In this document: in pieces, positions 1 through 56,312 of the stretch
Numbering within the stretch: the stretch's first letter is position 1
How the letters are laid out: the number at the start of each line of letters is the position of its first letter
IMG/VR virus record: IMGVR_UViG_3300050821_002518
Location: 1 to 56,312 of that record
From: a virus
Length of the DNA: 56,312 nucleotides
Direction: 5' to 3' (one strand)
Position numbers and translations under genes: made by a program
The notes under the pieces: generated by a model
What the model saw: only the letters and a program-made list of their open reading frames with translations
Told to the model about the DNA's origin: nothing
Database searches by the model: none

Positions 1-226
1 CCCGTCGCAGATGCCGCGCCCCGGGGGCCCGTCGCAGATGCCGCGCCCAGGGAGCCCGTCGCAGATGCCGCGCCCTGGTCGCCCGTCGCAGATGCCGCGC
101 CCCGGGGGCCCGTCGCAGATGCCGCGCCCCGGGGGCCCGTCGCAGATGCCGCGCCCCGGGGGCCCGTCGCAGATGCCGCGCCCTGGTCGCCCGTCGCAGA
201 TGCCGCGCCCCGGGGGCCCGTCGCAG
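1..226. repeat. 27-bp coding tandem repeat, about 8.4 units, cut by the window edge
   Basis: Eight complete 27-bp units start at 11, 38, 65, 92, 119, 146, 173 and 200, with a partial unit at 1-10. They differ only in an internal block of about 8 bases (cccgggggc, ccagggagc or cctggtcgc types). On the minus strand each unit encodes nine residues of the form SATGxxGAA (PR, DQ or SL at xx) and lies in frame inside the gene that begins at 560. The length is a multiple of three, so gain or loss of units keeps the frame. The units are contiguous and have no spacers. Confidence 0.95.
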
Positions 227-560
227 ATGGTCCTTCAGACGGAACGGACTTGGCAAAGGTATAATCGATTGCAGCTTTTATCAGACCGCTTAAGGAAATA
301 GACGCCTTAACGCGCAGTATGCTACTTGCGACTTTAGTATCGTCGCTATGTTTCGACAATTCGCCGTCCTGCTCTACCTCAGCGTATACCGATGTTGCGG
401 GCGGGTAGTATTGAAGAACATCGAGAGGATACTCACAGGCGTGAAATCCTGCGCTGCAGGCTTTTGCGGGGCCGGTGTGAGTAAACTCTTTTCCGATCTC
501 GAATTGAAAACCGCGGCAGGTCATATCGGGCTTGAAGCCTTTGTAAGATTTGAGTGTCAT
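1..560 (-). CDS. DUF7666-like phage protein with collagen-like repeat tail (3' end outside window)
   Basis: Open from ATG at 560 to the window edge (186 codons seen). The start has GAGGA seven bases upstream and follows a strong promoter. The first ~110 residues carry the motifs [38 protein letters not shown] and [10 protein letters not shown], which I recognise from the small domain called DUF7666 in phage and plasmid proteins. After SEGP the protein becomes SATGPRGAA-type nonapeptides. From memory, similar repeat tails occur in this family. The function is not known. The C-terminus lies beyond the left edge. Codon phase is continuous through the repeats, which supports a real gene rather than the opposite-strand readings of the repeat. 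Confidence 0.8.
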
Positions 561-587
561 AGATTTATCCTCGATGTTTAAAGGTTA

Positions 588-616
588 TAAATAACATGGC
601 TACCGTGCCGTGTCAA
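588..616 (-). promoter_or_regulatory. sigma70-type promoter for the DUF7666-like gene
   Basis: On the minus strand a perfect -35 TTGACA (611-616) is followed after exactly 17 bases by TATTTA (588-593), matching the -10 consensus at four of six positions. It lies 28 bp before the ATG at 560, so the leader is short and contains GAGGA. This gives the last gene of the left arm its own transcription start. Confidence 0.7.
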
Positions 617-975
617 ACTTCTTCTCGGGCTCCCACCATGACAGAGCAAAAATCCTTCACCGCCCGGCGCTGTGTACTGAACGGCGCCTCGCGCTGCGCC
701 AGGTACAGCCGCTCGTTATTCTCGATACGGTGCAGCTCCTCCGGCGAGAGTGTAGCTAGGAAGTCGGCGAACTGTCTGGTTCGGCCCAGCTGCTGGTTAC
801 GCATTTGCGGTTTTCCTCTTCGCGTTGATCGGATGCGCGAGCAGGTACCGAGCCACCGCTTCGCGGCCCCAATAGAAACCTGATACGGAAATCGCTCCAC
901 CTGATGCTGAGTGTCTAAGAAGCCGACGCGCCCAGCTCGAAAATCTACATACGGTGATAAAAGTAGGCCGTTCAT
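613..975 (-). CDS. hypothetical protein, 120 aa
   Basis: Not recognised. The ATG at 975 overlaps the stop of the preceding gene as ATGA, the coupling used throughout this arm. The C-terminal half contains a charged helical stretch around FADFLATLSPEELHRIENN. A second ATG at 804 would give a 63-residue protein from MRNQQ. That start would be coupled to a different reading frame, ending AKRKTANA at 797, by an 8-base overlap, so the true N-terminus is uncertain. The gene ends inside the -35 of the next promoter. Confidence 0.5.
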   Translation of the reverse strand: MNGLLLSPYVDFRAGRVGFLDTQHQVERFPYQVSIGAAKRWLGTCSRIRSTRRGKPQMRNQQLGRTRQFADFLATLSPEELHRIENNERLYLAQREAPFSTQRRAVKDFCSVMVGAREEV

Positions 976-1166
976 GATTGCCACCACGCTTGTAAGATGA
1001 AGCCAGGGAGATAGAAGACACGCACGTCGTAGAGGCGCGCAGCACCGTATCGTGCGAGAAGTCGTACCGCGACCTCGCGCCCTTGGCTTTCTACCAGATT
1101 CAGCAGCGCCTCTCGTGCCCAGATGCGTAGCACTGAGCGTACCCAGATGCGTAGTTTATTTCTCAT
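972..1166 (-). CDS. small basic protein, 64 aa
   Basis: Not recognised. It starts at the ATG at 1166, which overlaps the stop of the upstream micro-gene as ATGA; an in-frame ATG at 1178 is less likely. The N-terminus is rich in Arg and Trp ([15 protein letters not shown]) and could form an amphipathic helix. The end is hydrophobic (FYLPGFILQAWW). It may be membrane-associated. No catalytic motif is visible. Confidence 0.5.
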   Translation of the reverse strand: MRNKLRIWVRSVLRIWAREALLNLVESQGREVAVRLLARYGAARLYDVRVFYLPGFILQAWWQS

Positions 1167-1249
1167 GACTGCGCCCATACCAGGAACAGAACGGTTAGCA
1201 GCCCGGCGACGAACACCGCCTCCCAGAATCGTACCTTCCAGAGATTCAT
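1163..1249 (-). CDS. 28-aa single-pass membrane peptide
   Basis: A very short gene with a good AGGAG nine bases before its ATG, placed by ATGA overlaps on both sides: with the recombinase stop upstream and with the next start downstream. Residues 9-25 ([17 protein letters not shown]) form one hydrophobic segment. The double overlap and the ribosome site are the evidence that it is translated. The function is unknown. Confidence 0.5.
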
Positions 1250-1797
1250 AGCTTTAAGCTCCTAATTTCAGATGACGCAGATACTCTAGCACGTATCTTC
1301 TGCCACTTCAAGCGGTTCGCTTCGTTGCCGGCGGTGGGGTTCGGGCGCTTCGGTCCGAGCTTCACTCCCCGGGCCTTCAGGGCGGCCAGCGCCGCCTTTG
1401 TGCGCTGCGATATCATCGCGCGCTCTTTCTCGGCCAGGGCGGCGAAGAGGTGAAGCATGAAGTTATCTACGTCTGGCCCCAACTCGGCCACCATAAAATG
1501 GACCTTATGCACCATAAGGCCGCTTATAGTGTGCACGTCGCGGCTCAGGCGATCCAGTTTGGACACGATAACCGGGCCGCCGAGCGCCTTAGCCGCCGCT
1601 AGAGCGGCGATCAGCTGGGGGCGCTCCGTGAGACCGTCAGAGACGCGTTTCCCGCTCTGCACCTCCGAGAATACCTCCAGCACCTCGATTTTCTCCCTAA
1701 CACAGAACTGCTCGATAGCCGCTCTCTGCGCTTCCAGCCCTAAACCAGATCTGCCTTGTTCGTTTGTAGACACTCGAACATATGCGACGGCCTTCAT
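1246..1797 (-). CDS. small serine recombinase (resolvase/invertase catalytic domain)
   Basis: 183 aa. Visible resolvase motifs are [10 protein letters not shown] with the nucleophilic Ser near residue 10, SKLDRLSRD (the conserved Arg-rich loop) and [20 protein letters not shown] leading into the long E helix. In this family the enzyme cuts DNA through a phosphoserine link. Full-length resolvases end in a helix-turn-helix. Here the protein stops about 40 residues after the E helix, with GVKLGPKRP and then no clear HTH. It may therefore be a truncated or diverged form, or rely on a partner for DNA binding. ATG coupled to the HNH gene by ATGA. Confidence 0.85.
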
Positions 1798-2261
1798 AGA
1801 TGTCTCCAGGTACGGCGCTCGCGTACTGACTTGATAACTGGCCGAGATACTCCGAACTGCCGAGCCAGCGCGCTATCCGTCGCGCCGTGAGATGCGCGGA
1901 TCTGCGTCACCTTGCCGGCATCTAATTTCGCCAGCCCGTGGCGCTCGCCTCGGGCAGTAGTCCCGTGACGCTGCTTATCGGCATGATTGGCGAGCGTAGT
2001 TTTCCAGGTTAGATTGGCTAGCCGGTCGTCGTTCTTCACGCCATTGTCATGTGCCGCCTCATGTCCCGACGGGCACGGGCCGCGAAATGTTAAGAGCACT
2101 ATGCGGGACATTCTCAACGTCTTGCGTGCACCGCTGCTGTCGTAGAGAGTAACACGAGAGTAGCCGCTGTCGGTGCGGCCGATAGACATCTTACCTCGCG
2201 GACCGAACATCTCGCCACGTCCGTTGACGTAGTATGCCGGGAACCCTGGTATCTGTTTCAT
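1794..2261 (-). CDS. HNH endonuclease with C-terminal HTH
   Basis: 155 aa. The N-terminus [15 protein letters not shown] resembles the NUMOD4-type DNA-binding segment. The centre [22 protein letters not shown], followed by [10 protein letters not shown], is the HNH core: the His in AAHDNG, Asn in NDDRLANL and Trp. The C-terminus [18 protein letters not shown], then [18 protein letters not shown], is an HTH repeat typical of phage HNH proteins. Free-standing HNH genes of this type act as homing endonucleases or as packaging-associated nicking enzymes. ATGA overlaps both neighbours. Confidence 0.85.
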
Positions 2262-2635
2262 GATGCCAGCTGCCAGGCGGCGTGGACCCGCAGCGACTCG
2301 TACCGCAGCCGGCCCGGCTCAAACCGCACCCAGCCATTATCCATCGGCCTGCCATCACGCAGCGCGATGCAGTGCCCGGTAGAGGCTCCGCGGCCGGTAG
2401 CTACAACGACCCAGGTACCTGGCCGGCGCCGGAAGCTGTGGAATACGCGCGGGCGCCTGAAAACTTTCCGCTGCGTGACGCCAGGCAGTAATCTATCGAA
2501 GACGTCCCGGGTAACCGCGTTCGGCCGGCCGCCGGCCGCGAAGATCCGATCACACGCGGCGTCGAATGATTCGTTGAAGAGCTGCGACAGCGCCATCGGC
2601 GCGCAGGCGTTAGAGTGGATGTAGGGCTTACTCAT
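2258..2635 (-). CDS. papain/C39-like cysteine peptidase-fold protein (putative)
   Basis: 125 aa. The layout is NACAPMAL near residue 10, with a possible nucleophilic Cys opening a helix, then a strand-rich half with GTWVVVATGRG, GHCIALRDG and DNGWVRF. A Cys at the start of an early helix, then His in a GH(x)IAL strand, then Asp/Asn, is the order of the papain-like or C39-like fold found in small phage proteins of the NDC-VRAL type. Family recall is by pattern only; whether it is catalytic is unknown. The start overlaps the preceding micro-gene stop as ATGAGTAA. Confidence 0.45.
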   Translation of the reverse strand: MSKPYIHSNACAPMALSQLFNESFDAACDRIFAAGGRPNAVTRDVFDRLLPGVTQRKVFRRPRVFHSFRRRPGTWVVVATGRGASTGHCIALRDGRPMDNGWVRFEPGRLRYESLRVHAAWQLAS

Positions 2636-2750
2636 AGCTCACCAGCGCGAGCAGGAGGAGCGCGAGACCGAACACGATGATCTGCAGCGTCGCGAGAAAG
2701 AACTTCGCCACCGCCTCACCCTCTTCGCCGAACGGGTTGTCATCACCCAT
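2628..2750 (-). CDS. 40-aa single-pass membrane protein
   Basis: The ATG at 2750 is preceded by AGGAGG five bases away, one of the best ribosome sites in this arm. The peptide opens acidic (GDDNPFGEEGE) and then has one hydrophobic helix (FFLATLQIIVFGLALLLLAL). It ends in an 8-base overlap with the next start. Unknown function; a small inner-membrane protein is the plain reading. Confidence 0.6.
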   Translation of the reverse strand: MGDDNPFGEEGEAVAKFFLATLQIIVFGLALLLLALVSYE

Positions 2751-2751
2751 C

Positions 2752-2973
2752 TCAGCCTCCTATCAGATCGAAGTTTTCAGGTTTAGGTTCAGATCGTTCC
2801 AGCAAATTTAGCAGCATGTTGCGGAAGTTGTCAATCTCGACCGCGTGGAACGGAGGCGGCGGGTACTGGATCATGCGATGGTCCAGCGCCGCCAGCACGA
2901 ACTCCATCGCCGGCCGCGACAGGTCGATGGTCAGCTCTTTCTGCGTCAAGATGGTGAAGGTTGGCGCGCTCAT
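2752..2973 (-). CDS. hypothetical protein, 73 aa
   Basis: Not recognised. Soluble and compact: a strand-rich start (APTFTILTQKELTIDL) followed by two helices (AMEFVLAALDHRM and FRNMLLNLLE) with a Pro-rich link QYPPPPF. The start overlaps the previous stop as ATGA. Confidence 0.6.
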   Translation of the reverse strand: MSAPTFTILTQKELTIDLSRPAMEFVLAALDHRMIQYPPPPFHAVEIDNFRNMLLNLLERSEPKPENFDLIGG

Positions 2974-3242
2974 ACTGGCGTCCTATCAGTGGCGTTGGAC
3001 ACAGCGAACGCCAGCGCTACAAGACAACCGTTGAACTGCGACATATAGACTCGTAGCACTTCGTTGGCGGCTGCTACAAGGCGCTCGCTCTTATGCCTCT
3101 CATCGGACAGGAGCCGCATTAGCGCTAGGCTGCTCTTGCGCTCTTCCTGTAGATCTATCAGGCGTACCAACTCAGTGGGCGGAAGCTTATGACCATCGTC
3201 GCACTCCAAGCCGTGGACGATCCAGCTATTAGATTCTGTCAT
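2970..3242 (-). CDS. hypothetical protein, 90 aa
   Basis: Not recognised. I chose the ATG at 3242 (MTESNSWIVHG) because it overlaps the upstream stop as ATGA; a start at 3299 would run 57 bases into the neighbour. The middle is helical and charged (LVRLIDLQEERKSSLALM). It ends NATDRTPV. Confidence 0.6.
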   Translation of the reverse strand: MTESNSWIVHGLECDDGHKLPPTELVRLIDLQEERKSSLALMRLLSDERHKSERLVAAANEVLRVYMSQFNGCLVALAFAVSNATDRTPV

Positions 3243-3448
3243 GGCTTGATCCCCGCAGCTTCGAATTGAGTGTATGTCACTAACAGGTGGTTTAAGCAAC
3301 GTGCCAGCTCCACATCGGCTAAGTAAAACTGTCCGCTTAGTTGACCTGTAGCGTTGTCCAGAATCTGCCCAATACGAAGATTCGGATAACGATCGACCAA
3401 TAGGCCGAGCGTCTCCACCGTCGTCTTACGGAGCGCGAGACTATCCAT
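3239..3448 (-). CDS. hypothetical protein, 69 aa
   Basis: Not recognised. Of the clustered Met codons, the one at 3448 (MDSLALRKTT) has GGAG six bases upstream and overlaps the upstream stop by eight bases (ATGGATAG), so it is preferred over 3469. Mostly helical with GQILDNATGQLSGQFYLADVE in the centre. Confidence 0.6.
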   Translation of the reverse strand: MDSLALRKTTVETLGLLVDRYPNLRIGQILDNATGQLSGQFYLADVELARCLNHLLVTYTQFEAAGIKP

Positions 3449-3635
3449 GATCGGCTCCGGCATCATCATGTGTCGGAATTGCTTGTCCTAGCCATTCTCG
3501 CAGCCTGATAGCGTCTGAAATGCTGACGGAAGTGCAATCGAACTCGAACACAATCACCTCTGGGTTCCTGCTGTCAACATAGGCCATGCTCTCGCCGTCG
3601 CTAATATGGAACGTTGGTACATTGCGGAACTTCAT
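3441..3635 (-). CDS. hypothetical protein, 64 aa
   Basis: Not recognised. Alternating strands (KFRNVPTFHISDGESMAYVD, then PEVIVFEFDCTSVSI) followed by one helix (DAIRLREWLGQAI) suggest a small alpha/beta domain. The start is ATGA-coupled to the gene upstream. Confidence 0.6.
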   Translation of the reverse strand: MKFRNVPTFHISDGESMAYVDSRNPEVIVFEFDCTSVSISDAIRLREWLGQAIPTHDDAGADHG

Positions 3636-3862
3636 TTGCCCGCTTCTCCGCTGGACTGTGAGTCGTGCTGCTCGTGGTAGTACCGGTGCCGCGAACGCAC
3701 CAGCTCTTGATGGAACCCGTGCTGCCGCCGCAGCCCGTGCCCAAGGTTCCTTAGCACCGCGAGCTGGTCCTGCTTATCCAGGCGACGCGCGCGGCGCTTC
3801 GCTTGGTTGACGCCGATATTCAGCGGCTTGCCGCCTTTATTACTGACGTAGATGTATCGCAT
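3632..3862 (-). CDS. small basic protein, 76 aa
   Basis: Not recognised. Preceded by AAAGGAAAG three bases before the ATG. It is strongly basic and His/Arg-rich (QAKRRARRLDKQ, GLRRQHGFHQELVRSRHRYYHEQH), consistent with nucleic-acid binding, although no fold is evident. Confidence 0.55.
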   Translation of the reverse strand: MRYIYVSNKGGKPLNIGVNQAKRRARRLDKQDQLAVLRNLGHGLRRQHGFHQELVRSRHRYYHEQHDSQSSGEAGK

Positions 3863-3888
3863 TTACTTTCCTTTCGGTGGTGAAGGGG

Positions 3889-3984
3889 TCAGGACCAGCT
3901 CCGTCTTCGCGCGCGCGTCGCGGCAACGTACTGGAGGTTCACTTCCTGCTGCTTCTGCCACGGCTGACGCGCCCACTTACTCAC
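3889..3984 (-). CDS. 31-aa basic peptide, GTG start
   Basis: The GTG at 3984 overlaps the stop of the 21-aa leader-like gene as GTGAGTAA, the same 8-base pattern used at 2628-2635. The peptide is short and basic (ending ATRARRRSWS). Its only support is the overlap pattern and its place just after a promoter. Confidence 0.3.
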   Translation of the reverse strand: MSKWARQPWQKQQEVNLQYVAATRARRRSWS

Positions 3985-4042
3985 GTAGTAACGTCTCGGC
4001 GAGGAAGGCGAAGATCTTGTTCTGGTAGGCTGAAAATTCCAT
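3977..4042 (-). CDS. 21-aa first gene after the internal promoter
   Basis: MEFSAYQNKIFAFLAETLLRE, with ATG 33 bp after a sigma70-like -10 and GGAG eight bases upstream. It ends in an 8-base overlap with a GTG start. It could be a real micro-protein or a leader peptide that couples translation. Confidence 0.35.
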   Translation of the reverse strand: MEFSAYQNKIFAFLAETLLRE

Positions 4043-4074
4043 GTCGGCTCCGAAGGTTCTAGGTACGTGCGGCC

Positions 4075-4102
4075 AGTATACAGGAAACAGGCCTGGATGC
4101 AA
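4075..4102 (-). promoter_or_regulatory. sigma70-type promoter inside the left arm
   Basis: Minus-strand TTGCAT (4097-4102), a 16-base spacer, then TATACT (4075-4080), which matches the -10 consensus at five of six positions. It sits in one of the few non-coding gaps of the arm (4043-4125) and would drive the block from 4042 down to about 613. Confidence 0.55.
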
Positions 4103-4125
4103 CTCCCGGCTCTATTTGACAATAA

Positions 4126-4386
4126 TCAATCCAGCTGCGCCTCGGTCGCCCGCTGCCTGGCCTCTGCTTCCTTGATCGACTTCTCGATCTTCGCCTTCAG
4201 CGCCGCCTCATACTCTTCTAGCCGGGTGATGATCAGCTCCGCCGCGTGCTTCAGATCCACCTCACCGCTCACGTTGATGAAGAACGGATTCGGGTGATTG
4301 TTCACGCTCGATCCTGGGCCGCACGATGTCTGCAGCGATTGCTTGATTGCGCTCACTACCGTCATGATCTTTGCGTCTATCGACAT
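4126..4386 (-). CDS. hypothetical protein, 86 aa, helical C-terminus
   Basis: Not recognised. The N-terminal half is mixed (MTVVSAIKQSLQTSCGPGSS). The C-terminal half is one long charged helix (EEYEAALKAKIEKSIKEAEA) that could be a coiled coil. The start overlaps the upstream stop by ten bases. It is the last gene before the internal promoter. Confidence 0.6.
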   Translation of the reverse strand: MSIDAKIMTVVSAIKQSLQTSCGPGSSVNNHPNPFFINVSGEVDLKHAAELIITRLEEYEAALKAKIEKSIKEAEARQRATEAQLD

Positions 4387-4589
4387 AGTTGATCTCCTGC
4401 TTCCTTCGTTAATACTTTTCGTTCAGACAAAGTGAAATGGTACTCGCTAGCGACGCTACCCGATCTGAAAGTTACGCTATCCACTTTATCTGCCTTACCG
4501 CCTACTGTACGGCGGTCTAAATATTCCTGCATAGCTTGCACTACGGTAGAAGTGTTGGCTACAAGCGTGTTACTTCCTCTCATATTCAT
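4377..4589 (-). CDS. hypothetical protein, 70 aa
   Basis: Not recognised. Contains TSTVVQAMQEYLDRRTVGGK, then strand-rich DSVTFRSGSVASEYHFTLSE. The start overlaps the stop of the sigma-like gene as ATGA, so the two are probably made together. Confidence 0.55.
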   Translation of the reverse strand: MNMRGSNTLVANTSTVVQAMQEYLDRRTVGGKADKVDSVTFRSGSVASEYHFTLSERKVLTKEAGDQLCR

Positions 4590-5356
4590 ATTCCTGCCCT
4601 CACTTGTTGTGCAATCTCTATCTTGCGCGCCTCAGTGTTCTTCACCGCCTCGCGCACTTCCTGATCCTCGATGCCCATGCGCGTGTCGCGCTTGCCGGCG
4701 GGCATGAAGCCCTCGAACCACATGCAGCGCCAGCACGGCGGGCAGTCCTTCCCGGCCGGGGGCGCGAAGTCCAGCTGCGCTATCTCGATGTCGATGCTTG
4801 AGCGCTCGTGCTGCGATGGGTCCAGCTCGTCTGGGTTCACGCGCTGAGGCGTTACCCCGCTCCGTATCGCTACCCGCACCTCGTCATCTGGCAGCAGCCG
4901 TCGCAGCTGCTTGATACGTCGGTGCGCGTTGTCGACTACGTACTGGTTGTACCCTAGCCGCACCATCTCGCGGCGCGTGAAGCCCTGCATCGTCAGCGAC
5001 GCTATCTCCCGGTCTACTGGCGTCAGGCCGCCGACCAGTGCGCTGGCAGCTGACTCAGCCGCGGCGATGTTGTGTGTATCGTCGCCACCCACCAGCGTGC
5101 TGATGGATTGCTCAGATGTCAGCAGCTCCTCACGCGTCAGATTCTTGTATGCGTCTCGAACTGCGTTCATGAACCATGTCTCCAGCGTTGTCGTCAAACT
5201 ATACTTGTCCCGATTCTCCCAGCACCATAAGAGCGCTGCAGATATCACGTCGTTACGGTCCGCCTTCTGCAGCCCCCGCGCGTGAAGAAACTTGTTGGAT
5301 GTCTTGCCGGCAGCGCGCGCCAGCTGCATCGTGAAGATCTCTTCTGCTCTATCCAC
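4586..5356 (-). CDS. sigma-factor-like protein
   Basis: 256 aa. Residues ~30-75 (NDVISAALLWCWENRDKY, then LETWFMNAVRDAYKNL) look like sigma region 2: an acidic helix followed by an aromatic-rich helix with the WF(x)NAVRDA signature. Residues ~112-160 (LTPVDREIASLTMQGFTRRE, then VVDNAHRRIKQLRR) look like the region 4 helix-turn-helix. The C-terminal third adds CPPCWRC (residues 205-211), a possible metal site, and a charged tail. The likely role is redirecting host RNA polymerase or acting as a DNA-binding regulator. It is coupled to the primase-helicase by an 8-base overlap (ATGGATAG). Confidence 0.6.
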   Translation of the reverse strand: MDRAEEIFTMQLARAAGKTSNKFLHARGLQKADRNDVISAALLWCWENRDKYSLTTTLETWFMNAVRDAYKNLTREELLTSEQSISTLVGGDDTHNIAAAESAASALVGGLTPVDREIASLTMQGFTRREMVRLGYNQYVVDNAHRRIKQLRRLLPDDEVRVAIRSGVTPQRVNPDELDPSQHERSSIDIEIAQLDFAPPAGKDCPPCWRCMWFEGFMPAGKRDTRMGIEDQEVREAVKNTEARKIEIAQQVRAGI

Positions 5357-7940
5357 TTGTTAGATCTCCGTTGGTGCGTTGTAGTCTCCACCTCACACCG
5401 TGCATGCTATGCCCATCGTGCACAAGCTTCAAGCTGTTTCCGATCTTATCTTTCGAGGCCCGGAGCCAGTAGCCGACCTTGATAGGGTTGTTCGGCTCCA
5501 TGCATCCCATCTGCATCAGCGCATCGCTCAGCTCGTTCTTCTCGTCCGACAAGCTTCCAACCACGCGCGCCATATCGCCGGCCGTGAAGGTGCGCTCACC
5601 GAAGTTCGCCGCGAGCCTCTCGAAGATGGGCCCGACGTTCTGGTTCTCGTCGTCCGTCTCGTTCAGCTGCGTGATCACAGGGTCCGCGAGCCCGAGCCAT
5701 ATCAGCGGGTCACGCGCGAGACGTGACCAGTCCTCGAAGCTAGGTAGCGTGACCGGCATCTGCACGCTCCCGGCGGTGCGCAGGTACGCCTTGATGATAG
5801 TGAGCGCATCCACCAGCATCTGCCCGCGCCGCTCCATGACGTGCCGGCGCGGGTTCGCGATCTTGAAGACCCGCTCGCGTAGGTGCTCAGTGTTCGCGTC
5901 AAGCCTGATCACGAGGCTCCGCCGCGCGAGCGCGGAGACCGGCGTCAGATTATTGCCTGAAGCCACTAGAACCGTTTTATTGGCTATACCCGTAGTTGTG
6001 CTCTCGCCCAGCTTCCGGTCCTTCCAGACCGCGCTCGTTAGGAACGCTTCGAGCACGGAGGAGCGCACCTTCACACCGTCCGGCACGTTGTCGAACCAGA
6101 TGGAGCGGTCCCCTGCCATCAGGCACGCGTAGAGGGACTTGCGCAGCTCGTCCTCGTCGGGGACCCAGGGCCGCAGCGCGGGCTCCGTCCCGTGCACGAT
6201 CCGTGCGGCCATCTCCTGTAGGGTGCTCTTGCCGGTCCCGGCCATCGGCGCATCGTAGAAATACATCGGGCACCGCTCCATCGCGAGCCGCGCGGCCTCG
6301 GCGAGGATGTGCGACAAGAACGCACTCTCGGAAGCCTCTTCTTTCCAGGGGAACTCGTTGAAGGGTGCGCGGATCCGCGCGAGCGCGGCCAGCGCCTCGT
6401 TGCGGGTTGGCTGCTCAGGGATCGGCGGGTAGCTTATCGACGGTACGTAGAGCGCGCGGCTGACCGGATCGTAGCCCGGCACATCGCATATGCTGCCGTC
6501 GGCGCGTAGGAACGGCGCCCGAGCGATAGCGTCGAGCGGCCGTAGCATGCTCCAGCTGCCACGATCCAGGAGCGGGTTGATGTGTTCGGCGCTCGGCGTT
6601 ACTGAGCGCCACTCACCCTGCTTCGCTATATATTTTTGGAAATCGCACAGCTCACCGAACCGTATGCTGGCCCAGCCGCTGGTGGCGGGTACCAGCATGA
6701 TGGCGTCAGCGCTGCGCTCTATGGCGGCGTCGCTGTGCGCCTCGCTGGTGCGTACCAGGTGGCTGCCCTGCGTGTACACGTACGGCTGTAGGATCTCCTC
6801 CAGCTGCCTCACGATGTTGGAGAACTCACCGCCGCTCAGCTGTATCGGTATACGGCCGCCAGGCGTGATCTCGGGCGGTAGGACATCTACCAGGTCAGAA
6901 TTCGCCGCCGGGGGCGAGCTGTGGTCAGCTACAGGCGGGAAGTCGGCTGGCGAGGCGACTCTGAGCATCCCGCGCTGGCGGGCCATGTTGAATATGTGGC
7001 GGTAGTCGGTGCGCGGCGTCTGCGTATGGTGAGAGTCCCACCACTGCTCCGCGGCCCCTGGCTCGTACCCTATAGCCTTGCGGCTAAAGTCCAGCCACAG
7101 CTGGCGCGCTGGGCGTGAGAACTGTAGAGACAGAAGCGCGTAGCCCACCTCGGACCACGTATCGTTGTCGGAGACTTTGTCGAGTAGGGACCGTAGGCTG
7201 GTGAGTAGCAGCTGCCAATCTTCTTCGGTGATAGTTTTCATCACCTCCGTCATCGCGTCCGTCCCTACCTTCTCCAGCGCAGCTGAGTTCACGATAGTCG
7301 GCGCGCTCTTCGCATATTTTGTAGTCAGTGTCGACCATATCGAATCCAGCTGAGCCAGCGTTATCGTCGGAATGGTTGAAGGCAGCTCGGGCAGCCATCG
7401 GTAGCGCGAGCCAGACGAGTGCGTACCACACGCAACGAACTGCTGCCCGTCGGCGAGCAGTTCGATGGCGGGGCCGCGCGGTTGCTCGTCCAGTTTGATC
7501 TTTCTCTTTTTGCATGTCTCCTCCATCCGAAACATTAGTAGCTGCTTCGAGCTATTCTGTCGCGAGCGCTCAGGGAGCTGAAGCGCGAACCCCTCATCTA
7601 TAATCTGATGCACCTCGTAAGCAAGCGCGTCTTCAATGTCGATGTCGAACGCATAGATGCCGCTTATAGGACCGGTTCTCACGCACATATTCAGGCGCCG
7701 ATCACTGGACCAATACTTCACCTCCGCCGGGTCGATGTCGCGATTCTGCCAATCCTTCAGGCCGTGCGCTTCGCCGCGCCCGTTGAACATTGAGGGGATC
7801 TTGCCCACCTTGCCAGCGAGCGCGCTGCCTTCAAGCACCTTGACGTCGAGTGATGCCGGCACGCACGGCAGAAGATTCGCGCCCAAGCCCAGCACGAAAT
7901 CGAAGTGACTCCAATCGTCCGGCGTCGCGCCCAGGCTCAC
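5349..7940 (-). CDS. primase-polymerase / superfamily 3-like helicase fusion
   Basis: 863 aa with a GTG start. The N-terminal ~200 residues form a Prim-Pol domain: YAFDIDIED near 95 supplies the metal-binding acidic pair, and FVACGTHSSGSRYRW carries the His motif. Residues ~235-330 (DTWSEVGYALLSL, RQLWLDFSRKA, WWDSHH) match a PriCT-type linker. The C-terminal ATPase has Walker A AGTGKST (~565), a Walker B-like RSIWFDNVPDG (~613) and LVASGNNLTPVSALARRS (~660), a sensor plus Arg-finger arrangement. This combination makes primers and unwinds DNA at phage forks. It starts four bases inside the preceding exported-protein gene (GTGA). Confidence 0.85.
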   Translation of the reverse strand: MSLGATPDDWSHFDFVLGLGANLLPCVPASLDVKVLEGSALAGKVGKIPSMFNGRGEAHGLKDWQNRDIDPAEVKYWSSDRRLNMCVRTGPISGIYAFDIDIEDALAYEVHQIIDEGFALQLPERSRQNSSKQLLMFRMEETCKKRKIKLDEQPRGPAIELLADGQQFVACGTHSSGSRYRWLPELPSTIPTITLAQLDSIWSTLTTKYAKSAPTIVNSAALEKVGTDAMTEVMKTITEEDWQLLLTSLRSLLDKVSDNDTWSEVGYALLSLQFSRPARQLWLDFSRKAIGYEPGAAEQWWDSHHTQTPRTDYRHIFNMARQRGMLRVASPADFPPVADHSSPPAANSDLVDVLPPEITPGGRIPIQLSGGEFSNIVRQLEEILQPYVYTQGSHLVRTSEAHSDAAIERSADAIMLVPATSGWASIRFGELCDFQKYIAKQGEWRSVTPSAEHINPLLDRGSWSMLRPLDAIARAPFLRADGSICDVPGYDPVSRALYVPSISYPPIPEQPTRNEALAALARIRAPFNEFPWKEEASESAFLSHILAEAARLAMERCPMYFYDAPMAGTGKSTLQEMAARIVHGTEPALRPWVPDEDELRKSLYACLMAGDRSIWFDNVPDGVKVRSSVLEAFLTSAVWKDRKLGESTTTGIANKTVLVASGNNLTPVSALARRSLVIRLDANTEHLRERVFKIANPRRHVMERRGQMLVDALTIIKAYLRTAGSVQMPVTLPSFEDWSRLARDPLIWLGLADPVITQLNETDDENQNVGPIFERLAANFGERTFTAGDMARVVGSLSDEKNELSDALMQMGCMEPNNPIKVGYWLRASKDKIGNSLKLVHDGHSMHGVRWRLQRTNGDLTSG

Positions 7941-8233
7941 GTTTTCTGTTCCAGCAGCTGGGTGGCGGCGAGCACCACATCTCCGTCATCGATGAGAGCT
8001 ATACACATAGCTGTCGTCTTGTCCTTGAACTCTTCGCATATAACGATGCGGCCGTCGCCGAACGGATGCACCGGGGCCTTGCGGTACGTCCACCCCTTCT
8101 TGGTCTTCAGCACCACATCGACCTGGATAGTTTCCTGGTTGGTGATGCGCTCGGTTCCTGCCTGTACGTTGTTGACAACGGTGGCGAGCAGCGGAGGTAT
8201 CAATACCAGCGCGGCGGCGAAGAGTAGTTTCAT
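7937..8233 (-). CDS. exported hypothetical protein, 98 aa
   Basis: A classic signal peptide (MKLLFAAALVLIPPLLATVV) with likely cleavage after VQA near residue 25. The mature part is small and strand-rich with two Cys (VICEEF and AMCIAL), which could form a disulphide in the periplasm. Not recognised. GGAG lies upstream of the ATG. A secreted product next to replication genes suggests a role at the host envelope, but this is inference. Confidence 0.65.
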   Translation of the reverse strand: MKLLFAAALVLIPPLLATVVNNVQAGTERITNQETIQVDVVLKTKKGWTYRKAPVHPFGDGRIVICEEFKDKTTAMCIALIDDGDVVLAATQLLEQKT

Positions 8234-8246
8234 AGAAGGCTCCTAA

Positions 8247-8705
8247 TTAGATCCGCGGGCGGGTAGCCTTCGACGGAGTCACGCAAGCGACTCCTCCAGC
8301 TACCCACCCACCCACTTCCGCCAGCTTAACCGTTCTCTCCACCTTGATGTAGTTGCCGACGCGCGTCGCTCGCTCATACATCGCTTCTGTCCGTCGTCCA
8401 TTGATGAACATGAAGTCTTTCGGATTTACCTTGAACTTAGCGATATAGGTGTGACCCCAGAACTCCGCCTCAATCTTAGCCTGCGCCTTGCTGAGAAAAA
8501 AGTGAAGGCCGTGTAAGCCGGCTCCGTCAAGAGTTGACGGACCCTTTGAGCGCTCTACCAGCTTACCCTTAGGGTAGCTGGCGCCACGATACAGAGATAC
8601 TATTAGCCTCGACGAACCTGTTCCGGCGGTATTACCGCGGTCGAACACCTTCCACACGACCCGCTTGTTCAGCTTCTTCACTGTTGGATCAATCTGCAGA
8701 CACAT
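8247..8705 (-). CDS. hypothetical protein with a DUF5758-like HFFL motif
   Basis: 152 aa, ATG with GAGGAG five bases upstream. Residues ~65-75 read GLHGLHFFLSKAQAK, closely resembling GGIHFFLTEQEAK at the end of the pentapeptide-repeat protein at 9855-10535. The segment before it (LYRGASYPKGKLV) and after it (YIAKFKVNPKDFMF) is also strand-rich. This suggests the two proteins share a small C-terminal-type domain. The function is unknown. Confidence 0.55.
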   Translation of the reverse strand: MCLQIDPTVKKLNKRVVWKVFDRGNTAGTGSSRLIVSLYRGASYPKGKLVERSKGPSTLDGAGLHGLHFFLSKAQAKIEAEFWGHTYIAKFKVNPKDFMFINGRRTEAMYERATRVGNYIKVERTVKLAEVGGWVAGGVACVTPSKATRPRI

Positions 8706-8730
8706 GAAACGCTCCTCACTTTAAGTTGAT

Positions 8731-8892
8731 TTATCCGCCGACCAGGTCCCGGTTGACGTGTGAGCATGAGGCGACGGCGGCGGCGCGGCGCTCGTCGAAC
8801 TCTTTCTGGTGCTGCTCGCACAGGTGGGCGATCTCTCGTCCCTGCTTGTCTACGACGTGCTTGCAGCACGGTGTGATGGCGCGCTCGCTCAT
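8731..8892 (-). CDS. 53-aa Cys/His-rich protein
   Basis: Starts at ATG 8892, overlapping the upstream stop as ATGA. It has CCKH near residue 9, HLCEQH near 23 and CSH near 43, spacing compatible with a small zinc-binding unit. Otherwise it is helical and charged. Not recognised. Confidence 0.55.
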   Translation of the reverse strand: MSERAITPCCKHVVDKQGREIAHLCEQHQKEFDERRAAAVASCSHVNRDLVGG

Positions 8893-9347
8893 GACTTCGG
8901 CGCCGGGTACGGATAGTTCTCTGCCTGAACTAGCGCGTCATTTACGCTTGATTTTAAACGATACTGCAAATAGACCTGCAGCTGCGACAGCGACAGCTTA
9001 GCCAACCGCGCGCCTATATTGTGCTGATGGTCGTAATTATCAGGGACGCGAAAATTCTCAGGCCATCGTTTCATGGCGTACGCCAGCGTGAAGAAGTTCG
9101 GTTCCGTGCTCAGCTCATCGCCGTAGCGCGGGCTCTCGTCCAGCTCGACGCTCGGGCCGTTGCTGTGCACGTTGTTGACGCCCAGGAACCCAAGCAGCTC
9201 GTACCGCGTATATGTTGGGTCGGTGCCTCGATCTTCCTCGCTCCTGATCTGTGCCAGCGCATCGTCGATGGTGCCGCTATACCCGTCCGGGCGCGCGTCG
9301 AATATGTTGTAGCTGGTGGTGCGGATATCGGTCTGTGCTTTGCTCAT
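8889..9347 (-). CDS. hypothetical protein, 152 aa
   Basis: Not recognised. AGGAG lies six bases before the ATG. Soluble and mixed: DDALAQIRSEEDRGTDP, ELLGFLGVNNVHSNG, NFFTLAYAMKRWPENFRVP and a helical C-terminal third (LAKLSLSQLQVYLQYRLKSS). Confidence 0.65.
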   Translation of the reverse strand: MSKAQTDIRTTSYNIFDARPDGYSGTIDDALAQIRSEEDRGTDPTYTRYELLGFLGVNNVHSNGPSVELDESPRYGDELSTEPNFFTLAYAMKRWPENFRVPDNYDHQHNIGARLAKLSLSQLQVYLQYRLKSSVNDALVQAENYPYPAPKS

Positions 9348-9349
9348 TT

Positions 9350-9595
9350 TCAGCTCCTAAGTTTCGGGTTTTGTTGACTCACTGGGGGAGTGTACATGTT
9401 GGATGCGTGTAGGTCAACTTTGGCATCAGACTGTGTCGCGACCCACGCGCCATCGCAAAAGGCAGTCCCGAACTCACTGGCGATTCGAGCGGCACTCTTC
9501 CATCGCAGACTTCTGAACAGGCTTCGTGTGCCTGTTCCCGCGTGACATGCCAGCTGGCGCGCGTATTTTTCGGCCAACTCAGTCAGCTCACTCAT
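9350..9595 (-). CDS. hypothetical protein, 81 aa
   Basis: The start at 9595 (MSELTELAEKY) is chosen because it overlaps the upstream stop as ATGA; a longer reading would bury the neighbour. Contains RSLFRSLRWKSAARIASEFG and ends in a Pro/Ser tail. Not recognised. Confidence 0.55.
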   Translation of the reverse strand: MSELTELAEKYARQLACHAGTGTRSLFRSLRWKSAARIASEFGTAFCDGAWVATQSDAKVDLHASNMYTPPVSQQNPKLRS

Positions 9596-9753
9596 GATAT
9601 TTTCTCGCCTCCTCGATACATGAACCCGGCCGGCGACCCGCACGCCGGACACTTACAGAACGCCGCGCGTATCGGCGCGTCGATAGCGCCTTGCCATCCG
9701 CATAGATCTTCCAGGCAGATGGCGAACCCTCGCACTATGTGGCCGTCGCTCAT
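9592..9753 (-). CDS. 53-aa zinc-ribbon-like protein
   Basis: ATG at 9753, ATGA-coupled on both sides. Cys residues at 13 and 18 (CLEDLC) and at 33, 35 and 38 (CKCPAC) resemble a zinc ribbon, with CPACGSPAGF as the second knuckle. Small zinc-ribbon proteins of this kind are common in phage early regions. No specific partner can be named. Confidence 0.55.
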   Translation of the reverse strand: MSDGHIVRGFAICLEDLCGWQGAIDAPIRAAFCKCPACGSPAGFMYRGGEKIS

Positions 9754-9854
9754 CGCTCCTGCCCGTACAGCACCGCGACCTTGTGGCGCATCAGCGCGTA
9801 GTAGTCCTTGCACTCCATCCCGTGGCACAGGCTCAGATACGCAAGCTTCTTCAT
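9750..9854 (-). CDS. 34-aa micro-protein
   Basis: Starts right after the stop of the pentapeptide-repeat gene and ends in ATGA with the zinc-ribbon gene. Contains LCHGMECKDYYALM, with two Cys and a His. Its position in the coupled chain is the main support. Confidence 0.4.
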   Translation of the reverse strand: MKKLAYLSLCHGMECKDYYALMRHKVAVLYGQER

Positions 9855-10535
9855 TTAGTAATCCTTCGCCTCTTGCTCGGTGAGGAAGAAGTGTATACCA
9901 CCTGAGCACTCTACGCGAGGGTCTGGATCGAATTGATCCGCCACCACCTTCAATTTGGGCGCGTACTTTGTCACACCATCGTGTTTTGAGACTCCAGTAC
10001 CTGAGATAACGGTTACGTACGCGGCGCGACACTTTCGCGATCCGTACGCATTCACTCGTGCAGCTGCTTGTGGTATGCGAACCTTTGCGATGTTGCCGTT
10101 AGCTAGCTTCTTATAGCCAATGAGCACACCTTTAGCGACTATTACGAACGTCTCTAAAAATTTGGCGCCCTGCAAGTTGGCGCCCTGCAAGTTGGCGCCC
10201 TGCAAGTTGGCGCCCCGCAAGTTGGCGCCCTGCAAGTTGGTGCCCCGCAAGTTGGCGCCCCACAAGTTGGCGTCCTGCAAGTTGGCGCCCCGCAAGTCGG
10301 CGTCCTGCAAGTTGGCGCCCCACAAGTCGGCGCCCCGCAAGTTGGCGCCCCACAAGTCGGCGCCCCGCAAGTTGGCGCCCCGCAAGTTGGCGCCCCACAA
10401 GTTGGCGCCCTGCAAGTTGGCGCCCTGCAAGTTGGCGTCCTGCAAGTTGGCGTCCTGCAAGTTGGCGTCCTGCAAGTTGGCGCCCCGCAAGTTGGCTATC
10501 TCTTTCTCTGACCCATCTAAGAATTTAACTTTCAT
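9855..10535 (-). CDS. pentapeptide-repeat protein with DUF5758-like C-terminus
   Basis: 226 aa. The start at 10535 (MKVKFLDGSEKEI) has GGAG six bases upstream. Residues ~14-125 are about 22 pentapeptide repeats of the A(N/D)L(R/Q/W)G type, which fold as a right-handed quadrilateral beta helix in known members. The rest (FVIVAKGVLIGYKKL, KVRIPQAAARVNAYGSRKC, VSKHDG, CSGGIHFFLTEQEAK) matches the domain I know as DUF5758, usually paired with such repeats in phage proteins. The role is unknown; pentapeptide proteins can mimic DNA, but that is not shown here. Confidence 0.85.
   Translation of the reverse strand: MKVKFLDGSEKEIANLRGANLQDANLQDANLQDANLQGANLQGANLWGANLRGANLRGADLWGANLRGADLWGANLQDADLRGANLQDANLWGANLRGTNLQGANLRGANLQGANLQGANLQGAKFLETFVIVAKGVLIGYKKLANGNIAKVRIPQAAARVNAYGSRKCRAAYVTVISGTGVSKHDGVTKYAPKLKVVADQFDPDPRVECSGGIHFFLTEQEAKDY
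10162..10496. repeat. 15-bp coding tandem repeat (pentapeptide units)
   Basis: About 22 near-identical 15-bp units (ttggcg ccctgcaag and variants with ccc/tcc, cgc/cac/tgc changes) encode the pentapeptide beta helix of the gene at 9855-10535. The very low divergence between units suggests recent expansion. Confidence 0.95.
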
Positions 10536-10551
10536 CTCTGTCTCCAACGCT

Positions 10552-10788
10552 TTAGGTTTTGGGACGATACGCCGCCAGCATATCATAGTCAACAATCTTT
10601 AGCTCGCGCGGTTTATTGAAGTCTACATGCCAGGCGTTAACTGGCTCAATGGTGCTGCGATTCTCGCACGCAGCGAAGCGTATGTGCCCTGCGCGCTGCA
10701 CAAGATTGATCTTCTGCGGCTTCCTTACTGTTTTAGTAAGGATCTTGCACGCCACGAAACCAAGCGCCAGCCAGATGATAGCGCTCAC
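10552..10788 (-). CDS. 78-aa membrane-anchored protein, GTG start
   Basis: The GTG at 10788 overlaps the previous stop as GTGA. An N-terminal hydrophobic helix (SAIIWLALGFVACKIL) is followed by a soluble part with RFAACEN and HVDFNKPRELKIVDYD. Predicted single-pass membrane protein; not recognised. Confidence 0.55.
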   Translation of the reverse strand: MSAIIWLALGFVACKILTKTVRKPQKINLVQRAGHIRFAACENRSTIEPVNAWHVDFNKPRELKIVDYDMLAAYRPKT

Positions 10789-10934
10789 TGCGCTTTCTCC
10801 CACAGGTCGAACGCGTGCCGCCACTGCTCCAGCGTACGCTCGTCTGGCTTGGCGCTGGGCTCATACCTGGTGTGCTCAGCGTGGAACTGCGAGAGCTCGG
10901 CCGTGACGAACTCCAGCGCGGTCATGGTGATCAT
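10785..10934 (-). CDS. hypothetical protein, 49 aa
   Basis: ATG at 10934 coupled by ATGA to the gene upstream and by GTGA to the gene downstream. Largely helical and charged (EFVTAELSQFHAEHTRYEP, EQWRHAFDLWEKAQ). Unknown. Confidence 0.5.
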   Translation of the reverse strand: MITMTALEFVTAELSQFHAEHTRYEPSAKPDERTLEQWRHAFDLWEKAQ

Positions 10935-11146
10935 ATGCCGAGCCTTACAGATAGGTCAGGAAGCTGCTCGTGCAGCACGTTACTGATACGCTCCAGAAGC
11001 TCGACGTTGGTCATGGCGTTCAGCTGCTCGTCGACGTATCTTTCCCAGTTGGAGGACTGCTCAACCAGCGAGGTGGCGAAGCCTATCTCATCAGGGCCTT
11101 CGTCCAGGATCTGATCGCGCACGAGTTGGTTGAGTGTGGTGCTCAT
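10931..11146 (-). CDS. hypothetical protein, 71 aa
   Basis: Helical acidic protein (TLNQLVRDQILDEGPDEIGF, VELLERISNVLHEQLP). ATGA coupling to the gene upstream. Not recognised. Confidence 0.6.
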   Translation of the reverse strand: MSTTLNQLVRDQILDEGPDEIGFATSLVEQSSNWERYVDEQLNAMTNVELLERISNVLHEQLPDLSVRLGI

Positions 11147-11334
11147 GACGCGGCCTCTAAGTGCGCGATCTCGCGCTTGAGCTGGTTGATGACTTTGCCG
11201 TTGCTGCTGGTGTGGCGGCCCTTGGCTTTGTCTGCCTCGCGGCTCGCCAGGTGCGCCTTCAGCTGGGCTACGTGCGCCGGGATCTGTTCAGCGGTAAGGC
11301 TGTTGAAGATCGATGAGGGGGTGTAGAGGGTCAT
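11143..11334 (-). CDS. hypothetical protein, 63 aa
   Basis: The start at 11334 (MTLYTPSSIFNSL) has GGAG six bases upstream and is preferred over a longer reading from 11412. Helical and charged (AHVAQLKAHLASREADKAKG, QLKREIAHLEAAS), possibly a short coiled coil. Not recognised. Confidence 0.55.
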   Translation of the reverse strand: MTLYTPSSIFNSLTAEQIPAHVAQLKAHLASREADKAKGRHTSSNGKVINQLKREIAHLEAAS

Positions 11335-11384
11335 CTTCGGCTCCGGTGTTCTGGTACAAGTCCAGAGTAATCGATATCTATCAG

Positions 11385-11573
11385 TCAATGCAACAACTTT
11401 TTTTGCTGCCACGCAATAAGACGCTCCTGGTGTGTTCTATCCTGCGTCGCACCAATCCATTTTCCGTGCTGTCCTGTGCGCCTGATTTCAACGCAGGGGT
11501 GCCCGGCCGATGCCTGGCACGTAGGGCAGGGAACTGAGCGGATCTCGGGCCTGGTGGGCTGCCTACGGCTCAT
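11385..11573 (-). CDS. 62-aa zinc-finger-like protein
   Basis: ATG at 11573 overlaps the upstream stop as ATGA. The segment VPCPTCQASAGHPCVE has the CxxC...GxPC pattern common in small phage zinc-finger proteins, followed by a basic His-containing stretch (TGQHGKW, RTHQERLIAWQQKK). Probably nucleic-acid binding. Confidence 0.6.
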   Translation of the reverse strand: MSRRQPTRPEIRSVPCPTCQASAGHPCVEIRRTGQHGKWIGATQDRTHQERLIAWQQKKLLH

Positions 11574-11833
11574 GCGGAGAGCCACGCTCGCGCAGTCTGT
11601 AGCGCTCTACGTATCTGCCTGTCGCTCATATCGTCCAGCGACAGGCACAGGTCCAGCCCCGCCTGCCTCGCCTCAGTGAGCAGCGCGCGCCTTGCCTTGG
11701 CGTCACCGATGGCTATCCTGATAGCTTCCGCGCGCCTGCGCTGCTTCCAGTCCCTCTGGTACGCCTTGAAGCGGCGCCGTTTCTCTGTCGCTCGGTCTGT
11801 CGGGTCGCTCGGTAGCGGTACGTGCTTGCCCAT
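11570..11833 (-). CDS. small basic protein, 87 aa; first gene of the left arm
   Basis: Starts after CAGGAG nine bases upstream and is the gene nearest the divergent control region. Very basic N-terminal half (ATEKRRRFKAYQRDWKQRRR), then two helices (ARRALLTEARQAGLDLCLSL, SDRQIRRALQTARAW). It may bind nucleic acid. Not recognised. Confidence 0.6.
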   Translation of the reverse strand: MGKHVPLPSDPTDRATEKRRRFKAYQRDWKQRRRAEAIRIAIGDAKARRALLTEARQAGLDLCLSLDDMSDRQIRRALQTARAWLSA

Positions 11834-11866
11834 CTCTTGCTCCTGTTGGTGGGGTATACTCTTCAG

Positions 11867-11874
11867 AGTATCAC
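11867..11874 (-). promoter_or_regulatory. GTGATACT element, possible -10 for the left arm
   Basis: Minus-strand TGTGATACT sits 34 bases before the first left-arm ATG and reads as an extended -10 (GATACT). There is no good -35. The same octamer recurs in the two arms of the inverted repeat at 11914 and 11998, so it could be a protein-binding site instead. Confidence 0.35.
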
Positions 11875-11913
11875 AGCTAGAGCCTGGCCGCTAGCCGTCG
11901 GAGCGTTACGATC

Positions 11914-12010
11914 CTAAGGTGATACTATCCCCCAGACGCGGGAAGAGAGACTTATCCACAGCCTGTGTATAAGTGCACGCGCCCGTGTATGGACGAAAGT
12001 ATCACCTTAG
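11914..12010. repeat. 13-bp perfect inverted repeat flanking the DnaA boxes
   Basis: CTAAGGTGATACT at 11914-11926 and its exact reverse complement AGTATCACCTTAG at 11998-12010, 71 bp apart. The DnaA-box pair lies between them. Thirteen matched bases are unlikely by chance in this short space. Likely binding sites for a phage replication or control protein, or divergent promoter elements. Confidence 0.75.
11952..11972. other. inverted pair of consensus DnaA boxes
   Basis: TTATCCACA at 11952-11960 on the plus strand, then a 3-bp gap, then TGTGTATAA at 11964-11972, which is TTATACACA on the minus strand. Both nonamers match known high-affinity E. coli DnaA box sequences exactly. A head-to-head pair this close suggests host DnaA binds here, either for initiation or for transcriptional control. 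Confidence 0.7.
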
Positions 12011-12040
12011 CACCACCATGCGCCTCTGCTATGTGCCCCA

Positions 12041-12093
12041 CATCACCTGGCCGTCGGGCTACCCATCACTGCCTCGCATCACTGGCCGTCGGG
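12041..12093. repeat. imperfect 17/18-bp direct repeat
   Basis: CATCACCTGGCCGTCGGG at 12041-12058 and CATCACTGGCCGTCGGG at 12077-12093, identical except for one base missing. The spacing start to start is 36 bp. Could be iterons in the candidate origin. Confidence 0.6.
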
Positions 12094-12139
12094 ACCACGG
12101 ACTGCCCCTAACTCGCGATCATGCTGCACTGCGGTCAAA

Positions 12140-12188
12140 GTTCATGCCCGTTATGAACGATCAGTGTCTGATTCGTTCAGTTCGTTCA
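12140..12188. repeat. TCGTTCA heptamer cluster with palindrome
   Basis: GTTCAT (12140-12145) faces ATGAAC (12153-12158). TGAACGA at 12154-12160 is followed by TCGTTCA at 12173-12179 and 12182-12188. Three copies of one heptamer in 35 bp look like operator or iteron sites. Confidence 0.5.
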
Positions 12189-12215
12189 ATGCTGCGCTGC
12201 GTGATCTCACGTTCG

Positions 12216-12243
12216 TGACCACGATACGACCGTTTCGTGGTCA
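12216..12243. repeat. 9-bp perfect inverted repeat (hairpin)
   Basis: TGACCACGA (12216-12224) and TCGTGGTCA (12235-12243) with a 10-base loop. No T-run follows on either side, so it is more like an operator or structured site than an intrinsic terminator. Confidence 0.55.
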
Positions 12244-12418
12244 AAGCGGAGGCCCGGCTGCCTGGTTGCTCGGTCTGTCATAATGCGGCGCCAGGTCGAC
12301 CGGGTCCGCAGCAAGGCATAGAACCTCAAAACCCCCTAGCGATCCCGCGGTAACGGTAACGTCCGCATCGTCGCGGCGAGGGTGAAAACAGTTTAGACCC
12401 CAGCGGCACGTAGTAAGG

Positions 12419-12494
12419 ATCGTCATCATCGTCATATGGGCGAGGGATGAGAATCTGGTTATTCGTTCACCCGCCATCGTCATGATCGTCATAT
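12419..12494. repeat. 19-bp direct repeat pair upstream of the plus operon
   Basis: ATCGTCATCATCGTCATAT at 12419-12437 and ATCGTCATGATCGTCATAT at 12476-12494 differ at one base. Each is itself two ATCGTCAT units. The second copy ends in CATATTAAAAAA, the most AT-rich spot near the first plus gene and a possible -10 region. Candidate operators for the plus operon. Confidence 0.65.
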
Positions 12495-12541
12495 TAAAAA
12501 AGTTCTGCCAAAAGTACCGCGTTTGCCCTAACAAGGGTGGA

Positions 12542-12558
12542 GGGGAGATTCACTCCCC
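12542..12558 (+). promoter_or_regulatory. GC hairpin in the leader of the first plus gene
   Basis: GGGGAG, loop ATTCA, CTCCCC forms a perfect 6-bp stem ending 13 bases before the ATG at 12572. It overlaps the place of a ribosome site and no better Shine-Dalgarno is seen (only GTGAG). It could modulate translation or end transcription entering from upstream. Confidence 0.4.
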
Positions 12559-12571
12559 GGTGAGAAACGAA

Positions 12572-12874
12572 ATGACAGATCAGCTTGTCTATGACAAAGA
12601 ACATCGAACCATCGTTGCGGTAGCCGAGCCGAAGATCTTCGTCCGCCCGCTCGATGCGACGCGGCCGCTCGCTACGCCCGCGGCGATGTACACCCGGGAG
12701 AATCTGACCGCGCTCTTCAAGTGCAGTCACGGCGAGCTGGGTCGGCTCCTCGCTAGAAAGATGGCGCCGCTGCCCGTCCGTATCGATGGGCAGATCCTAT
12801 GGCACATCGACGAGGTGCAGAACGCGACCGCGACGGTGCAGCGCACCCTCGAACGTTGGAAGCAGCGGCGATGA
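12572..12874 (+). CDS. HTH-like small DNA-binding protein
   Basis: 100 aa. The start at 12572 is preferred over 12482 because the longer reading would cover the repeat and hairpin. The C-terminal half (YTRENLTALFKCSHGELGRL, then PLPVRIDGQILWHIDEVQ) has the layout of excisionase or MerR-like winged HTH proteins: a helix, a turn, a recognition helix, a strand pair ending in W, then a last helix. As first gene of the plus operon, next to direct-repeat operators, it may be its regulator. No closer assignment is possible. Confidence 0.5.
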   Translation: MTDQLVYDKEHRTIVAVAEPKIFVRPLDATRPLATPAAMYTRENLTALFKCSHGELGRLLARKMAPLPVRIDGQILWHIDEVQNATATVQRTLERWKQRR

Positions 12875-13035
12875 GTGATAAAACTCAAACGCTGACTCCC
12901 GCCCAGCAGCGCGATATCATCAAGGCGGACCTGGTCGGAAAATTTCAGCGCGAGGACTGGCACGGCGTGATGGACTGCGCCGCCGACCTCCGAGAGCACG
13001 ACGCGTACTACCGCGGGCTGGAGAAGCGTAAATGA
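12871..13035 (+). CDS. hypothetical protein, 54 aa
   Basis: ATGA-coupled to the HTH-like gene and to the next gene. Helical charged protein (TPAQQRDIIKADLVGKFQRE, DCAADLREHDAYYRGLEKRK). Not recognised. Confidence 0.55.
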   Translation: MSDKTQTLTPAQQRDIIKADLVGKFQREDWHGVMDCAADLREHDAYYRGLEKRK

Positions 13036-13313
13036 GCGACAACTCAGTTGTGACGCGCACCCTCTGGCAGGTGCTCGATGCGGAGTGGATCGACACGGAC
13101 CCGACCTTTGACACGCTCGCGATGAACTTGCGCGCGAACGGAAAAGATTTTGCTGTCGCCGTCTCAGGACCTAAGGGCATGACGTCGGTAGACTTCATAC
13201 CGGCGGTGCGCGCCGCGGCGGCCGCGATGCTGAATGCGGTCGGCGGCGACGTGAAGGATGTTGGCGCTGAGGTGATCGACCAGTTCTATACAGGAGATCA
13301 GCGTGCCAGCTAA
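13032..13313 (+). CDS. hypothetical protein, 93 aa
   Basis: ATGA-coupled start. Mixed alpha/beta: LWQVLDAEWIDTDPTFDTLA, FAVAVSGPKGMTSVDFIPAV, then an Ala-rich helix AAAAAMLNAVGGDVKDVGAE. Not recognised. Confidence 0.6.
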   Translation: MSDNSVVTRTLWQVLDAEWIDTDPTFDTLAMNLRANGKDFAVAVSGPKGMTSVDFIPAVRAAAAAMLNAVGGDVKDVGAEVIDQFYTGDQRAS

Positions 13314-13449
13314 AAACAAAAAGAAGGTCAACACGCGCTGGCGCGCTGGGGCCGCCCGGTACGACGCGAAGACGCAGGCGAGCATCGACAAGAACTACCA
13401 CGAGCCGTTCGGTTGGTACCACGGCGCACGAGTGAGGAGACGCGGATGA
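13303..13449 (+). CDS. 48-aa basic protein, GTG start
   Basis: The GTG at 13303 is preceded by AGGAG six bases away, a clear ribosome site lying inside the end of the previous gene. Basic N-terminus (AKNKKKVNTRWRAGAARYD) and C-terminus (HGARVRRRG). Its stop overlaps the next ATG. Confidence 0.55.
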   Translation: MPAKNKKKVNTRWRAGAARYDAKTQASIDKNYHEPFGWYHGARVRRRG

Positions 13450-13607
13450 GTGTATTCAATTTCCTGCGTGGCGTAAGCACCGCAACGTATCGGGTTGCTG
13501 TTGTGCTGACGCTGCTGCTTATCGCGTCCGAGCTGGCGACGGCGAACAAGTATGTTTTCGCCATCGGCGCGATGATTTTCAAAGTAGTCGGCGGCCCCAC
13601 GTCGTGA
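13446..13607 (+). CDS. 53-aa membrane protein
   Basis: ATGA-coupled to the gene before. Hydrophobic helix at residues ~16-34 (YRVAVVLTLLLIASELATA) and a weaker second one (KYVFAIGAMIFKVV). Small inner-membrane protein, possibly two-pass; unknown function. Confidence 0.55.
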   Translation: MSVFNFLRGVSTATYRVAVVLTLLLIASELATANKYVFAIGAMIFKVVGGPTS

Positions 13608-13864
13608 GCGGGTACGTCTTCAACGTGCTGATCACGTTCGACTGCTTCGTGAGCGCGGTCTTCGGCGGCCAGCCCGGCGAGTCGCTGTCCGGACGCGCCG
13701 GATCCGCGCTCCTCGAAGGTAAGGTGCGCGGCAAGATATTAGCGCCAATCATCGACGTGCTCATGCACCTGGTCGGAGAGTTTCCAACGTGGCGCGGGCA
13801 CTGCGTGGCGGCGATTGATGGTGACAAGGCGCGAGCGAAGGCTGTCATCGTGCAGCGCGTATGA
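13604..13864 (+). CDS. hypothetical protein, 86 aa, GTG start
   Basis: The GTG overlaps the previous stop (GTGA). N-terminus SGYVFNVLITFDCFVSAVFG, then GQPGESLSGRAGSA and a His-rich helical end (VLMHLVGEFPTWRGHCVAAI). The opening resembles a small protein seen in many podoviruses and siphoviruses (NVLIALD...GG.PDETLSSRA type) whose role I do not know. Confidence 0.6.
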   Translation: MSGYVFNVLITFDCFVSAVFGGQPGESLSGRAGSALLEGKVRGKILAPIIDVLMHLVGEFPTWRGHCVAAIDGDKARAKAVIVQRV

Positions 13865-13871
13865 GGTCGCC

Positions 13872-14090
13872 ATGCTGACTGTAGAGATTCGTGTCAACGG
13901 CAGTATTGTCAGCGCGCTGGATGCAGTCAATATAGGCGGCATCGGTGAATGCCAGTACAGATACCGAGTTGTGCGGTTCCCTGTTGAGCATAAGCAGCCG
14001 CTACGCACAGCGAGCGGCACGATATCTCACAAGCGTGAGGACGGGATTGAGGTCCTGGTGACAAAGATTTTGACGGCGGCAGTCGTATGA
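13872..14090 (+). CDS. hypothetical protein, 72 aa
   Basis: ATG at 13872 with GAGG six bases upstream. Strand-rich: MLTVEIRVNGSIVSALDAVN, YRYRVVRFPVEHKQP and IEVLVTKILTAAVV. Ends in ATGA with the next gene. Not recognised. Confidence 0.55.
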   Translation: MLTVEIRVNGSIVSALDAVNIGGIGECQYRYRVVRFPVEHKQPLRTASGTISHKREDGIEVLVTKILTAAVV

Positions 14091-14233
14091 ACGGGCGCCT
14101 TAAGATTCAGGTGTGGAGCGAGCGCCTACAGCAGTGGAAGACAGCATACTGCCTGATCACGATGCTGCACGAGAACTTGATTCTGATGAAGGCGTTCAGG
14201 TTCAAGGTCCGCGTAGGGAGTGAGTGCAAATGA
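14087..14233 (+). CDS. hypothetical protein, 48 aa
   Basis: Coupled by ATGA to both neighbours. Basic, with WSERLQQWKTAYCLITMLHE and AFRFKVRVGSECK. Not recognised. Confidence 0.45.
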   Translation: MNGRLKIQVWSERLQQWKTAYCLITMLHENLILMKAFRFKVRVGSECK

Positions 14234-14871
14234 AGTTCATCGGCCGACTGTTTCTTTGTGGTCTGATGGCGTTCGCGCTCCTGCGCGTTGCGGCCGCTGG
14301 CCCGTCGTCAGCGACAACCGCCCGGCTAGATATCGACGGCGCAACGTGCTCGGGCACTATCGTCGCACCGAGCGTGATACTCTCCGCGGCACACTGTTTC
14401 GAGGATGCTGACGTAGACCCTATCGATAAGTTTTTCGGTCACGTAGTACCTACACCGCCGCCTACCTCGATGCTGGTGGACGGCTACAAAGTATTCATTG
14501 AATCAATCGTCTTCGACGATGCCGACCACGCGCTGGTGAAGGTCATCTTCATATTCAAAGATCACGCGCAGCTCGGTAAGATGCCAGAGGTAGGTGCTAA
14601 GGTTCACTACTGGGGTAACCCGGCTAAAGTTAACGACGTCTACCGCGAAGGATACGTCACTAGCTATCACCATTCAGAGATGCTGATGGACGTCAACGGG
14701 TTCTTTGGTGACAGCGGCGCAGGAATATTCGACGAGTCCGGCAAGGTGGTAGGGGTAATGAGCTATATCAGCCCGCACCGGCACGACGGGCTGGTCTTTC
14801 GTTTGATGGGCGCGTACCCGCTAGAGTTTACGGCGCTACAGTACAGCATGATGGGCGTGACCGCGCCGTGA
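14230..14871 (+). CDS. secreted trypsin-like serine protease
   Basis: 213 aa. A signal peptide (KFIGRLFLCGLMAFALLRV, cleavage near AAA-G at 23-24) is followed by a chymotrypsin-fold protease. TCSGTIVAPSVILSAAHCF carries the catalytic His55, DDADHALVKV carries Asp99 and GFFGDSGAGIFD carries Ser162 in the GDSG motif. All three triad residues are present in the right order and spacing. It should act in the periplasm or outside the cell. ATGA-coupled to the gene before, so it belongs to the early plus operon rather than to the virion block. Possible roles are processing of an envelope protein, host exclusion or lysis; none is shown by the sequence. Confidence 0.85.
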   Translation: MKFIGRLFLCGLMAFALLRVAAAGPSSATTARLDIDGATCSGTIVAPSVILSAAHCFEDADVDPIDKFFGHVVPTPPPTSMLVDGYKVFIESIVFDDADHALVKVIFIFKDHAQLGKMPEVGAKVHYWGNPAKVNDVYREGYVTSYHHSEMLMDVNGFFGDSGAGIFDESGKVVGVMSYISPHRHDGLVFRLMGAYPLEFTALQYSMMGVTAP

Positions 14872-15020
14872 GCGCTGTAATGACCGACAAATTTCTCGCA
14901 GCGTACGAGCGCAGGGCGCTGAACGGAGCCCGCGCGCATGCGATGTCTCGCAACTCGAATTTTTCCGCCGAGGTCTGGTTCATATACCTGATGCTCTTGG
15001 CGGACAGAACTAGGTCGTAA
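14868..15020 (+). CDS. hypothetical protein, 50 aa, GTG start
   Basis: The GTG at 14868 overlaps the protease stop as GTGA, so it is likely co-translated. Helical (KFLAAYERRALNGARAHAMS, AEVWFIYLMLLADR). Could interact with the protease; unknown. Confidence 0.45.
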   Translation: MSAVMTDKFLAAYERRALNGARAHAMSRNSNFSAEVWFIYLMLLADRTRS

Positions 15021-15127
15021 GACCATCCGTAACCAGTCGGACGCCTGGGCCTCGATAGCGGTCCACCAATTTGATGGGTGGTGAGATACCCGATGCACAG
15101 TGACTATAACAGCAGAGGAATTCTCAC

Positions 15128-15307
15128 ATGGTTGATGTAGTGTCAGCGGCGAAAGCCGACGTCTCGGCAGCTAAAGCCGAAGTTGTGACGGTCAAGTCGA
15201 AGATCAGGGCTTGGATCGCAGCGCACGTACCGCACGCCATCTCAGCGGCTGCCGGCTTCGCTGTGAGCCACTTCAGTGTGATCTCGTACCTGGTGCACAA
15301 GCTGTGA
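15128..15307 (+). CDS. 59-aa Ala-rich protein with hydrophobic C-terminus
   Basis: AGAGGA lies eight bases before the ATG. The N-terminal amphipathic helix VVSAAKADVSAAKAEVVTVK contains a duplicated SAAKA(D/E)V unit. It is followed by a hydrophobic segment (AAAGFAVSHFSVISYLVHKL). May be membrane-associated. The 107-bp gap before it has a possible -10 (TATAAC at 15105-15110) but no good -35. Confidence 0.6.
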   Translation: MVDVVSAAKADVSAAKAEVVTVKSKIRAWIAAHVPHAISAAAGFAVSHFSVISYLVHKL

Positions 15308-15786
15308 CCTGGGGCAACAACGGTGCCGGCCCGACCGGCGTACAACCCTTCGCTCCAGGCGTAATCGGCCAGCCCCCTGGGCAGGGCGGAGCCACGCTCC
15401 CGGCGTTCTACAACGCGGGCTTCGAGTCTCTGATGGCCGCGGTCTCCCGCGGCGAGATATCGCTCAATCAGGTCTACGCGGTGGCGGGGCTTGGAGGTGT
15501 CGGCAACGCGAACGGTAACCCGACCCTGATGCAAGCCATCAGCCAGGGCGTGCCGCAGAACGCGACGAACGGTATCGGCGTAGTGTCCGGCCCGGGAGTT
15601 GGTGCCGGCAACGGCGGCGCGGCGGCCGCACAAATTTCTGGCACGGGCGGGCTCGGGTCCGCGGTGTCTGTTGGCTCGGGTAACTCCTCGACCAACTTCG
15701 GCGGCTCACAGCTCGCCGACCCCAAGCAGGTGGCGAACGCTCCGGCGGTCGCGCTCGCTTCTCCGATCCAGTACGGCGGCGCATAA
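15304..15786 (+). CDS. low-complexity protein, member 1 of a tandem two-motif family
   Basis: 160 aa; the GTG at 15304 overlaps the previous stop (GTGA). Gly/Ala/Asn/Pro-rich. Two short motifs stand out: SLMAAVSRGEISLNQ (~44-58) and TLMQAISQGVPQN (~77-89). Each reads as [ST]L(x)xA(x)S.G followed by Asn, and the same pattern appears twice in each of the next three proteins. The rest looks flexible. Position before the packaging genes suggests a virion or assembly role, but I do not recognise the family. Confidence 0.65.
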   Translation: MTWGNNGAGPTGVQPFAPGVIGQPPGQGGATLPAFYNAGFESLMAAVSRGEISLNQVYAVAGLGGVGNANGNPTLMQAISQGVPQNATNGIGVVSGPGVGAGNGGAAAAQISGTGGLGSAVSVGSGNSSTNFGGSQLADPKQVANAPAVALASPIQYGGA

Positions 15787-16313
15787 TGACAATTTACGGA
15801 CCCAACGGCGGCGTAGTAGTCGGGCAGCCGATCTCCCCCTTCTTCGGCGCACAGAACGGCGCGAACGCCGCGGCACCGATAATTCAGCAGCCAACGCAGG
15901 CGCCGGTTACCGGCGGGATGCAGGCGACCGGCGTACAGATGTCGGTCCTTGAGGCATGCTCTCGCGGCATCATCCCGCGCAACGCTCAGCTATCCACCGT
16001 CGCCGGCCAGTCCGTCAGCGCCGGCATCAGCGCCTCGCAAGGCGACAGCATGACGCTGGACGAGGCGATGTCGTCCGGTAACGGTGCGCAGGTCAGCCTG
16101 GGCGCCGCGGTGCCGCCGAACGCCGGCAACACGAGCTCCGTCACTACGGCCGGCATCAACAACCAGGTATTCGTCGACGGTATCGCGAACGCGAACGACG
16201 GGCTCTCGACCGGGCCGACCCCGTTCAACAACGAGTCAGCGGTTAGCGCCCCGACCCCCGCCTCGACAACGACCGCAAACGTTACGCTACTTGCGGGAGC
16301 CTTTCAAGGATGA
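15786..16313 (+). CDS. low-complexity protein, member 2 of the tandem family
   Basis: 175 aa; TAATG overlap with member 1. Starts MTIYG, like member 3. Motif copies are SVLEACSRGIIPRNAQ (~53-68) and TLDEAMSSGNGAQ (~89-101). The C-terminal third is Thr/Ser/Asn-rich. Function unknown. Confidence 0.65.
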   Translation: MTIYGPNGGVVVGQPISPFFGAQNGANAAAPIIQQPTQAPVTGGMQATGVQMSVLEACSRGIIPRNAQLSTVAGQSVSAGISASQGDSMTLDEAMSSGNGAQVSLGAAVPPNAGNTSSVTTAGINNQVFVDGIANANDGLSTGPTPFNNESAVSAPTPASTTTANVTLLAGAFQG

Positions 16314-16786
16314 CCATCTACGGCACACCGAGCGGTACCCCGCTCAACTACACCGGATTCCAGGGCACACAGCCCGGGAACCCCGTGCAAGCTACGCTCT
16401 CGCCGGTAATCCCCGGCGTCGGGCTCTTCCCTCCAAACTCGAACAACGCGAGCGGCGACAGCCTGCTCGCGTCCGCCTCGCGCGCAACGCTCCCGCTGAA
16501 CGCGCAAGGGTCCGGGTACGGCGCGACCTCGCAGGCTGGCGCCGGCCCCGGCGCGTCCGGTGGGCGCACGGTGGCGGAGGCTCTGTCCATCGGTGACCGG
16601 AACGGTTCCGGCACACAGGCGGGCGTAGACAGCTTGAACAGTGACCTGAACGGCGGCAACAGCCTAGGTGCCGGAGGAGCGAACCAGACGGAGGGGCCAA
16701 CCTCTGGCGAGGCGAGCCAGGCATCGACGCAGCAGCCGATGAACACGTTCACGCTGCAGGCTCCGGCTACGGTCTACGGGGGCTAA
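16310..16786 (+). CDS. low-complexity protein, member 3 of the tandem family
   Basis: 158 aa; ATGA overlap with member 2, same MTIYG start and a similar QG(T)QPGNPVQ opening. Motif copies are SLLASASRATLPLNAQ (~51-66) and TVAEALSIGDRNG (~87-99). Ends in a Gly/Thr/Gln-rich tail finishing ATVYGG, which resembles the QYGGA end of member 1. Confidence 0.65.
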   Translation: MTIYGTPSGTPLNYTGFQGTQPGNPVQATLSPVIPGVGLFPPNSNNASGDSLLASASRATLPLNAQGSGYGATSQAGAGPGASGGRTVAEALSIGDRNGSGTQAGVDSLNSDLNGGNSLGAGGANQTEGPTSGEASQASTQQPMNTFTLQAPATVYGG

Positions 16787-16789
16787 GCC

Positions 16790-17227
16790 ATGACGAATTT
16801 TCAAGCTTCACTCGCCGAGTACGAGACAAATTCCGGGTTCCCTGGCGCGGCCCCGGTACCCGGCGCCGGTAACCTGATGACAGGGAACCCGCAGGTGCCG
16901 AGCAACCTCCCGGACCAGAACCTGCCAGGCAACCAGAACACGGGCGCGCAGCTACTTGCCACACAGCTCTCGAACGGAAACATCTCGGCCAACTCTGTGC
17001 CGACGAATGTGCTCAGCGCTCCCGGTACCGACTCGCTGCTCGCGCAGATGTCGCGCGGTCAGGTGATATTGAAAGATTCAACTTACGGGATGGCGCAGTT
17101 CACTCCCGGCAACGCGGCCCCCGCGCCCGGCGCGCCGACGACGCAGCCGGTAACGGCCGGGGTCGCGAGCGCGGCGAGCGGGCTTACGTATCCTGCTCCA
17201 GGCTCGCAGAACTACACAGGCAACTGA
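16790..17227 (+). CDS. low-complexity protein, member 4 of the tandem family
   Basis: 145 aa. Motif copies are QLLATQLSNGNISANS (~54-69) and SLLAQMSRGQVILKDS (~83-98). The copy spacing (29 residues) is similar to that in the other members (33-36). Pro/Gly-rich flanks. Followed by a TGATG overlap with the next gene. Confidence 0.65.
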   Translation: MTNFQASLAEYETNSGFPGAAPVPGAGNLMTGNPQVPSNLPDQNLPGNQNTGAQLLATQLSNGNISANSVPTNVLSAPGTDSLLAQMSRGQVILKDSTYGMAQFTPGNAAPAPGAPTTQPVTAGVASAASGLTYPAPGSQNYTGN

Positions 17228-17538
17228 TGGCTGGCCGAGCGTCTGGGGGACAGCAGCTCACACCGAACCAGAACGTGTTCGCGCTCGTGCAGATGGGTGG
17301 CGACACCTGGGGCGCGAACGGTGGCGGCGCGGTTGCGGTAGGTGGCGGAGCTACGGACCAGACCGGATACGTCAAGCCGATAGCGATCACGCCATCGGAC
17401 TGTGAGACGCAGACGAACTATATACCGAGCATGCTGAGCGCGGTGCCGCGCACAGTGATCGGATTGGAAAGCAACGCCGCGCTCTCGGGACAGACACCGG
17501 ACAGCGCGCTAGCAGCCGGCGGCAGCAACGCCGGCTAG
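17227..17538 (+). CDS. low-complexity protein, possible fifth, degenerate member
   Basis: 103 aa. Gly/Ala/Asn-rich with NVFALVQMGGDTWGANGG near residue 17, which could be a worn copy of the tandem-family motif. It ends DSALAAGGSNAG. TGATG-coupled to member 4. Membership in the family is only suggested. Confidence 0.55.
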   Translation: MAGRASGGQQLTPNQNVFALVQMGGDTWGANGGGAVAVGGGATDQTGYVKPIAITPSDCETQTNYIPSMLSAVPRTVIGLESNAALSGQTPDSALAAGGSNAG

Positions 17539-17611
17539 ATTTTTTCATGTAGGCACTAGCCTACTGCTTATCCGCCAACGGCGGCGACGATGTTGATACG
17601 AGGAATTTTTC

Positions 17612-18097
17612 ATGACAGCATTGGGCGTCTTTCGAGACGATTTTTATAACGCTGCGGCCGCGCTTACGGAAGCTCAATATACCGCCACCGCGCAAGCCTC
17701 CGGCACGTTGGCAGCGTCCGCCATCGCTGGCGCTCGCGAGTGTTTCGTTCTGTCCAGCGGCGCTACCGCGCTGACGACTGACTCCGCGATCAACATCATC
17801 GCGCAGGTTCAGAACGCGGTTGCTACCGCGTACAAGCAGGGTCTTGGAGCGTTCGCGGCCGGCGTCAACCCGCCGCCCGGCGTCCCGAACCTATTCAACG
17901 TTACCTGGACTCTTACGATTGTGAATACGAACGCGGGCACGCTGACCTTGTCGGCCGGCGCGGGCGTAACGCTCTCGGGCACGACCACGGTTACGACAGC
18001 GTCTATGCGTGAGTACCTGGTCACGATCACTTCCCCGACTACGGTCACCATCCAAGGAATGTTCTCCAGCGGTGCCGCTGGCGCATTCGTCGCTTAA
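17612..18097 (+). CDS. putative structural protein, 161 aa
   Basis: AGGAATTTTTC precedes the ATG. The N-terminal half is helical (RDDFYNAAAALTEAQYTATA). The C-terminal half is a run of Thr/Val strands (LTLSAGAGVTLSGTTTVTTA, then EYLVTITSPTTVTI), typical of phage capsid-decoration or fibre beta domains. No specific family recognised. Confidence 0.6.
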   Translation: MTALGVFRDDFYNAAAALTEAQYTATAQASGTLAASAIAGARECFVLSSGATALTTDSAINIIAQVQNAVATAYKQGLGAFAAGVNPPPGVPNLFNVTWTLTIVNTNAGTLTLSAGAGVTLSGTTTVTTASMREYLVTITSPTTVTIQGMFSSGAAGAFVA

Positions 18098-18121
18098 TTT
18101 TTAATCAAGAGGAATTTTCAC

Positions 18122-18367
18122 ATGGCAAAAGCAGAACGCGCCAACATGAAGGGCGAAGAGTATTTGAAGGGCCGCAAGGCCGGCGTCGAGAAGACCTACG
18201 GCGAAAGCCGCGGCAGCAAGGGCGCTGAGAAGACCATTCTCCCGCACTCCGACGTCAACGACGGCGGCGGTGAGTCAGAGCTAACCCGCGCCGCGCGCAG
18301 CATCTACCAAGACGCTGTGCACAACCGTGGCGACAAAGACGGCGACAAAGCGCTCACCGAGCGCTAG
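18122..18367 (+). CDS. small charged protein, 81 aa
   Basis: GAGGAATTTTCAC precedes the ATG. Lys/Glu/Gly-rich (NMKGEEYLKGRKAGVEKTYG, GDKDGDKALTER). Likely disordered. Not recognised; in the virion-assembly block. Confidence 0.55.
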   Translation: MAKAERANMKGEEYLKGRKAGVEKTYGESRGSKGAEKTILPHSDVNDGGGESELTRAARSIYQDAVHNRGDKDGDKALTER

Positions 18368-18571
18368 GTGCCGAGCAAGTCCCCGGCCCAAGCTAGACTG
18401 ATGCGAGCTGCCGCCCATGGCTGGAAAAAGCCAGGGGGCGGCGGCCCGTCGGTCGCTGTGGGTAAAGAGTTCATGCACGCCGACGAGCGCAAGAAAGCGC
18501 ATAAGTCTAAAGAAGGTCGCGCTGACCACAAGCGTGAGATGAACGACTGGGCAGAAGGAAAACGAAAGTGA
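18368..18571 (+). CDS. small conserved-type phage protein, 67 aa, GTG start
   Basis: The GTG follows the previous stop directly. Opens SKSPAQARLMRAAAHGW and continues SVAVGKEFMHADERKK. This SK(S/A)xAQxRLM...A.H...VxKEF pattern is familiar from many phage structural clusters; its role is unknown. Basic, His/Lys-rich end. Confidence 0.65.
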   Translation: MPSKSPAQARLMRAAAHGWKKPGGGGPSVAVGKEFMHADERKKAHKSKEGRADHKREMNDWAEGKRK

Positions 18572-18891
18572 GCATTGATACAACTTTCCACCCTATAACG
18601 CAGACTGTAGTTATCGGTGCCGCCGCCCTCCAGGTGGCGACGGACACACAGCTGGATAACACTACGTTTCGCGTACGCTGCCTCTCAGCGACATCTGTCT
18701 ACCTGACCTGGGGTAATAGCTCCAGCATCACGTCTAAGACACCAGTCGCAGGCACCAACGCGTTCAACACGCTAGGTATGATAGGTGTCGGCGCCGTGAT
18801 GTATATCGAAGTTCCATCCAATTCGTTCTTCATCGCCAGCGCTGCCGCAGCGTTTGAAATCACTGGTGGGAAAGGAGGCGTCGGTGGCTGA
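18568..18891 (+). CDS. putative minor structural protein, 107 aa
   Basis: The GTG overlaps the previous stop (GTGA). Strand-rich sequence (ITQTVVIGAAALQVATDTQL, YLTWGNSSSITSKTPV, YIEVPSNSFFIASAAAAFEI) typical of a small jelly-roll or decoration protein. No named family. Confidence 0.55.
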   Translation: MSIDTTFHPITQTVVIGAAALQVATDTQLDNTTFRVRCLSATSVYLTWGNSSSITSKTPVAGTNAFNTLGMIGVGAVMYIEVPSNSFFIASAAAAFEITGGKGGVGG

Positions 18892-19237
18892 GATCGCACC
18901 CATGCTCGGCGCCATCTTCGGCGTGAGCAAGACCCCAAAGGGTCAGGACAAGAAGCGCGCCAAGAAATCGAAGGGCGAGAGGTCCGTCACGGAGCCTGTG
19001 CAACAGCACGGCGAGCTGGCATCATACAAGGCGCCGCCCGCGCCGTCTGATAAGAAGCTCCTGAAAGAGAGCGCGAAGCACACCGCGCGGCGCGCTACTG
19101 AGGACTGGGTATCCGGCCACATCAGCACGAAAGAGTGCAACGCCGCGCACGCGCGAGCGAAGCATGTTCTGTCTGGCAAGGCCGTCCGCGAGTTCAAGGG
19201 TATGAGCGGAGAGCGCTCGTTCAAGAAGATGCGATGA
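18884..19237 (+). CDS. basic protein, 117 aa, GTG start
   Basis: The GTG at 18884 has AAAGGAGG five bases upstream, inside the end of the previous gene. After a short hydrophobic start (EIAPMLGAIFGVSK) it is Lys/Arg-rich (KGQDKKRAKKSKGERSV, HTARRATEDWVSGHISTKEC, SGERSFKKMR). Possibly DNA- or head-associated. Not recognised. Confidence 0.6.
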   Translation: MAEIAPMLGAIFGVSKTPKGQDKKRAKKSKGERSVTEPVQQHGELASYKAPPAPSDKKLLKESAKHTARRATEDWVSGHISTKECNAAHARAKHVLSGKAVREFKGMSGERSFKKMR

Positions 19238-19305
19238 TCATACTCACGCAAATTCGTCTCGGCATCTGCTACTGCTCGATCCGCATGGACCGCTCGTGGC
19301 GTTAG
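19234..19305 (+). CDS. possible 23-aa micro-gene
   Basis: ATGA overlap with the preceding stop, reading MIILTQIRLGICYCSIRMDR to a TAG at 19305. Only the overlap supports it. Another frame is open up to the next gene, so this call is weak. Confidence 0.2.
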   Translation: MIILTQIRLGICYCSIRMDRSWR

Positions 19306-19325
19306 ACGAGTACGAGGGACTGTAA

Positions 19326-19778
19326 ATGGGGGTCATAGGCAACCGATACCTGCAAGGTTCTCCGATCCTGCCGTACGCCAACGTAAAGGCGTACCCCGGT
19401 ACGGATCTGTTTATGGATCTGCAGTTCGTCGACCACACGAACACGCCGGTCGTACCGACCTCGATCAGCATCGAGATTGACGACATCACGAACAGTGTGG
19501 TGCTCCCGGGCTGCGGCCCGATAGCGCTGAACCCAGTCGGCGCAGTAGGCACGCCAGGGTCGCCGTTCACATACGGCGTGTTCGCTGGGACCATGACGCT
19601 GCAGGTGCTCGGCTCCGCGTGGCAGATGACGTTCCCGTATATCGGCTCGCAGCTGTGCCAGGTCGGCATGCAGTTTACGGCCATCGACTCGGTTACGGGT
19701 CAGCCGTTCACGTCGAGCTCGGTGGTTGCGATTATCGAGTTGTGCGCGCTCGCGACGGTGAGCGGCCTTCAGTTTTGA
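19326..19778 (+). CDS. putative structural protein, 150 aa
   Basis: The ATG follows the stop of an upstream open frame directly, with GAGGGA nearby. Beta-rich: LFMDLQFVDHTNTPVVPTSI, IEIDDITNSVVLPGCGPIAL, GTMTLQVLGSAWQMTFPYIG and SSSVVAIIELCALATVSG. Looks like a single beta domain such as an Ig-like or decoration fold. No family assigned. Confidence 0.55.
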   Translation: MGVIGNRYLQGSPILPYANVKAYPGTDLFMDLQFVDHTNTPVVPTSISIEIDDITNSVVLPGCGPIALNPVGAVGTPGSPFTYGVFAGTMTLQVLGSAWQMTFPYIGSQLCQVGMQFTAIDSVTGQPFTSSSVVAIIELCALATVSGLQF

Positions 19779-19807
19779 TTTAATTTCGTAAGGTGAGAGG
19801 TACGAAA

Positions 19808-20104
19808 ATGTCGAAGATAGATTTCAGCCAGCGGTTGCTGGACGATCTGATAGCGGTGGAGCTTCTGGATAAGGCTGAGGGAGTGATCAAGCTGCCGGAT
19901 TGGCAGCGGATCCTACGCGGCGAAGTCGTCGCGGTTGGCCCTGGACGGATGCTCCCGCTCGGCGAGCTTGCTCCTATGGAGTGTCGCGTTGGCGATATCG
20001 TCACCTTCGCGGCCACCGCCGGCATGGACACAGAATACGGTATCGGAAAGAAGATTCGGCTGATGCGAGACACTGACGTGGATTGCGTAGCGGTGTCCGC
20101 ATGA
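19808..20104 (+). CDS. GroES-like co-chaperonin, copy 1
   Basis: 98 aa, the length of bacterial GroES. Pattern matches are DDLIAVELLDKAEGVIKLPD (the Rx+V...E...GGI start region), RGEVVAVGPGRMLPLGELAP (the GxVVAVGxG motif), CRVGDIVTFAATAGMD (VGDxVxF) and IRLMRDTDVDCVA (the closing EEDILAV-like strand). GroES caps GroEL; phages encode their own to fold capsid proteins (T4 gp31 is the known case). AGGTGAGAGG precedes the ATG. Directly followed by a second GroES-like gene through a 4-base overlap. Confidence 0.8.
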   Translation: MSKIDFSQRLLDDLIAVELLDKAEGVIKLPDWQRILRGEVVAVGPGRMLPLGELAPMECRVGDIVTFAATAGMDTEYGIGKKIRLMRDTDVDCVAVSA

Positions 20105-20643
20105 TGCTCACAGAAGAGTTGGAAGAGGTCGGCAAGCGCACGCGCGTCCTGCGTGACCGCGTCCTTGTGAAGATTCTTCCATACGTTCACCCGACGCTGG
20201 CGACGCCAGGGATTGAAATAAACAAAGGTGTAGTCATTGCGGTCGGCTACGGCCGGCGCCAGCGTCGCAAGGTTGGATTCAAGCAAGAGATCAGCGACGG
20301 ACCGCCAGTGCTAGGTCCCGGCGGTAAAGTTATGCAGTTCGCGAAGAGCAAGCTCTCTGGCAAGACTCTGTATTTCGAAGACGGACCCGAGACTGGCGCG
20401 ATCATACCAATGCAAGTGAAGCCTGGCGATGTGGTGGAGTTCAGTTTCCGCAATATCACCATCGTGGACTTCGACCGCTTAGGGTTCCCTGGCATCGGCG
20501 ACCTAGCGTTCGTCTGGCAGAAGGCGATCTATTCCGTCGACCCGGATGAGTCGCTAAATGATTGCCTACTTTGGCAACAGAGCGCCGGCTACGACCGCAA
20601 AGGAAACTTTATGTCTGGGAGCGAGGATTGGCACCGCGCATGA
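20101..20643 (+). CDS. GroES-like protein, copy 2 (extended)
   Basis: 180 aa, nearly twice GroES length. RVLRDRVLVKILPYVHPTLA and GIEINKGVVIAVGYGRR match the start and the VVxVGxG motif. After an insertion of about 45 residues, QVKPGDVVEFSFRNITIVDF and VWQKAIYSVDPDE match the GDxVxF and closing strands. The tail (WQQSAGYDRKGNFMSGSEDW) is extra. It may act as a partner subunit in a mixed co-chaperonin ring. It overlaps the small terminase start by ATGA. Confidence 0.7.
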   Translation: MMLTEELEEVGKRTRVLRDRVLVKILPYVHPTLATPGIEINKGVVIAVGYGRRQRRKVGFKQEISDGPPVLGPGGKVMQFAKSKLSGKTLYFEDGPETGAIIPMQVKPGDVVEFSFRNITIVDFDRLGFPGIGDLAFVWQKAIYSVDPDESLNDCLLWQQSAGYDRKGNFMSGSEDWHRA

Positions 20644-21722
20644 TCGGATCCGCGCGCAACCCCGGCGACCCAAAGACCGCCTGGGGGAAGTGGCCGAAGA
20701 TTCGTCCCGAGACTGTCGCGCCGCTGCGTGATGGGCAGCCTGACCTATACAACTACGTTCCTACTCGCTTCGTCTCTAAAGACGAGGCGAAGGCGCGCGG
20801 CTGGAGGCTTTTTTGGTCGGGAGATGTATGCGTTACCGGGCACCGTGCCGCGCGCTACATCTCTAACCCCAGCGTCTGCACCGACTGTCAGCGCCTGGAG
20901 CGCGGGAAGGTGCCGGTGTACGGTAAGGGCGTGCCGGAGCTTGAGAAGGCGCGCGTACGCGCGTACACGCAGAAGAACACAGCCGCTATAGCCAGGCCGG
21001 CGCAGCCAAACGCTGCGGAAAAGAAATTTCTTGAGAAGTACGCGGAGCTGAAAGACTTCACGCTCGCAGCGGAGTCGCTCGGGCGAACGGACTCAGAGTT
21101 TTTGGCGATCCTTAGCTGGAACGAGCTGTTCCGCGATTCGGTGAACCGTCTCGAAGAGAGTATGGGAATCGCGCGCACCCAGCAGGTTACGGACGATTTC
21201 GATTGGACTGAAGACAAACAACGAGTTTTCCTGATCACATACGCAAATACCGCAGACGTGAAGCAGGCGCTACGCTTCGTTGGTGCCACTAACGTGCAGT
21301 TTCATAAAGAATTGACGTCAAATTCGGATTTTCAGAGAGGGTTTGACGATGCGCACCAGATCGCGCGGGCTGTATTCGATCACGCGGCCTCAGCGGCAGC
21401 CACGAAAGGCGACTCGCGCATGCTCGGGCGCATCGCCGCGAACCTTTTCCCTGAAAAGTTCGGTGAGAACCTGAAGATGGATCTCAACGTGAAGCAAAAC
21501 CTAACGTTGGACCAAGCACATGCGCAACTTGCCACGATCCTATCAAGATTTAATCGACAGGGTCTACTCTCCGCTGCCGAAACAGATGACGAGCCTGCTG
21601 TCGAAGCAGAATATCGGGTCGTTGAGTCTGGCGGAGACGACGAAGTTGCTCCAGATCCTGAACCAGCGGGCGCTGATACAGGATCAGACCCAAATAGTGA
21701 CCTGGTTTCAGGATCCGACTGA
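20640..21722 (+). CDS. terminase small subunit-like protein with N-terminal zinc motif
   Basis: 360 aa, ATGA-coupled to GroES copy 2. The N-terminal third has CVTGHRAARY, then CTDC (~residues 64-83), the CxxGHxxxR...CxxC arrangement also seen in the HNH nuclease at 29962. The centre (EKKFLEKYAELKDFTLAAES, RVFLITYANTADVKQALRFV) has two helical HTH-like repeats. IAANLFPEKFGENLKMDLNV, then DQAHAQLATILSRF near 300, resembles the end of small terminases that precede TerL. The acidic tail is disordered. Assigned from the combination of sequence and position before the ATPase gene. Confidence 0.65.
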   Translation: MIGSARNPGDPKTAWGKWPKIRPETVAPLRDGQPDLYNYVPTRFVSKDEAKARGWRLFWSGDVCVTGHRAARYISNPSVCTDCQRLERGKVPVYGKGVPELEKARVRAYTQKNTAAIARPAQPNAAEKKFLEKYAELKDFTLAAESLGRTDSEFLAILSWNELFRDSVNRLEESMGIARTQQVTDDFDWTEDKQRVFLITYANTADVKQALRFVGATNVQFHKELTSNSDFQRGFDDAHQIARAVFDHAASAAATKGDSRMLGRIAANLFPEKFGENLKMDLNVKQNLTLDQAHAQLATILSRFNRQGLLSAAETDDEPAVEAEYRVVESGGDDEVAPDPEPAGADTGSDPNSDLVSGSD

Positions 21723-22425
21723 CCACCCGTCATTAAAAAACTGCCCTCTCGGTCGGGCGCACTACCCGAAGCAAATGAAGTTCTTTGCTTCGGAGGCGAC
21801 AGACGACGAGATCGCGCTATTCGGTGGAAACCGGACAGGAAAGACGCATTGCGGGTGTTTCGCGGACGCTTTGCACCTCACTGGACTCTATCCAGCATGG
21901 TGGCCCGGACGAAGGTACGACAGACCCATCGATATGTGGCTGGCGACGGACACCGCGAAGAACACGCGCGACATTTTGCAAGAAAAGATGTGCGGCAAGC
22001 CAGGCGTGGAGTCGGCGTACGGCACCGGCATGATCCCGGGCGATCTTTTGGTGCGGCGGACAGTGAAGCACGGTCTCGCCGACGCGTTTGAGTCGGTTTT
22101 CGTGCGGCACGTGTCCGGCGGAATCTCTACGCTACAGTTTAAGTCGTACGATCAGGGCCGCGAAGCCTTCCAAGGCACGCGCCAGGATCGTATCCATCTT
22201 GACGAAGAGCCGAAGCTTGAGATTTACGCCGAGTGCGGCATGCGCCTCATGAGCACCGTGCCAGGCGAAAAGAACGGCACGCTGGTACTGACAGAGACCC
22301 CGCTGCTGGGTGTCTCTGACCTGATGATCACCTTCATGCCAGAGCTATCTCCTGAGCCTGACGCTATGCCGACCGAGCAGTGGGAGCTGGAGGAAGATGA
22401 AGACGTCATTGAGGAGTCAACTTGA
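21520..22425 (+). CDS. terminase large subunit, ATPase half
   Basis: 301 aa from ATG 21520; ATG 21586 is an alternative. Both lie inside the small-subunit gene and lack a clear ribosome site. SLSLAETTKLLQILNQ and HYPKQMKFFASEATDDE precede Walker A GGNRTGKT (102-109). Walker B is RIHLDEEP (D228, E229) and the coupling motif is LTETPLLG (257-264). The reading ends at an acidic linker ELEEDEDVIEEST just where the nuclease domain should start. In ordinary TerL the two domains are one chain. The next gene supplies the nuclease part in another frame. Confidence 0.85.
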   Translation: MRNLPRSYQDLIDRVYSPLPKQMTSLLSKQNIGSLSLAETTKLLQILNQRALIQDQTQIVTWFQDPTDHPSLKNCPLGRAHYPKQMKFFASEATDDEIALFGGNRTGKTHCGCFADALHLTGLYPAWWPGRRYDRPIDMWLATDTAKNTRDILQEKMCGKPGVESAYGTGMIPGDLLVRRTVKHGLADAFESVFVRHVSGGISTLQFKSYDQGREAFQGTRQDRIHLDEEPKLEIYAECGMRLMSTVPGEKNGTLVLTETPLLGVSDLMITFMPELSPEPDAMPTEQWELEEDEDVIEEST

Positions 22426-23198
22426 GCAAGAGCGCGGTATTCCTCGATATGGATGATGTCCCTCACCTCAGCGACTCTGAGAAGAAGAAGATCTTGGCGA
22501 GCGTGCCGGCGTGGCAGCTACAGGCTCGTAAGTCAGGTATACCCGGGCACGGTGTCGGCGCGATCTACCCGATCCCCGAGAACGTGATGTCGATACAACC
22601 GTTCGATATCCCGGCCCACTGGCCGCGCTCGTATGGGATGGACCCGGGCTGGAACTGCACCGCGGTGGTGTGGTTCGCGTGGGATATTGATAACGGTTTC
22701 AAAGATTCGCAGGGCAACCAGCGGTACCCGGCGGTGGCGTACGATGAATACTATCGCGGTCAGGCCGACCCCGCGGTGCACGTCGCCGCGATCAATCGTC
22801 GTGGCAAGTGGATACAGGGCGTGATCGACCCGGCCGCGCAGAAGGCGCGTGGCGTAGACGGCGAGCTGTTGATTGATACGTACTGTAACCTCGGGCTGAA
22901 GGTAACGAAGGCCGACAACACTGTCGTGACCGGGCTTATACAGACCTGGGACATGCTATCGACGCAGCAGTTGAGAATTTTCAGCACGCTGACGAACTGG
23001 TTCAAAGAGGTGCGCCTCTACCGCCGCGACGAGAAGGGGAATATTATCAAGAAGAACGACCACCTCATGGACGCCTCACGCTACAACGTGATGAGCGGCT
23101 TCGATGTGGCGAAGGCGCCGCCCGCGAGTGATGGCGGCGTGCCCTGGTTCTCCTGGGCTCCTGAGATGGCTACTCAGGGCGGAGTCTGGAGTGGGTGA
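22422..23198 (+). CDS. terminase large subunit, nuclease half (separate gene, TTG start)
   Basis: 258 aa. The TTG at 22422 has GAGGAG five bases upstream and overlaps the ATPase stop as TTGA. It opens with the linker region VPHLSDSEKKKILASVPAWQ and GVGAIYPIPE. The RNase H-like nuclease follows: GMDPGWNCTAVVW (D74), AYDEYY (E109), GVIDPAA (D136) and KNDHLMDASRYN (D213, D217), the usual acidic cluster. The strong ribosome site suggests it is translated as its own polypeptide. The frame is open only from 22413, so a frameshift fusion would have to occur within about 12 bases, and no slippery heptamer is visible there. Confidence 0.85.
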   Translation: MSKSAVFLDMDDVPHLSDSEKKKILASVPAWQLQARKSGIPGHGVGAIYPIPENVMSIQPFDIPAHWPRSYGMDPGWNCTAVVWFAWDIDNGFKDSQGNQRYPAVAYDEYYRGQADPAVHVAAINRRGKWIQGVIDPAAQKARGVDGELLIDTYCNLGLKVTKADNTVVTGLIQTWDMLSTQQLRIFSTLTNWFKEVRLYRRDEKGNIIKKNDHLMDASRYNVMSGFDVAKAPPASDGGVPWFSWAPEMATQGGVWSG

Positions 23199-23412
23199 CT
23201 GGGTGAAACCTATCGGCATGATGGAGCACGACTTCCGTCGTCAAGGGGTATTTCTGTTGGTGGATGTGAGCGGCAAGAAGTTGCGTTTCTACGGTTTTAA
23301 GAAAGATCACGTTGACCTTAATCGGATGATCGATTCTATGAAAGGGCGATGTGATGAGATGGTGAAATTTTTAATAGAACGCGCACGCGTTCCAAGGGGT
23401 GAGACCACATGA
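23191..23412 (+). CDS. hypothetical protein, 73 aa, GTG start
   Basis: The GTG at 23191 has GGAG six bases upstream and overlaps the nuclease stop by eight bases. FRRQGVFLLVDVSGKKLRFY suggests a short strand pair, followed by a helical basic part (LNRMIDSMKGRCDEMVKFLI). Not recognised. Confidence 0.55.
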   Translation: MGDWVKPIGMMEHDFRRQGVFLLVDVSGKKLRFYGFKKDHVDLNRMIDSMKGRCDEMVKFLIERARVPRGETT

Positions 23413-23900
23413 GCGTTACATTGAAGCTGGTGCACGAAGAGGGCATCCGCCTGCGACAGCAAGCGGCCCACAAGATCGAGCAAAAAGACCTGACGGGGGC
23501 GGTATCGCAGACCGTCGACTGGCGCTTCGTCAAGCGCCCTGATTCGGGAGGCAAGGTCGTCGAGGAGTGTCAGCAGGATGAAGACCCTCGCCGTGTCGAC
23601 TCGAACGGTCGTAAGATGCAGCTCGGCACCTACACCGTGCACGTCACCGCCGGCATGAACAATCTGGTGATCGAGCGCAAGGGTAAGGTTACTCCGTTCA
23701 ATTTCAAGAACGGCTCTATCCGTAACCAGGTCCGGGTCCAGTACCAGAAGCTGGTAGACAGCGGACGACAGACAAAGGACAAGAAGCCAGTGCACGAGTG
23801 GAAGAATGACGGCGCAGCGCAGTACCTGCCACCCAACACATTCGGTGGCGCCTTCGTCGGCGACGGACAGCGTGCTATCGTGGACGAGATGCCCACATAA
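23409..23900 (+). CDS. hypothetical protein, 163 aa
   Basis: ATGA-coupled start. Contains EEGIRLRQQAAHKIEQKDLT, TVDWRFVKRPDSGG, LGTYTVHVTAGMNNLVIERK and YLPPNTFGGAFVGDG. Sits between terminase and portal, where small head or packaging accessory genes are often found. No family recognised. Confidence 0.6.
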   Translation: MSVTLKLVHEEGIRLRQQAAHKIEQKDLTGAVSQTVDWRFVKRPDSGGKVVEECQQDEDPRRVDSNGRKMQLGTYTVHVTAGMNNLVIERKGKVTPFNFKNGSIRNQVRVQYQKLVDSGRQTKDKKPVHEWKNDGAAQYLPPNTFGGAFVGDGQRAIVDEMPT

Positions 23901-26327
23901 ATGGCTGGAAATTCAGGTGACAACTGGGATCTGATCGGGGATGTGCCGGGACAGCGCGGCACACTCCCCAATTCTCCTGGCTTCGAGATCGGCGACGAAG
24001 AAGGTCTCCTCTCACGTATCCGCAACTTCTACGATGAAGGTGTGGGCGCGTGGGAAGAGAACCGCCGCATGCACTCCGAAGACCTGAACTTTATCTACAA
24101 TGCGGAGGCGATGGGGCAATGGGATCCAGTAGTATTGCAGAACAGACGCGGCAAGCCCTGCTACACCTTCAACCGGTGCTTACAGCCGGTGAACATGGTC
24201 GTGGCCGATATGCGCCAGACGCGCCCTGCTGGAAAGGTTCGTCCTGCCTCCGACGGAGCGAGCGAAGCCGTATCGGATATTTTCGGCGGCCTGTGCCGAG
24301 ACATCGAGAAGTGTAGCCGAGCGGACCAGATCTACAAAGAGCAGTTCAAGTTCGCGGTAGCTGGCGGCTTCGGTGCGTGGCGCATCATGCCTACCTACAT
24401 GCAGGACGATGGCGAGGGAGCCTTCGATCAGGTACTGCGCCTTATCAATATCGCTAACCCACAGACGGTGGTGTGGGACCCGCAGTGCGCCGACGCGTGC
24501 GCGGGAGACGCCAACCGCTGCATCGTGGCGGAGCGCATCTCCGACGAGATCTATGAGGCGCTGTATCCTGAAGGTAACATGGATAGCCTCAACGTCTCGC
24601 GTGACAGCTACGGCTGGTACACAGACAAAGAGGTGCGGATCGCTGAATATTTTGAGCGCGTCCCGCGCGAGAAGTGGATCGCGAAGATGACCGACGGCAC
24701 CGTGCGCGAGTATGACGCCGACCTGAAGGCGACTGAAGCTCACCTAGAAGATCACGGGCTGACGCATGAGAAGAGCGGCGTTACTCGCGTCGCTACGAAC
24801 AAGAAGACCGGGAAGCTTATGGTCCGCAAGACCGTGAAGTGGCAGGTCATGTGGGCTAAGATTGACGGCTCAAATGTGCTCGAAGGTCCGTACTACTACG
24901 ATTGGAAGAGGATCCCTGTCGTACGCTGCCCGGGCCGCTATATCAACATCGAGGGCCGCAAGAAGTTCCAGTCGCTGATCCGCCACTCTAAGGACGCGCA
25001 GCGTAGCTACAACTCCCGCGCCTCGGACATGATAGAGCGCAGCGCGCTCCTGCCTAAGGCCCCATACCTAGTCACTGAGGCGATGATCAAGGGATATGAG
25101 AACGAGTGGAACCAGGCGAACGTCGCCTCCCGCCCCTACCTACCCTACAACGTCGACAAGAATGCAGAGGGCGGGATGCCCTTCCGCACGCCGCCTCTCG
25201 ATCTGCCGCAGGGTGCTATGGCGCTCGCGCAGATGTCGATCCAGGACATCCAGGCCACCATTGGCTACTTCGACCCGGCGCTGGGGAACTCGGAAGATAT
25301 GAACCGGGTCTCGGGGAAGGCGCTAGTGCAACACACGAAGCGCTCTGACCTTGGCAGCTTTGAATTTATTGACGGATTCTCTTCTGCTCTCCAACTCACT
25401 TGGGAGATGATGGTAGACATGATACCTCCCACGATGGATACGGAGCGCGTCGTTCGTATCATCGGGCACGATGGCGTAGAGAAGCTGGTAGAGATAAACA
25501 AAGAGCACGACCTGACCGGCGACATCATGAACGACCTCTCGAAGGGGTCGTACGACGTTGAGGTCACTATAGGCCCTAGCTTCCAGTCCGCGCGCCAGGA
25601 GGCGCTCGACACGCTGATCTCGTTCGCCGAAGCTATGCCACAGTCCGCGCCGGTCATCGGTGACCTGATCGCGAAGAACATCGACTCTCCAGACGCGCAA
25701 GAGATGGCGAACCGGCTGCGGATCCCGCTGATACAGCAGGGTATCATCCAGCCTACCGAGAAAGAGAAGGCGGCCGGAGTCGGCGCGCAGAAGAGCCAGC
25801 AGCAGCAGATGCAGGAGCAGCAGCAGCAGCTTGAGATGCAGCTGCTGCAGGGTAAGACCACGAAGATGACGGCGGACGCTAAGATAGCGCAGTCGCGCGC
25901 ACAGGCCAGCCCGATGGAGCAGCAAAAGATCCAGTACGAGACCGCCGGCAAGCACCTGGCGAATATCAAGCTGGCGCACGAGATCGGTGCGGATGCGAAG
26001 CAGGCGAACACGGACGCGCAGTCTGCGCAGATGGATCTCGCTGCCAAGCACGTCGGTAACCTGCAGGATATGACGCACGCTGCCCAGCAGCACCAGCAGA
26101 GCCAGCAGGTGCAGCAGTCGCAGTCTGAGGCTGATCATCAGCGCGCTCAGCAGCAGCATGAGGCTGACATGCAGCGCGCAGCCGCCGCGCACGAGGCAGA
26201 GATGGCACGCATGCAGCAGAAGCACGCGCTGACGTTGAAGCATACGCAGGAGTTGAATGAGCAGAAGGTCGCCGCCGCTAAGGCGATGGCCGCTGCTAAA
26301 CCGAAGAAGCCCAAGAAGGCTGCTTAG
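23901..26327 (+). CDS. portal protein (P22-type)
   Basis: 808 aa, close to the P22 portal length (725). Diagnostic stretches are GRPCYTFNR-like RRGKPCYTFNRCLQPVNMV, VVADMRQTRPAGKVRPAS, FAVAGGFGAWRIMPTYMQD, YYYDWKRIPVVRCPGRYINI, QRSYNSRASDMIERSALLPK and SGKALVQHTKRSDLGSFEF. It forms the 12-fold DNA entry ring. From about residue 630 the protein turns into a Gln/Ala-rich coiled-coil tail (QQQQMQEQQQQLEMQLLQ, then repeated AQQHQQSQQVQ), comparable to the barrel of P22 but unusually Gln-rich. The ATG directly follows the upstream stop. Confidence 0.9.
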   Translation: MAGNSGDNWDLIGDVPGQRGTLPNSPGFEIGDEEGLLSRIRNFYDEGVGAWEENRRMHSEDLNFIYNAEAMGQWDPVVLQNRRGKPCYTFNRCLQPVNMVVADMRQTRPAGKVRPASDGASEAVSDIFGGLCRDIEKCSRADQIYKEQFKFAVAGGFGAWRIMPTYMQDDGEGAFDQVLRLINIANPQTVVWDPQCADACAGDANRCIVAERISDEIYEALYPEGNMDSLNVSRDSYGWYTDKEVRIAEYFERVPREKWIAKMTDGTVREYDADLKATEAHLEDHGLTHEKSGVTRVATNKKTGKLMVRKTVKWQVMWAKIDGSNVLEGPYYYDWKRIPVVRCPGRYINIEGRKKFQSLIRHSKDAQRSYNSRASDMIERSALLPKAPYLVTEAMIKGYENEWNQANVASRPYLPYNVDKNAEGGMPFRTPPLDLPQGAMALAQMSIQDIQATIGYFDPALGNSEDMNRVSGKALVQHTKRSDLGSFEFIDGFSSALQLTWEMMVDMIPPTMDTERVVRIIGHDGVEKLVEINKEHDLTGDIMNDLSKGSYDVEVTIGPSFQSARQEALDTLISFAEAMPQSAPVIGDLIAKNIDSPDAQEMANRLRIPLIQQGIIQPTEKEKAAGVGAQKSQQQQMQEQQQQLEMQLLQGKTTKMTADAKIAQSRAQASPMEQQKIQYETAGKHLANIKLAHEIGADAKQANTDAQSAQMDLAAKHVGNLQDMTHAAQQHQQSQQVQQSQSEADHQRAQQQHEADMQRAAAAHEAEMARMQQKHALTLKHTQELNEQKVAAAKAMAAAKPKKPKKAA

Positions 26328-26386
26328 TTTTTGATCTGTGTGAGAACCGCCTCGCGGCAGCGCATGCCGTGTAATAGGAGATCGAT

Positions 26387-27607
26387 ATGGGTTTTTCAAG
26401 AGAAGATTTAGAGAGATACGAAAAGCAGACGCAGAAGCAGGTTGACGACAAGGTCAACCCGTTCCGCGGTGCTACACCCGCCCGCGCCGCAGACCCGGCC
26501 GCAGTAGCTGCGGTCGCCGCGGGACAAAATGTTGATGCCACGCCTGGAGGCAGCGCTGCAGCCGCAGCCCAGGATCCGCTCGTTGACGACAACGCCCCCG
26601 TCGTCGATGAGGAAGGAAATCTCGGCGACCAGACCGATTCTGGTGAGGGGACTTCGGACGAAAACGCGGATACGTCCACCGCAAACGTCGATCTCAGCGA
26701 TGATACGGACCCCAACAAGGACTTGACTGGCGAGGCAGAAGGCGAAGAGGCGCCATCCGCTCGGCCAGCTCCTAAGAAAGGGTCTGCTGAGGAGCGCATA
26801 GTAGAGCTGAACGATCTGCTCGAAGGCACAAAGATATTTGGCAAGCACATGCAGAGCCAGCTTAAGGACGCGCTGTCCGAGCTGGAGCGGTTGAAGGGTG
26901 GCGGCAAGCCCACCACCGAACAGAGCACCGCAGCAGCTGCTCCTCCTGTTGAGAAAGACGAGCCAATGCCGGACCTAGCCGACGCGGATATCGCCTTCGA
27001 CAACGACAAGTATCGGGCCAAGATGCAGAAGTGGTCACGAGATCAGGCCAAGATCGCTGCTCGCGAGATCGTTCGCGAGATGACGGGCGCAGATGAAGCG
27101 GCAAGGCGCCGCGCGAACGTCGAGAAGAGAATCGAAGAATTTGCGAAGGTGACTCCCGATTACGAAGCGGTCGTGACAAAGAACCAGGTGCTGGCTGCTA
27201 ATCAGCTGGCGTTTGATGCCGGTGTCGCTGTAGCTCAGTCCGAGTTCACCGCACAGTTGCTGTATAAGTTTGGGAAGGATACCGCTCTCGCCATTAGAAC
27301 GGCGAAGCAGTCTCCTGCTCAGCAGCTTATCACCATCGGTGAGATGATCGCGGAGTGTAAGGCGGAAGCTCGTAACACTTCTAAGTCAAAGCAGAACGGA
27401 AACGGCTCGAAGCCCGACGCGCAGAGCGGGCAAAAGAAGTCCATCACTCAGGCGCCTCCTCCGCCGCGGGCCACCGTGGCCGGCGGACGTGCAAACGAAC
27501 GAGATATCGTCGACCCTAACATGTCGATGGAAGAGTTCGCTCGTCGGCACAGAGGAAGCAAACAGTCGCTCCGCGAGAACGCTCGGAAGATGCGCGGACT
27601 GAACTAA
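26387..27607 (+). CDS. scaffolding protein
   Basis: 406 aa, AGGAG seven bases upstream. A long acidic, Ala/Asp-rich disordered first third (DDNAPVVDEEGNLGDQTDSG) is followed by helical segments (AEERIVELNDLLEGTK, YRAKMQKWSRDQAKIAAREI, RRRANVEKRIEEFAKVT) and a basic C-terminus (FARRHRGSKQSLRENARKMR). This charge layout, with a basic tail that would bind coat, and the position between portal and coat fit a P22-like scaffold. Confidence 0.8.
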   Translation: MGFSREDLERYEKQTQKQVDDKVNPFRGATPARAADPAAVAAVAAGQNVDATPGGSAAAAAQDPLVDDNAPVVDEEGNLGDQTDSGEGTSDENADTSTANVDLSDDTDPNKDLTGEAEGEEAPSARPAPKKGSAEERIVELNDLLEGTKIFGKHMQSQLKDALSELERLKGGGKPTTEQSTAAAAPPVEKDEPMPDLADADIAFDNDKYRAKMQKWSRDQAKIAAREIVREMTGADEAARRRANVEKRIEEFAKVTPDYEAVVTKNQVLAANQLAFDAGVAVAQSEFTAQLLYKFGKDTALAIRTAKQSPAQQLITIGEMIAECKAEARNTSKSKQNGNGSKPDAQSGQKKSITQAPPPPRATVAGGRANERDIVDPNMSMEEFARRHRGSKQSLRENARKMRGLN

Positions 27608-27625
27608 AAAATCGGAAAGGAATAA

Positions 27626-28909
27626 ATGGCTAACTCACTAATCACCGCTCAATGGGTTGCACGCAAGGCGCTGGTCCTGCTGCACGCTAAGAGCAACTTC
27701 ACGGGTCGCACGAACCGTGACTACCAGAGCTTGCTGCCCGGCCCTATCAACGGGGTCATCTTGGGTCAACAGCTCTCGATCCGTCTGCCGTTCCAGTACA
27801 CTCTCCGTACTGGCCCGCAGATGAATGCGCAGAACTCGGTACAGCGCTTCGCCACCCTGTTGGTCAACCAGCAGCTCGGCGTCGACATCAACTTCACTTC
27901 GGTGGAGCGCGCGATGTTGCTGAACAACTTCGAAGAGCAGGTGCTTGAGCCTGCGATGGCGCGGCTCGCGGCCGGCATCGAGAACTTCACCACGGGCCAA
28001 GTCAACAACGTCCCGAAGTTCACTGGCGCCTTCAACACCACGGCTACCTACGACCAGCTGCTGCAGAATGAGCAGTATCTGACGGAGGCCCTGGCCCCCG
28101 AAGACGACCGTCGCACCTTCACGGCGACCCCGCAAACCTCGCGCTACTTCGTCCGTGACAACAAGGGGCTCTTCAACCCCGATTCGACCGTCTCCGACCA
28201 ATGGCTTGAGGGTGTGATTGCCGACAAGGCCGCTGGCTACGTCTGCTTCCGTAACACGAAGCTCCCGACGCACGTCATCGGCTCGTTCAGCACGATCTCA
28301 GCTCCCGTTGTGAACGGTGCTGGTCAGTCGAACCCGGGCGCGGGCAACGCGTTCGTTTCGACCTTCACGCTGAACATCAACGGTCTGGCTGCGGGTCTCT
28401 CCACCTTCAACGCTGGTGATGTGATCAGCATCGCGGGCGTGAACGAGGTCGATCCCGAGACGAAGGCGTCCCTGGGCCGGCCCAAGCAGTTCGTTGTGAC
28501 TTCCACCATCAGTGACACCGCAGGAGCCGTCGCACTTCCGATTGCGCCGGGTATTATCACTGGCGGTGCGTACCAGAACGTGGACAACGTTCCGGCCTCG
28601 GGCGCTGCCATCAGCATCTTCGGTCAGAGCGGCGCTGCCGCGATTGCCGCGCTCAATGGCGCGCTGATCAAGCAGTCCCTCGGCTGGTACCGGGACGCGA
28701 TTGTGTTTGCGAACCCCCCGATGCTAGACCTCAGCCCCCTCGTCAAGATGACGGCTGCGGAAGCGTTCGAAGGGTACAACATCCGCTTCGCGCAACAGTG
28801 GGATCCGTCTAACGACGTGCTCCCGGCTCGTCTCGACTCGATTGTCGGCGCCGTGCTCGCTTATCCCGAGCTGGCTGTGCGGAACATCGAAGTCGCGTCT
28901 GCTGCCTAA
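27626..28909 (+). CDS. major capsid (coat) protein, P22 gp5-type
   Basis: 427 aa (P22 coat 430), AAGGA five bases upstream. HK97-fold features are the N-terminal arm (ITAQWVARKALVLLHAKSNF), the long spine-helix region and an insertion domain. The stretch FNAGDVISIAGVNEVDPETK, then SLGRPKQFVVTS, matches the I-domain of P22-type coats (GDVxxxAGVNxVxP). GALIKQSLGWYRDAIVFANP and RLDSIVGAVLAYPELAVRNI match the C-terminal P-loop region. This forms the head shell. Confidence 0.9.
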   Translation: MANSLITAQWVARKALVLLHAKSNFTGRTNRDYQSLLPGPINGVILGQQLSIRLPFQYTLRTGPQMNAQNSVQRFATLLVNQQLGVDINFTSVERAMLLNNFEEQVLEPAMARLAAGIENFTTGQVNNVPKFTGAFNTTATYDQLLQNEQYLTEALAPEDDRRTFTATPQTSRYFVRDNKGLFNPDSTVSDQWLEGVIADKAAGYVCFRNTKLPTHVIGSFSTISAPVVNGAGQSNPGAGNAFVSTFTLNINGLAAGLSTFNAGDVISIAGVNEVDPETKASLGRPKQFVVTSTISDTAGAVALPIAPGIITGGAYQNVDNVPASGAAISIFGQSGAAAIAALNGALIKQSLGWYRDAIVFANPPMLDLSPLVKMTAAEAFEGYNIRFAQQWDPSNDVLPARLDSIVGAVLAYPELAVRNIEVASAA

Positions 28910-28927
28910 CCCATAGGAATATAGAAA

Positions 28928-29341
28928 ATGAGTAACTATCAAGTTGGTTATGGGCACGGCGACGTGGTTGGCGTTCCGTTCGACTTCTACGCTGGGGCTA
29001 CCCTGGTGACGGGATCGACGATCACGATGCAGACCGGCGTATTGGTGGTCAACCCCACCGGCACGCTGGCTGCTCTGACCGTGAACTTGCCGCTGAATCC
29101 GGTGGACGGTGCTGACGCTTCGATCACTTCGACGCAACAGATCACGTCTCTAACTGTGAATGCGAATACCGGTGACGCTATTGTCAACGGTGTTCTCCTA
29201 GCGGTTACCGAACTTACCGCAGCTGCTTCAGCAGCGAACGGTAGCGCGGCAATGACAATTCGATACAAGTACACTCTGAACGGCTTCCAGCCGGCCAGCG
29301 GTGCAGCGGTGAACCCGCGCTCTTGGATCCGCGTGCAATAA
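28928..29341 (+). CDS. putative head decoration protein
   Basis: 137 aa directly after the coat gene. All-beta character: VGVPFDFYAGATLVTGSTIT, GVLVVNPTGTLAALTVNLPL, ITSLTVNANTGDAIVNGVLL and AAMTIRYKYTLNGFQPASG. Position after coat and before a terminator fits a capsid decoration protein made in matching amount. No family named. Confidence 0.55.
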   Translation: MSNYQVGYGHGDVVGVPFDFYAGATLVTGSTITMQTGVLVVNPTGTLAALTVNLPLNPVDGADASITSTQQITSLTVNANTGDAIVNGVLLAVTELTAAASAANGSAAMTIRYKYTLNGFQPASGAAVNPRSWIRVQ

Positions 29342-29349
29342 AAAGAATT

Positions 29350-29380
29350 GCGCCACCGCCCTCACCCGGTAGGCGCTTTT
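29350..29380 (+). terminator. intrinsic terminator after the coat cluster
   Basis: Stem GCGCC-ACCG pairs with CGGT-(A)-GGCGC, nine pairs with one bulged A and an 8-base loop, followed by TTTTGTGT. It lies 9 bases after the decoration gene and would limit transcription into the head-completion genes. Confidence 0.65.
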
Positions 29381-29454
29381 GTGTGAAAGCCTCACCAATT
29401 TAAATAGGCTTGGCAGTCGGGAGAGACCGGCACTGAATTTTTAACAGAGGCGTA

Positions 29455-29952
29455 ATGGCTCAGACCAACCAGCAGATCATCACCGAATCTTTCCAGATTC
29501 TTGGCGTCGTACGCGAGGGGCGCGCTCCTACGCCCACGCAGTCCGCCAACGGGATGACTATCCTCAACGACAACTTGCTCACGCAGATGCGCGACGGTTG
29601 GGGGAACATTGGCTGGTACCCGCAGACGATTGCGCAGCTGAACAGCATCGCACCTCTCAAAGACGAAGATATTGCCGACGTCAAGTACGTTCTGGCCGGC
29701 TGGCTCTCGGCGCGCTACGGGATCACGATCCCGCCGTCGATGGATGATACTGGATTCGATCTGGGTAGCCTGATCAAGGGCGCAATGAAGCGCCTGACCA
29801 AGCGATATCTGAAGTATACGGAATGTGACCTCGGCGAGCTATCGCGCCCTCAAGGCGGTCCGTGGGGCGGCCCGAACTGGCTCATGTTATTGATTTCATT
29901 AGGTTTCCCTCTTATGCTAGGGATGTTGCACACAGGTACCAACTTGGTTTAA
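29455..29952 (+). CDS. P22 gp4-like head-completion/tail accessory protein
   Basis: 165 aa; CAGAGG precedes the ATG. NQQIITESFQILGVVREGRA, GMTILNDNLLTQMRDGWGNI, then PLKDEDIADVKYVLAGWLSA match the gp4 family, which docks under the portal. From about residue 142 (after PWGGPNW) the sequence changes to LMLLISLGFPLMLGMLHTGT, a hydrophobic and AT-rich stretch unlike the family. An HNH gene follows 9 bp later, so the natural C-terminus has probably been replaced by the left edge of that insertion. Confidence 0.75.
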   Translation: MAQTNQQIITESFQILGVVREGRAPTPTQSANGMTILNDNLLTQMRDGWGNIGWYPQTIAQLNSIAPLKDEDIADVKYVLAGWLSARYGITIPPSMDDTGFDLGSLIKGAMKRLTKRYLKYTECDLGELSRPQGGPWGGPNWLMLLISLGFPLMLGMLHTGTNLV

Positions 29953-29961
29953 ACTACCTTC

Positions 29962-30483
29962 ATGGGTAGAACTGTAGCTGGAAATTTGATGGCAGCCGCT
30001 GCTAGAGCTAGTGGTGAGAAAACGTACTTTACCGGTATCCCGTGCCGAAACGGGCATGTGGCAGCTCGACACGTAGTCAATAGCACATGTGTCGAGTGCG
30101 TCAAGATGCGTGCAAAAGGAAACATGCGCTGGTTTCGTGAGGCCGATAAGAGACGTCAGCAGACACCTGAACGCAAGGCGCAGAAGGCAGCCAGCGAGAG
30201 GAAATGTCGTAAGACAGAACATCGCAAGGCCGGGCGCGCAGCCGAGCGTAGAGCGCGACAGGCGGCACAACTGCAGCGCACTCCGAAGTGGGCGGACCTG
30301 AAAGCAATTAGAGAATTTTACAAAGAGGCGGCGCGCAAAACCCGGGATACTGGAATAGCGCACCACGTCGATCACGAGATCCCGCTATGCGGTGAGCTGG
30401 TGAGCGGGCTGCACGTAACGGAGAACCTACGAGTGATACCGGCCACAGATAATCTTTTGAAGGGTTCTCGCTTTATTGGCTGA
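29962..30483 (+). CDS. inserted HNH endonuclease with zinc motif
   Basis: 173 aa. N-terminal CRNGHVAARH, then CVEC (~28-46), is a zinc knuckle. A basic helical linker (DKRRQQTPERKAQKAASERK) follows, then the HNH core HHVDHEIPLCGELVSGLHV and ENLRVIPATDNLLKGSRF. It separates the gp4-like and gp10-like genes, which are neighbours in P22. The region is less GC-rich at its left edge, a sign of transfer. Likely a free-standing homing endonuclease. The stop overlaps the next ATG. Confidence 0.85.
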   Translation: MGRTVAGNLMAAAARASGEKTYFTGIPCRNGHVAARHVVNSTCVECVKMRAKGNMRWFREADKRRQQTPERKAQKAASERKCRKTEHRKAGRAAERRARQAAQLQRTPKWADLKAIREFYKEAARKTRDTGIAHHVDHEIPLCGELVSGLHVTENLRVIPATDNLLKGSRFIG

Positions 30484-32027
30484 TGGGCCAGGCGCAACCG
30501 ACTGACATCCCGCTCCCGCTCGCGTCGTATCAGCTCGCAGACTTGCGCGCTGGCGCGAAGCGATTGGTCGGCTGCTACCCAGAGCCAGCGCCGCAGGCGC
30601 AGGCTGACGATGAGAAGTCTCAGCAGCCCGCCGTCTTACGGCGCTGGCCCGGGCTCTCGACGTTCACGCCGAGCGGGCTGACGAACCCTCTGCGCGGCAT
30701 GTGGGAGATGGCCGGCGTCGTATATGCGGTGGTCGGGTTCGATCTCTTCACGGTGAGCAGCGCGGGCGTGTTCACTCTGGTGCCAGGCTCAGCCGGCGGC
30801 ATCATCGGTAACGGCTTCGTGCGGATGACGGACAACGGCGCGTGCCTCGTGATCCTGGTGCCGAACACCGACACCTGCTTCACGTACACCCCGTTCGCTG
30901 GAGGCGGCGGCCTGCAGCAGCTGACGAGCACCTTCTTCCTGACTCTTGGCGGAGCGGTCGATGTCTGGTACGTGGACACCTTTATCGTGTTCCTGGCGAA
31001 CAACAACGGCGGCAACGGCTCCGTCACGTTTTTTAATGACGACGGCCGGCAGGTGTCTGGCAACGCGCAGATCACCTTCACCACCGCCGCCTCGTTCAAT
31101 CGGCAGTTCGGCACGGACCCTTTCTATGGGATGTGCGTCGATCACCGCGAGGTCCTGATGTTCGGATCGCGCTCGTCTGAAGGTTTCGTGAACACCGGCA
31201 ACGCTACCGGCACACCCTTCAGCGCCGCGTCCGATACGTACATGCCGTACGGCGTGCACCCGCAGTGCCCCTTCAGCATCTCGCTGCAGGACAACTCGGT
31301 TATGTGGGTTGCCAACGATCTGACAGTGCGCCGACGTAACGGGCAGACCCCGGTACGTATTTCGACGGCTGGCGTCGAGGCGGTGCTGTCGAACGCGAAC
31401 AAGCTCGGTCTGCTGCCGGGCACGTACTCGCTGTCGTCACCGGCCGGCGGCCCAACATGGAACGGGCACCCGTTCTGGATCCTGACGATACCGCTAGCGG
31501 AGCGCACGCTCGTATATGACTGTGTGACGCAGCAGTGGTTTGATTTGGTGTCGGTGCTTAACGGCCAGGAAGTGCAGTACCGCGGCCTGAGCTACCTGAA
31601 TGCGTTCGGTAAGCAGCTGGTAGGAGACTCAGAGAGCGGCACCATCGGTTTTTTGGACGACACCGTACAAAATGAATTTGGTAACGCGAACGCGCCGGTT
31701 GTGTGCGCCTTCACGACACAGCCGCTCTACAGTCAGAACAATCGACAGATCGTGCGGCGTGTCGAGGCGGTGGTGACGGCGGGCGCAGGACCAACGCCGG
31801 GAGTCGCGCCGCGTATTAGCTTGCTGCTGTCAGATAATTGGGGGCAGACGTTTGACGTGTCGGGAGACGACTCTCAGACGCTCGGCGTGCCGGGAGATAC
31901 AGCGAACCGCGCGATCTGGTGGAACCTGGGGCAGTACTACAGCCTGGTGCTGCAGTTCCGTGTGACGGACGCGTCGCCGACGTTCGCGGTCGACATCACC
32001 GCGATGGTTGAGCCGTGCAAGTGGTAA
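30483..32027 (+). CDS. P22 gp10-like packaged-DNA stabilisation/tail hub protein
   Basis: 514 aa (P22 gp10 472). Opens PTDIPLPLASYQLADLRAGA and GCYPEPAPQ, then LRRWPGLSTFTPSGLTNPLR and MWEMAGVVYAVVGFDLFTVS, the recognisable gp10 start. The rest is a repeated strand pattern, with NGFVRMTDNGACLVIL, YVDTFIVFLANNNGG, then VMFGSRSSEGFVNTGNATGT, as in a beta-propeller. It seals the head and forms the tail hub. TGATG-coupled to the HNH stop. Confidence 0.85.
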   Translation: MGQAQPTDIPLPLASYQLADLRAGAKRLVGCYPEPAPQAQADDEKSQQPAVLRRWPGLSTFTPSGLTNPLRGMWEMAGVVYAVVGFDLFTVSSAGVFTLVPGSAGGIIGNGFVRMTDNGACLVILVPNTDTCFTYTPFAGGGGLQQLTSTFFLTLGGAVDVWYVDTFIVFLANNNGGNGSVTFFNDDGRQVSGNAQITFTTAASFNRQFGTDPFYGMCVDHREVLMFGSRSSEGFVNTGNATGTPFSAASDTYMPYGVHPQCPFSISLQDNSVMWVANDLTVRRRNGQTPVRISTAGVEAVLSNANKLGLLPGTYSLSSPAGGPTWNGHPFWILTIPLAERTLVYDCVTQQWFDLVSVLNGQEVQYRGLSYLNAFGKQLVGDSESGTIGFLDDTVQNEFGNANAPVVCAFTTQPLYSQNNRQIVRRVEAVVTAGAGPTPGVAPRISLLLSDNWGQTFDVSGDDSQTLGVPGDTANRAIWWNLGQYYSLVLQFRVTDASPTFAVDITAMVEPCKW

Positions 32028-32028
32028 G

Positions 32029-32970
32029 ATGGTTCTCGCACTAAAATCTAAGCCCGGGCTGACCGGCGCGAGCGCGCTCTCGATCCCGAAGGATTGGGAC
32101 GCGACATGGTTCCGCGGGTTCATAAATAACCTGCTGAAGGGCGCGGACGTTCGTAACGCGGTAGGCGTGAACGGGATCACCGTGAGCGGCACCATCGCTA
32201 GCCCGTACGCGACGATCAGTCTAGGTGTTGGAACAACGCTTGTAGGCGCTGCGAATGAGATCTCGATTACTACGGCCGGCGGTGTAACGACAATCGGCTT
32301 CGCGCCGAATATCGTAATCCCAGCTCCAGCTAGCGGGAATACGCTGACTATAAACTCAGTAGGCGTCTCCGCAGCATTAGATCTTAACTCGTCATCTAGT
32401 GCGCTACCCGCCTATATGGAGCTGTCGCAGGCTGGCGTAGGTAAAGGGTTTTTTGGCGTAGATGGCGGACAGGTACTGGCGGCAGGAAGCACTAACGGGG
32501 ATATCGTACTTCGAAGCGACAGCGGAGGCGTGATCAGGATTTCCGGTAACGCAGGAGCTTCGTCTCATATAATTATTAGCAATACTGGCCTGGCAAGTTT
32601 TTTTGGTACTACCCTAGGATCTGGTATAGCTTCCGCCACACAGGTATTTATAGCAGGCGCTCTTTCCGCATCGTTTGGTTGGTGCAACAGCTCTAATGGC
32701 GCAGACAGCAAGATATTTGATTCGTTTGTTGACGCGTCAGCTACATTACATTTACGTGCAGTTAATGACGCGTACACGGCCGCCACTGACTGGTGCACGA
32801 TAGTTCGTTCAGGTACCTCTATTGTATCTATCTCATTAGGCGGATCGTTGGTTATACATAGCGACGGTGGCGTGACGATAGGTAGCCCAACCGGTGGCAG
32901 CAAAGGAGCCGGAACATTGAACGTGCAGAACGGGGTATTCCTGAACGGCACAGCGTACACAAATCCATAA
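32029..32970 (+). CDS. putative minor tail/fibre protein
   Basis: 313 aa from ATG 32029. N-terminus SIPKDWDATWFRGFINNLLK, then GVNGITVSGTIASPYATISL, followed by Gly/Ser/Thr beta repeats. Ends VTIGSPTGGSKGAGTLNVQN and GVFLNGTAYTNP, an ending common in phage fibres and tail needles. Base composition becomes more AT-rich in its second half. A trimeric fibre or needle is likely. Confidence 0.6.
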   Translation: MVLALKSKPGLTGASALSIPKDWDATWFRGFINNLLKGADVRNAVGVNGITVSGTIASPYATISLGVGTTLVGAANEISITTAGGVTTIGFAPNIVIPAPASGNTLTINSVGVSAALDLNSSSSALPAYMELSQAGVGKGFFGVDGGQVLAAGSTNGDIVLRSDSGGVIRISGNAGASSHIIISNTGLASFFGTTLGSGIASATQVFIAGALSASFGWCNSSNGADSKIFDSFVDASATLHLRAVNDAYTAATDWCTIVRSGTSIVSISLGGSLVIHSDGGVTIGSPTGGSKGAGTLNVQNGVFLNGTAYTNP

Positions 32971-32981
32971 ATAGGTGAGCA

Positions 32982-33215
32982 ATGACGATTGATGAAGTTC
33001 AAGATCCGGCCCAACAGCCGGAACCGATAGCCAGCATACACGTAGCGATCCCGCCGCATATCGCCGGGAACCTACTGGAATTTTTACGCCGCGTGCAGTC
33101 GACCGGGATGGAGGCCGTTGCATGGGTGGAGGCTTACCAGTTCGTGCAGAAGCATGTTCCGCCGCAGCCGCAAGCACAGCCCGGCGTTCCGTTTGGCGGA
33201 TTACCCCCGAAGTGA
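32982..33215 (+). CDS. hypothetical protein, 77 aa
   Basis: Pro/Gln-rich ends around one helical core (HVAIPPHIAGNLLEFLRRVQ, GMEAVAWVEAYQFVQKHVP). First gene before the lysis cassette. Not recognised. Confidence 0.55.
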   Translation: MTIDEVQDPAQQPEPIASIHVAIPPHIAGNLLEFLRRVQSTGMEAVAWVEAYQFVQKHVPPQPQAQPGVPFGGLPPK

Positions 33216-33221
33216 GATGAG

Positions 33222-33515
33222 ATGTCTATGTTGAAGTGGACGATGGAATCTGCCTGGGCTGCTCTCGCTGTGGTGCTAACCACAGCCGGCAGCATATATA
33301 CGACCGTCCACCATGGCGGGATAGTTGACCAACAGATATCCGACATACGTGCACAGAACGCCGAGACGGCGGCGCACGTCGCGAAGCATGACGACCAGCT
33401 GTCAATTATCCAGCAACAGAATGCAGCGACGCAGCAGTCGCTGAACGATATCAAGGACACAGTCCACGATATCCAGTCTCAGGTGAGGAGACCCCAGCAT
33501 GGCAATAACGAATGA
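33222..33515 (+). CDS. membrane-anchored coiled-coil protein, lysis cassette (holin- or i-spanin-like)
   Basis: 97 aa. One N-terminal TM helix (AAWAALAVVLTTAGSIYTTV region, ~10-30), then a long coiled coil (VDQQISDIRAQNAETAAHVA, QLSIIQQQNAATQQSLNDIK). This shape fits an inner-membrane spanin subunit or a pinholin-like protein. It overlaps the lysozyme gene by 17 bp. Confidence 0.5.
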   Translation: MSMLKWTMESAWAALAVVLTTAGSIYTTVHHGGIVDQQISDIRAQNAETAAHVAKHDDQLSIIQQQNAATQQSLNDIKDTVHDIQSQVRRPQHGNNE

Positions 33516-33999
33516 GACGGTGCTAGATCCGTCAATCGACCGGCGTCTGGCAATCGATCTCGACGCCTCGGAGAGTGACAAGCTTACCGCGTACCTGGAC
33601 ACGGAAGGTAACTGGACCTGTGGCCGCGGGCACCTGATGCCGCAGGCTGCTCCGGGCCGCTCGTGGGAAGGGTTCACTGTCGTGCAATCTACCAGCGACA
33701 AATGGTTCTGCACCGACATCCTGAGCGCGATGCGTCTCGCGCAGAAGTGGGCAGAGTTTGAATCGTGCGACACCGACTGCCGCAAGAACGCACTCTACGA
33801 GCTGGCGTTCAATATGGCGCACAAGTGGGAGAAGTGGGGCCCGACTCGCGCGCTTATTACGGCCAAAGATTGGCGGGGCGTGCACGATCACCTGCTCGCT
33901 AGTTTGTGGGCCAAGGAAGTGCAGCCGCATGGCCTGGATAAGCCGGGCCGCGCCACGCGCATCGCGAACTATTTTCTTACCGGTGAGTATCCTACATGA
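33499..33999 (+). CDS. endolysin, T4-lysozyme-like (GH24)
   Basis: 166 aa. RLAIDLDASESDKLTAY and LDTEGNWTCGRGHLMP align with the T4 lysozyme catalytic region. Glu25, Asp34 and Thr40 correspond to T4 Glu11, Asp20 and Thr26. NALYELAFNMAHKWEKWGPT matches the later conserved helix. It cleaves the glycan of peptidoglycan. No signal peptide, so it needs a holin. GAGGAG eight bases upstream of the ATG; ATGA overlap with the holin-like gene. Confidence 0.85.
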   Translation: MAITNETVLDPSIDRRLAIDLDASESDKLTAYLDTEGNWTCGRGHLMPQAAPGRSWEGFTVVQSTSDKWFCTDILSAMRLAQKWAEFESCDTDCRKNALYELAFNMAHKWEKWGPTRALITAKDWRGVHDHLLASLWAKEVQPHGLDKPGRATRIANYFLTGEYPT

Positions 34000-34439
34000 G
34001 CTTAATTACTGATGGCATCGCCGGTATCCTGAAGCCGATCAGCGACATCATTCTTAAAGTTGTCCCGGACAAGGCCGCCGCGGCGGCTGCTGTCGCGCAG
34101 CTACAGCAGATGCAGCTAGAGGGATCTCTCCAGGCAGAGATGCTGCAGCTGCAGTCTGTAACCTCCGCGCAGTCTGACGTCGACAAGGTAGAGGCCGCCT
34201 CGACAAATATGTTCGTCGCTGGGGCGCGCCCGTTCGTCATGTGGGTATGCGGCGTGGGGCTTGCGATGTCTTGTATCGTTGGTCCGCTGTTCACCTGGCT
34301 ATCTACTCTGTTCGGTCACCCTACAGTGTTCCCGTCACTGAACGATCCACTCTTGCAGAGCACGCTCGCGGGAATGCTCGGGCTCGGTCACATCACACGC
34401 ACGGTGGAGAAGATTCAGGGCGTAGTCGGGAAGCACTAA
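33996..34439 (+). CDS. holin-like membrane protein (3TM GTA-holin type)
   Basis: 147 aa. An amphipathic N-terminus (LITDGIAGILKPISDIILKV), a charged helix (AAVAQLQQMQLEGSLQAEML), then ARPFVMWVCGVGLAMSCIVG and hydrophobic stretches to LAGMLGLGHITRTVEK. The ARPF(V/I)MWVCG...GLGxxRT(x)EK layout is the holin family known from gene-transfer agents and many phages. Releases the lysozyme at the end of infection. Confidence 0.75.
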   Translation: MSLITDGIAGILKPISDIILKVVPDKAAAAAAVAQLQQMQLEGSLQAEMLQLQSVTSAQSDVDKVEAASTNMFVAGARPFVMWVCGVGLAMSCIVGPLFTWLSTLFGHPTVFPSLNDPLLQSTLAGMLGLGHITRTVEKIQGVVGKH

Positions 34440-34440
34440 G

Positions 34441-36369
34441 TTGGCAGGCGGCACCCAGTTCGGCAACAGTGACACGGCGGTCGGACTACAGGGTGGGATG
34501 TACAACCGGCAGAGCACTGGGTATACAGGACAGTCAGCGCAGGCCGGTGGCGTCGTTACTGATCCTAAGGCGCTGGCTGGATACAATAAAGCTTTCAGCA
34601 CCATGTTCGCGCCGCTGCTCTCCAAGGGATACACGCAGCAGCAGATAGTCTCGTATCTTCAGACGCTTCCCGGGCCGCAGGGCGCGAAGATTCAGGAGCA
34701 GCTGGACAACGCAACGAACAGTATCCTGAACCCTGACACAACGCTCGACAAGGTCATGCAGGGGCTGTCGTTGGCGGGTAGCGCTATCGGCGTCGGGTTG
34801 CTTACCGGGGGCGCGATAGCTCCAGCTCTCTCTGCCGCGGGCGCCGACGCTGCCGGATCTATCGGAGCGCTAGCTGGCAACGCTGCAGCCGGCGCGTTGG
34901 GTGGCGGTGCGATATCCGGCCTCGAAGGTCAGAACATAGGTAAAGGCGCGCTGCTGGGCGCTGTCGGCAGCACTCTAGGGTCAGCTGCAGCGCCAGCGGC
35001 GGATTCATTATCGAGCGCTACCGGGCTGCCAGGTTTCGCCAGCACCGGGCTGGTTAAGGCCGGCATCGGCGCCGCTACCTCGGCCGCGTCTGGCGCGAAC
35101 CCGCTGATCGGCGCGGCCGCAGCCGGCGCCGGCAGCTTGGCCGGAAGTGCGGCGAACAACTTGGGTGCCGGAGCCGCATCGAATTTTATCGGTAATCAGG
35201 TGGGTACTTTCGCTGGCGGTATGGTTGGCGGTAATCCGAACCCTAACCAGAACGGAAACATGCCGCCATCAGGTGGCGGATCAAACTATATCGGCGCCGC
35301 TGGCGTCGGAGCGCTTGGTGCGAGCGCACTCTCTGGTAGCGTAGGTGGACAGGGGAACATCGGCAATATGGCTTTAACAAATACGGGCTCTGGGCTGAGT
35401 ACAGACTCATCTCTTGCATCGACCGTCACGGGCGCACTGCCCGGGATACTACAGGGCGCTGCGGGCGTCTACGGATCGCAGAACGCTGCCCAGGCTCAGA
35501 CGAGCGCGGACGCGAACGCTATCGGCACGCAGCAGTCGACGCTCGGCAACATCAACAATATCTGGAGCACGCAGCAGCAGCTCGGTCAGGGCGCACAGAC
35601 AGCGCTCGGGTCCGCGCTCGGCACGAACGGTCAGCCCGCTAACTACTCCGGCTTCCAGAACATGCCGGGCTACCAATTCGCCGTACAGCAGGGTACGCAA
35701 GCCATCCAGCGCCAGGCCGCTGCGATGGGTAGCGCCTACACGCCGAACACTGCAGCCGCTGTAGGCCAGTACGTGACCGGCACCGCCGCGCAGGACTACA
35801 ACACATACATCAGCCAGCTGATGGGTGCGGCCGGGCTCGGCAGCACCGCGAATCAGGGCCTACAGACAGGTAACCAGACAGTGGGCAATAACATCAGCAC
35901 CCTACAGCAGAATCAGGGGCAAGCGCAGGCGTCAGGCGTGTCCGGCGCTGCTAATGCCATAGGCGGAATATTCGGCGTCAACGGTGCTGGTACCGGCCTG
36001 ATCGGTGCAGCCGGCCGCGGGCTTACTGGCGGATCTGGCAGCGGTGGAGTAAACTCCGGCGCCCCAGTGTCAGGCAATAATCCAATGAACTATGGCGGAC
36101 AGAACCCTAACGGTACCGGCATGTCTACGGGAACTGCGAGCGATCCGTACGGCGCGAATGCGGCACAGTACAACGCCACCAACGGACCAACCGCAGCCGA
36201 TCTCTCAGGCAGCACGAACGGAGTTGGAAATATAGACCCAGGGTCTATAGACACGAGCGGGTTCGATCCTAATAATATAAATTTCAGTACCGACTTGAGC
36301 AACTTCGATCCAAGTAATCTCAATTTCAGTTCTGATACGAGTGATGCAACTAGCTTCTTGGGGTTTTAA
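34441..36369 (+). CDS. DNA ejection/internal virion protein, Gly/Ala-rich
   Basis: 642 aa, TTG start two bases after the holin-like stop. Long Gly/Ala/Asn-rich region with hydrophobic helices (SLAGSAIGVGLLTGGAIAPA). A conserved block follows: QTSADANAIGTQQSTLGNIN, PGYQFAVQQGTQAIQRQAAA, MGSAYTPNTAAAVGQYVTGT, AAQDYNTYISQLMGAAGLGS. This block occurs in phage DNA-transfer proteins comparable in role to P22 gp7. The C-terminal tail has NFDPSNLNFSSDTSD-like repeats. Expected to leave the capsid with the DNA. Confidence 0.75.
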   Translation: MAGGTQFGNSDTAVGLQGGMYNRQSTGYTGQSAQAGGVVTDPKALAGYNKAFSTMFAPLLSKGYTQQQIVSYLQTLPGPQGAKIQEQLDNATNSILNPDTTLDKVMQGLSLAGSAIGVGLLTGGAIAPALSAAGADAAGSIGALAGNAAAGALGGGAISGLEGQNIGKGALLGAVGSTLGSAAAPAADSLSSATGLPGFASTGLVKAGIGAATSAASGANPLIGAAAAGAGSLAGSAANNLGAGAASNFIGNQVGTFAGGMVGGNPNPNQNGNMPPSGGGSNYIGAAGVGALGASALSGSVGGQGNIGNMALTNTGSGLSTDSSLASTVTGALPGILQGAAGVYGSQNAAQAQTSADANAIGTQQSTLGNINNIWSTQQQLGQGAQTALGSALGTNGQPANYSGFQNMPGYQFAVQQGTQAIQRQAAAMGSAYTPNTAAAVGQYVTGTAAQDYNTYISQLMGAAGLGSTANQGLQTGNQTVGNNISTLQQNQGQAQASGVSGAANAIGGIFGVNGAGTGLIGAAGRGLTGGSGSGGVNSGAPVSGNNPMNYGGQNPNGTGMSTGTASDPYGANAAQYNATNGPTAADLSGSTNGVGNIDPGSIDTSGFDPNNINFSTDLSNFDPSNLNFSSDTSDATSFLGF

Positions 36370-38301
36370 ATGAGCGACATACCTGACAACGGCTCATTCA
36401 ATCTAGGTCTCGCGAATATCGCGTCGCAGAACTATGGCCCGACGGCAACCGCCAACCAGAGCCTGACCGGTGCACAGACACAGAATGTGCAGCAGCAAAC
36501 CCAAGCCAACGCTATGCAGAATCAACTGATGCGCGCTCGTATGCCGCTCATTCTCTCACGGCTGCATGACATGTCGGTCGGGATGGGTGACCAGTCAGGC
36601 GTAGACACCTCCGGCGCGGGTAGCGGTAGCGAAGCTCCTGCGAGCGTATCCGACAAACTGCAGAAGGCGCAAGATAACTCTGGCGCCGCTGATTCGTCCA
36701 TCTTGAACCCCGGCGCTATCCAGAAAGCTCTGCGTGACAAATACTTCGTGCCCGCGGTCCCGCCCGGCGCTATGAAGGCCATCACCAACGCGTATGCGGT
36801 GGATCCTACGGATCAGTACGGCATGGGGCCGAAGAGTGTGATGGGGCAGATTGATATGTGGAAGACACAGAAGATCACACAGAGCCAGCAGGGCGCGCGA
36901 GATGACTTCGATGCGCTGCACGCGGTGACGGACGCGCCCGACGGCCAGGCGATGAACGTGCTAGAGCGCTCGCACCCGGAGACCTACGCCGCGATCAAGC
37001 AGAAGTTCAAGAACACCCCGAACGAAGATAGAGATGAAGAGGACGAGGCTCGCCTCTTCGCCGCGCATGCCGCCGGGGCCGTGCACCAATACACCGGCCG
37101 CGGGGCGAAGCCCGGCGCTGATGGCGTTTACCGCGACGAAGAGACTGGGATCACGATCCCCGGCGTTGAGCAGGTCGGTCTCTCGCGCGAGCAATACATC
37201 AAGCTGGCGCACGAAGCAAACACCGCATCGGTCGACGTGCCGGACGGTCAGGGCGGATCAACGAAGATGACACCATGGAAGGCCGCGCAAGTTGCGGGCG
37301 CGAAGAACATGAACGGCCCAGAGGACTGGATCCAGGTCCGCGCGTCGCAGATGGGGTTGCCCGGTGCGGCCGCGACGCTGCCGCCAAACAGCGCGCAGAG
37401 GCGCGAGTCGACGGCAGTTACTAAGGCAGCGAACGCAACCGCGCAGCAACAGCAGGCCGCTGCCGGCGCGCCCGCCAACGGAGACGCCGCGCCGGTCGCC
37501 GGGATCGGCACCGCACGCAACGCGCAGGGGCAACCAGATCAGAAGCTTACCGCCGCGCTACAGGACCGTACGTTTGCGTTCAAGCCCACCTCGGGGCAGT
37601 TGGACGCGAACGGAAATCCGCAGACGTACATACCCGGCCCGAACAAGACGCCCCCGAAGTGGTACAGCGACGCGCTGGACAAGCAGCAGACCTCGCGCCA
37701 GGGGCTAGCCAAGGACTCGAACGAAGGTATCAAGGCTGCCTCCGCCTCGCTCACGATGTACCAGGCCGCGCAGGATATCCTCGCCAAGGGCCGGTACGAC
37801 GGCGGCGCGTGGGACGCGGAGCTGGCTCAGAAGGCCGGGAAGTATCTGCCGGTCGGCTGGCAGAACACCGCCAAGAGCGGCGACTACCAGGAGCTGGCTA
37901 AGATGCTCGGCACCGCCGCGCTGCAGTCTGGTAAGGGAATCTTCGCGAAGATGACACAAATGGAAGCGAAGATGATGACGAAGGAGCTGAGCCCAGCCCC
38001 CAGCATGCAGCCGGAAGCGATGCGCGATATGATCCAGAAGGGTATGAACATCGCACAGTACAGCATCGACTCTGCGAAGCGGGTGCCGCGGTATCTGCAG
38101 TCTGGGATGGATGCGGACCAGTTTCCGACCTGGAACCAGACGCACTTCCCGCAGGAGACCGAGACGTCGAAGGTGAAGCCGCCAGGCGTTACTGCCGCGG
38201 CCGGTGCACCAAAATATTCTGATGAGAAGGTTAGAGCGTATATGCAGAAGCATGGACTGACAGACGAGCAAGCTACACGTAAAGCGCTGGGCATGCCATA
38301 G
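36370..38301 (+). CDS. putative DNA ejection protein 2
   Basis: 643 aa, starting at the base after the previous stop. Gln/Asn-rich start (QNVQQQTQANAMQNQLM), helical middle, then DGVYRDEETGITIPGVEQVG and a helical C-terminal third (LTMYQAAQDILAKGRYDGGA, GMNIAQYSIDSAKRVPRYL). It ends in a small helical motif DEKVRAYMQKHGLTDEQAT, like a C-terminal three-helix unit. Order and size fit a gp20- or gp16-type ejection protein. Confidence 0.65.
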   Translation: MSDIPDNGSFNLGLANIASQNYGPTATANQSLTGAQTQNVQQQTQANAMQNQLMRARMPLILSRLHDMSVGMGDQSGVDTSGAGSGSEAPASVSDKLQKAQDNSGAADSSILNPGAIQKALRDKYFVPAVPPGAMKAITNAYAVDPTDQYGMGPKSVMGQIDMWKTQKITQSQQGARDDFDALHAVTDAPDGQAMNVLERSHPETYAAIKQKFKNTPNEDRDEEDEARLFAAHAAGAVHQYTGRGAKPGADGVYRDEETGITIPGVEQVGLSREQYIKLAHEANTASVDVPDGQGGSTKMTPWKAAQVAGAKNMNGPEDWIQVRASQMGLPGAAATLPPNSAQRRESTAVTKAANATAQQQQAAAGAPANGDAAPVAGIGTARNAQGQPDQKLTAALQDRTFAFKPTSGQLDANGNPQTYIPGPNKTPPKWYSDALDKQQTSRQGLAKDSNEGIKAASASLTMYQAAQDILAKGRYDGGAWDAELAQKAGKYLPVGWQNTAKSGDYQELAKMLGTAALQSGKGIFAKMTQMEAKMMTKELSPAPSMQPEAMRDMIQKGMNIAQYSIDSAKRVPRYLQSGMDADQFPTWNQTHFPQETETSKVKPPGVTAAAGAPKYSDEKVRAYMQKHGLTDEQATRKALGMP

Positions 38302-41300
38302 TGGCCGATAACGTGGCCGATATGGCCGATATCAGTGACATGCCCGACCCGACTACCATCGGGCTGAAGCAGGCGGCTCCTGCGGACGATATGCCGGCGC
38401 CGGAGGACCTGTACCGTAAGTACCGCGGTCTACGGCCGACCGACGCTGTCGCGCCTGGCGAGGTGGCGGAGTTCATGAAGAATCCACCGGACCCGAACTG
38501 GAAGCCGCCGACGTTGCATAGTGTCGCGTCCCAGCTCACCGGCCTGCCGCGCGCCGCCGCCGGCTACGCGTTGGCGGTGCCGGCGGGCGTCGCGAGCATC
38601 GCCGGCCAGCTGACCGGCGCGGGCGGCGCCGCCCTGGACCCAACCAACGCCGCGGACTACCTGGAGCAAGGTCGTGAGCGCGGCCGTAAGTGGGCGGAGG
38701 GCGTCAACAATCTGACGAACTACGTCCCCGCCACGAAGCGCGGCGCAGAATTTGCCAACGACCTGACCGGCTTACCGGCGAACCTGATCAAAGAGACGGC
38801 CGGCGCCGGATTGAAGGCCGCGCTGCCGGACAACGCCTACCAGGCGGTAAGCGACGTGGCCCAGGACATAGGCACCGACCTGCCGGCGCTTGGCGCCCCG
38901 GCCGCGGTGCGCGCCACCGCGAAGGGCGTCTCTAAGGCGGCCGGTGCTGCCAAGAACTTCGCCGCCAGCGAGGCGGCTACGACCACCGCGCCCGGCGATA
39001 TGCCGGCGGCACCTATTGTTCCGCCGGTCGGGAAGCCGATCACGGGCGACACTTTACGCGCCCAGCCGAACCCGATCCCGGCGCCAGAGGGTACCGCGCA
39101 CCGCGTTGCCACCGAAGAGGGTCGCTCGCCGGCCGCGCCTCCCAGCCGGCCGCCGGCAGAACCACAGCCGGCCACCCCGGCGCTGCCTGAGGCGGATACC
39201 GCCCCGCAGAATATGTCCCTGTCTCCCGAGCAGCGCGCCGTCGTGCGCGAGGGTGTCGCGGCGCGGCGCGCGGCGGCAGAATCCCAGCGCGGCTCCGTAC
39301 GGCTCTTCAACTCCCCGGCCGACGAAGGTCCCCAAGAAACTCCGGCCCCTGAGCAGCAGAGCGAGCGCGCCGCGCACCTCGACGCTATAGACAAGCTCTC
39401 TGGTGGCGGTCTACCGACGCGCCGCGCCTCAGCTCTTACCGGCGACTATAACGCAACCGGCGACGACTTCCAAATGAAGGAGGTCGGCAGCCAGCCGATG
39501 CGCCAGCAGATCGCGAGCGAGAACGCCGCGATGCACAAGGCGACCGAGAACGTGCACGACAGCGTAGGCTCGGAGTTTGAGAACAGCGTAGACAGCCAGA
39601 CCCTGGGAGACCGCGGGCGCGTAACGCGCGGCGCGATCCAAGGCATCGAAAAATGGTTCGGCGACGCGACCGACCAGATGTACAACGCGGCGCGCACCGC
39701 GAACGAGGGGCGGCCGATCCCTAAGCTGCAGCGCGTCAGCGACTACCTGAACGATGACTCGAACTTTACGAACGATGCCGAGATCGGCCTGCAGCGCGCC
39801 GCGAAGCAGCGCCTTGAGCGTTTGTGGACGACCGGCGACCCGGACAAGGGCGTGCCGCCCGGCAGCGTCAACGCAGCGGAAAAATTCCGCGAGTTCCTGA
39901 ACGACAAGGGTAAGAACCCGAGCGCGATGGGCGTGGCGAGCGAGATGAAGGGGCACCTCGACATGGACGTAGCCGACCACGGCGGCCCGGGCCTGTTCGA
40001 GACCGCCCGCGCCCTGCGCCGGCACAGTTACCAGATGCTGGAGGAGCCGCAGGGTATCAAGAAGCTGCTGGCGCCGGCCGACAGCCAGGGTATCAATCAC
40101 GCGATCCCTGAACACAAGGTGATGGACTATATCGCCGACCTGCCGCGCGATCAGCACGAGCATGTCCTGAACGTGCTGCGGGCCGGTGCGCACCTGGGCA
40201 GCGGCGAGCTGGCGGATGCGAGCGCCGGGGCGCTACGAGAGATTCAGGCGCACGTCATCAGCCGTATGCACGCGGCGGCGACGAACGCGGACGGCAGCTG
40301 GAACGCCCGCAAGTTCTACAACGCCGCGGACCGCTACGCGCGTAACGCGTCGGATACATTTAGAGACCGCCCAGACGTTCTCCAGAATTTAAAGACGATC
40401 AACGACGCAGGCAACACGCTGCACATGGACAAGCACTACCCCGGCGCTGGCGCGCAGATCGAGCGCACCGGTATGGCGGGTCGCGTGGTGCAGGGAGTTG
40501 GCGGCATAGCTGCGAGTATCGCGCACGAGATACCGATGGGTGGGCGCATGGTCGGCCGCGCCATCGAGCGCGGCGTAGAGAAAGCTGGCGGACAGATGAG
40601 CGAGGCGGCCCGCGACAAGGCGGTGCAGTCTCGGCTTGTGGATCGTACCGGCAAGCAGCGCGGCTCCGTGCAGCTATTCAACGACAACAAGCTGAACCGA
40701 CAGAACGAGGAGCGGACTACCTTCCACGGGAAGGATATCAATCCACGGAACGAGCGCAACGAGCGTGTAGCGAACCAGCAGATGGGTGGACGTCGGCCGC
40801 TCACCGACGAGCAGAACGATGTCTTGGGCCGGCTCATGGGCGGTAGGCAGCGGGGCGCGGTCGGTGACCTTAGCCAGCGCGGCGCTGTCAGTCATGAGGT
40901 AGAGGATGCGCCTAGCCTAGGGCTACGATATCACAGCTATAGCACGCCGCACGGTGGTGGTTTGGATGTCAGAGAGGTGCCTGGGCTAGACGTAAGGAAA
41001 GCGTACCGTGCTACACAGCCAACGGATCAGCGCGGCAAAGGCTGGGGTACCCGTACACTACAGCGCGCGGTAGATGACGCGCACGCTGCCGGGCAGAAAT
41101 TTCAAAGTGACAGCCAAGTATCAGACAGCCAGGCAGGGGCCTACAGCAACCTGAAGAAGCTGGGCTACGACGTCAAGATGAAGCCAAACGAACACGTCCA
41201 GGGAGAATACAAAGCGCATGGCGACCACGTCTTCGAGGTGCGGCCAGGTAAACCTAAAGGGTACGAGGCGCCGGACGAACATCCTCGCATCGATAAGTTT

Positions 41301-42107
41301 CAAGGCATGTCACTTCGTAGACCGTCTGCAGATGTAAACGTATCTGCGGACTCAGCGTTTGCTGATGGCGACTATCACGTTCAGCCTGGTGTACGTGAGG
41401 TGCCTATGTCGTCTGTTCCTAAAGAGTCACTCCTTCGCTCAGATCACCTATATCAGAATCCGAAAGATCAGGCCCGCATAAGCGATTTAGCTGCTCAGAT
41501 AAAAAAGAACAACTCCATCGAGCCGCTATTTTTAGCCCAACGCGCAGATGGTTCATCGTACCTTGCCGAAGGTGCTCACCGTATACGCGCGCTACAACAG
41601 CTAGGACACGACAGCTTCCCGGCTCGCGTTATGGTCGAAGGTAAAAAGGCTAAGCATCGCGGATCCGTTCAGGTGATGAACGACGAGGACGCGCCGCGCT
41701 CTGAAGAGGAGGGATCGCAGCTCAACGTAGGACTGCACCAGGGCCAAGAGGGTGAGAATGGATTCCGCAAGATGAGCAAGCAGGAGGCTCAGGCCGCCGT
41801 TGAGTCTACCGGCGCGAAGGTCACGAAGAACACAGTCCTCACGCCCAAACAGCACGGTGTATTCGAGCCGACGGCGGTGATAAGCACCGACCGACCGATA
41901 TCTGACTATGCAATGCAGGGCGTCCTCGCGAAGACGAAGCAGTCGGCGATACCGCAGCGCACGGGCCAGGGCAATACCTCTATGCACGTAGCGCCGGGCC
42001 ACGAAGAGATCGCAAAGAAAGAGGGCTGGGACCAGTTCAACCCTGACTACTTCCGCGAGCACAACGGCAAGACTATGTCGGACTCTACTAAGAAGGAAAA
42101 AAGATAA
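38301..42107 (+). CDS. large multi-domain virion protein with GNAT-like and ParB-like segments
   Basis: 1268 aa, GTG start overlapping the previous stop by one base. Residues ~70-230 hold hydrophobic helices (GYALAVPAGVASIAGQLTGA), fitting membrane insertion. ~240-310 is Pro-rich linker, ~370-780 a helical body. From ~863, QRGKGWGTRTLQRAVDDA (910-927), then SDSQAGAYSNLKKLGYDV, resembles a GNAT acetyltransferase motif A and following helix. ~1030-1115 (NPKDQARISDLAAQIKKNNS, EPLFLAQRADG, YLAEGAHRIRALQQLG) resembles the ParB/sulfiredoxin nuclease fold, with E1090 in the GxHRxxAL motif. Linkers with RGSV occur near 330, 787 and 1120. This matches the idea of a polyvalent protein injected with DNA. 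Confidence 0.65.
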   Translation: MADNVADMADISDMPDPTTIGLKQAAPADDMPAPEDLYRKYRGLRPTDAVAPGEVAEFMKNPPDPNWKPPTLHSVASQLTGLPRAAAGYALAVPAGVASIAGQLTGAGGAALDPTNAADYLEQGRERGRKWAEGVNNLTNYVPATKRGAEFANDLTGLPANLIKETAGAGLKAALPDNAYQAVSDVAQDIGTDLPALGAPAAVRATAKGVSKAAGAAKNFAASEAATTTAPGDMPAAPIVPPVGKPITGDTLRAQPNPIPAPEGTAHRVATEEGRSPAAPPSRPPAEPQPATPALPEADTAPQNMSLSPEQRAVVREGVAARRAAAESQRGSVRLFNSPADEGPQETPAPEQQSERAAHLDAIDKLSGGGLPTRRASALTGDYNATGDDFQMKEVGSQPMRQQIASENAAMHKATENVHDSVGSEFENSVDSQTLGDRGRVTRGAIQGIEKWFGDATDQMYNAARTANEGRPIPKLQRVSDYLNDDSNFTNDAEIGLQRAAKQRLERLWTTGDPDKGVPPGSVNAAEKFREFLNDKGKNPSAMGVASEMKGHLDMDVADHGGPGLFETARALRRHSYQMLEEPQGIKKLLAPADSQGINHAIPEHKVMDYIADLPRDQHEHVLNVLRAGAHLGSGELADASAGALREIQAHVISRMHAAATNADGSWNARKFYNAADRYARNASDTFRDRPDVLQNLKTINDAGNTLHMDKHYPGAGAQIERTGMAGRVVQGVGGIAASIAHEIPMGGRMVGRAIERGVEKAGGQMSEAARDKAVQSRLVDRTGKQRGSVQLFNDNKLNRQNEERTTFHGKDINPRNERNERVANQQMGGRRPLTDEQNDVLGRLMGGRQRGAVGDLSQRGAVSHEVEDAPSLGLRYHSYSTPHGGGLDVREVPGLDVRKAYRATQPTDQRGKGWGTRTLQRAVDDAHAAGQKFQSDSQVSDSQAGAYSNLKKLGYDVKMKPNEHVQGEYKAHGDHVFEVRPGKPKGYEAPDEHPRIDKFQGMSLRRPSADVNVSADSAFADGDYHVQPGVREVPMSSVPKESLLRSDHLYQNPKDQARISDLAAQIKKNNSIEPLFLAQRADGSSYLAEGAHRIRALQQLGHDSFPARVMVEGKKAKHRGSVQVMNDEDAPRSEEEGSQLNVGLHQGQEGENGFRKMSKQEAQAAVESTGAKVTKNTVLTPKQHGVFEPTAVISTDRPISDYAMQGVLAKTKQSAIPQRTGQGNTSMHVAPGHEEIAKKEGWDQFNPDYFREHNGKTMSDSTKKEKR

Positions 42108-42268
42108 TGAGTAGCATGAAAGGTCAACCGACCGTACCGACAGGGTCGACGAAGTTCTCGCCAGTCAAGCTGCCGCAGGCTGCAGATATGGAGAAAATCC
42201 GTATGCAAGTAAAATCGGCTAAGCTTAATGACGTACTAGCCAAGTTGACTCTCGGGAAGAAAAAGTAA
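42107..42268 (+). CDS. small protein, 53 aa
   Basis: TAATG overlaps on both sides. Basic C-terminal helix (MEKIRMQVKSAKLNDVLAKL). Pro/Thr-rich start. Not recognised; perhaps a linker or chaperone gene between ejection and fibre genes. Confidence 0.5.
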   Translation: MSSMKGQPTVPTGSTKFSPVKLPQAADMEKIRMQVKSAKLNDVLAKLTLGKKK

Positions 42269-42888
42269 TGGCAACAGGTCAACTGTTTTACGATCCGGTC
42301 GCGCGGCCGCAGTCTTCGCAGGGTGTCTCGCTACCTAACGGGTACTATAATTTCTACGTGTCCGGCACCTCGAACCCGGCGACAGTGTTCCAGGACGCCG
42401 CGCTCACGCTGCCGTACCCTACCGCGTCACTGAACGGGTCAGCTCCGCTGTTCTCCATCGTGCAGGCTGACTCGACCGGCGCGATGCCGCCGATATTCTT
42501 GAACCCTAAGACAATCTACCGCGTGCAGCTCTACACGTCTACCTTCAGCTTAATCGAAGACGTTGACCCGTACGTTCCGTCGATGCCGGTCACCGGCAAC
42601 GGACAGGTCGTGCTCGATGCGCAGGGAGAGATGACGATCAACTCGCCGGTACCGGGCGGGACCGGGATCACGCTGACACTAAACTCTCGCGCGGGCGGGA
42701 CCTCTCTGGAGCTGGTTGGGCCAGGCGCGGGCGCGCCGGCACTTATCGCGAACACGACCGTCGTAGCTGGCTCTCAGACTGCAACCTTCGCCGCAACGAA
42801 CAAGCCAGGCTCAGGGACTACAGCGCCAACGAAGTGGTTGCCGCTCACTTGTGACGGCGCCACTTATTACCTGCCTTTATGGCAATGA
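42268..42888 (+). CDS. tail fibre protein 1 (short paralogue)
   Basis: 206 aa. NGYYNFYVSGTSNPATVFQD, NPKTIYRVQLYTSTFSLIED and TATFAATNKPGSG, then WLPLTCDGATYYLPLW recur with changes in the next gene (YKFFLTGTTTPANVYQD, DPSVIYKVQFFDKTNALRW, WLPITCDGVQYYTPIW). So this is a short version of the long fibre N-terminus. It probably attaches to the tail and ends with the conserved DG(x)YYxPxW strand. Confidence 0.7.
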   Translation: MATGQLFYDPVARPQSSQGVSLPNGYYNFYVSGTSNPATVFQDAALTLPYPTASLNGSAPLFSIVQADSTGAMPPIFLNPKTIYRVQLYTSTFSLIEDVDPYVPSMPVTGNGQVVLDAQGEMTINSPVPGGTGITLTLNSRAGGTSLELVGPGAGAPALIANTTVVAGSQTATFAATNKPGSGTTAPTKWLPLTCDGATYYLPLWQ

Positions 42889-42922
42889 CAAGAAACGAAT
42901 TCCTGGCGAGTAGGGCGATAAA

Positions 42923-45703
42923 ATGAGCTATCCGACGGTCAGGGGGGGAGCGGTTGAGGGGCTGCTATATCGTGAGGCGCAGAGCTGCCTAGGTAAAGCG
43001 TTCGCGAACTCTACATACAAATTCTTTCTTACAGGCACTACCACGCCCGCGAACGTTTACCAAGACGGCGCACTATCGAGCCCGTTCCCGATCACAGGCT
43101 TAGTGACGGCGGACAACTTCGGCAGGTTCCCAGCGATCTATCTCGATCCGTCGGTCATCTACAAGGTGCAGTTCTTCGATAAGACGAACGCGCTGCGTTG
43201 GACGGCGGACCCTTACGTGTCGCAGCTCTCAACTGTCGGCACGTCAGCGCTCAGTGCTTTCGGTTTCCGTATAGCGCCTACCGGCGAAGCTACGATGCCC
43301 GCACCCAACACTGGAGGGTCTGGTGTCACGTTGACGTTGAACGCGAGCGTGCTCGGCACCACACCGCTGCGCCTCAACGGGACGCTGGCCGGTAACTCTG
43401 TGCTGATCGTGAACAACTCCGCAACGACCGGCGCGCAGACGGCGACCTTCGCCGCTACCAACAAGCCCGGCACTACGGCATCGTCTCCGGCCGGCTGGCT
43501 CCCGATCACTTGCGATGGCGTGCAGTACTACACGCCGATCTGGCACGGGAACCCGTTCACGCCGTACGCCCCCAACCCGACAGCGCTTGGCGAAACGATC
43601 AACGCAAGCTCGGTGCTATTCGGCGGCAACGGCCTAACGACCGCGACCGGCGGCACGGCGATACCTGGAAACTGGTTTACTCCGGTGCTGACCAACGTCG
43701 GCGCCGGCTTCTGGATTAACATCACGAAGACGGGCGGACTATCTGGCCTAGCGTTCAGTGCGGCGCAGGGGGTGTGGACTAACATAACCGGTAGCGGACT
43801 TAACATCAGCAGTAATGCTCAGGCGCAGATCACCGGAACTTACCAGCTATCGCCCAGCGTCACAGGCTCGCCAGTGGTGGCTAGCGGCACCATAGCGTTG
43901 TCGAATAATAACGGTGTGCAGAGTGCGACATACGGCGGAGCCGTACCGCTTGTTCTTAATGGAGACGGCACAGCTACAATGAACGGAAGCGGTGTCGGTA
44001 TACCTAACTGGTTCTCGCCAACTACCGCTAACGTTGGGTCAGGGTTCTACATCCTAATCACGCAAACAGCTGGAACTGCTGGGAGCGCCTTTAGCGCAGG
44101 TACCGGAGCGTATACTAATATTACGAATGGAGGTTTATCTATCGGCATCAGCGGAGGCTCTGGCTCTGTTGCTGTGGCTGGTACGTACATAATAGCTAGC
44201 GATTCTGGCGGCGTGAATCAGTTAGGATCAGGAACAATATCATTAAGTGGCGGCACGAACGTGCAGTCGCCCAACTGGAGCGGAACCACGCCGCTGAAGT
44301 TGAACGGTGACGGCAGCGCGACGTTGAACGGTGCCGGTACCAGCAGCTGGCTCTCTCCGAATGCAGCGAACTCTGGTAGCGGCTACTGGATCAACATCAC
44401 CCGCACGAGCGGCGTAGCCGGCGTTAACTTCTCGGCGGCGCAAGGATCGTGGACGAACATCACGAACAGCGGCCTCACCATCGATATGACCGGCTTCACT
44501 GGCGATGTCGGTATTGTTACGGTGAACGGTACCTGGCAGATCTCTAACAGCTCCAGCGGCACGCCCGTGCTAGGCAGCGGCAACATATCCTTGAGCGTCA
44601 ACGCTGGCACGATCACGCACACATACGCGGGCATAGCGTCAGGGACGGAGACCGTTCCGACAAACGCATCTAACTGCCTCATACAGTGCAACGGTGGTGG
44701 CGCTGGCGGTAGCGTAAACGACGGCGGACAGACTGGTGGCGGGGGCGCGTTCTGCTCGCTAAACATCGCGGTCAGCGGTGGGCAGACGATGACGTACAAC
44801 TCTCCCGGCCGCGGGGCTGGCGCAACCAGCACCGGACCAGGAGCTAACGGTGGGACATCTACTGTATCCGGTACGGTAACCGGCGGCACCGTGGGTATGT
44901 CCGCTGGCGGCGGAATAGGAACCGGTGCGGGCGGCACAGCGTCAGGTGGGTCGACCAACACGTCGGGCGGCGCCGGCAACACAAGCACCTCTGGCGCGGG
45001 CGCTGGCCCAAGCGGCGGGGCCGGCACCGCGAACGGTTCTAGCTTACCAACGAACGGTAACGACTTCGGTGGCGGTGGCGCGACCAATGTCTTTACACCG
45101 ACGACAACTCTGTTCACAACGGCCGGCGCGCACGGGATTACTATACCGACTGGAAGCTCCAGCATGACGCTAGAGATCGAGGGTGGCGGCGGTGGCGGCG
45201 GCGGCTCTAGCGCGTCGGTAGTCGGGCAGGGGGGTGGCTCAGGGGCGCGCTGCGTATCGACATACGCTATAAGCCCAAGCAACTGGGGTCAGACACTAAC
45301 GCTGACGTGCGGAGCCGCGATAGCTTCTACAGGCGTCGCGGGGAACGACGGACAGACAGGAAACGCATCAACGGTTGTCACCGGCACGTTCACTGGGTTC
45401 GTATCTATGACGGCCGGAGCAGGCGTTGGCGGTTTAGCGTCTCTAAACGGTGGCGGCGGTGGCGGCGCTGCCGGTGGTGGCAATGTCACCAATCAAAACG
45501 GAAACGTAAGCTCAGGCCAGGCCGGTGCGGCCGGTCTTGGGGGTACGTTAATTAACGGGTTGGCGGGGAACTCGGGCGCAAATCATCCCGCCGGTACGCC
45601 GCAGCCTGACACAGCGACGACAATAGGTCAGGGTGCTGTAAAATTCAGCGGCGGCACCGCGCAAAATGGCGGCAACAGTTTGATCACATTCCAGTACTCA
45701 TAA
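42923..45703 (+). CDS. long tail fibre with three internal repeats and Gly-rich tip
   Basis: 926 aa. Residues 1-215 are paralogous to fibre 1. Then come three repeats of about 100 residues, each with W(F/L)(T/S)P...GSG(F/Y)(W)I.IT.T(G)G..G..FSA..G.(W/Y)TNIT..GL and closing with G(T)I.LS...T(Y).G. The last ~330 residues hold two copies of a Gly-rich module (NGGGAGGSVNDGGQTGGGGA; EGGGGGGGGSSASVVGQGGG). These resemble glycine-rich adhesin tips that may pack as polyglycine-II sheets. Likely the host-receptor-binding fibre. TAATG overlap with the next gene. Confidence 0.7.
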   Translation: MSYPTVRGGAVEGLLYREAQSCLGKAFANSTYKFFLTGTTTPANVYQDGALSSPFPITGLVTADNFGRFPAIYLDPSVIYKVQFFDKTNALRWTADPYVSQLSTVGTSALSAFGFRIAPTGEATMPAPNTGGSGVTLTLNASVLGTTPLRLNGTLAGNSVLIVNNSATTGAQTATFAATNKPGTTASSPAGWLPITCDGVQYYTPIWHGNPFTPYAPNPTALGETINASSVLFGGNGLTTATGGTAIPGNWFTPVLTNVGAGFWINITKTGGLSGLAFSAAQGVWTNITGSGLNISSNAQAQITGTYQLSPSVTGSPVVASGTIALSNNNGVQSATYGGAVPLVLNGDGTATMNGSGVGIPNWFSPTTANVGSGFYILITQTAGTAGSAFSAGTGAYTNITNGGLSIGISGGSGSVAVAGTYIIASDSGGVNQLGSGTISLSGGTNVQSPNWSGTTPLKLNGDGSATLNGAGTSSWLSPNAANSGSGYWINITRTSGVAGVNFSAAQGSWTNITNSGLTIDMTGFTGDVGIVTVNGTWQISNSSSGTPVLGSGNISLSVNAGTITHTYAGIASGTETVPTNASNCLIQCNGGGAGGSVNDGGQTGGGGAFCSLNIAVSGGQTMTYNSPGRGAGATSTGPGANGGTSTVSGTVTGGTVGMSAGGGIGTGAGGTASGGSTNTSGGAGNTSTSGAGAGPSGGAGTANGSSLPTNGNDFGGGGATNVFTPTTTLFTTAGAHGITIPTGSSSMTLEIEGGGGGGGGSSASVVGQGGGSGARCVSTYAISPSNWGQTLTLTCGAAIASTGVAGNDGQTGNASTVVTGTFTGFVSMTAGAGVGGLASLNGGGGGGAAGGGNVTNQNGNVSSGQAGAAGLGGTLINGLAGNSGANHPAGTPQPDTATTIGQGAVKFSGGTAQNGGNSLITFQYS

Positions 45704-46356
45704 TGGCAAAACCAGCACCATCAAAACTTGCAGATGCGTACCAGACCTACCCGACGCCGAGCGCGGCGGCGGTCGCGGCGCTGCGCGGGATCACTAGCAA
45801 AACAAACGAGAGCGGTGGCGGCGTGCTCTATAACAAAGAGCAGAATGTGTACGCGGCTACTGAGCCGGTGGGACAGAGCGACGGCGCGCACTTCGCGGCG
45901 GCGGTGAGCGTGCCGCAGGGGTGGCAGCTGCACTCAACATACCATACGCACCCAGTAGGTCCTCGCTCGACGCAGTTCTCGGACGACGACATCAACACCG
46001 CCCAGCAGCTTAAGGCGCCGAGCTACGTACTCGCGCGCGCCGATGATAAGGTGCGGATGTTTGACCCAGCCAGCTCGAAGATATCGAAAGACCAGTCATC
46101 TGGAGACATGCTGGCGAAGACTAGGTTCTCGAATGGTAGCGTAGTGGATGAGACTCCTCCGGCCCCTCCCGCACCGCCAGCGGTAGCTGCGGCTCCTACA
46201 CAAGCTGCGCCAGTAGCTAACCCGCCGGCTACGCCCGTGCCGGTTACCGGTAGCCGCATCACCATGAACGACTTCGCATCGAAGCACCGGGCGCAGACTA
46301 CGAAGTACCGTCACAAGATCGTCCACATAAAAAGCGGGGCGCGGAAGCGCCCCTAA
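45703..46356 (+). CDS. JAMM/JAB-type metallopeptidase (DUF4329-like)
   Basis: 217 aa. The core (~20-125) has GGGVLYNKEQNVYAATEPVG and STYHTHPVG, then FSDDDINTAQQLKAPSYVLA. HxHP followed about 10 residues later by S-D-D-D is the zinc-binding JAMM motif. The overall order, ending with a V(x)MFDP strand, matches the DUF4329 subgroup found in toxin and effector proteins. The remaining ~90 residues are a Pro/Ala linker and a basic tail (RITMNDFASKHRAQTTKYRH). Co-translated with the fibre, so it may process or escort it, or act on the host surface. The terminator stem lies in its last codons. Confidence 0.65.
   Translation: MAKPAPSKLADAYQTYPTPSAAAVAALRGITSKTNESGGGVLYNKEQNVYAATEPVGQSDGAHFAAAVSVPQGWQLHSTYHTHPVGPRSTQFSDDDINTAQQLKAPSYVLARADDKVRMFDPASSKISKDQSSGDMLAKTRFSNGSVVDETPPAPPAPPAVAAAPTQAAPVANPPATPVPVTGSRITMNDFASKHRAQTTKYRHKIVHIKSGARKRP
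46329..46353 (-). terminator. shared terminator between convergent arms
   Basis: GGGGCGC, loop GGAA, GCGCCCC, a perfect 7-bp GC stem at 46336-46353. On the minus strand it is followed by GCTTTTTATG, giving a proper T-run for the right-arm transcript. On the plus strand it is followed by TAATCTC and would work less well. The stem overlaps the 3' end of the JAMM gene. Confidence 0.8.
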
Positions 46357-46382
46357 TCTCTCACCTCACCACCGCTCAAACT

Positions 46383-46910
46383 TTAATGCTGCGTGTGACC
46401 GCTCAAGGAAACGCGCAGGTTCTTCACTGGCGCCACCCCGGTCAGCTGTACCAGCTGGATCTCAACACCCCACTTCCACCCTCTCGCGCGACACTCTTTT
46501 GTAAGAGCCTCGCTAGTCTCCCCGTGTACTATTGCGCTCCATGAGCAGTTACTCAGCGTAGTGCCGATAATGCCGGCGCAGGTGTCTGCTATGGCGTCCT
46601 TAAGATCGTTCACTTTCAGCAGCGCCTTCTCGACGTCGGAGATGCTGTACGTGATCACCGCATCGAACCCTATCGCCTTGCCGTCGACGGTAGTCGTCGC
46701 AAGGCCGGTCAGACGCTCCGTCCGCGGAACCACGCTCTCAGTTAGTATATGGTCCGCGAACGGAATCTTCCAGTACCACTTACCACCTTCTAGTACGCGC
46801 AGTATTTTTCCCATGCGCAGCTGGACGCCTCCGTTATATGGCGGGACGACCTCGACCGGGATCAGGTCGTTCCAGATCTCCCGTAGAAAATCTAACAGCT
46901 TGTCCAGCAT
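46383..46910 (-). CDS. SPFH/band 7 domain protein
   Basis: 175 aa from ATG 46910. VEVVPPYNGGVQLRMGKILR, VLEGGKWYWKIPFADHILTE, LTGLATTTVDGKAIGFDAVI and TYSISDVEKALLKVNDLKDA, then RARGWKWGVEIQLVQLTGVA are the successive strands of a band 7 (stomatin/prohibitin) domain. A short hydrophobic N-terminus (LLDFLREIWNDLIPV) may touch the membrane. Host SPFH proteins scaffold membrane microdomains and hold proteases such as FtsH. The C-terminal coiled coil of longer members is missing. Last gene of the right arm. Confidence 0.75.
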   Translation of the reverse strand: MLDKLLDFLREIWNDLIPVEVVPPYNGGVQLRMGKILRVLEGGKWYWKIPFADHILTESVVPRTERLTGLATTTVDGKAIGFDAVITYSISDVEKALLKVNDLKDAIADTCAGIIGTTLSNCSWSAIVHGETSEALTKECRARGWKWGVEIQLVQLTGVAPVKNLRVSLSGHTQH

Positions 46911-46915
46911 GGGTG

Positions 46916-47437
46916 TTATCTCTTGGGGCAACGGTCGCCATTGCAGGCGTGATTACCCCATCGATGTCCGCAATTCTCGCATGGTTTTGTTTTATTTTCT
47001 CCTAGCCACTTCGACGTGCGCCAGCGAGGGTCCAAGTTAATGTCTTCTACGGCGGCGATAGCGATAGACGGCTTCGCAGCTGCAGCCTCCTCGCGCTCAA
47101 TCGTCAGCTCCAGCTCCGCGTGAATGCGCCAGGCAGCCTCAGCGAGCACGTACACCTTCTCGATACCAGTCAGCTCGGCGATATTTTGCGGCACCGTCTC
47201 GAACACCTTGCCATCTACCGCGGACTCCAGCATGTGCCGGAAGCCGCTGCCGAGCTGGTTCGGGCTCTTGCCGCGCGCCCAATTGATGTCGTTCGGCGCA
47301 CGGTCGGGGTTGTAGCGCACGTTGTTGACCACGCAAACCTTCGTCACCTCGCGGTGCGCTTTAGGGAAGTAGCGCGTGAAATAATCGAAGATGGGGAGCA
47401 TCTTGCGCGCCTTGTCATCGTCTGGAAATAAGCTCAT
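46916..47437 (-). CDS. DUF5664-like (dATP/dGTP diphosphohydrolase-type) protein
   Basis: 173 aa; ATG at 47437, ATGA-coupled to the gene upstream. [36 protein letters not shown] and [20 protein letters not shown] resemble the helical phage domain annotated DUF5664, where a KY..NW.(x)G and RH.......G precede an AEAAWR helix. The end [19 protein letters not shown] is an added zinc motif. Likely nucleotide-pool function, by family only. Confidence 0.5.
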
Positions 47438-47862
47438 CGCGCCAGCTCCCAATAAATAGCTGACAGAACGTACTCCGCGGAGACAGGCGTAACGCCAGCG
47501 TCGTCGGTGTAAATAAAGAACTTGAAGTTCTTGCTCAAGACTCCGACGAACGCTTCCAGCTTCGCACCTTTCGATTTCACCCATCCGGGGAGGAACACGA
47601 TACCCTCGATGCCGGTATCGGCGAGCAACTTGACGTCGCGAGCGAGGAAGTCGCCCCAGGTCTTGTTATTCATTGCGACGCGGTTCGTCGGATCCCCATC
47701 GGTCGACGTGAGTGCCGCGCCCTTGTCCTCTTCGTTGTCGATCTCGGCGGGCGAGACTACCTCGAAGCCGGCAGCGCGTAGCGCTGCGGCGGCGGCAAAG
47801 AACGCCGGGAAATTAAACTGAGGGTAGCCCGACATCGGGCCGGCTAAGTAGATCTTGGTCAT
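47434..47862 (-). CDS. DUF4406 nucleoside deoxyribosyltransferase-like protein
   Basis: 142 aa. The ATG at 47862 has GGAG six bases upstream. [58 protein letters not shown] and [18 protein letters not shown] form the Rossmann-like layout of DUF4406, related to nucleoside 2-deoxyribosyltransferases. Probably acts on nucleotides. Confidence 0.8.
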
Positions 47863-48094
47863 AAACATCTCCGTTGGTTGCAATTTTGATCGTTTCGTAC
47901 GGCGCAACGACGCGCCGCTGAAATTCGGCCTTCACGCCTTCGAGCGCGCCGACCACGTCGTTAAGAGTCTGATACGTGAGACCGTTGCGGTGAACGTAGT
48001 CCTGTACCGCTTGTGTGAGCTGAAAGTTCAACTCACCAGCTGTCTCCGGCGAATGCGCCGCACGCGTTCGATCTTTCACTTTGATGTAGGGCAT
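47813..48094 (-). CDS. small phage protein (DUF6899-like), 93 aa
   Basis: [20 protein letters not shown], then [20 protein letters not shown] and [20 protein letters not shown]. The MPYI...R....GELN(y)..(t) pattern, with an E(F)xRR...PYE end, is a familiar phage family called DUF6899. It overlaps the next gene by 50 bp. Role unknown. Confidence 0.7.
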
Positions 48095-48096
48095 GA

Positions 48097-48255
48097 CTAC
48101 TCCAGGCTGCAGTGCCAGCGGATAACCTTGTTCACGGGCGCTGGCAGGGCCGCCGCGTAGGTCTGACATTTCTGTTCGGACTCGAACCCTCGCTCCAGGT
48201 GAAGTACCTGCGAGTGCCCGGGACTGATTACCCACCAAACTAAGATCCACTTCAT
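48097..48255 (-). CDS. 52-aa exported or membrane-tethered small protein
   Basis: ATG at 48255 with GGAG six bases upstream. Short hydrophobic N-terminus (MKWILVWWVISP), then GFESEQKCQTYAAALPAP and WHCSLE. Cys spacing and size resemble the small protein at 55458-55634. Not recognised. Confidence 0.5.
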   Translation of the reverse strand: MKWILVWWVISPGHSQVLHLERGFESEQKCQTYAAALPAPVNKVIRWHCSLE

Positions 48256-48264
48256 CGTAGTCTC

Positions 48265-49551
48265 CTACAAAGTTGGAATGAATATGCCGCGAGCAAACTC
48301 ACCAGTTTCGCGGTGGTACGTCATAGACGTCGCCTGCCGCTTCGAGATCCAGCCACCGCGCGCCGCGTACGCGTCAGGGGCGGCGAGTGTTGGGTGCTGC
48401 ACCAACGTGCAACCCTTGCGCTCTTCTTCCTTCACATGATGCTTATGACCCGTGTGGATATAAACGTACGGGCAACGGCCCCACTGCTCACGGAACTGCG
48501 CGGCGAACAGTTCTCCCAGGCTCTCCAGGCGCGCTAGGTGCCCGTGGTAGAACCCGAGCAAGGTCTTGCCGTGCTCGTGCACGGTGTACGGATTCGGAGA
48601 CATGTCGATCCTCACGCGCGGGTTGCTGGCATAGAGCATCGAGAACATGATCCGCTTCCAGACCGACGCGGACGGGTCGTGGTTCCCTTCCTTGATTTGC
48701 ACGTGCACGATCTCGTGCTTCGTCAGCGCGTGCTCTATCACCCGGCGCAGGATCCGCGTCGACACCATAACCAACTTCTGGAAGCGGGAGTCGGCGTCGA
48801 GGATGTGCCCGTGCTCCGGCGTGACCGGCTTCATCGAATCGAAGTGCTCGAAGTCTCCCAGCTCATTCACCAAACCCTCGCGAGACGGCGGCGCCGCGTC
48901 GATCATCCGCGCGAGCGTGCCGACGAGGCACCGCTCCGCGATGGTGAGGTCCCAGTCGGATCCTGTCTCTTTATCCCAGGCGAGCATGCCGATGTGGCAG
49001 TCTGTCAAGGTATAGACTGTCAGAAGATCAGTATCTGACAGGGTAGGGCCAGCTATCTGAGGAAGCGGCTCAAGCTTCTCGCACATCGCCTTGAAGGCGG
49101 CCTCTTGCGCGGTCTGGCGCTTGATCGCGTCCATGTCCAGCTTCTGCCACTTAACGCGCTCTTGACCGTTCGCGTCGGTCATCACCGAGATACCCTTGAG
49201 TAGGTACCCGGGCGGTGGCGCGAACGCCTCACCGCTAGCGCGCTCGGTCTTGATCCACTGCTGGTCGGTCTCGCCCGCGGCGTTCACGCGCGTCGAGAGA
49301 CCGCGCAGCTGCTGATCTTCGGGCACCGCGTTCGAGGGCGGCGCCATCACTTGCTCAGGATTCGCGGCAGCGAAGCCAGCGAGCGCCTGCGTGTCAGCCT
49401 TCAGGCCGAACCCGACGCCTTTCGCGTATCGGTTGGCGAGGGTCTTGCGCGGTATCCCGAGCTGGCGAGCTGCCGCCGATATGCTGCCGTATGAGGCGAC
49501 CGCGTCCATAGCCTGCTGGATCTCGTTCACCGTATTTCGTTTGTAAGCCAT
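48265..49551 (-). CDS. HTH-metallophosphoesterase
   Basis: 428 aa. N-terminus AMDAVASYGSISAAARQLGI, PRKTLANR is a Psq/HTH_8-like DNA-binding helix pair. From ~180 a calcineurin-type phosphoesterase follows: LTDCHIGM (motif I, D and H), NELGDFEHFD (motif II GD), KEGNHDPSA (motif III GNHD), then FYHGHLAR and HTGHKHH (motif IV/V GHxH). All metal ligands are in place. Probably a phage DNA or nucleotide phosphatase/nuclease, targeted by the HTH. TAATG overlap with the helicase. Confidence 0.8.
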   Translation of the reverse strand: MAYKRNTVNEIQQAMDAVASYGSISAAARQLGIPRKTLANRYAKGVGFGLKADTQALAGFAAANPEQVMAPPSNAVPEDQQLRGLSTRVNAAGETDQQWIKTERASGEAFAPPPGYLLKGISVMTDANGQERVKWQKLDMDAIKRQTAQEAAFKAMCEKLEPLPQIAGPTLSDTDLLTVYTLTDCHIGMLAWDKETGSDWDLTIAERCLVGTLARMIDAAPPSREGLVNELGDFEHFDSMKPVTPEHGHILDADSRFQKLVMVSTRILRRVIEHALTKHEIVHVQIKEGNHDPSASVWKRIMFSMLYASNPRVRIDMSPNPYTVHEHGKTLLGFYHGHLARLESLGELFAAQFREQWGRCPYVYIHTGHKHHVKEEERKGCTLVQHPTLAAPDAYAARGGWISKRQATSMTYHRETGEFARGIFIPTL

Positions 49552-50960
49552 TACTGTCTGCTCCTGCGGCGAGCACGCTTCAGCGCCTGCTCGACGGTTA
49601 TCTTCCCAAAATTACTATCGATCACATCCTGATCGGTAGTTCCTTTAGCTATCGCGTACCATACACGAACAGCAGCCTTCTTACCAGCCTGAAACTGGCG
49701 CGCGGGCCCTACACGCTCAATCATCTGCTGCCACAGCTCACCGGACCACCAGCAGGTATAGTGCAGGATGTCACGACATGGCTCGTGCAGGTTTAGCCCA
49801 AACGCGGACTGCTCCTGCAGCAATAATACACGAAACTTGCGCGCGTTCCAATCTATTTCATCCTGCTTCCCGCTGTATACCCGCGCCAGAATTTTCTTGC
49901 GAGCCAGATGCGCAAGGATACGGGGCGGATCAGATTTCCACCAGTAACTAACCAGTAAAGGTTCAGGTTCAATCTGCTCCAGAACGTCATCGAGCGCTTC
50001 AAGCCTGGAGTTATGTACCTCATGTGATTCTCCTGTCTCTGTGTCTATTATCGATCCAGAACATATCTGCAGCAGCTTCGAGGACTTGATCGCGGCGGTT
50101 CCGGCCTCGATCTCTGCATCAGACAGCTGCAGGAAGAAGTCTTTCTCCATCTGACGGTACTGGGCGCGGACGGCTGGGGGAAGTTCGAATTCTACTGGGA
50201 TGAGCTGGGGCTGCGTGATGTCGAGCCAGTCTTCAGCTCTATACGCAACCAAAACATCTTTCACAGCTTCATGAATCGCTTCGGCTGCGCCACTCTGCAA
50301 CTTGATCTTGCGCGTGTAGCGATCCTCCATAAGATACGCCTCTGAGAACGCTGTAAAAGATCGCTTAAGCCTCTGGCCGAAGTCGATAAAGTACATCTGG
50401 CCCCACAAATCGGCAAGCGAATTCGGGACAGGTGTCCCCGTCAGATTCCACCAGCGACCAGTGTATTGTGCCACATCCGCTAGCGCCGAAGATCTCACGG
50501 TACCCTTGTTCAAGCGAAACCCTTTGAGCCTGGAACACTCGTCGGCAATAACTATCTTGAAAGGCCAGCGCTCTTGCGGCCACATCGAGACCAGCCACGG
50601 CACCAGCTCGTAGTTGCATACGTACAGGTCCGCCACTGGACGCCGCAGAATCTCCCGGCGCTCCGTCTCCGTCCCGGTTATCTGCACCACATTCAGATGT
50701 TGGAAGCTCGCCCATTTATCTTTCTCCCCAGACCAGACTACGTCAGCTACGCGCTTTGGTGCGAGCACCAGCGCCGGAAAAAAACTTGACCCAACTAATT
50801 TCAGCATGTCCAGGGCCAAAAGGCTTGTCCCTGTCTTCCCCAGCCCAGGGTCCGCCACCAACATGGCTCGCTGATGCTCCGCCAGGAACATAGCCGCCTC
50901 CGATTGGTATTCTCGGGGTCTGAATGACGGCAAAATCAATGAGCTGTTCGATGTGTTCAT
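49551..50960 (-). CDS. SNF2-type superfamily 2 helicase
   Basis: 469 aa. FRPREYQSEAAMFLAEHQRA, MLVADPGLGKTGTSL (Walker A), IVIADECSRLKGF (motif II, DECS instead of DEAH), RWWNLTGTPVPNSLADLWGQ (motif III) and LLLQEQSAFGLNLHEPCRD, then QQMIERVGPARQ (motifs V and VI). This is the layout of small phage SNF2 helicases. Moves on duplex DNA using ATP, in replication or recombination. The 5' end overlaps the VRR-NUC gene by 218 bp, so the first ~70 codons are read in two frames. Confidence 0.85.
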   Translation of the reverse strand: MNTSNSSLILPSFRPREYQSEAAMFLAEHQRAMLVADPGLGKTGTSLLALDMLKLVGSSFFPALVLAPKRVADVVWSGEKDKWASFQHLNVVQITGTETERREILRRPVADLYVCNYELVPWLVSMWPQERWPFKIVIADECSRLKGFRLNKGTVRSSALADVAQYTGRWWNLTGTPVPNSLADLWGQMYFIDFGQRLKRSFTAFSEAYLMEDRYTRKIKLQSGAAEAIHEAVKDVLVAYRAEDWLDITQPQLIPVEFELPPAVRAQYRQMEKDFFLQLSDAEIEAGTAAIKSSKLLQICSGSIIDTETGESHEVHNSRLEALDDVLEQIEPEPLLVSYWWKSDPPRILAHLARKKILARVYSGKQDEIDWNARKFRVLLLQEQSAFGLNLHEPCRDILHYTCWWSGELWQQMIERVGPARQFQAGKKAAVRVWYAIAKGTTDQDVIDSNFGKITVEQALKRARRRSRQ

Positions 50961-51201
50961 TGCAGCCGATTACCCACACGTCCATGCCACGCTTGCGCCA
51001 GAAGCCGTGCCGGCGGAGCTGGTGCTCCTCCGGCCTGACATTATCCAGCCACTTCGTTTCTGCGAGGCAGTGGTACCCGTTCGGAAAGCTACAGATCCGG
51101 TCAGGGTCACCGCGCTTGCCACCGACGTGTTTCTCACAGGCGCCGCCGATTACCTCAATTCGGTCTTTCAGTCGGTTCTCGACTGTCGTCTCGCGTGCCA
51201 T
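50743..51201 (-). CDS. VRR-NUC nuclease
   Basis: 152 aa; AGGAG ten bases upstream. RETTVENRLKDRIEVIGGAC, GKRGDPDRICSFPNGYHCLA, ETKWLDNVRPEEHQLRRHGF and MDVWVIGCNEHIEQLIDFAV are the core motifs: the PDR-(x)n-(A)EtK catalytic signature of the PD-(D/E)XK family and the VxxI strand. The Gly/Pro-rich tail after residue 100 runs inside the helicase gene and may not be functional. VRR-NUC next to SNF2 helicase is a common phage pair, probably cleaving branched DNA. Confidence 0.85.
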   Translation of the reverse strand: MARETTVENRLKDRIEVIGGACEKHVGGKRGDPDRICSFPNGYHCLAETKWLDNVRPEEHQLRRHGFWRKRGMDVWVIGCNEHIEQLIDFAVIQTPRIPIGGGYVPGGASASHVGGGPWAGEDRDKPFGPGHAEISWVKFFSGAGARTKARS

Positions 51202-51505
51202 CGGTGATGATCTCCTGATTTGGTTTCTGATCCGCGATCACGGCGCCGCGCACTGCGCGCCCGAAGACTCGGCTCGCCTGTATCCACGCCATCGCCTCGT
51301 CGCTATCGACGAATGTGCAGGTCCACACCCTGCGGTCATCGTCGGTGCGGCCATACACGACGAACATCGGGATCGACGCACCGCCCATCGGCGTCAGCTG
51401 TGTCTCGGTCTGCAGCGTCTTCGGCAGCACGAGCGCGGTCTCGACCTCTGCCTTTATCACCGACTTCGGTCCGAAGTCTCTGTCCTTACCTCTTAGATCA
51501 GCCAT
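51155..51505 (-). CDS. hypothetical protein, 116 aa
   Basis: GGGGAAATAAC precedes the ATG. Strand-rich first half (IKAEVETALVLPKTLQT, SIPMFVVYGRTDDDRRVW) and a helical middle (DEAMAWIQASRVFGRAVRG). The tail is charged and overlaps the nuclease gene by 47 bp. Not recognised. Confidence 0.55.
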   Translation of the reverse strand: MADLRGKDRDFGPKSVIKAEVETALVLPKTLQTETQLTPMGGASIPMFVVYGRTDDDRRVWTCTFVDSDEAMAWIQASRVFGRAVRGAVIADQKPNQEIITDGTRDDSREPTERPN

Positions 51506-51506
51506 G

Positions 51507-51719
51507 TTATTTCCCCGATTTATAACTTGTACGACCGAATAGTGCGGCGCCGAGAACCCCCAGCTGCCACGATTGGAACCACGTCAGCTCGCTGACATGG
51601 AACACAGTACTGATCACTGCGTTCCAGGTCCACTCTATGAGGAACGCGTTGATAAATACCATCAGCGCTAGCGTCAGCACGAACACCGCCCCAGCATTAA
51701 AAAGTTTCCAACCATCCAT
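51507..51719 (-). CDS. 70-aa membrane protein
   Basis: Two hydrophobic stretches (AGAVFVLTLALMVFINAFLI and WQLGVLGAALFGRTSY) around an aromatic loop. AGAGGTGAT precedes the ATG; it starts four bases after the polymerase stop. Likely inner membrane, unknown role. Confidence 0.6.
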   Translation of the reverse strand: MDGWKLFNAGAVFVLTLALMVFINAFLIEWTWNAVISTVFHVSELTWFQSWQLGVLGAALFGRTSYKSGK

Positions 51720-51722
51720 ATA

Positions 51723-54287
51723 TCACCTCTTTCCGTAACGAACGTTTGTCCATAGATCCGCCGCGATTGGCAGACCCTCCATCCACTTTTCTTTGGTCTT
51801 TAGTACCGCCATGAACCTAGCCTCGGAGTATGAACCTTTCGGCACATCAAGTCCAATCTCATCATGGACGTGAAGCGATATCGCCGTCCGCGCGTACGGC
51901 TCCAGCGTGTTCAGGTAGGCGACGATCTCCGGCACCGTCAGCGTATCGTCATGCACGCGCAGCATCGCTGCGCGTAGCACGTCGTTCGCAGTCGCCTGCA
52001 CTATGTTCTCGACAAAGAGCCCTGACCACGCACGCTCGCGGCGCCAGCTGCGGCCGCGCACTGTGAGGTATGAGGCGTACCGCGTCTTCCAGGCCCTGCC
52101 GCCGGTCGGGTCCTCGATCAGCTCCTCTCGCAGCAGCGGCGAGGCGTACAGCAGCCGGCGCCCGCTGGGCAGCTCGATAACCAGGAACGAGGCATTGCAC
52201 CAGATAGCGCACTTCGCAACGTGATAGACCGTCCCGTTCTTGTCGGCTACCGCTTCCAGTATCGCGGTGTTCAGATCGTAGCGCATCTGATTGATCGCGG
52301 GGTTGGCTATGCGGAACGCCTGCTTCAGGATATCGCACGCCATGTACACCGGCCGCTCAAGCTCGAAGTCTTCACCCTTCAGGAATGCGCGCTCCCAGGC
52401 GCGGTTCGCTTTCTCCAGCTGCTCAGGTGTAGCCGTCGGTAGCACTAGGTCGGCCAGCGGATCAAGATCCATCTGGTACGCGACGGACATGTTCACCAGC
52501 GCCGCGACGCCGCCGCCGAAGCCGAACGCGAGGATACAGACCTTGCCCATCTGCCGCTCGTTCTCGTTTACATCTTCCGGCCGCTTGCCTAGCATTTTGC
52601 CGGCTAGAATACGGTACGGATCCTTCGACTTATCCTTCGGGTTGTCGAACGAGAACTGGAACGCGTCGAGCACGGACTGCTCGCCCGCGATCCATGGCGT
52701 GATCACGCTCTCGATATTTTTGAAGTCGCCGACTACTAATTCATTACCTTGCGCAGCAACGATGCCGTGACGTAATGCTATGGACGCTAGCTCGAAGGCG
52801 CTTACGGTTGTCGTATACGTCTCAGATTTTCTGAGCGCGTCAACCACTCTAAATTGGAGAGAGCCGGATTTGCCCGGTCCCGATCCAAGTGATGCACCTC
52901 CGGCTTGCGTTGCGGGTTGGGTAAAAAGGTCAACGCCACCAACCGATGCACGGTCTTCACGTAGCGCCGGCTGCCCTTGTATAAGTGAACTATCCGATAG
53001 CCGCGGTTGTTCAATTGGGTCGACAAGAAATGCGCCAAGATACGCCTCTTGGCGGGCTGCTTGTTGCGCAACAGATAGCGCTGTAGCTTCTCGACTGTCC
53101 GTATCGCGCCTAGCGTGCTGATTTCGTAGAGCCCCTCGAAACCCTGTATCGCCTTCCAAGTTTCCATTTAATTTATCGCCTCTGATGAATGGGAGGACGA
53201 CAGAATCAATATCTGCTGCCTTAACCGGCTCCAGCTCGATTCGTCCAGCATGCGTGAATCCGTCAGGGCGCCGGGTAGTGATAGCCGGACGTGGTAAATT
53301 ATGCGGTTGTACCCCTCGCGCAGCGTGGCGACCTGTACGGCCCGCGCCCGACCAACGACACCAGTGGCGGATGCGCGCCTCGGGTCCAACCAGACTAAGT
53401 CCTTTTTTGAATTTAGTACCAGAATTTTTTCCAGCTTCAAGCCGCTCTTCGAGAACAGTGCGAAGAATTGGGTCCAGGTCATCGGATTCGAGGTAGTCAC
53501 GTACGTCTCCAGCTCTGAGTGAGTCGATGTCGATATCGTACCGGTTGCGGATATACGCCAGCAGCCGCTTCGCTTGTGTGGCGGACCCAACCTGGTTGTC
53601 AGTATTCTCGCGCATCACCTTGCGTGACGCCTCACGCGCCAGGTCGAGAAAATCTGAGGCGGCCTGCGCCAACTTCACGTCAAATCCGAAGCCGCGCTCA
53701 TTGACCAATTGGTCGAGCATCCAGCTGCGCAGATTGATGCCAGCGTAGTTCACCTGCGGCATGCGATTGAACGCGGTGCGCAGTGCCTCGGTGTCGCGGA
53801 TCGCGTACTTACAGAAGCGATCGAACGCTTCCGGTGCCTCGTGAGGCTCAATAAATTTCCCAGTTGCAGCCTGCGGAACGCAAAACGTGTCGATAAGAGA
53901 TTTGTCGTCGACCAGTTTCGCCTCGTCTTCATTGAGGCCGCATACTCTGCCCAAGCCTTCGAGCGACGCCGGAAGCCCGTGCGCGCTCGCGCCGGCCATC
54001 GTGCAGCGCCAGCGCGAGAGACCGGTAACGAGCTTGAGCGCTCGGGCGTAGATCAGCCGGTCGAACGCGGCGTTGTGCGCGACGATCAGGAACTCAGGGT
54101 CGTCGAGCGCGTCCTTCAGATCCTGCGGGCACAGCTCCCCGAAGATGGGGAGCCATATCTTGATCGCACCGACCGCGAATCCGTACGTCACGATCATGCA
54201 CTGGGCGGCCCGCGTGTAGCGGTCCGTCCCGGCGCTGATGTCGACGCGGCTGCGTGTCTCGGTGTCAGTGAACAGGATCTTCAGCAC
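51723..54287 (-). CDS. family A DNA polymerase with exonuclease domain and an unusual insert
   Basis: 854 aa from GTG 54287 (VLKILFTDTETRS, the usual start), overlapping the upstream stop. Exonuclease motifs are TDTETRS, HNAAFDRLIYARAL and YAIRDTEALRTAF. The polymerase follows: GAGRTGRHAARGVQPHNLPR, motif A VVGDFKNIES, DPYRILAGKMLGK, motif B GKVCILAFGFGGG and motif C SLHVHDEIGLDVP. Between PFIRG and TTTVSAFELAS the frame runs through ~125 residues that do not resemble a polymerase. This stretch coincides exactly with an HNH gene in the +1 frame. The reading frame stays open, so the enzyme may carry this insert just before motif A. Confidence 0.85.
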   Translation of the reverse strand: MLKILFTDTETRSRVDISAGTDRYTRAAQCMIVTYGFAVGAIKIWLPIFGELCPQDLKDALDDPEFLIVAHNAAFDRLIYARALKLVTGLSRWRCTMAGASAHGLPASLEGLGRVCGLNEDEAKLVDDKSLIDTFCVPQAATGKFIEPHEAPEAFDRFCKYAIRDTEALRTAFNRMPQVNYAGINLRSWMLDQLVNERGFGFDVKLAQAASDFLDLAREASRKVMRENTDNQVGSATQAKRLLAYIRNRYDIDIDSLRAGDVRDYLESDDLDPILRTVLEERLEAGKNSGTKFKKGLSLVGPEARIRHWCRWSGAGRTGRHAARGVQPHNLPRPAITTRRPDGFTHAGRIELEPVKAADIDSVVLPFIRGDKLNGNLEGDTGFRGALRNQHARRDTDSREATALSVAQQAARQEAYLGAFLVDPIEQPRLSDSSLIQGQPALREDRASVGGVDLFTQPATQAGGASLGSGPGKSGSLQFRVVDALRKSETYTTTVSAFELASIALRHGIVAAQGNELVVGDFKNIESVITPWIAGEQSVLDAFQFSFDNPKDKSKDPYRILAGKMLGKRPEDVNENERQMGKVCILAFGFGGGVAALVNMSVAYQMDLDPLADLVLPTATPEQLEKANRAWERAFLKGEDFELERPVYMACDILKQAFRIANPAINQMRYDLNTAILEAVADKNGTVYHVAKCAIWCNASFLVIELPSGRRLLYASPLLREELIEDPTGGRAWKTRYASYLTVRGRSWRRERAWSGLFVENIVQATANDVLRAAMLRVHDDTLTVPEIVAYLNTLEPYARTAISLHVHDEIGLDVPKGSYSEARFMAVLKTKEKWMEGLPIAADLWTNVRYGKR
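52802..53167 (-). CDS. HNH homing endonuclease nested inside the polymerase gene
   Basis: 121 aa, same strand as the polymerase, +1 frame. An in-frame TAA ends directly before the ATG at 53167, with AGAGG about 11 bases upstream. ETWKAIQGFEGLYEISTLGA is a NUMOD4 motif (W..I.GFEG.YEIS..G). NNRGYRIVHLYKGSRRYVKT and VHRLVALTFLPNP, then VHHLDRDRANPALSNLEW and LTRSEN form the HNH_3 core. The stop TAA is at 52802. Intact motifs mean it is probably functional. It fills nearly the whole insert of the polymerase, leaving no space for an intron. Confidence 0.85.
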   Translation of the reverse strand: METWKAIQGFEGLYEISTLGAIRTVEKLQRYLLRNKQPAKRRILAHFLSTQLNNRGYRIVHLYKGSRRYVKTVHRLVALTFLPNPQRKPEVHHLDRDRANPALSNLEWLTRSENLRRIRQP

Positions 54288-54505
54288 AGCAGATCCATGT
54301 CCTTTTTCCAATCGTTATAAGCATCGGCCGGCGTCAAGCCGAACCCTGTTACTAACCCACCGCTAAGACGGCACACCCAGGTCGGTGCACCCGCCAACTT
54401 ACTGATTTTAGGTTTCGCCAGCAATGGCAATAGACGGCGACGATTCTCCTGTAGCTGGTAATACGGACCCCGGAACAGAGGAGGTAACGAGTTTCGAGTA
54501 TTCAT
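54281..54505 (-). CDS. hypothetical protein, 74 aa
   Basis: AGGTG four bases before the ATG. LPLLAKPKISKLAGAPTWVC, RLSGGLVTGFGLTPADAYND, then WKKDMDLLC. The G(L)V(T)G.G.TP.DAY.(D)W ending is a small phage pattern in which the product may be a single-domain protein. It overlaps the upstream gene by 98 bp and the polymerase start by seven. Confidence 0.55.
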   Translation of the reverse strand: MNTRNSLPPLFRGPYYQLQENRRRLLPLLAKPKISKLAGAPTWVCRLSGGLVTGFGLTPADAYNDWKKDMDLLC

Positions 54506-54722
54506 TGAGCACCTGTTGGAACATCTGATTTTTGGCGAGCATCCCTTGTCGAGATTTGCGTATCTGATTCATCCGGTCGGCGAGAACGTACATGCCGCGC
54601 TCCTGGAAGAAGCGGCGCATATTCTTTCGCTGCGTGCGCAGGTAGCGAGAAATTAGGCGGTTAGCCAGCCCCGGCACCTGTATGTACCCAAAGCTAGTCC
54701 ATCGAGTTTGCGCTTCAGTCAT
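54408..54722 (-). CDS. hypothetical basic protein, 104 aa
   Basis: Helical and basic (LANRLISRYLRTQRKNMRRF, FQERGMYVLADRMNQIRKSR, QGMLAKNQMFQQVLNEYSKL), then a Ser/Pro/Gly tail that overlaps the next gene. Possibly nucleic-acid binding. Not recognised. Confidence 0.55.
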   Translation of the reverse strand: MTEAQTRWTSFGYIQVPGLANRLISRYLRTQRKNMRRFFQERGMYVLADRMNQIRKSRQGMLAKNQMFQQVLNEYSKLVTSSVPGSVLPATGESSPSIAIAGET

Positions 54723-54723
54723 T

Positions 54724-55461
54724 TTACACCTTCGCTTTACTAACGTTTCGGGGTAGGTTCTTCAAGAATTCGTCGCACCAAGCATGCACTAGAATAACCG
54801 TAGCGCGTGCTTTTTCTATCTCTATTGGCTGGTCTAGTTTACGTGCGATACCCCGCGCACTGTTATTTCTAAACCAGGGCTTGTTCCTTAGTGGGGCGTT
54901 GGTGGTGGTAAACGCCTCGTAGTATACAGACGATGCGATAGATCTGTTACGCCCTTTACCCCTGACTGCGGCGCGCATTCCACAATGCCCAAGCTGAGCG
55001 GAAGCCGGAGTGTCTGGCAATTTTGCGGCCATTTGAATGGCTAGTACTTCCGCCCCTTTGTATCCGGCTTTATGCAGGATGTCTGTCGGCCCTCCGCTTT
55101 CTGGTTCCCCTGACGGAACACAAAATCCGTACGAACCTCCGCGCCTAAGAACTCCGCCTCTTGATACGAACGCAGCTTTCCGTTGTGCCGCCAATTTCTC
55201 GGCTATATAGTTCGCGGTGCGCCGGGCGCGAAACTTCAGCTCGCGCGCCGTCTTCGTCAGCTTCTCATCCTGGTGCGCCTTCGCCCAGGCCGCCAGACCC
55301 TCGGCGCTGACCTCGACCGTCTTTAACTTGGCGAAGCTCAGCTCCTCGACCGCTTCCTCAAGCACTTGCAGCGCGCGGCTGTACACAGCCGGGAGGCTAG
55401 CACTTTTCGCCGCGGCAGTAACCTCGGTGCGTATCAACACCGGCAATTTATTAAGATTCAT
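54724..55461 (-). CDS. hypothetical protein, 245 aa, two-part
   Basis: ATG at 55461 overlaps the upstream stop as ATGA; a GTG at 55473 is possible. First ~90 residues are helical and charged (LQVLEEAVEELSFAKLKTVE, LTKTARELKFRARRTANYIA). From ~100 the sequence changes to GGVLRRGGSYGFCVPSGEPE, SAQLGHCGMRAAVRGKGRNR and YYEAFTTTNAPLRNKPWFRN, and base composition becomes less GC-rich. This looks like two unrelated pieces. No motif recognised. Confidence 0.55.
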   Translation of the reverse strand: MNLNKLPVLIRTEVTAAAKSASLPAVYSRALQVLEEAVEELSFAKLKTVEVSAEGLAAWAKAHQDEKLTKTARELKFRARRTANYIAEKLAAQRKAAFVSRGGVLRRGGSYGFCVPSGEPESGGPTDILHKAGYKGAEVLAIQMAAKLPDTPASAQLGHCGMRAAVRGKGRNRSIASSVYYEAFTTTNAPLRNKPWFRNNSARGIARKLDQPIEIEKARATVILVHAWCDEFLKNLPRNVSKAKV

Positions 55462-55634
55462 TGTAACACGCACTGGTAACTGGCGTCGTTACCGGCTATT
55501 CGGACGCGGGCGATGACTTGCTCTCCTGCCAACGTGCATGTTGCGTAACTGGCAAACCCAGGTACAGTCTGTACCTGAACCTGGCCGCTGCTGAACAGCA
55601 GCGTGAGTATCATGGTGAAGTGTTGAACAAACAT
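55458..55634 (-). CDS. 58-aa exported small protein
   Basis: ATG at 55634; N-terminal hydrophobic stretch (HFTMILTLLFSSG) like a short signal sequence, then strand-rich VQVQTVPGFASYATCTLAGE and IARVRIAGNDASYQCVLQ with two Cys. Fits a small periplasmic protein. ATGA overlap with the next gene. Confidence 0.5.
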   Translation of the reverse strand: MFVQHFTMILTLLFSSGQVQVQTVPGFASYATCTLAGEQVIARVRIAGNDASYQCVLQ

Positions 55635-55636
55635 TT

Positions 55637-55873
55637 TCAGACTCCGGGGTAGTTGGTTCTCAGTTGTCTGGTAACCATACGGATCAGCTCCTTGGCGGCA
55701 TCGCGATCCAGTCGCAGTATGTAATGATCTACACCCTCGCTATCGCCTTGGATCCATACAGTAATCTCGTAGGCCGGCTGCTCTCCTTTGTAGGCGGACC
55801 CGTAACTTACAAGTGCGTTAGAGAACACTGTTTCTAGTCGTTCGAAAGTTCTTTTGTCGAAGCTACTGCTCAT
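55637..55873 (-). CDS. hypothetical protein, 78 aa
   Basis: AGGAGATTGAA precedes the ATG. FERLETVFSNALVSYGSAYK, ITVWIQGDSEGVDHYILRLD and AAKELIRMVTRQLRTNYPG suggest a small alpha/beta domain. Not recognised. The 91-bp gap upstream holds a short hairpin (GGAGC...GCTCC, 55914-55929) and no gene. Confidence 0.6.
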   Translation of the reverse strand: MSSSFDKRTFERLETVFSNALVSYGSAYKGEQPAYEITVWIQGDSEGVDHYILRLDRDAAKELIRMVTRQLRTNYPGV

Positions 55874-55964
55874 TTCAATCTCCTAGTTAGTGGTGGAGAC
55901 CGGCCGGAGCCTCGATGCTCCTGGTGCACGTCTGCAGGCCCTGTGCCCGCGGCCCCCGTAGATC

Positions 55965-56312
55965 TTAGATCAAGCCCTGGCCGCCGCTCGGAGCGACTGC
56001 GCCTGCCGGCGCGCCGTCCGCGTCGGCGGGGACCAATCCGAACTCGCTGCCGCTCGCCACCGAGCTGCCGCGCAACCGCTCACCGTGCTTGTTGAACTGC
56101 ACACCGAGCACGCTGCACCCCAGGCCAGGGCTGTTGCCGTATAGGTACGTGTAGAACTCCAGCAGCACGTTGGCGTAGCAGCCCTCGTACGGGTAGCAGG
56201 GGTGGCTCGGCGTTAGGATCACGGGCGTGTTCCGGTTCGCGATGTTCACACCGTTCTCGGTCACGAGGATCGTGGGCTGATCCTTATTTCCAGCGCTGAT
56301 GTAGAGCATCCC
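55965..56312 (-). CDS. single-stranded DNA-binding protein, DUF2815/gp2.5-like (5' end outside window)
   Basis: Only the C-terminal ~115 residues are present; the start lies past the right edge. PVILTPSHPCYPYEGCYANV, LLEFYTYLYGNSPGLGCSVL and GVQFNKHGERLRGSSVASGS, then EFGLVPADADG match the family that includes T7 gp2.5-like proteins (GCYVxxxVxxYAY...GxxxxLxxVQxxxDGExL......DF). It coats single-stranded DNA at the fork. The tail is Gly/Ala/Pro-rich rather than strongly acidic. Confidence 0.75.
   Translation of the reverse strand, partial: GMLYISAGNKDQPTILVTENGVNIANRNTPVILTPSHPCYPYEGCYANVLLEFYTYLYGNSPGLGCSVLGVQFNKHGERLRGSSVASGSEFGLVPADADGAPAGAVAPSGGQGLI

What the first reader, a model, noticed from the sequence alone, without database searches (positions are those of the whole stretch)
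15304..17227. Tandem family of four low-complexity proteins, each with two copies of one motif
Four adjacent coupled genes share little sequence overall, but each has two copies of a ~13-residue motif of the type [ST](L/V)xxA(x)SxG...N, about 30-36 residues apart (SLMAAVSRGEISLN, SVLEACSRGIIPRN, SLLASASRATLPLN, SLLAQMSRGQVILK and four weaker partners). Flanks are Gly/Ala/Pro/Asn-rich. I know no family with this layout. It looks like an old duplication series with a conserved interaction helix repeated eight times, perhaps a virion-associated or condensate-forming set.
Basis: partly seen in the sequence, partly recalled or inferred. Interest (0 to 1): 0.75.

Follow-up and report, generated by a model that had tools for sequence, protein, structure and literature searches.

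The report
Five-gene motif-pair operon in podoviruses
A P22-like virus carries a row of five small, floppy, related proteins, each with one or two copies of a short helix motif and four of them with the same three-residue ending; the fifth is fused to sugar- or wall-binding domains in related viruses, so the set probably decorates the virus particle and helps it stick to its host.

Summary
Genes A-D (15304-17227) form a coupled operon under purifying selection (dN/dS about 0.1-0.3), with relatives in 31 other contigs. The strong motif copy ranks first in each of A-D when scored with a profile from the other genes. The weak copy ranks first in A, C and D, but only 8th of 135 in B. A, B and C are homologous beyond the motifs.

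(1) Gene E (17227-17538) belongs to the set: its motif copy ranks first of 90. (2) A-D share a C-terminal tag, [YF]-x-G-(x)-COOH: all A, B and C orthologues, 21 of 31 D, against 2 of 206 other ORFs. (3) In relatives E is fused to LamG+PASTA, PASTA, BNR-like or Gly-rich domains, and the E-F gap can hold tailspike-like genes.

Neighbour F folds like a capsid spike (weak match). No PHROG or NCBIfam family matches A-E, no catalogued phage carries B or D, and the only Pfam match is a sub-threshold plectin repeat. AlphaFold gives B as disordered, with short helices only at the two motifs.

Best reading: a virion-surface set docked by paired helices, with E carrying the adhesin. Virion location and docking partner are inferred. 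Condensates are unsupported.

The parts
15304..15786 (+). gene A (160 aa, GTG start overlapping the upstream stop); two motif copies and C-terminal YGGA
   Evidence: dN/dS about 0.15-0.22
15427..15468 (+). A motif copy 1 (strong) SLMAAVSRGEISLN
   Evidence: rank 1 of 147 positions with a profile from the other genes
15523..15564 (+). A motif copy 2 (weak) TLMQAISQGVPQNA
   Evidence: rank 1 of 120
15772..15783 (+). A C-terminal tag YGGA
   Evidence: 25/25 A sequences end [YF]xG(x)
15786..16313 (+). gene B (175 aa); most conserved stretch GMQATGVQMSVLEACSRGIIP
   Evidence: AF2
15942..15983 (+). B motif copy 1 (strong) SVLEACSRGIIPRN; sub-threshold plectin-repeat similarity
16053..16094 (+). B motif copy 2 (weak) TLDEAMSSGNGAQV
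   Evidence: second best in leave-one-out scan, p 0.0012; rank 8/135 with strong-only profile
16302..16310 (+). B C-terminal tag FQG
   Evidence: 26/26 B sequences
16310..16786 (+). gene C (158 aa), homologous to B over about 100 columns
16460..16501 (+). C motif copy 1 (strong) SLLASASRATLPLN
   Evidence: rank 1
16568..16609 (+). C motif copy 2 (weak) TVAEALSIGDRNGS
   Evidence: rank 1 of 118; shuffle p 0.063
16775..16783 (+). C C-terminal tag YGG
   Evidence: 30/30 C sequences
16790..17227 (+). gene D (145 aa), the most widely kept of A-D
16952..16993 (+). D motif copy 1 (weak) LLATQLSNGNISAN
   Evidence: rank 1 of 105
17033..17074 (+). D motif copy 2 (strong) SLLAQMSRGQVILK
   Evidence: rank 1; top conservation window of D
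17213..17224 (+). D C-terminal tag YTGN
   Evidence: 21/31 D sequences have Y or F; the others have L or H at that place
17227..17538 (+). gene E (103 aa), fifth member; in relatives fused to LamG/PASTA/BNR-like/Gly-rich domains
17248..17325 (+). E conserved segment GQxLTPNxNVxA...GGDxWGANGG
   Evidence: 12 invariant columns in alignment A5; GGDxWGA present in the fused forms
17377..17418 (+). E possible weak motif copy PIAITPSDCETQTN
   Evidence: second best position in E; clearer in some relatives
17452..17493 (+). E motif copy TVIGLESNAALSGQ
   Evidence: rank 1 of 90 with a profile from A-D strong copies
17612..18097 (+). gene F, conserved neighbour (context, not a member); predicted fold like a capsid spike / fibre head domain
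   Evidence: alignment A6, AF2 pLDDT 78, Foldseek

Best explanation
A-E are a paralogous, translationally coupled set of virion-surface accessory proteins of a clade of P22-like podoviruses. Each is a mostly disordered, nearly uncharged Gly/Ala/Asn/Ser/Pro-rich chain with two copies (in E one clear copy) of a short capped helix, [ST]-[LVM]-x-x-A-x-S-[R/x]-G-x-[ILV], about 27-37 residues apart. A-D also end in an aromatic-x-Gly C-terminal tag. Proposed mechanism: the two helices act as a bivalent peg that docks onto two equivalent sites of a repeated shell component (coat or spike subunits), and the C-terminal tag adds a third contact. A-D thus form a flexible, uncharged mat on the particle. 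E, anchored by the same module, carries the exchangeable host-binding domain (LamG lectin, PASTA, BNR-like, Gly-rich; in the window only a short form). Shown here: paralogy of A, B and C, the motif pairs, the C-terminal tag, coupling, selection, conserved order, the domain fusions on E and the capsid-spike-like predicted fold of neighbour F. Inferred: virion location, which component the helices bind, and the division of labour between A-D and E.
For: Gene order A-B-C-D-E upstream of the terminase gene is kept in relatives, and all ten TerL relatives with about 9 kb or more upstream carry members of the set. dN/dS is about 0.1-0.3. Motif statistics. Among 3,868 ORFs in 20 contigs, every hit of 17.5 bits or more lies in A-E. 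Homology of A, B and C with column-shuffled nulls. C-terminal tag. E is fused to LamG+PASTA (L004, L025), PASTA (L003), and BNR-like (L051) or Gly-rich (L033) domains, the last two below the Pfam cut-offs. A pectate-lyase-like tailspike gene follows E in L007. F resembles Pa223 capsid spike 9ny6 (E 1.5e-3, prob 1.00) and viral fibre/collagen-associated domains. AF2 of B: mean pLDDT 39, helices only at residues 54-59 and 91-96, i.e. at the two motifs. A-D have 70-75% GAPNSTQ and only 2-3 Lys+Arg per protein.
Against: No virion proteomics exists for these uncultured phages. No homologue of B or D was found in 50,697 phage records, so no characterised relative fixes the location. AF2 for B is low confidence, so helix formation is only suggested. 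The Pa223 match for F is weak (TM 0.36/0.22). In B and C the motifs are not better conserved than their flanks. A and most of B are missing in L058, B is missing in L093/L094 and A-C are missing in L080, so not every member is needed. E lacks the C-terminal tag.
Confidence: 0.45

Rival explanations
1. A-E are tail or adsorption-apparatus adaptors: they sit at the tail and tether tailspikes or E-borne adhesins to it, rather than covering the capsid.
For: Tailspike-like genes follow E in L007, L016, L058 and L061; E carries lectin/PASTA domains.
Against: The tailspike-like genes have their own shared N-terminal segment (xTPANSGxGDSxKxAFDKxNxNF) without the motif. Neighbour F looks like a capsid spike. 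Five low-complexity paralogues are more than a tail adaptor would normally need (inference).
Confidence: 0.22
2. A-D are internal head proteins, packaged by binding coat or scaffold through the helices and lost or ejected on maturation.
For: Small, flexible, coupled proteins with a repeated helix and a shared C-terminal tag could carry cargo signals.
Against: E, sharing the motif, carries extracellular-type binding domains in relatives. Ejection-type proteins are encoded elsewhere, 34441-42107.
Confidence: 0.12
3. Non-structural set: intracellular low-complexity proteins forming a condensate or acting as assembly chaperones.
For: Low complexity and repeated motifs; GroES-like genes lie nearby.
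Against: Adhesion-domain fusions on E, position in the structural region, near absence of charged residues; no known condensate signature was found.
Confidence: 0.11
4. Low-complexity sequence with chance motif matches, no real family.
For: Ser/Ala/Gly-rich patterns are easy to find by eye in such chains.
Against: Leave-one-gene-out profiles, shuffles and column-shuffled profile comparisons reject it; motifs and C-terminal tags are kept across orthologues 35-85% identical.
Confidence: 0.01

Closest known systems
Phage decoration/adhesion proteins: T5 and DT57C pb10, T4 Hoc (PMC7602432, PMC10713586)
   Same: E of relatives pairs a small conserved segment with an exchangeable host- or glycan-binding domain, as pb10 pairs an N-terminal hexon-binding segment with Ig-like domains. 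Works-like comparison.
   Different: No sequence relationship was found; E's partner domains are LamG/PASTA/BNR-like, and there are four further paralogues without any binding domain.
PRD1 P30 (proline-rich, mostly disordered, extended capsid protein; PMC7602432)
   Same: Mostly disordered extended chain that orders on a capsid. Works-like comparison only.
   Different: P30 lies under the capsid above a membrane and is a single protein; no motif pairs or paralogue series are known to me for it.
Plakin/plectin repeat (PF00681)
   Same: B 47-65 aligns to profile positions 15-33; 11 of 14 B orthologues match (best E 0.004).
   Different: 17.4 bits against a cut-off of 20.5; only 19 of 39 positions; A, C, D and E do not match; 13 of 14 control genomes also give sub-threshold hits.
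Pseudomonas phage Pa223 capsid spike (9ny6)
   Same: Neighbour F is predicted to have a related fold (Foldseek prob 1.00, E 1.5e-3).
   Different: It concerns F, not A-E; TM-scores are low (0.36/0.22).

Membership tests
Phage capsid decoration/adhesion protein (functional class) | present on the mature virion | not testable with these tools
   uncultured virus; no proteomics held
Phage capsid decoration/adhesion protein (functional class) | binds the capsid lattice through a defined segment | not testable with these tools
   candidate segment is the SxG helix pair; no complex prediction was possible
Phage capsid decoration/adhesion protein (functional class) | surface- or glycan-binding domain, at least in family members | tested here: met
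   LamG and PASTA above Pfam cut-offs in E of L004, PASTA in L003, LamG in L025; not in the window's own short E
Phage capsid decoration/adhesion protein (functional class) | dispensable or variable between related phages | tested here: inconclusive
   L058 lacks A and most of B, L093 lacks B, L080 lacks A-C, but D is present wherever the region is covered
Plakin/plectin repeat PF00681 | score above the gathering cut-off (20.5 bits) | tested here: not met
   17.4 bits for window B; no contig over the cut-off
Plakin/plectin repeat PF00681 | full repeat of about 39 positions | tested here: not met
   only positions 15-33 matched
Any PHROG, NCBIfam or solved-structure family | profile match for A-D | tested here: not met
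   no PHROG or NCBIfam match; PDB matches only at E >= 0.04 to unrelated chains

The most novel reading that the evidence does not exclude
A new architectural principle for a tailed-phage particle: a paralogous series of disordered proteins, each a bivalent linear-motif peg with a C-terminal aromatic-x-Gly tag, that covers the shell and serves as a common attachment system on which exchangeable adhesin domains (through E) are swapped.
Probability: 0.2. Interest if true: 0.75.

Novelty: new variant of a known kind. Interest (0 to 1): 0.5.

Why it matters
The set is conserved, under selection, and unknown to every family library tried here. It pairs a paralogous series of disordered proteins with a swappable adhesin, which would be an unusual way to build phage surface diversity. 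The nine or ten motif copies plus a C-terminal tag make clear, mutable predictions about what holds the set on the particle. The E segment (GGDxWGANGG) also marks host-binding domains in otherwise unannotated environmental phages.

Tried and rejected
Chance low-complexity matches: rejected by leave-one-out, shuffle and column-shuffle controls.

Membership of the plectin repeat family: below cut-off and partial.

Trypsin-like protease 14224-14871 as a maturation protease for the set: full-length relatives only in L010 and L012 among the loci searched, though several of those loci are too short upstream to show it.

Search for catalogued relatives: none in 50,697 phage records for B, D, F or the 19326 protein; no solved structure for A-D.

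Host: the only cellular-genome hit is a contig in a Solirubrobacterales MAG, which may be a mis-binned virus, so no host is claimed.

Relatives of the small extra protein L061:7207-7428: none found in IMG/VR.

Full report
WHAT THE WINDOW IS. The 56-kb record is a virus contig. Its portal, scaffold, coat and head-closure proteins match P22-like podovirus families and distant Vibrio, Shewanella, Rhodoferax and environmental podophages at about 25-35% identity. No phage record has similar DNA around the finding.

THE OBSERVATION. Genes A-D are present as described, and their start and stop codons overlap or nearly touch. Fifteen IMG/VR relatives turned up with gene B alone, and further scans with alignments of A, B, C, D and E brought the total to 30 IMG/VR contigs plus one contig in a Solirubrobacterales MAG. 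Gene order A-B-C-D-E is kept in nearly all of them where covered. Pairwise dS is 0.6-1.6 against dN 0.09-0.31, so these are real, selected proteins.

IS THE MOTIF MORE THAN CHANCE? A profile built from the other genes finds the strong copy first in every gene, and the second-best hit is the claimed weak copy; shuffle p-values for the weak copies are 0.023, 0.0012, 0.063 and 0.0006 for A-D. A stricter test used only the strong copies of the other genes and averaged over orthologues: the weak copy ranks 1/120 (A), 8/135 (B), 1/118 (C), 1/105 (D), and a copy in E ranks 1/90. A scan of 3,868 ORFs from 20 contigs gave hits of at least 17.5 bits only in A-E. The next one, at 17.4 bits, led to an unannotated 74-aa ORF just upstream of A in L061 with two motif-like stretches and the ending YGGY. 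L080 has a 68-aa two-copy protein between D and E. So the two-motif unit also exists nearly alone. Caveat: motif columns exceed their flanks in conservation in A and D but not in B and C.

PARALOGY. Profile-profile comparison gives A-B E 1e-4, A-C 1.7e-6 and B-C 9e-8 (single-template E-values). None of 60 column-shuffled controls reached any of these scores; A-D, A-E and C-D also exceeded all controls, with weaker scores, while B-D, B-E, C-E and D-E did not clearly exceed them. The duplication reading is well supported for A, B and C, and supported at motif level for D and E.

A SECOND SHARED FEATURE. All 25 A, 26 B and 30 C sequences, and 21 of 31 D sequences, end in [YF]-x-G-(x)-COOH; the remaining D sequences have Leu or His in the aromatic place. 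Only 2 of the other 206 ORFs of at least 100 aa in the window do so. Some contigs are near-identical (for example L013 and L014), so these counts are not fully independent.

GENE E AND ITS FUSIONS. E has a conserved segment with twelve invariant columns, including GDxWGANGG. In L004 and L025 it is fused to LamG and PASTA, and in L003 to PASTA. LamG is above the Pfam cut-off in both L004 and L025; PASTA is above it in L004 and L003 and just below it in L025. L051 carries BNR-like and L033 Gly-rich sequence, both below cut-off; L080 and L097 carry long unmatched extensions. Between E and F some relatives have a tailspike-like gene, for example a pectate-lyase-like protein in L007. Those genes share their own N-terminal segment rather than the motif.

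NEIGHBOUR F. F was found and aligned in 19 loci, is predicted with pLDDT 78, and its best PDB match is the capsid spike of Pseudomonas phage Pa223 (E 1.5e-3, probability 1.00, but TM-scores only 0.36/0.22). Viral-library matches include side-tail-fibre and collagen-repeat proteins. This points to a surface-protein neighbourhood but is weak on its own.

STRUCTURE OF THE SET. AF2 for B is mostly unstructured (mean pLDDT 39), with helices of four or more residues only at 54-59 and 91-96, inside the two motif copies. A-D have 70-75% Gly/Ala/Pro/Asn/Ser/Thr/Gln and two or three basic residues each.

HOW IT MAY WORK. The simplest scheme consistent with these facts is a bivalent peg: two short capped helices on a flexible chain dock to two equal sites on a repeated surface, with the C-terminal tag as a third contact, and E uses the same motif to hold an adhesin. 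The steps 'on the virion', 'which partner' and 'what A-D do without a binding domain' are inferred. Tail-adaptor and internal-protein readings remain open.

NATURAL VARIATION. L058 has lost A and most of B, L093/L094 lack B and L080 lacks A-C. D is present wherever the region is covered, and E in all such contigs except L050, where a 397-aa protein of unknown kind follows D. All ten TerL relatives with about 9 kb or more upstream hold both D and E.

COMPARISON WITH THE KNOWN. No PHROG or NCBIfam family matches A-E, and no solved structure matches A-D. In Pfam the only match is a sub-threshold, partial plectin repeat in B. Functionally the E arrangement recalls pb10/Hoc-type decoration proteins (PMC7602432, PMC10713586), but no sequence link was found.

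Noticed in passing
window 21520-23198: The terminase large subunit is encoded as two overlapping ORFs, an ATPase-like part (21520-22425) and a nuclease-like part (22422-23198); L080 shows the same split (9453-10319 and 10289 onward)..
   Followed up: partly
window 19793-20643: Two tandem GroES-like genes: 19793-20104 matches phrog_3188, and 20083-20643 looks GroES-like by eye; the pair is also in L080 (7766-8625)..
   Followed up: partly
window 14224-14871: Trypsin-like serine protease (Pfam Trypsin, E 1e-10) with a signal-peptide-like start just upstream of the set; full-length relatives found only in L010 and L012..
   Followed up: partly
L061:7207-7428: Unannotated 74-aa protein with two motif-like stretches (LTVIEAVNRGILP, NTLHALLSSGAV) and ending YGGY, next to A: a possible sixth member..
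   Followed up: partly
L080:2915-3118: 68-aa protein with two motif copies (NVLAKLSTGELAANSS, STLLSSMSKGT) between D and E in a contig that lacks A-C..
   Followed up: partly
L013:939-1688: A 250-aa gene without Pfam match inserted between B and C (also in L014)..
   Followed up: no
window 38301-42107: Large (1268 aa) protein downstream of a DNA-ejection-like gene carries a ParB-like nuclease match near its C-terminus..
   Followed up: no

Follow-up and report, generated by a model that had tools for sequence, protein, structure and literature searches.

We asked how a homing endonuclease gene can reside within a phage DNA polymerase gene whose own reading frame passes through it without a stop. 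The arrangement lies on the minus strand of IMG/VR virus record IMGVR_UViG_3300050821_002518, whose 56,312 bases were analyzed as a whole and are called the window here. A first-pass annotation of the locus had left two explanations standing: either one stretch of DNA encodes both an HNH endonuclease and an insert just before polymerase motif A, or a cryptic splicing event removes the insert.

A foreign segment in an uninterrupted polymerase gene

The host gene is an uninterrupted open reading frame (ORF) of 862 aa at 51723–54311 (minus strand), identified by the ORF list, family matches and fold as a family A DNA polymerase with a 3′-5′ exonuclease; its TTG start is a mechanical call, and translation may really begin a few codons further in. 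Profile searches matched the ORF to phrog_17 (E = 3e-75) and Pfam DNA_pol_A (E = 9e-11), and the top Foldseek matches of its structural model were to the Klenow fragment (E = 1e-13). The exonuclease motif and polymerase motifs A, B and C are all kept in the alignment (DTET, VVGDFKNIES, GKVCILAFGFGG, LHVHDE), and the 862 codons contain zero stops and zero frameshifts, bearing out the earlier description of a frame unbroken through the HNH gene.

Constraint on the polymerase is normal for its clade. Values of pN/pS between the window and its relatives were 0.16–0.22 in the C-terminal part and 0.21–0.33 in the N-terminal part, compared with 0.14–0.24 and 0.17–0.29 between the relatives themselves, placing the C-terminal values inside the relatives' own range; these ratios are averages along a long branch (dS of at least about 0.8) and do not prove function after the insertion. 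At conserved N-terminal columns the window carries 13 unique changes and the relatives 0–7, and five of the window's 13 (H352F, R354H, I372V, I373L and G375F) lie no more than about 25 residues from the insert.

Alignment with close IMG/VR relatives that lack the insert (about 77–85% identical), the comparison suggested in the first-pass annotation, set the edges of the foreign segment at 52797 and 53183 (minus strand). It spans 387 nt, corresponding to polymerase residues 377–505, and lies about 24 residues upstream of motif A. Where the relatives read ..DDVIIPGI-YSGAALNNPLVYGGP-FEAVAIAVRHG.., with 15 conserved codons (45 nt) in the middle, the window reads ..DSVVLPFI-[129 residues]-FELASIALRHG... 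The net gain of 342 nt, or 114 codons, is divisible by 3 and falls short of the 366 nt of the HNH gene. The earlier statement that the inserted length preserves the polymerase frame thus stands for the net length, but the event, as read from this alignment, is a replacement of host codons rather than a clean insertion between two of them. Relatives conserve the 15 replaced codons well, so the polymerase plausibly pays some price for their loss.

The foreign segment opens with the leader AGAGGCGATAAATTAA (53168–53183, minus strand), in which a Shine-Dalgarno-like AGAGG stands 11 nt upstream of the HNH ATG; we assign it a putative role as the ribosome-binding leader of the HNH gene. It closes with GCGCC (52797–52801, minus strand), the final 5 nt past the HNH stop, after which the alignment shows polymerase homology restarting at FELASIALRHG. 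The two edges share no word of at least 6 bases that would mark a target-site duplication, and a search for an internal promoter of the HNH gene found none. A check of IMG/VR, in which near-identical records may be masked, returned no second copy, leaving this record as the one carrier found there.

An AlphaFold2 model of the polymerase, built on an alignment of 28 polymerases, gave pLDDT values mostly above 90 outside the insert and below 50 across model residues 374–491 (polymerase residues 381–498). The polymerase-frame insert is accordingly predicted to be a disordered loop, as would fit a loop tolerated at the protein surface, activity aside.

The nested HNH endonuclease

The nested gene encodes a 121-aa NUMOD4-HNH endonuclease at 52802–53167 (minus strand), recognized by Pfam, alignment and fold, with an ATG start and a TAA stop. 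Its ATG begins at the second base of a polymerase codon, placing it in the +1 frame relative to the polymerase, and ORF and frame analysis upheld both the position and the nesting given by the first-pass annotation. Pfam detected NUMOD4 (E = 7e-12) and HNH_3 (E = 6e-9); the core was modeled by AlphaFold2 at pLDDT 94, and I-HmuI (1u3e) was its closest solved structure (Foldseek E = 7e-7) and also a sequence match (phmmer E = 2e-9). Invariant or near-invariant residues among 34 HNH sequences are retained, including W4, G20, H74, H93, N105 and N114.

The gene had been called complete, and its own ATG, own stop and core motifs justify that word for the nuclease core. Beyond the core the comparison with relatives tells otherwise: measured from the end of the matched core, the ORF extends for about 7 aa and 85 of 86 relatives for 21 aa or more, with a median of about 67 aa (typically about 60–70) among the relatives. 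On this comparison the C-terminal part is missing and the 3′ end has been trimmed. The C-terminal region of I-HmuI makes contact with DNA. Because the part absent here is found in nearly all relatives, the nuclease is possibly crippled, and its product may be weak, non-specific or defunct. Codon-position GC in the insert, highest at position 3, tracks the HNH frame, which suggests that the HNH gene was the original coding sequence here and that the polymerase reading is secondary.

A direct search of viral contigs for further carriers of the same HNH gene found nothing above 38%. The best HNH relative (47%) is a free-standing gene of Zobellviridae phage T5S1; it was considered as a possible split polymerase and rejected, as the neighboring 'DNA polymerase I' ORF lacks polymerase motifs. 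Likewise discarded was a candidate nested case in OP585105, where an HNH match fell on a tail-sheath gene: the product annotated as 'putative tail sheath protein' (UYL86279.1; L200, 2381–2923, OP585105.1) is itself an HNH_3 endonuclease (E = 5e-14) and is mis-annotated.

Several further features were observed around these genes. A second HNH_3 protein of 155 aa (E = 2e-7), apparently free-standing, lies near the opposite end of the window at 1794–2261 (minus strand). Within the HNH ORF, at 53054–53033 (minus strand), the hairpin CGCCAAGAGGCGTATCTTGGCG is followed by a T-rich tail and resembles a terminator, with a chance expectation of about 0.8; an internal terminator is likewise known from T4 mobE (PMC2988022). 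In two distant relatives, NUMOD4-HNH ORFs lie immediately upstream of the polymerase start (L066, 4343–4855; L025, 2908–3411).

The open frame and its explanations

Across the HNH region the polymerase frame contains no stops and the third frame eight. When the HNH protein was recoded synonymously, the polymerase frame stayed open in 0.6–1.4% of trials, depending on the scheme (1.4% with phage codon usage, 1.1% by permutation and 0.6% with the HNH gene's own usage). Of 86 related HNH genes in other phages, not one can be read in an alternative frame without meeting a stop; since the G+C content of most of these is lower, the recoding trials are the more reliable measure. Taken with a net length divisible by 3, an open frame of about 1% probability implies a joint coincidence of a few per thousand, an argument weakened by the fact that the case was chosen for its open frame. 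Chance is thus an unlikely source of the open frame, and neither that frame nor a length divisible by 3 would be required under splicing or gene splitting.

We therefore favor, with a probability of about 0.72, an intronless HNH insertion that was trimmed at its 3′ end and is read through as a tolerated loop of the polymerase, with the nuclease started internally. An HNH homing-endonuclease gene carrying its own ribosome-binding leader and no intron would have entered the phage polymerase gene; the HNH 3′ end and 15 polymerase codons would have been lost or overwritten, producing an in-frame junction; and selection would since have kept the polymerase frame open across the HNH gene. The polymerase would be made as a single chain in which some 129 foreign residues (net +114) form a disordered loop at the surface, with no splicing of its RNA or protein, and translation of the HNH protein, if it is made, would begin within the polymerase mRNA at the ATG of the HNH gene. 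Between the two explanations offered at the outset, the one in which the stretch serves both endonuclease and polymerase insert is thus the best supported. Its strongest form, true dual coding in which 387 nt specify an active HNH enzyme as well as a tolerated loop of a working polymerase and the endonuclease persists without splicing, is a tentative proposal that we consider doubtful.

Alternatively, the polymerase could consist of two separate chains split by the HNH gene, like nrdA of Aeh1 or gene 43 of Aeromonas phage 25, with the open frame incidental. Polymerase and NrdA of T4-type phages retain activity when split (PMC2988022), and split polymerases occur in the same clade. The break in L009 and L110 (about 62% identical) lies some 65 nt upstream of the site occupied in the window, the N-terminal half ending ..TLTVKRES before its stop and the C-terminal half restarting MIKIELTPVK or MSRIELTPVK. 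An endonuclease VII gene (Pfam E = 4e-17), its stop overlapping the restart ATG, separates the halves in L009 (3888–6545), where a search for an intron found none; a short spacer alone separates them in L110 (1–520). In the window, however, no stop follows the N-terminal half and no polymerase-frame ATG lies close to the HNH end; the sole nearby in-frame start is a GTG within the HNH gene, lacking a well-spaced Shine-Dalgarno sequence, and preservation of the frame would have to be coincidence. Two chains are an unlikely state for this polymerase on these grounds.

Other polymerase genes of this group showed features of their own. Directly past the N-half stop, L009 and L110 both carry a 22-codon ORF (MSDLERLKQYIQMMSAPAIVEN). 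The polymerase of a related phage (L076, 3934–6801) contains, ahead of GRLIQVQNLP, an insert of some 300 aa that resembles an intein (CLTGDHEIL ... RVWVTGN|S) and is unflagged by Pfam. Among the genome contigs, no relative of the polymerase clade was found.

Recent non-functional decay would account for the locus if the insert had inactivated or impaired the polymerase and the frame were open by chance. The truncated HNH 3′ end and the 15 conserved polymerase residues now gone are in keeping with such a history, as is the excess of unique N-terminal changes, several of which adjoin the insert. It is set against 862 codons free of stops and frameshifts, retained motifs, pN/pS at the level of the clade and the roughly 1% probability of a chance-open frame, and we rate decay as rather improbable.

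Less probable still is a degenerate or unusual self-splicing intron, with the HNH gene as its ORF, that is excised from the mRNA. HNH genes of phage polymerases usually lie in group I introns, as does I-PfoP3I of Pf-WMP3 (PMC3428280), and the RNA fold of the insert is slightly better than that of shuffled sequences (z = −1.4, with 6 of 100 shuffles equally good). Yet an Rfam search of 2.7 kb (51700–54400) at E ≤ 5 matched no intron family, while the group I intron of the Pf-WMP3 polymerase gene, run as a positive control under identical settings, was detected at E = 1.2e-5. The HNH ORF fills the segment, as had been noted, and because the net 342 nt is less than the HNH gene, there is no room for a separate intron core. 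Nor would excision rebuild the ancestral polymerase, since 15 conserved codons have been replaced and the spliced product would be short of those residues. We accordingly reject a group I or group II intron of a known family, and the cryptic splicing put forward by the first-pass annotation is unsupported. An intein was rejected as well: the HNH gene lies outside the polymerase frame, and the polymerase-frame peptide, beginning RGDKL and ending TTTVSA, lacks the first C/S and last HN of inteins, in agreement with the earlier reading that intein ends are missing.

That the metagenomic contig is chimeric or misassembled, as the single record carrying the insert might suggest, is very improbable given a polymerase frame kept at both junctions, an insert that begins at a ribosome-binding leader and two polymerase halves that come from one clade.

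Relation to known insertions and significance

The closest precedent for an intronless, read-through insertion is the ShiLan domain described by Arsenault, Gosselin and Gogarten in 2025, an out-of-frame HNH gene in a phage DNA methylase whose host frame is open and in which there is neither intron nor intein; Pacc40 gp60 is a second case (PMC11855218). In both ShiLan and the window, an out-of-frame HNH ORF fills an insertion in a phage DNA-metabolism gene, the host frame stays open, a stop codon stands at the insert's end, intron and intein are undetected, and the host-frame peptide is predicted to be disordered or looped out. The differences begin with the host, a family A DNA polymerase in the window and a methylase judged non-essential in ShiLan (PMC11855218). 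The window's HNH gene is in the +1 frame, starts at an ATG behind a Shine-Dalgarno-like leader and replaces 15 host codons, whereas ShiLan uses the third frame, starts at a GTG at position 18 without a recognizable ribosome-binding site (PMC11855218) and was inserted between two codons. The window's NUMOD4-HNH protein lacks its C-terminus, whereas ShiLan encodes a full 195-aa HNH protein with zinc fingers. A disjunct distribution would point to homing by a ShiLan-type insertion; for the window's insert one carrier is known, from IMG/VR.

Two further groups share part of the arrangement. I-HmuI, I-BasI and I-PfoP3I of Pf-WMP3 (PMC3428280) are I-HmuI-type HNH enzymes encoded within phage polymerase genes, as in the window, but they lie in group I introns, whereas the window has neither an intron core nor room for one and its host frame is open. 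Intronless insertions of endonuclease genes are known from mobE in nrdA of Aeh1, mobA in T4 gene 60 and a seg-like gene at gene 43 of Aeromonas phage 25 (PMC2988022). Like the window, these place a free-standing homing endonuclease gene in a critical phage gene with no intron; they split the host into two chains, whereas the window's host is a single 862-aa ORF. Among the papers that our literature search covered, none described a hidden out-of-frame HNH gene in a polymerase. The arrangement is a rare one of an already published kind; its new elements are that the host is a polymerase, that a host segment has been replaced and that the nuclease is truncated.

It has been thought that a homing endonuclease can occupy a critical gene only by way of an intron, an intein or a host protein that is split but reassembles. 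Together with the 2025 methylase precedent, the window suggests a fourth way, in which the overlapping host frame stays open and the insert is carried as a loop. A polymerase host makes the cost of such an insert directly measurable by enzyme assay, and because the same clade shows splitting at a nearby site (L009 and L110, with endonuclease VII), both fates of an invaded polymerase gene can be compared.
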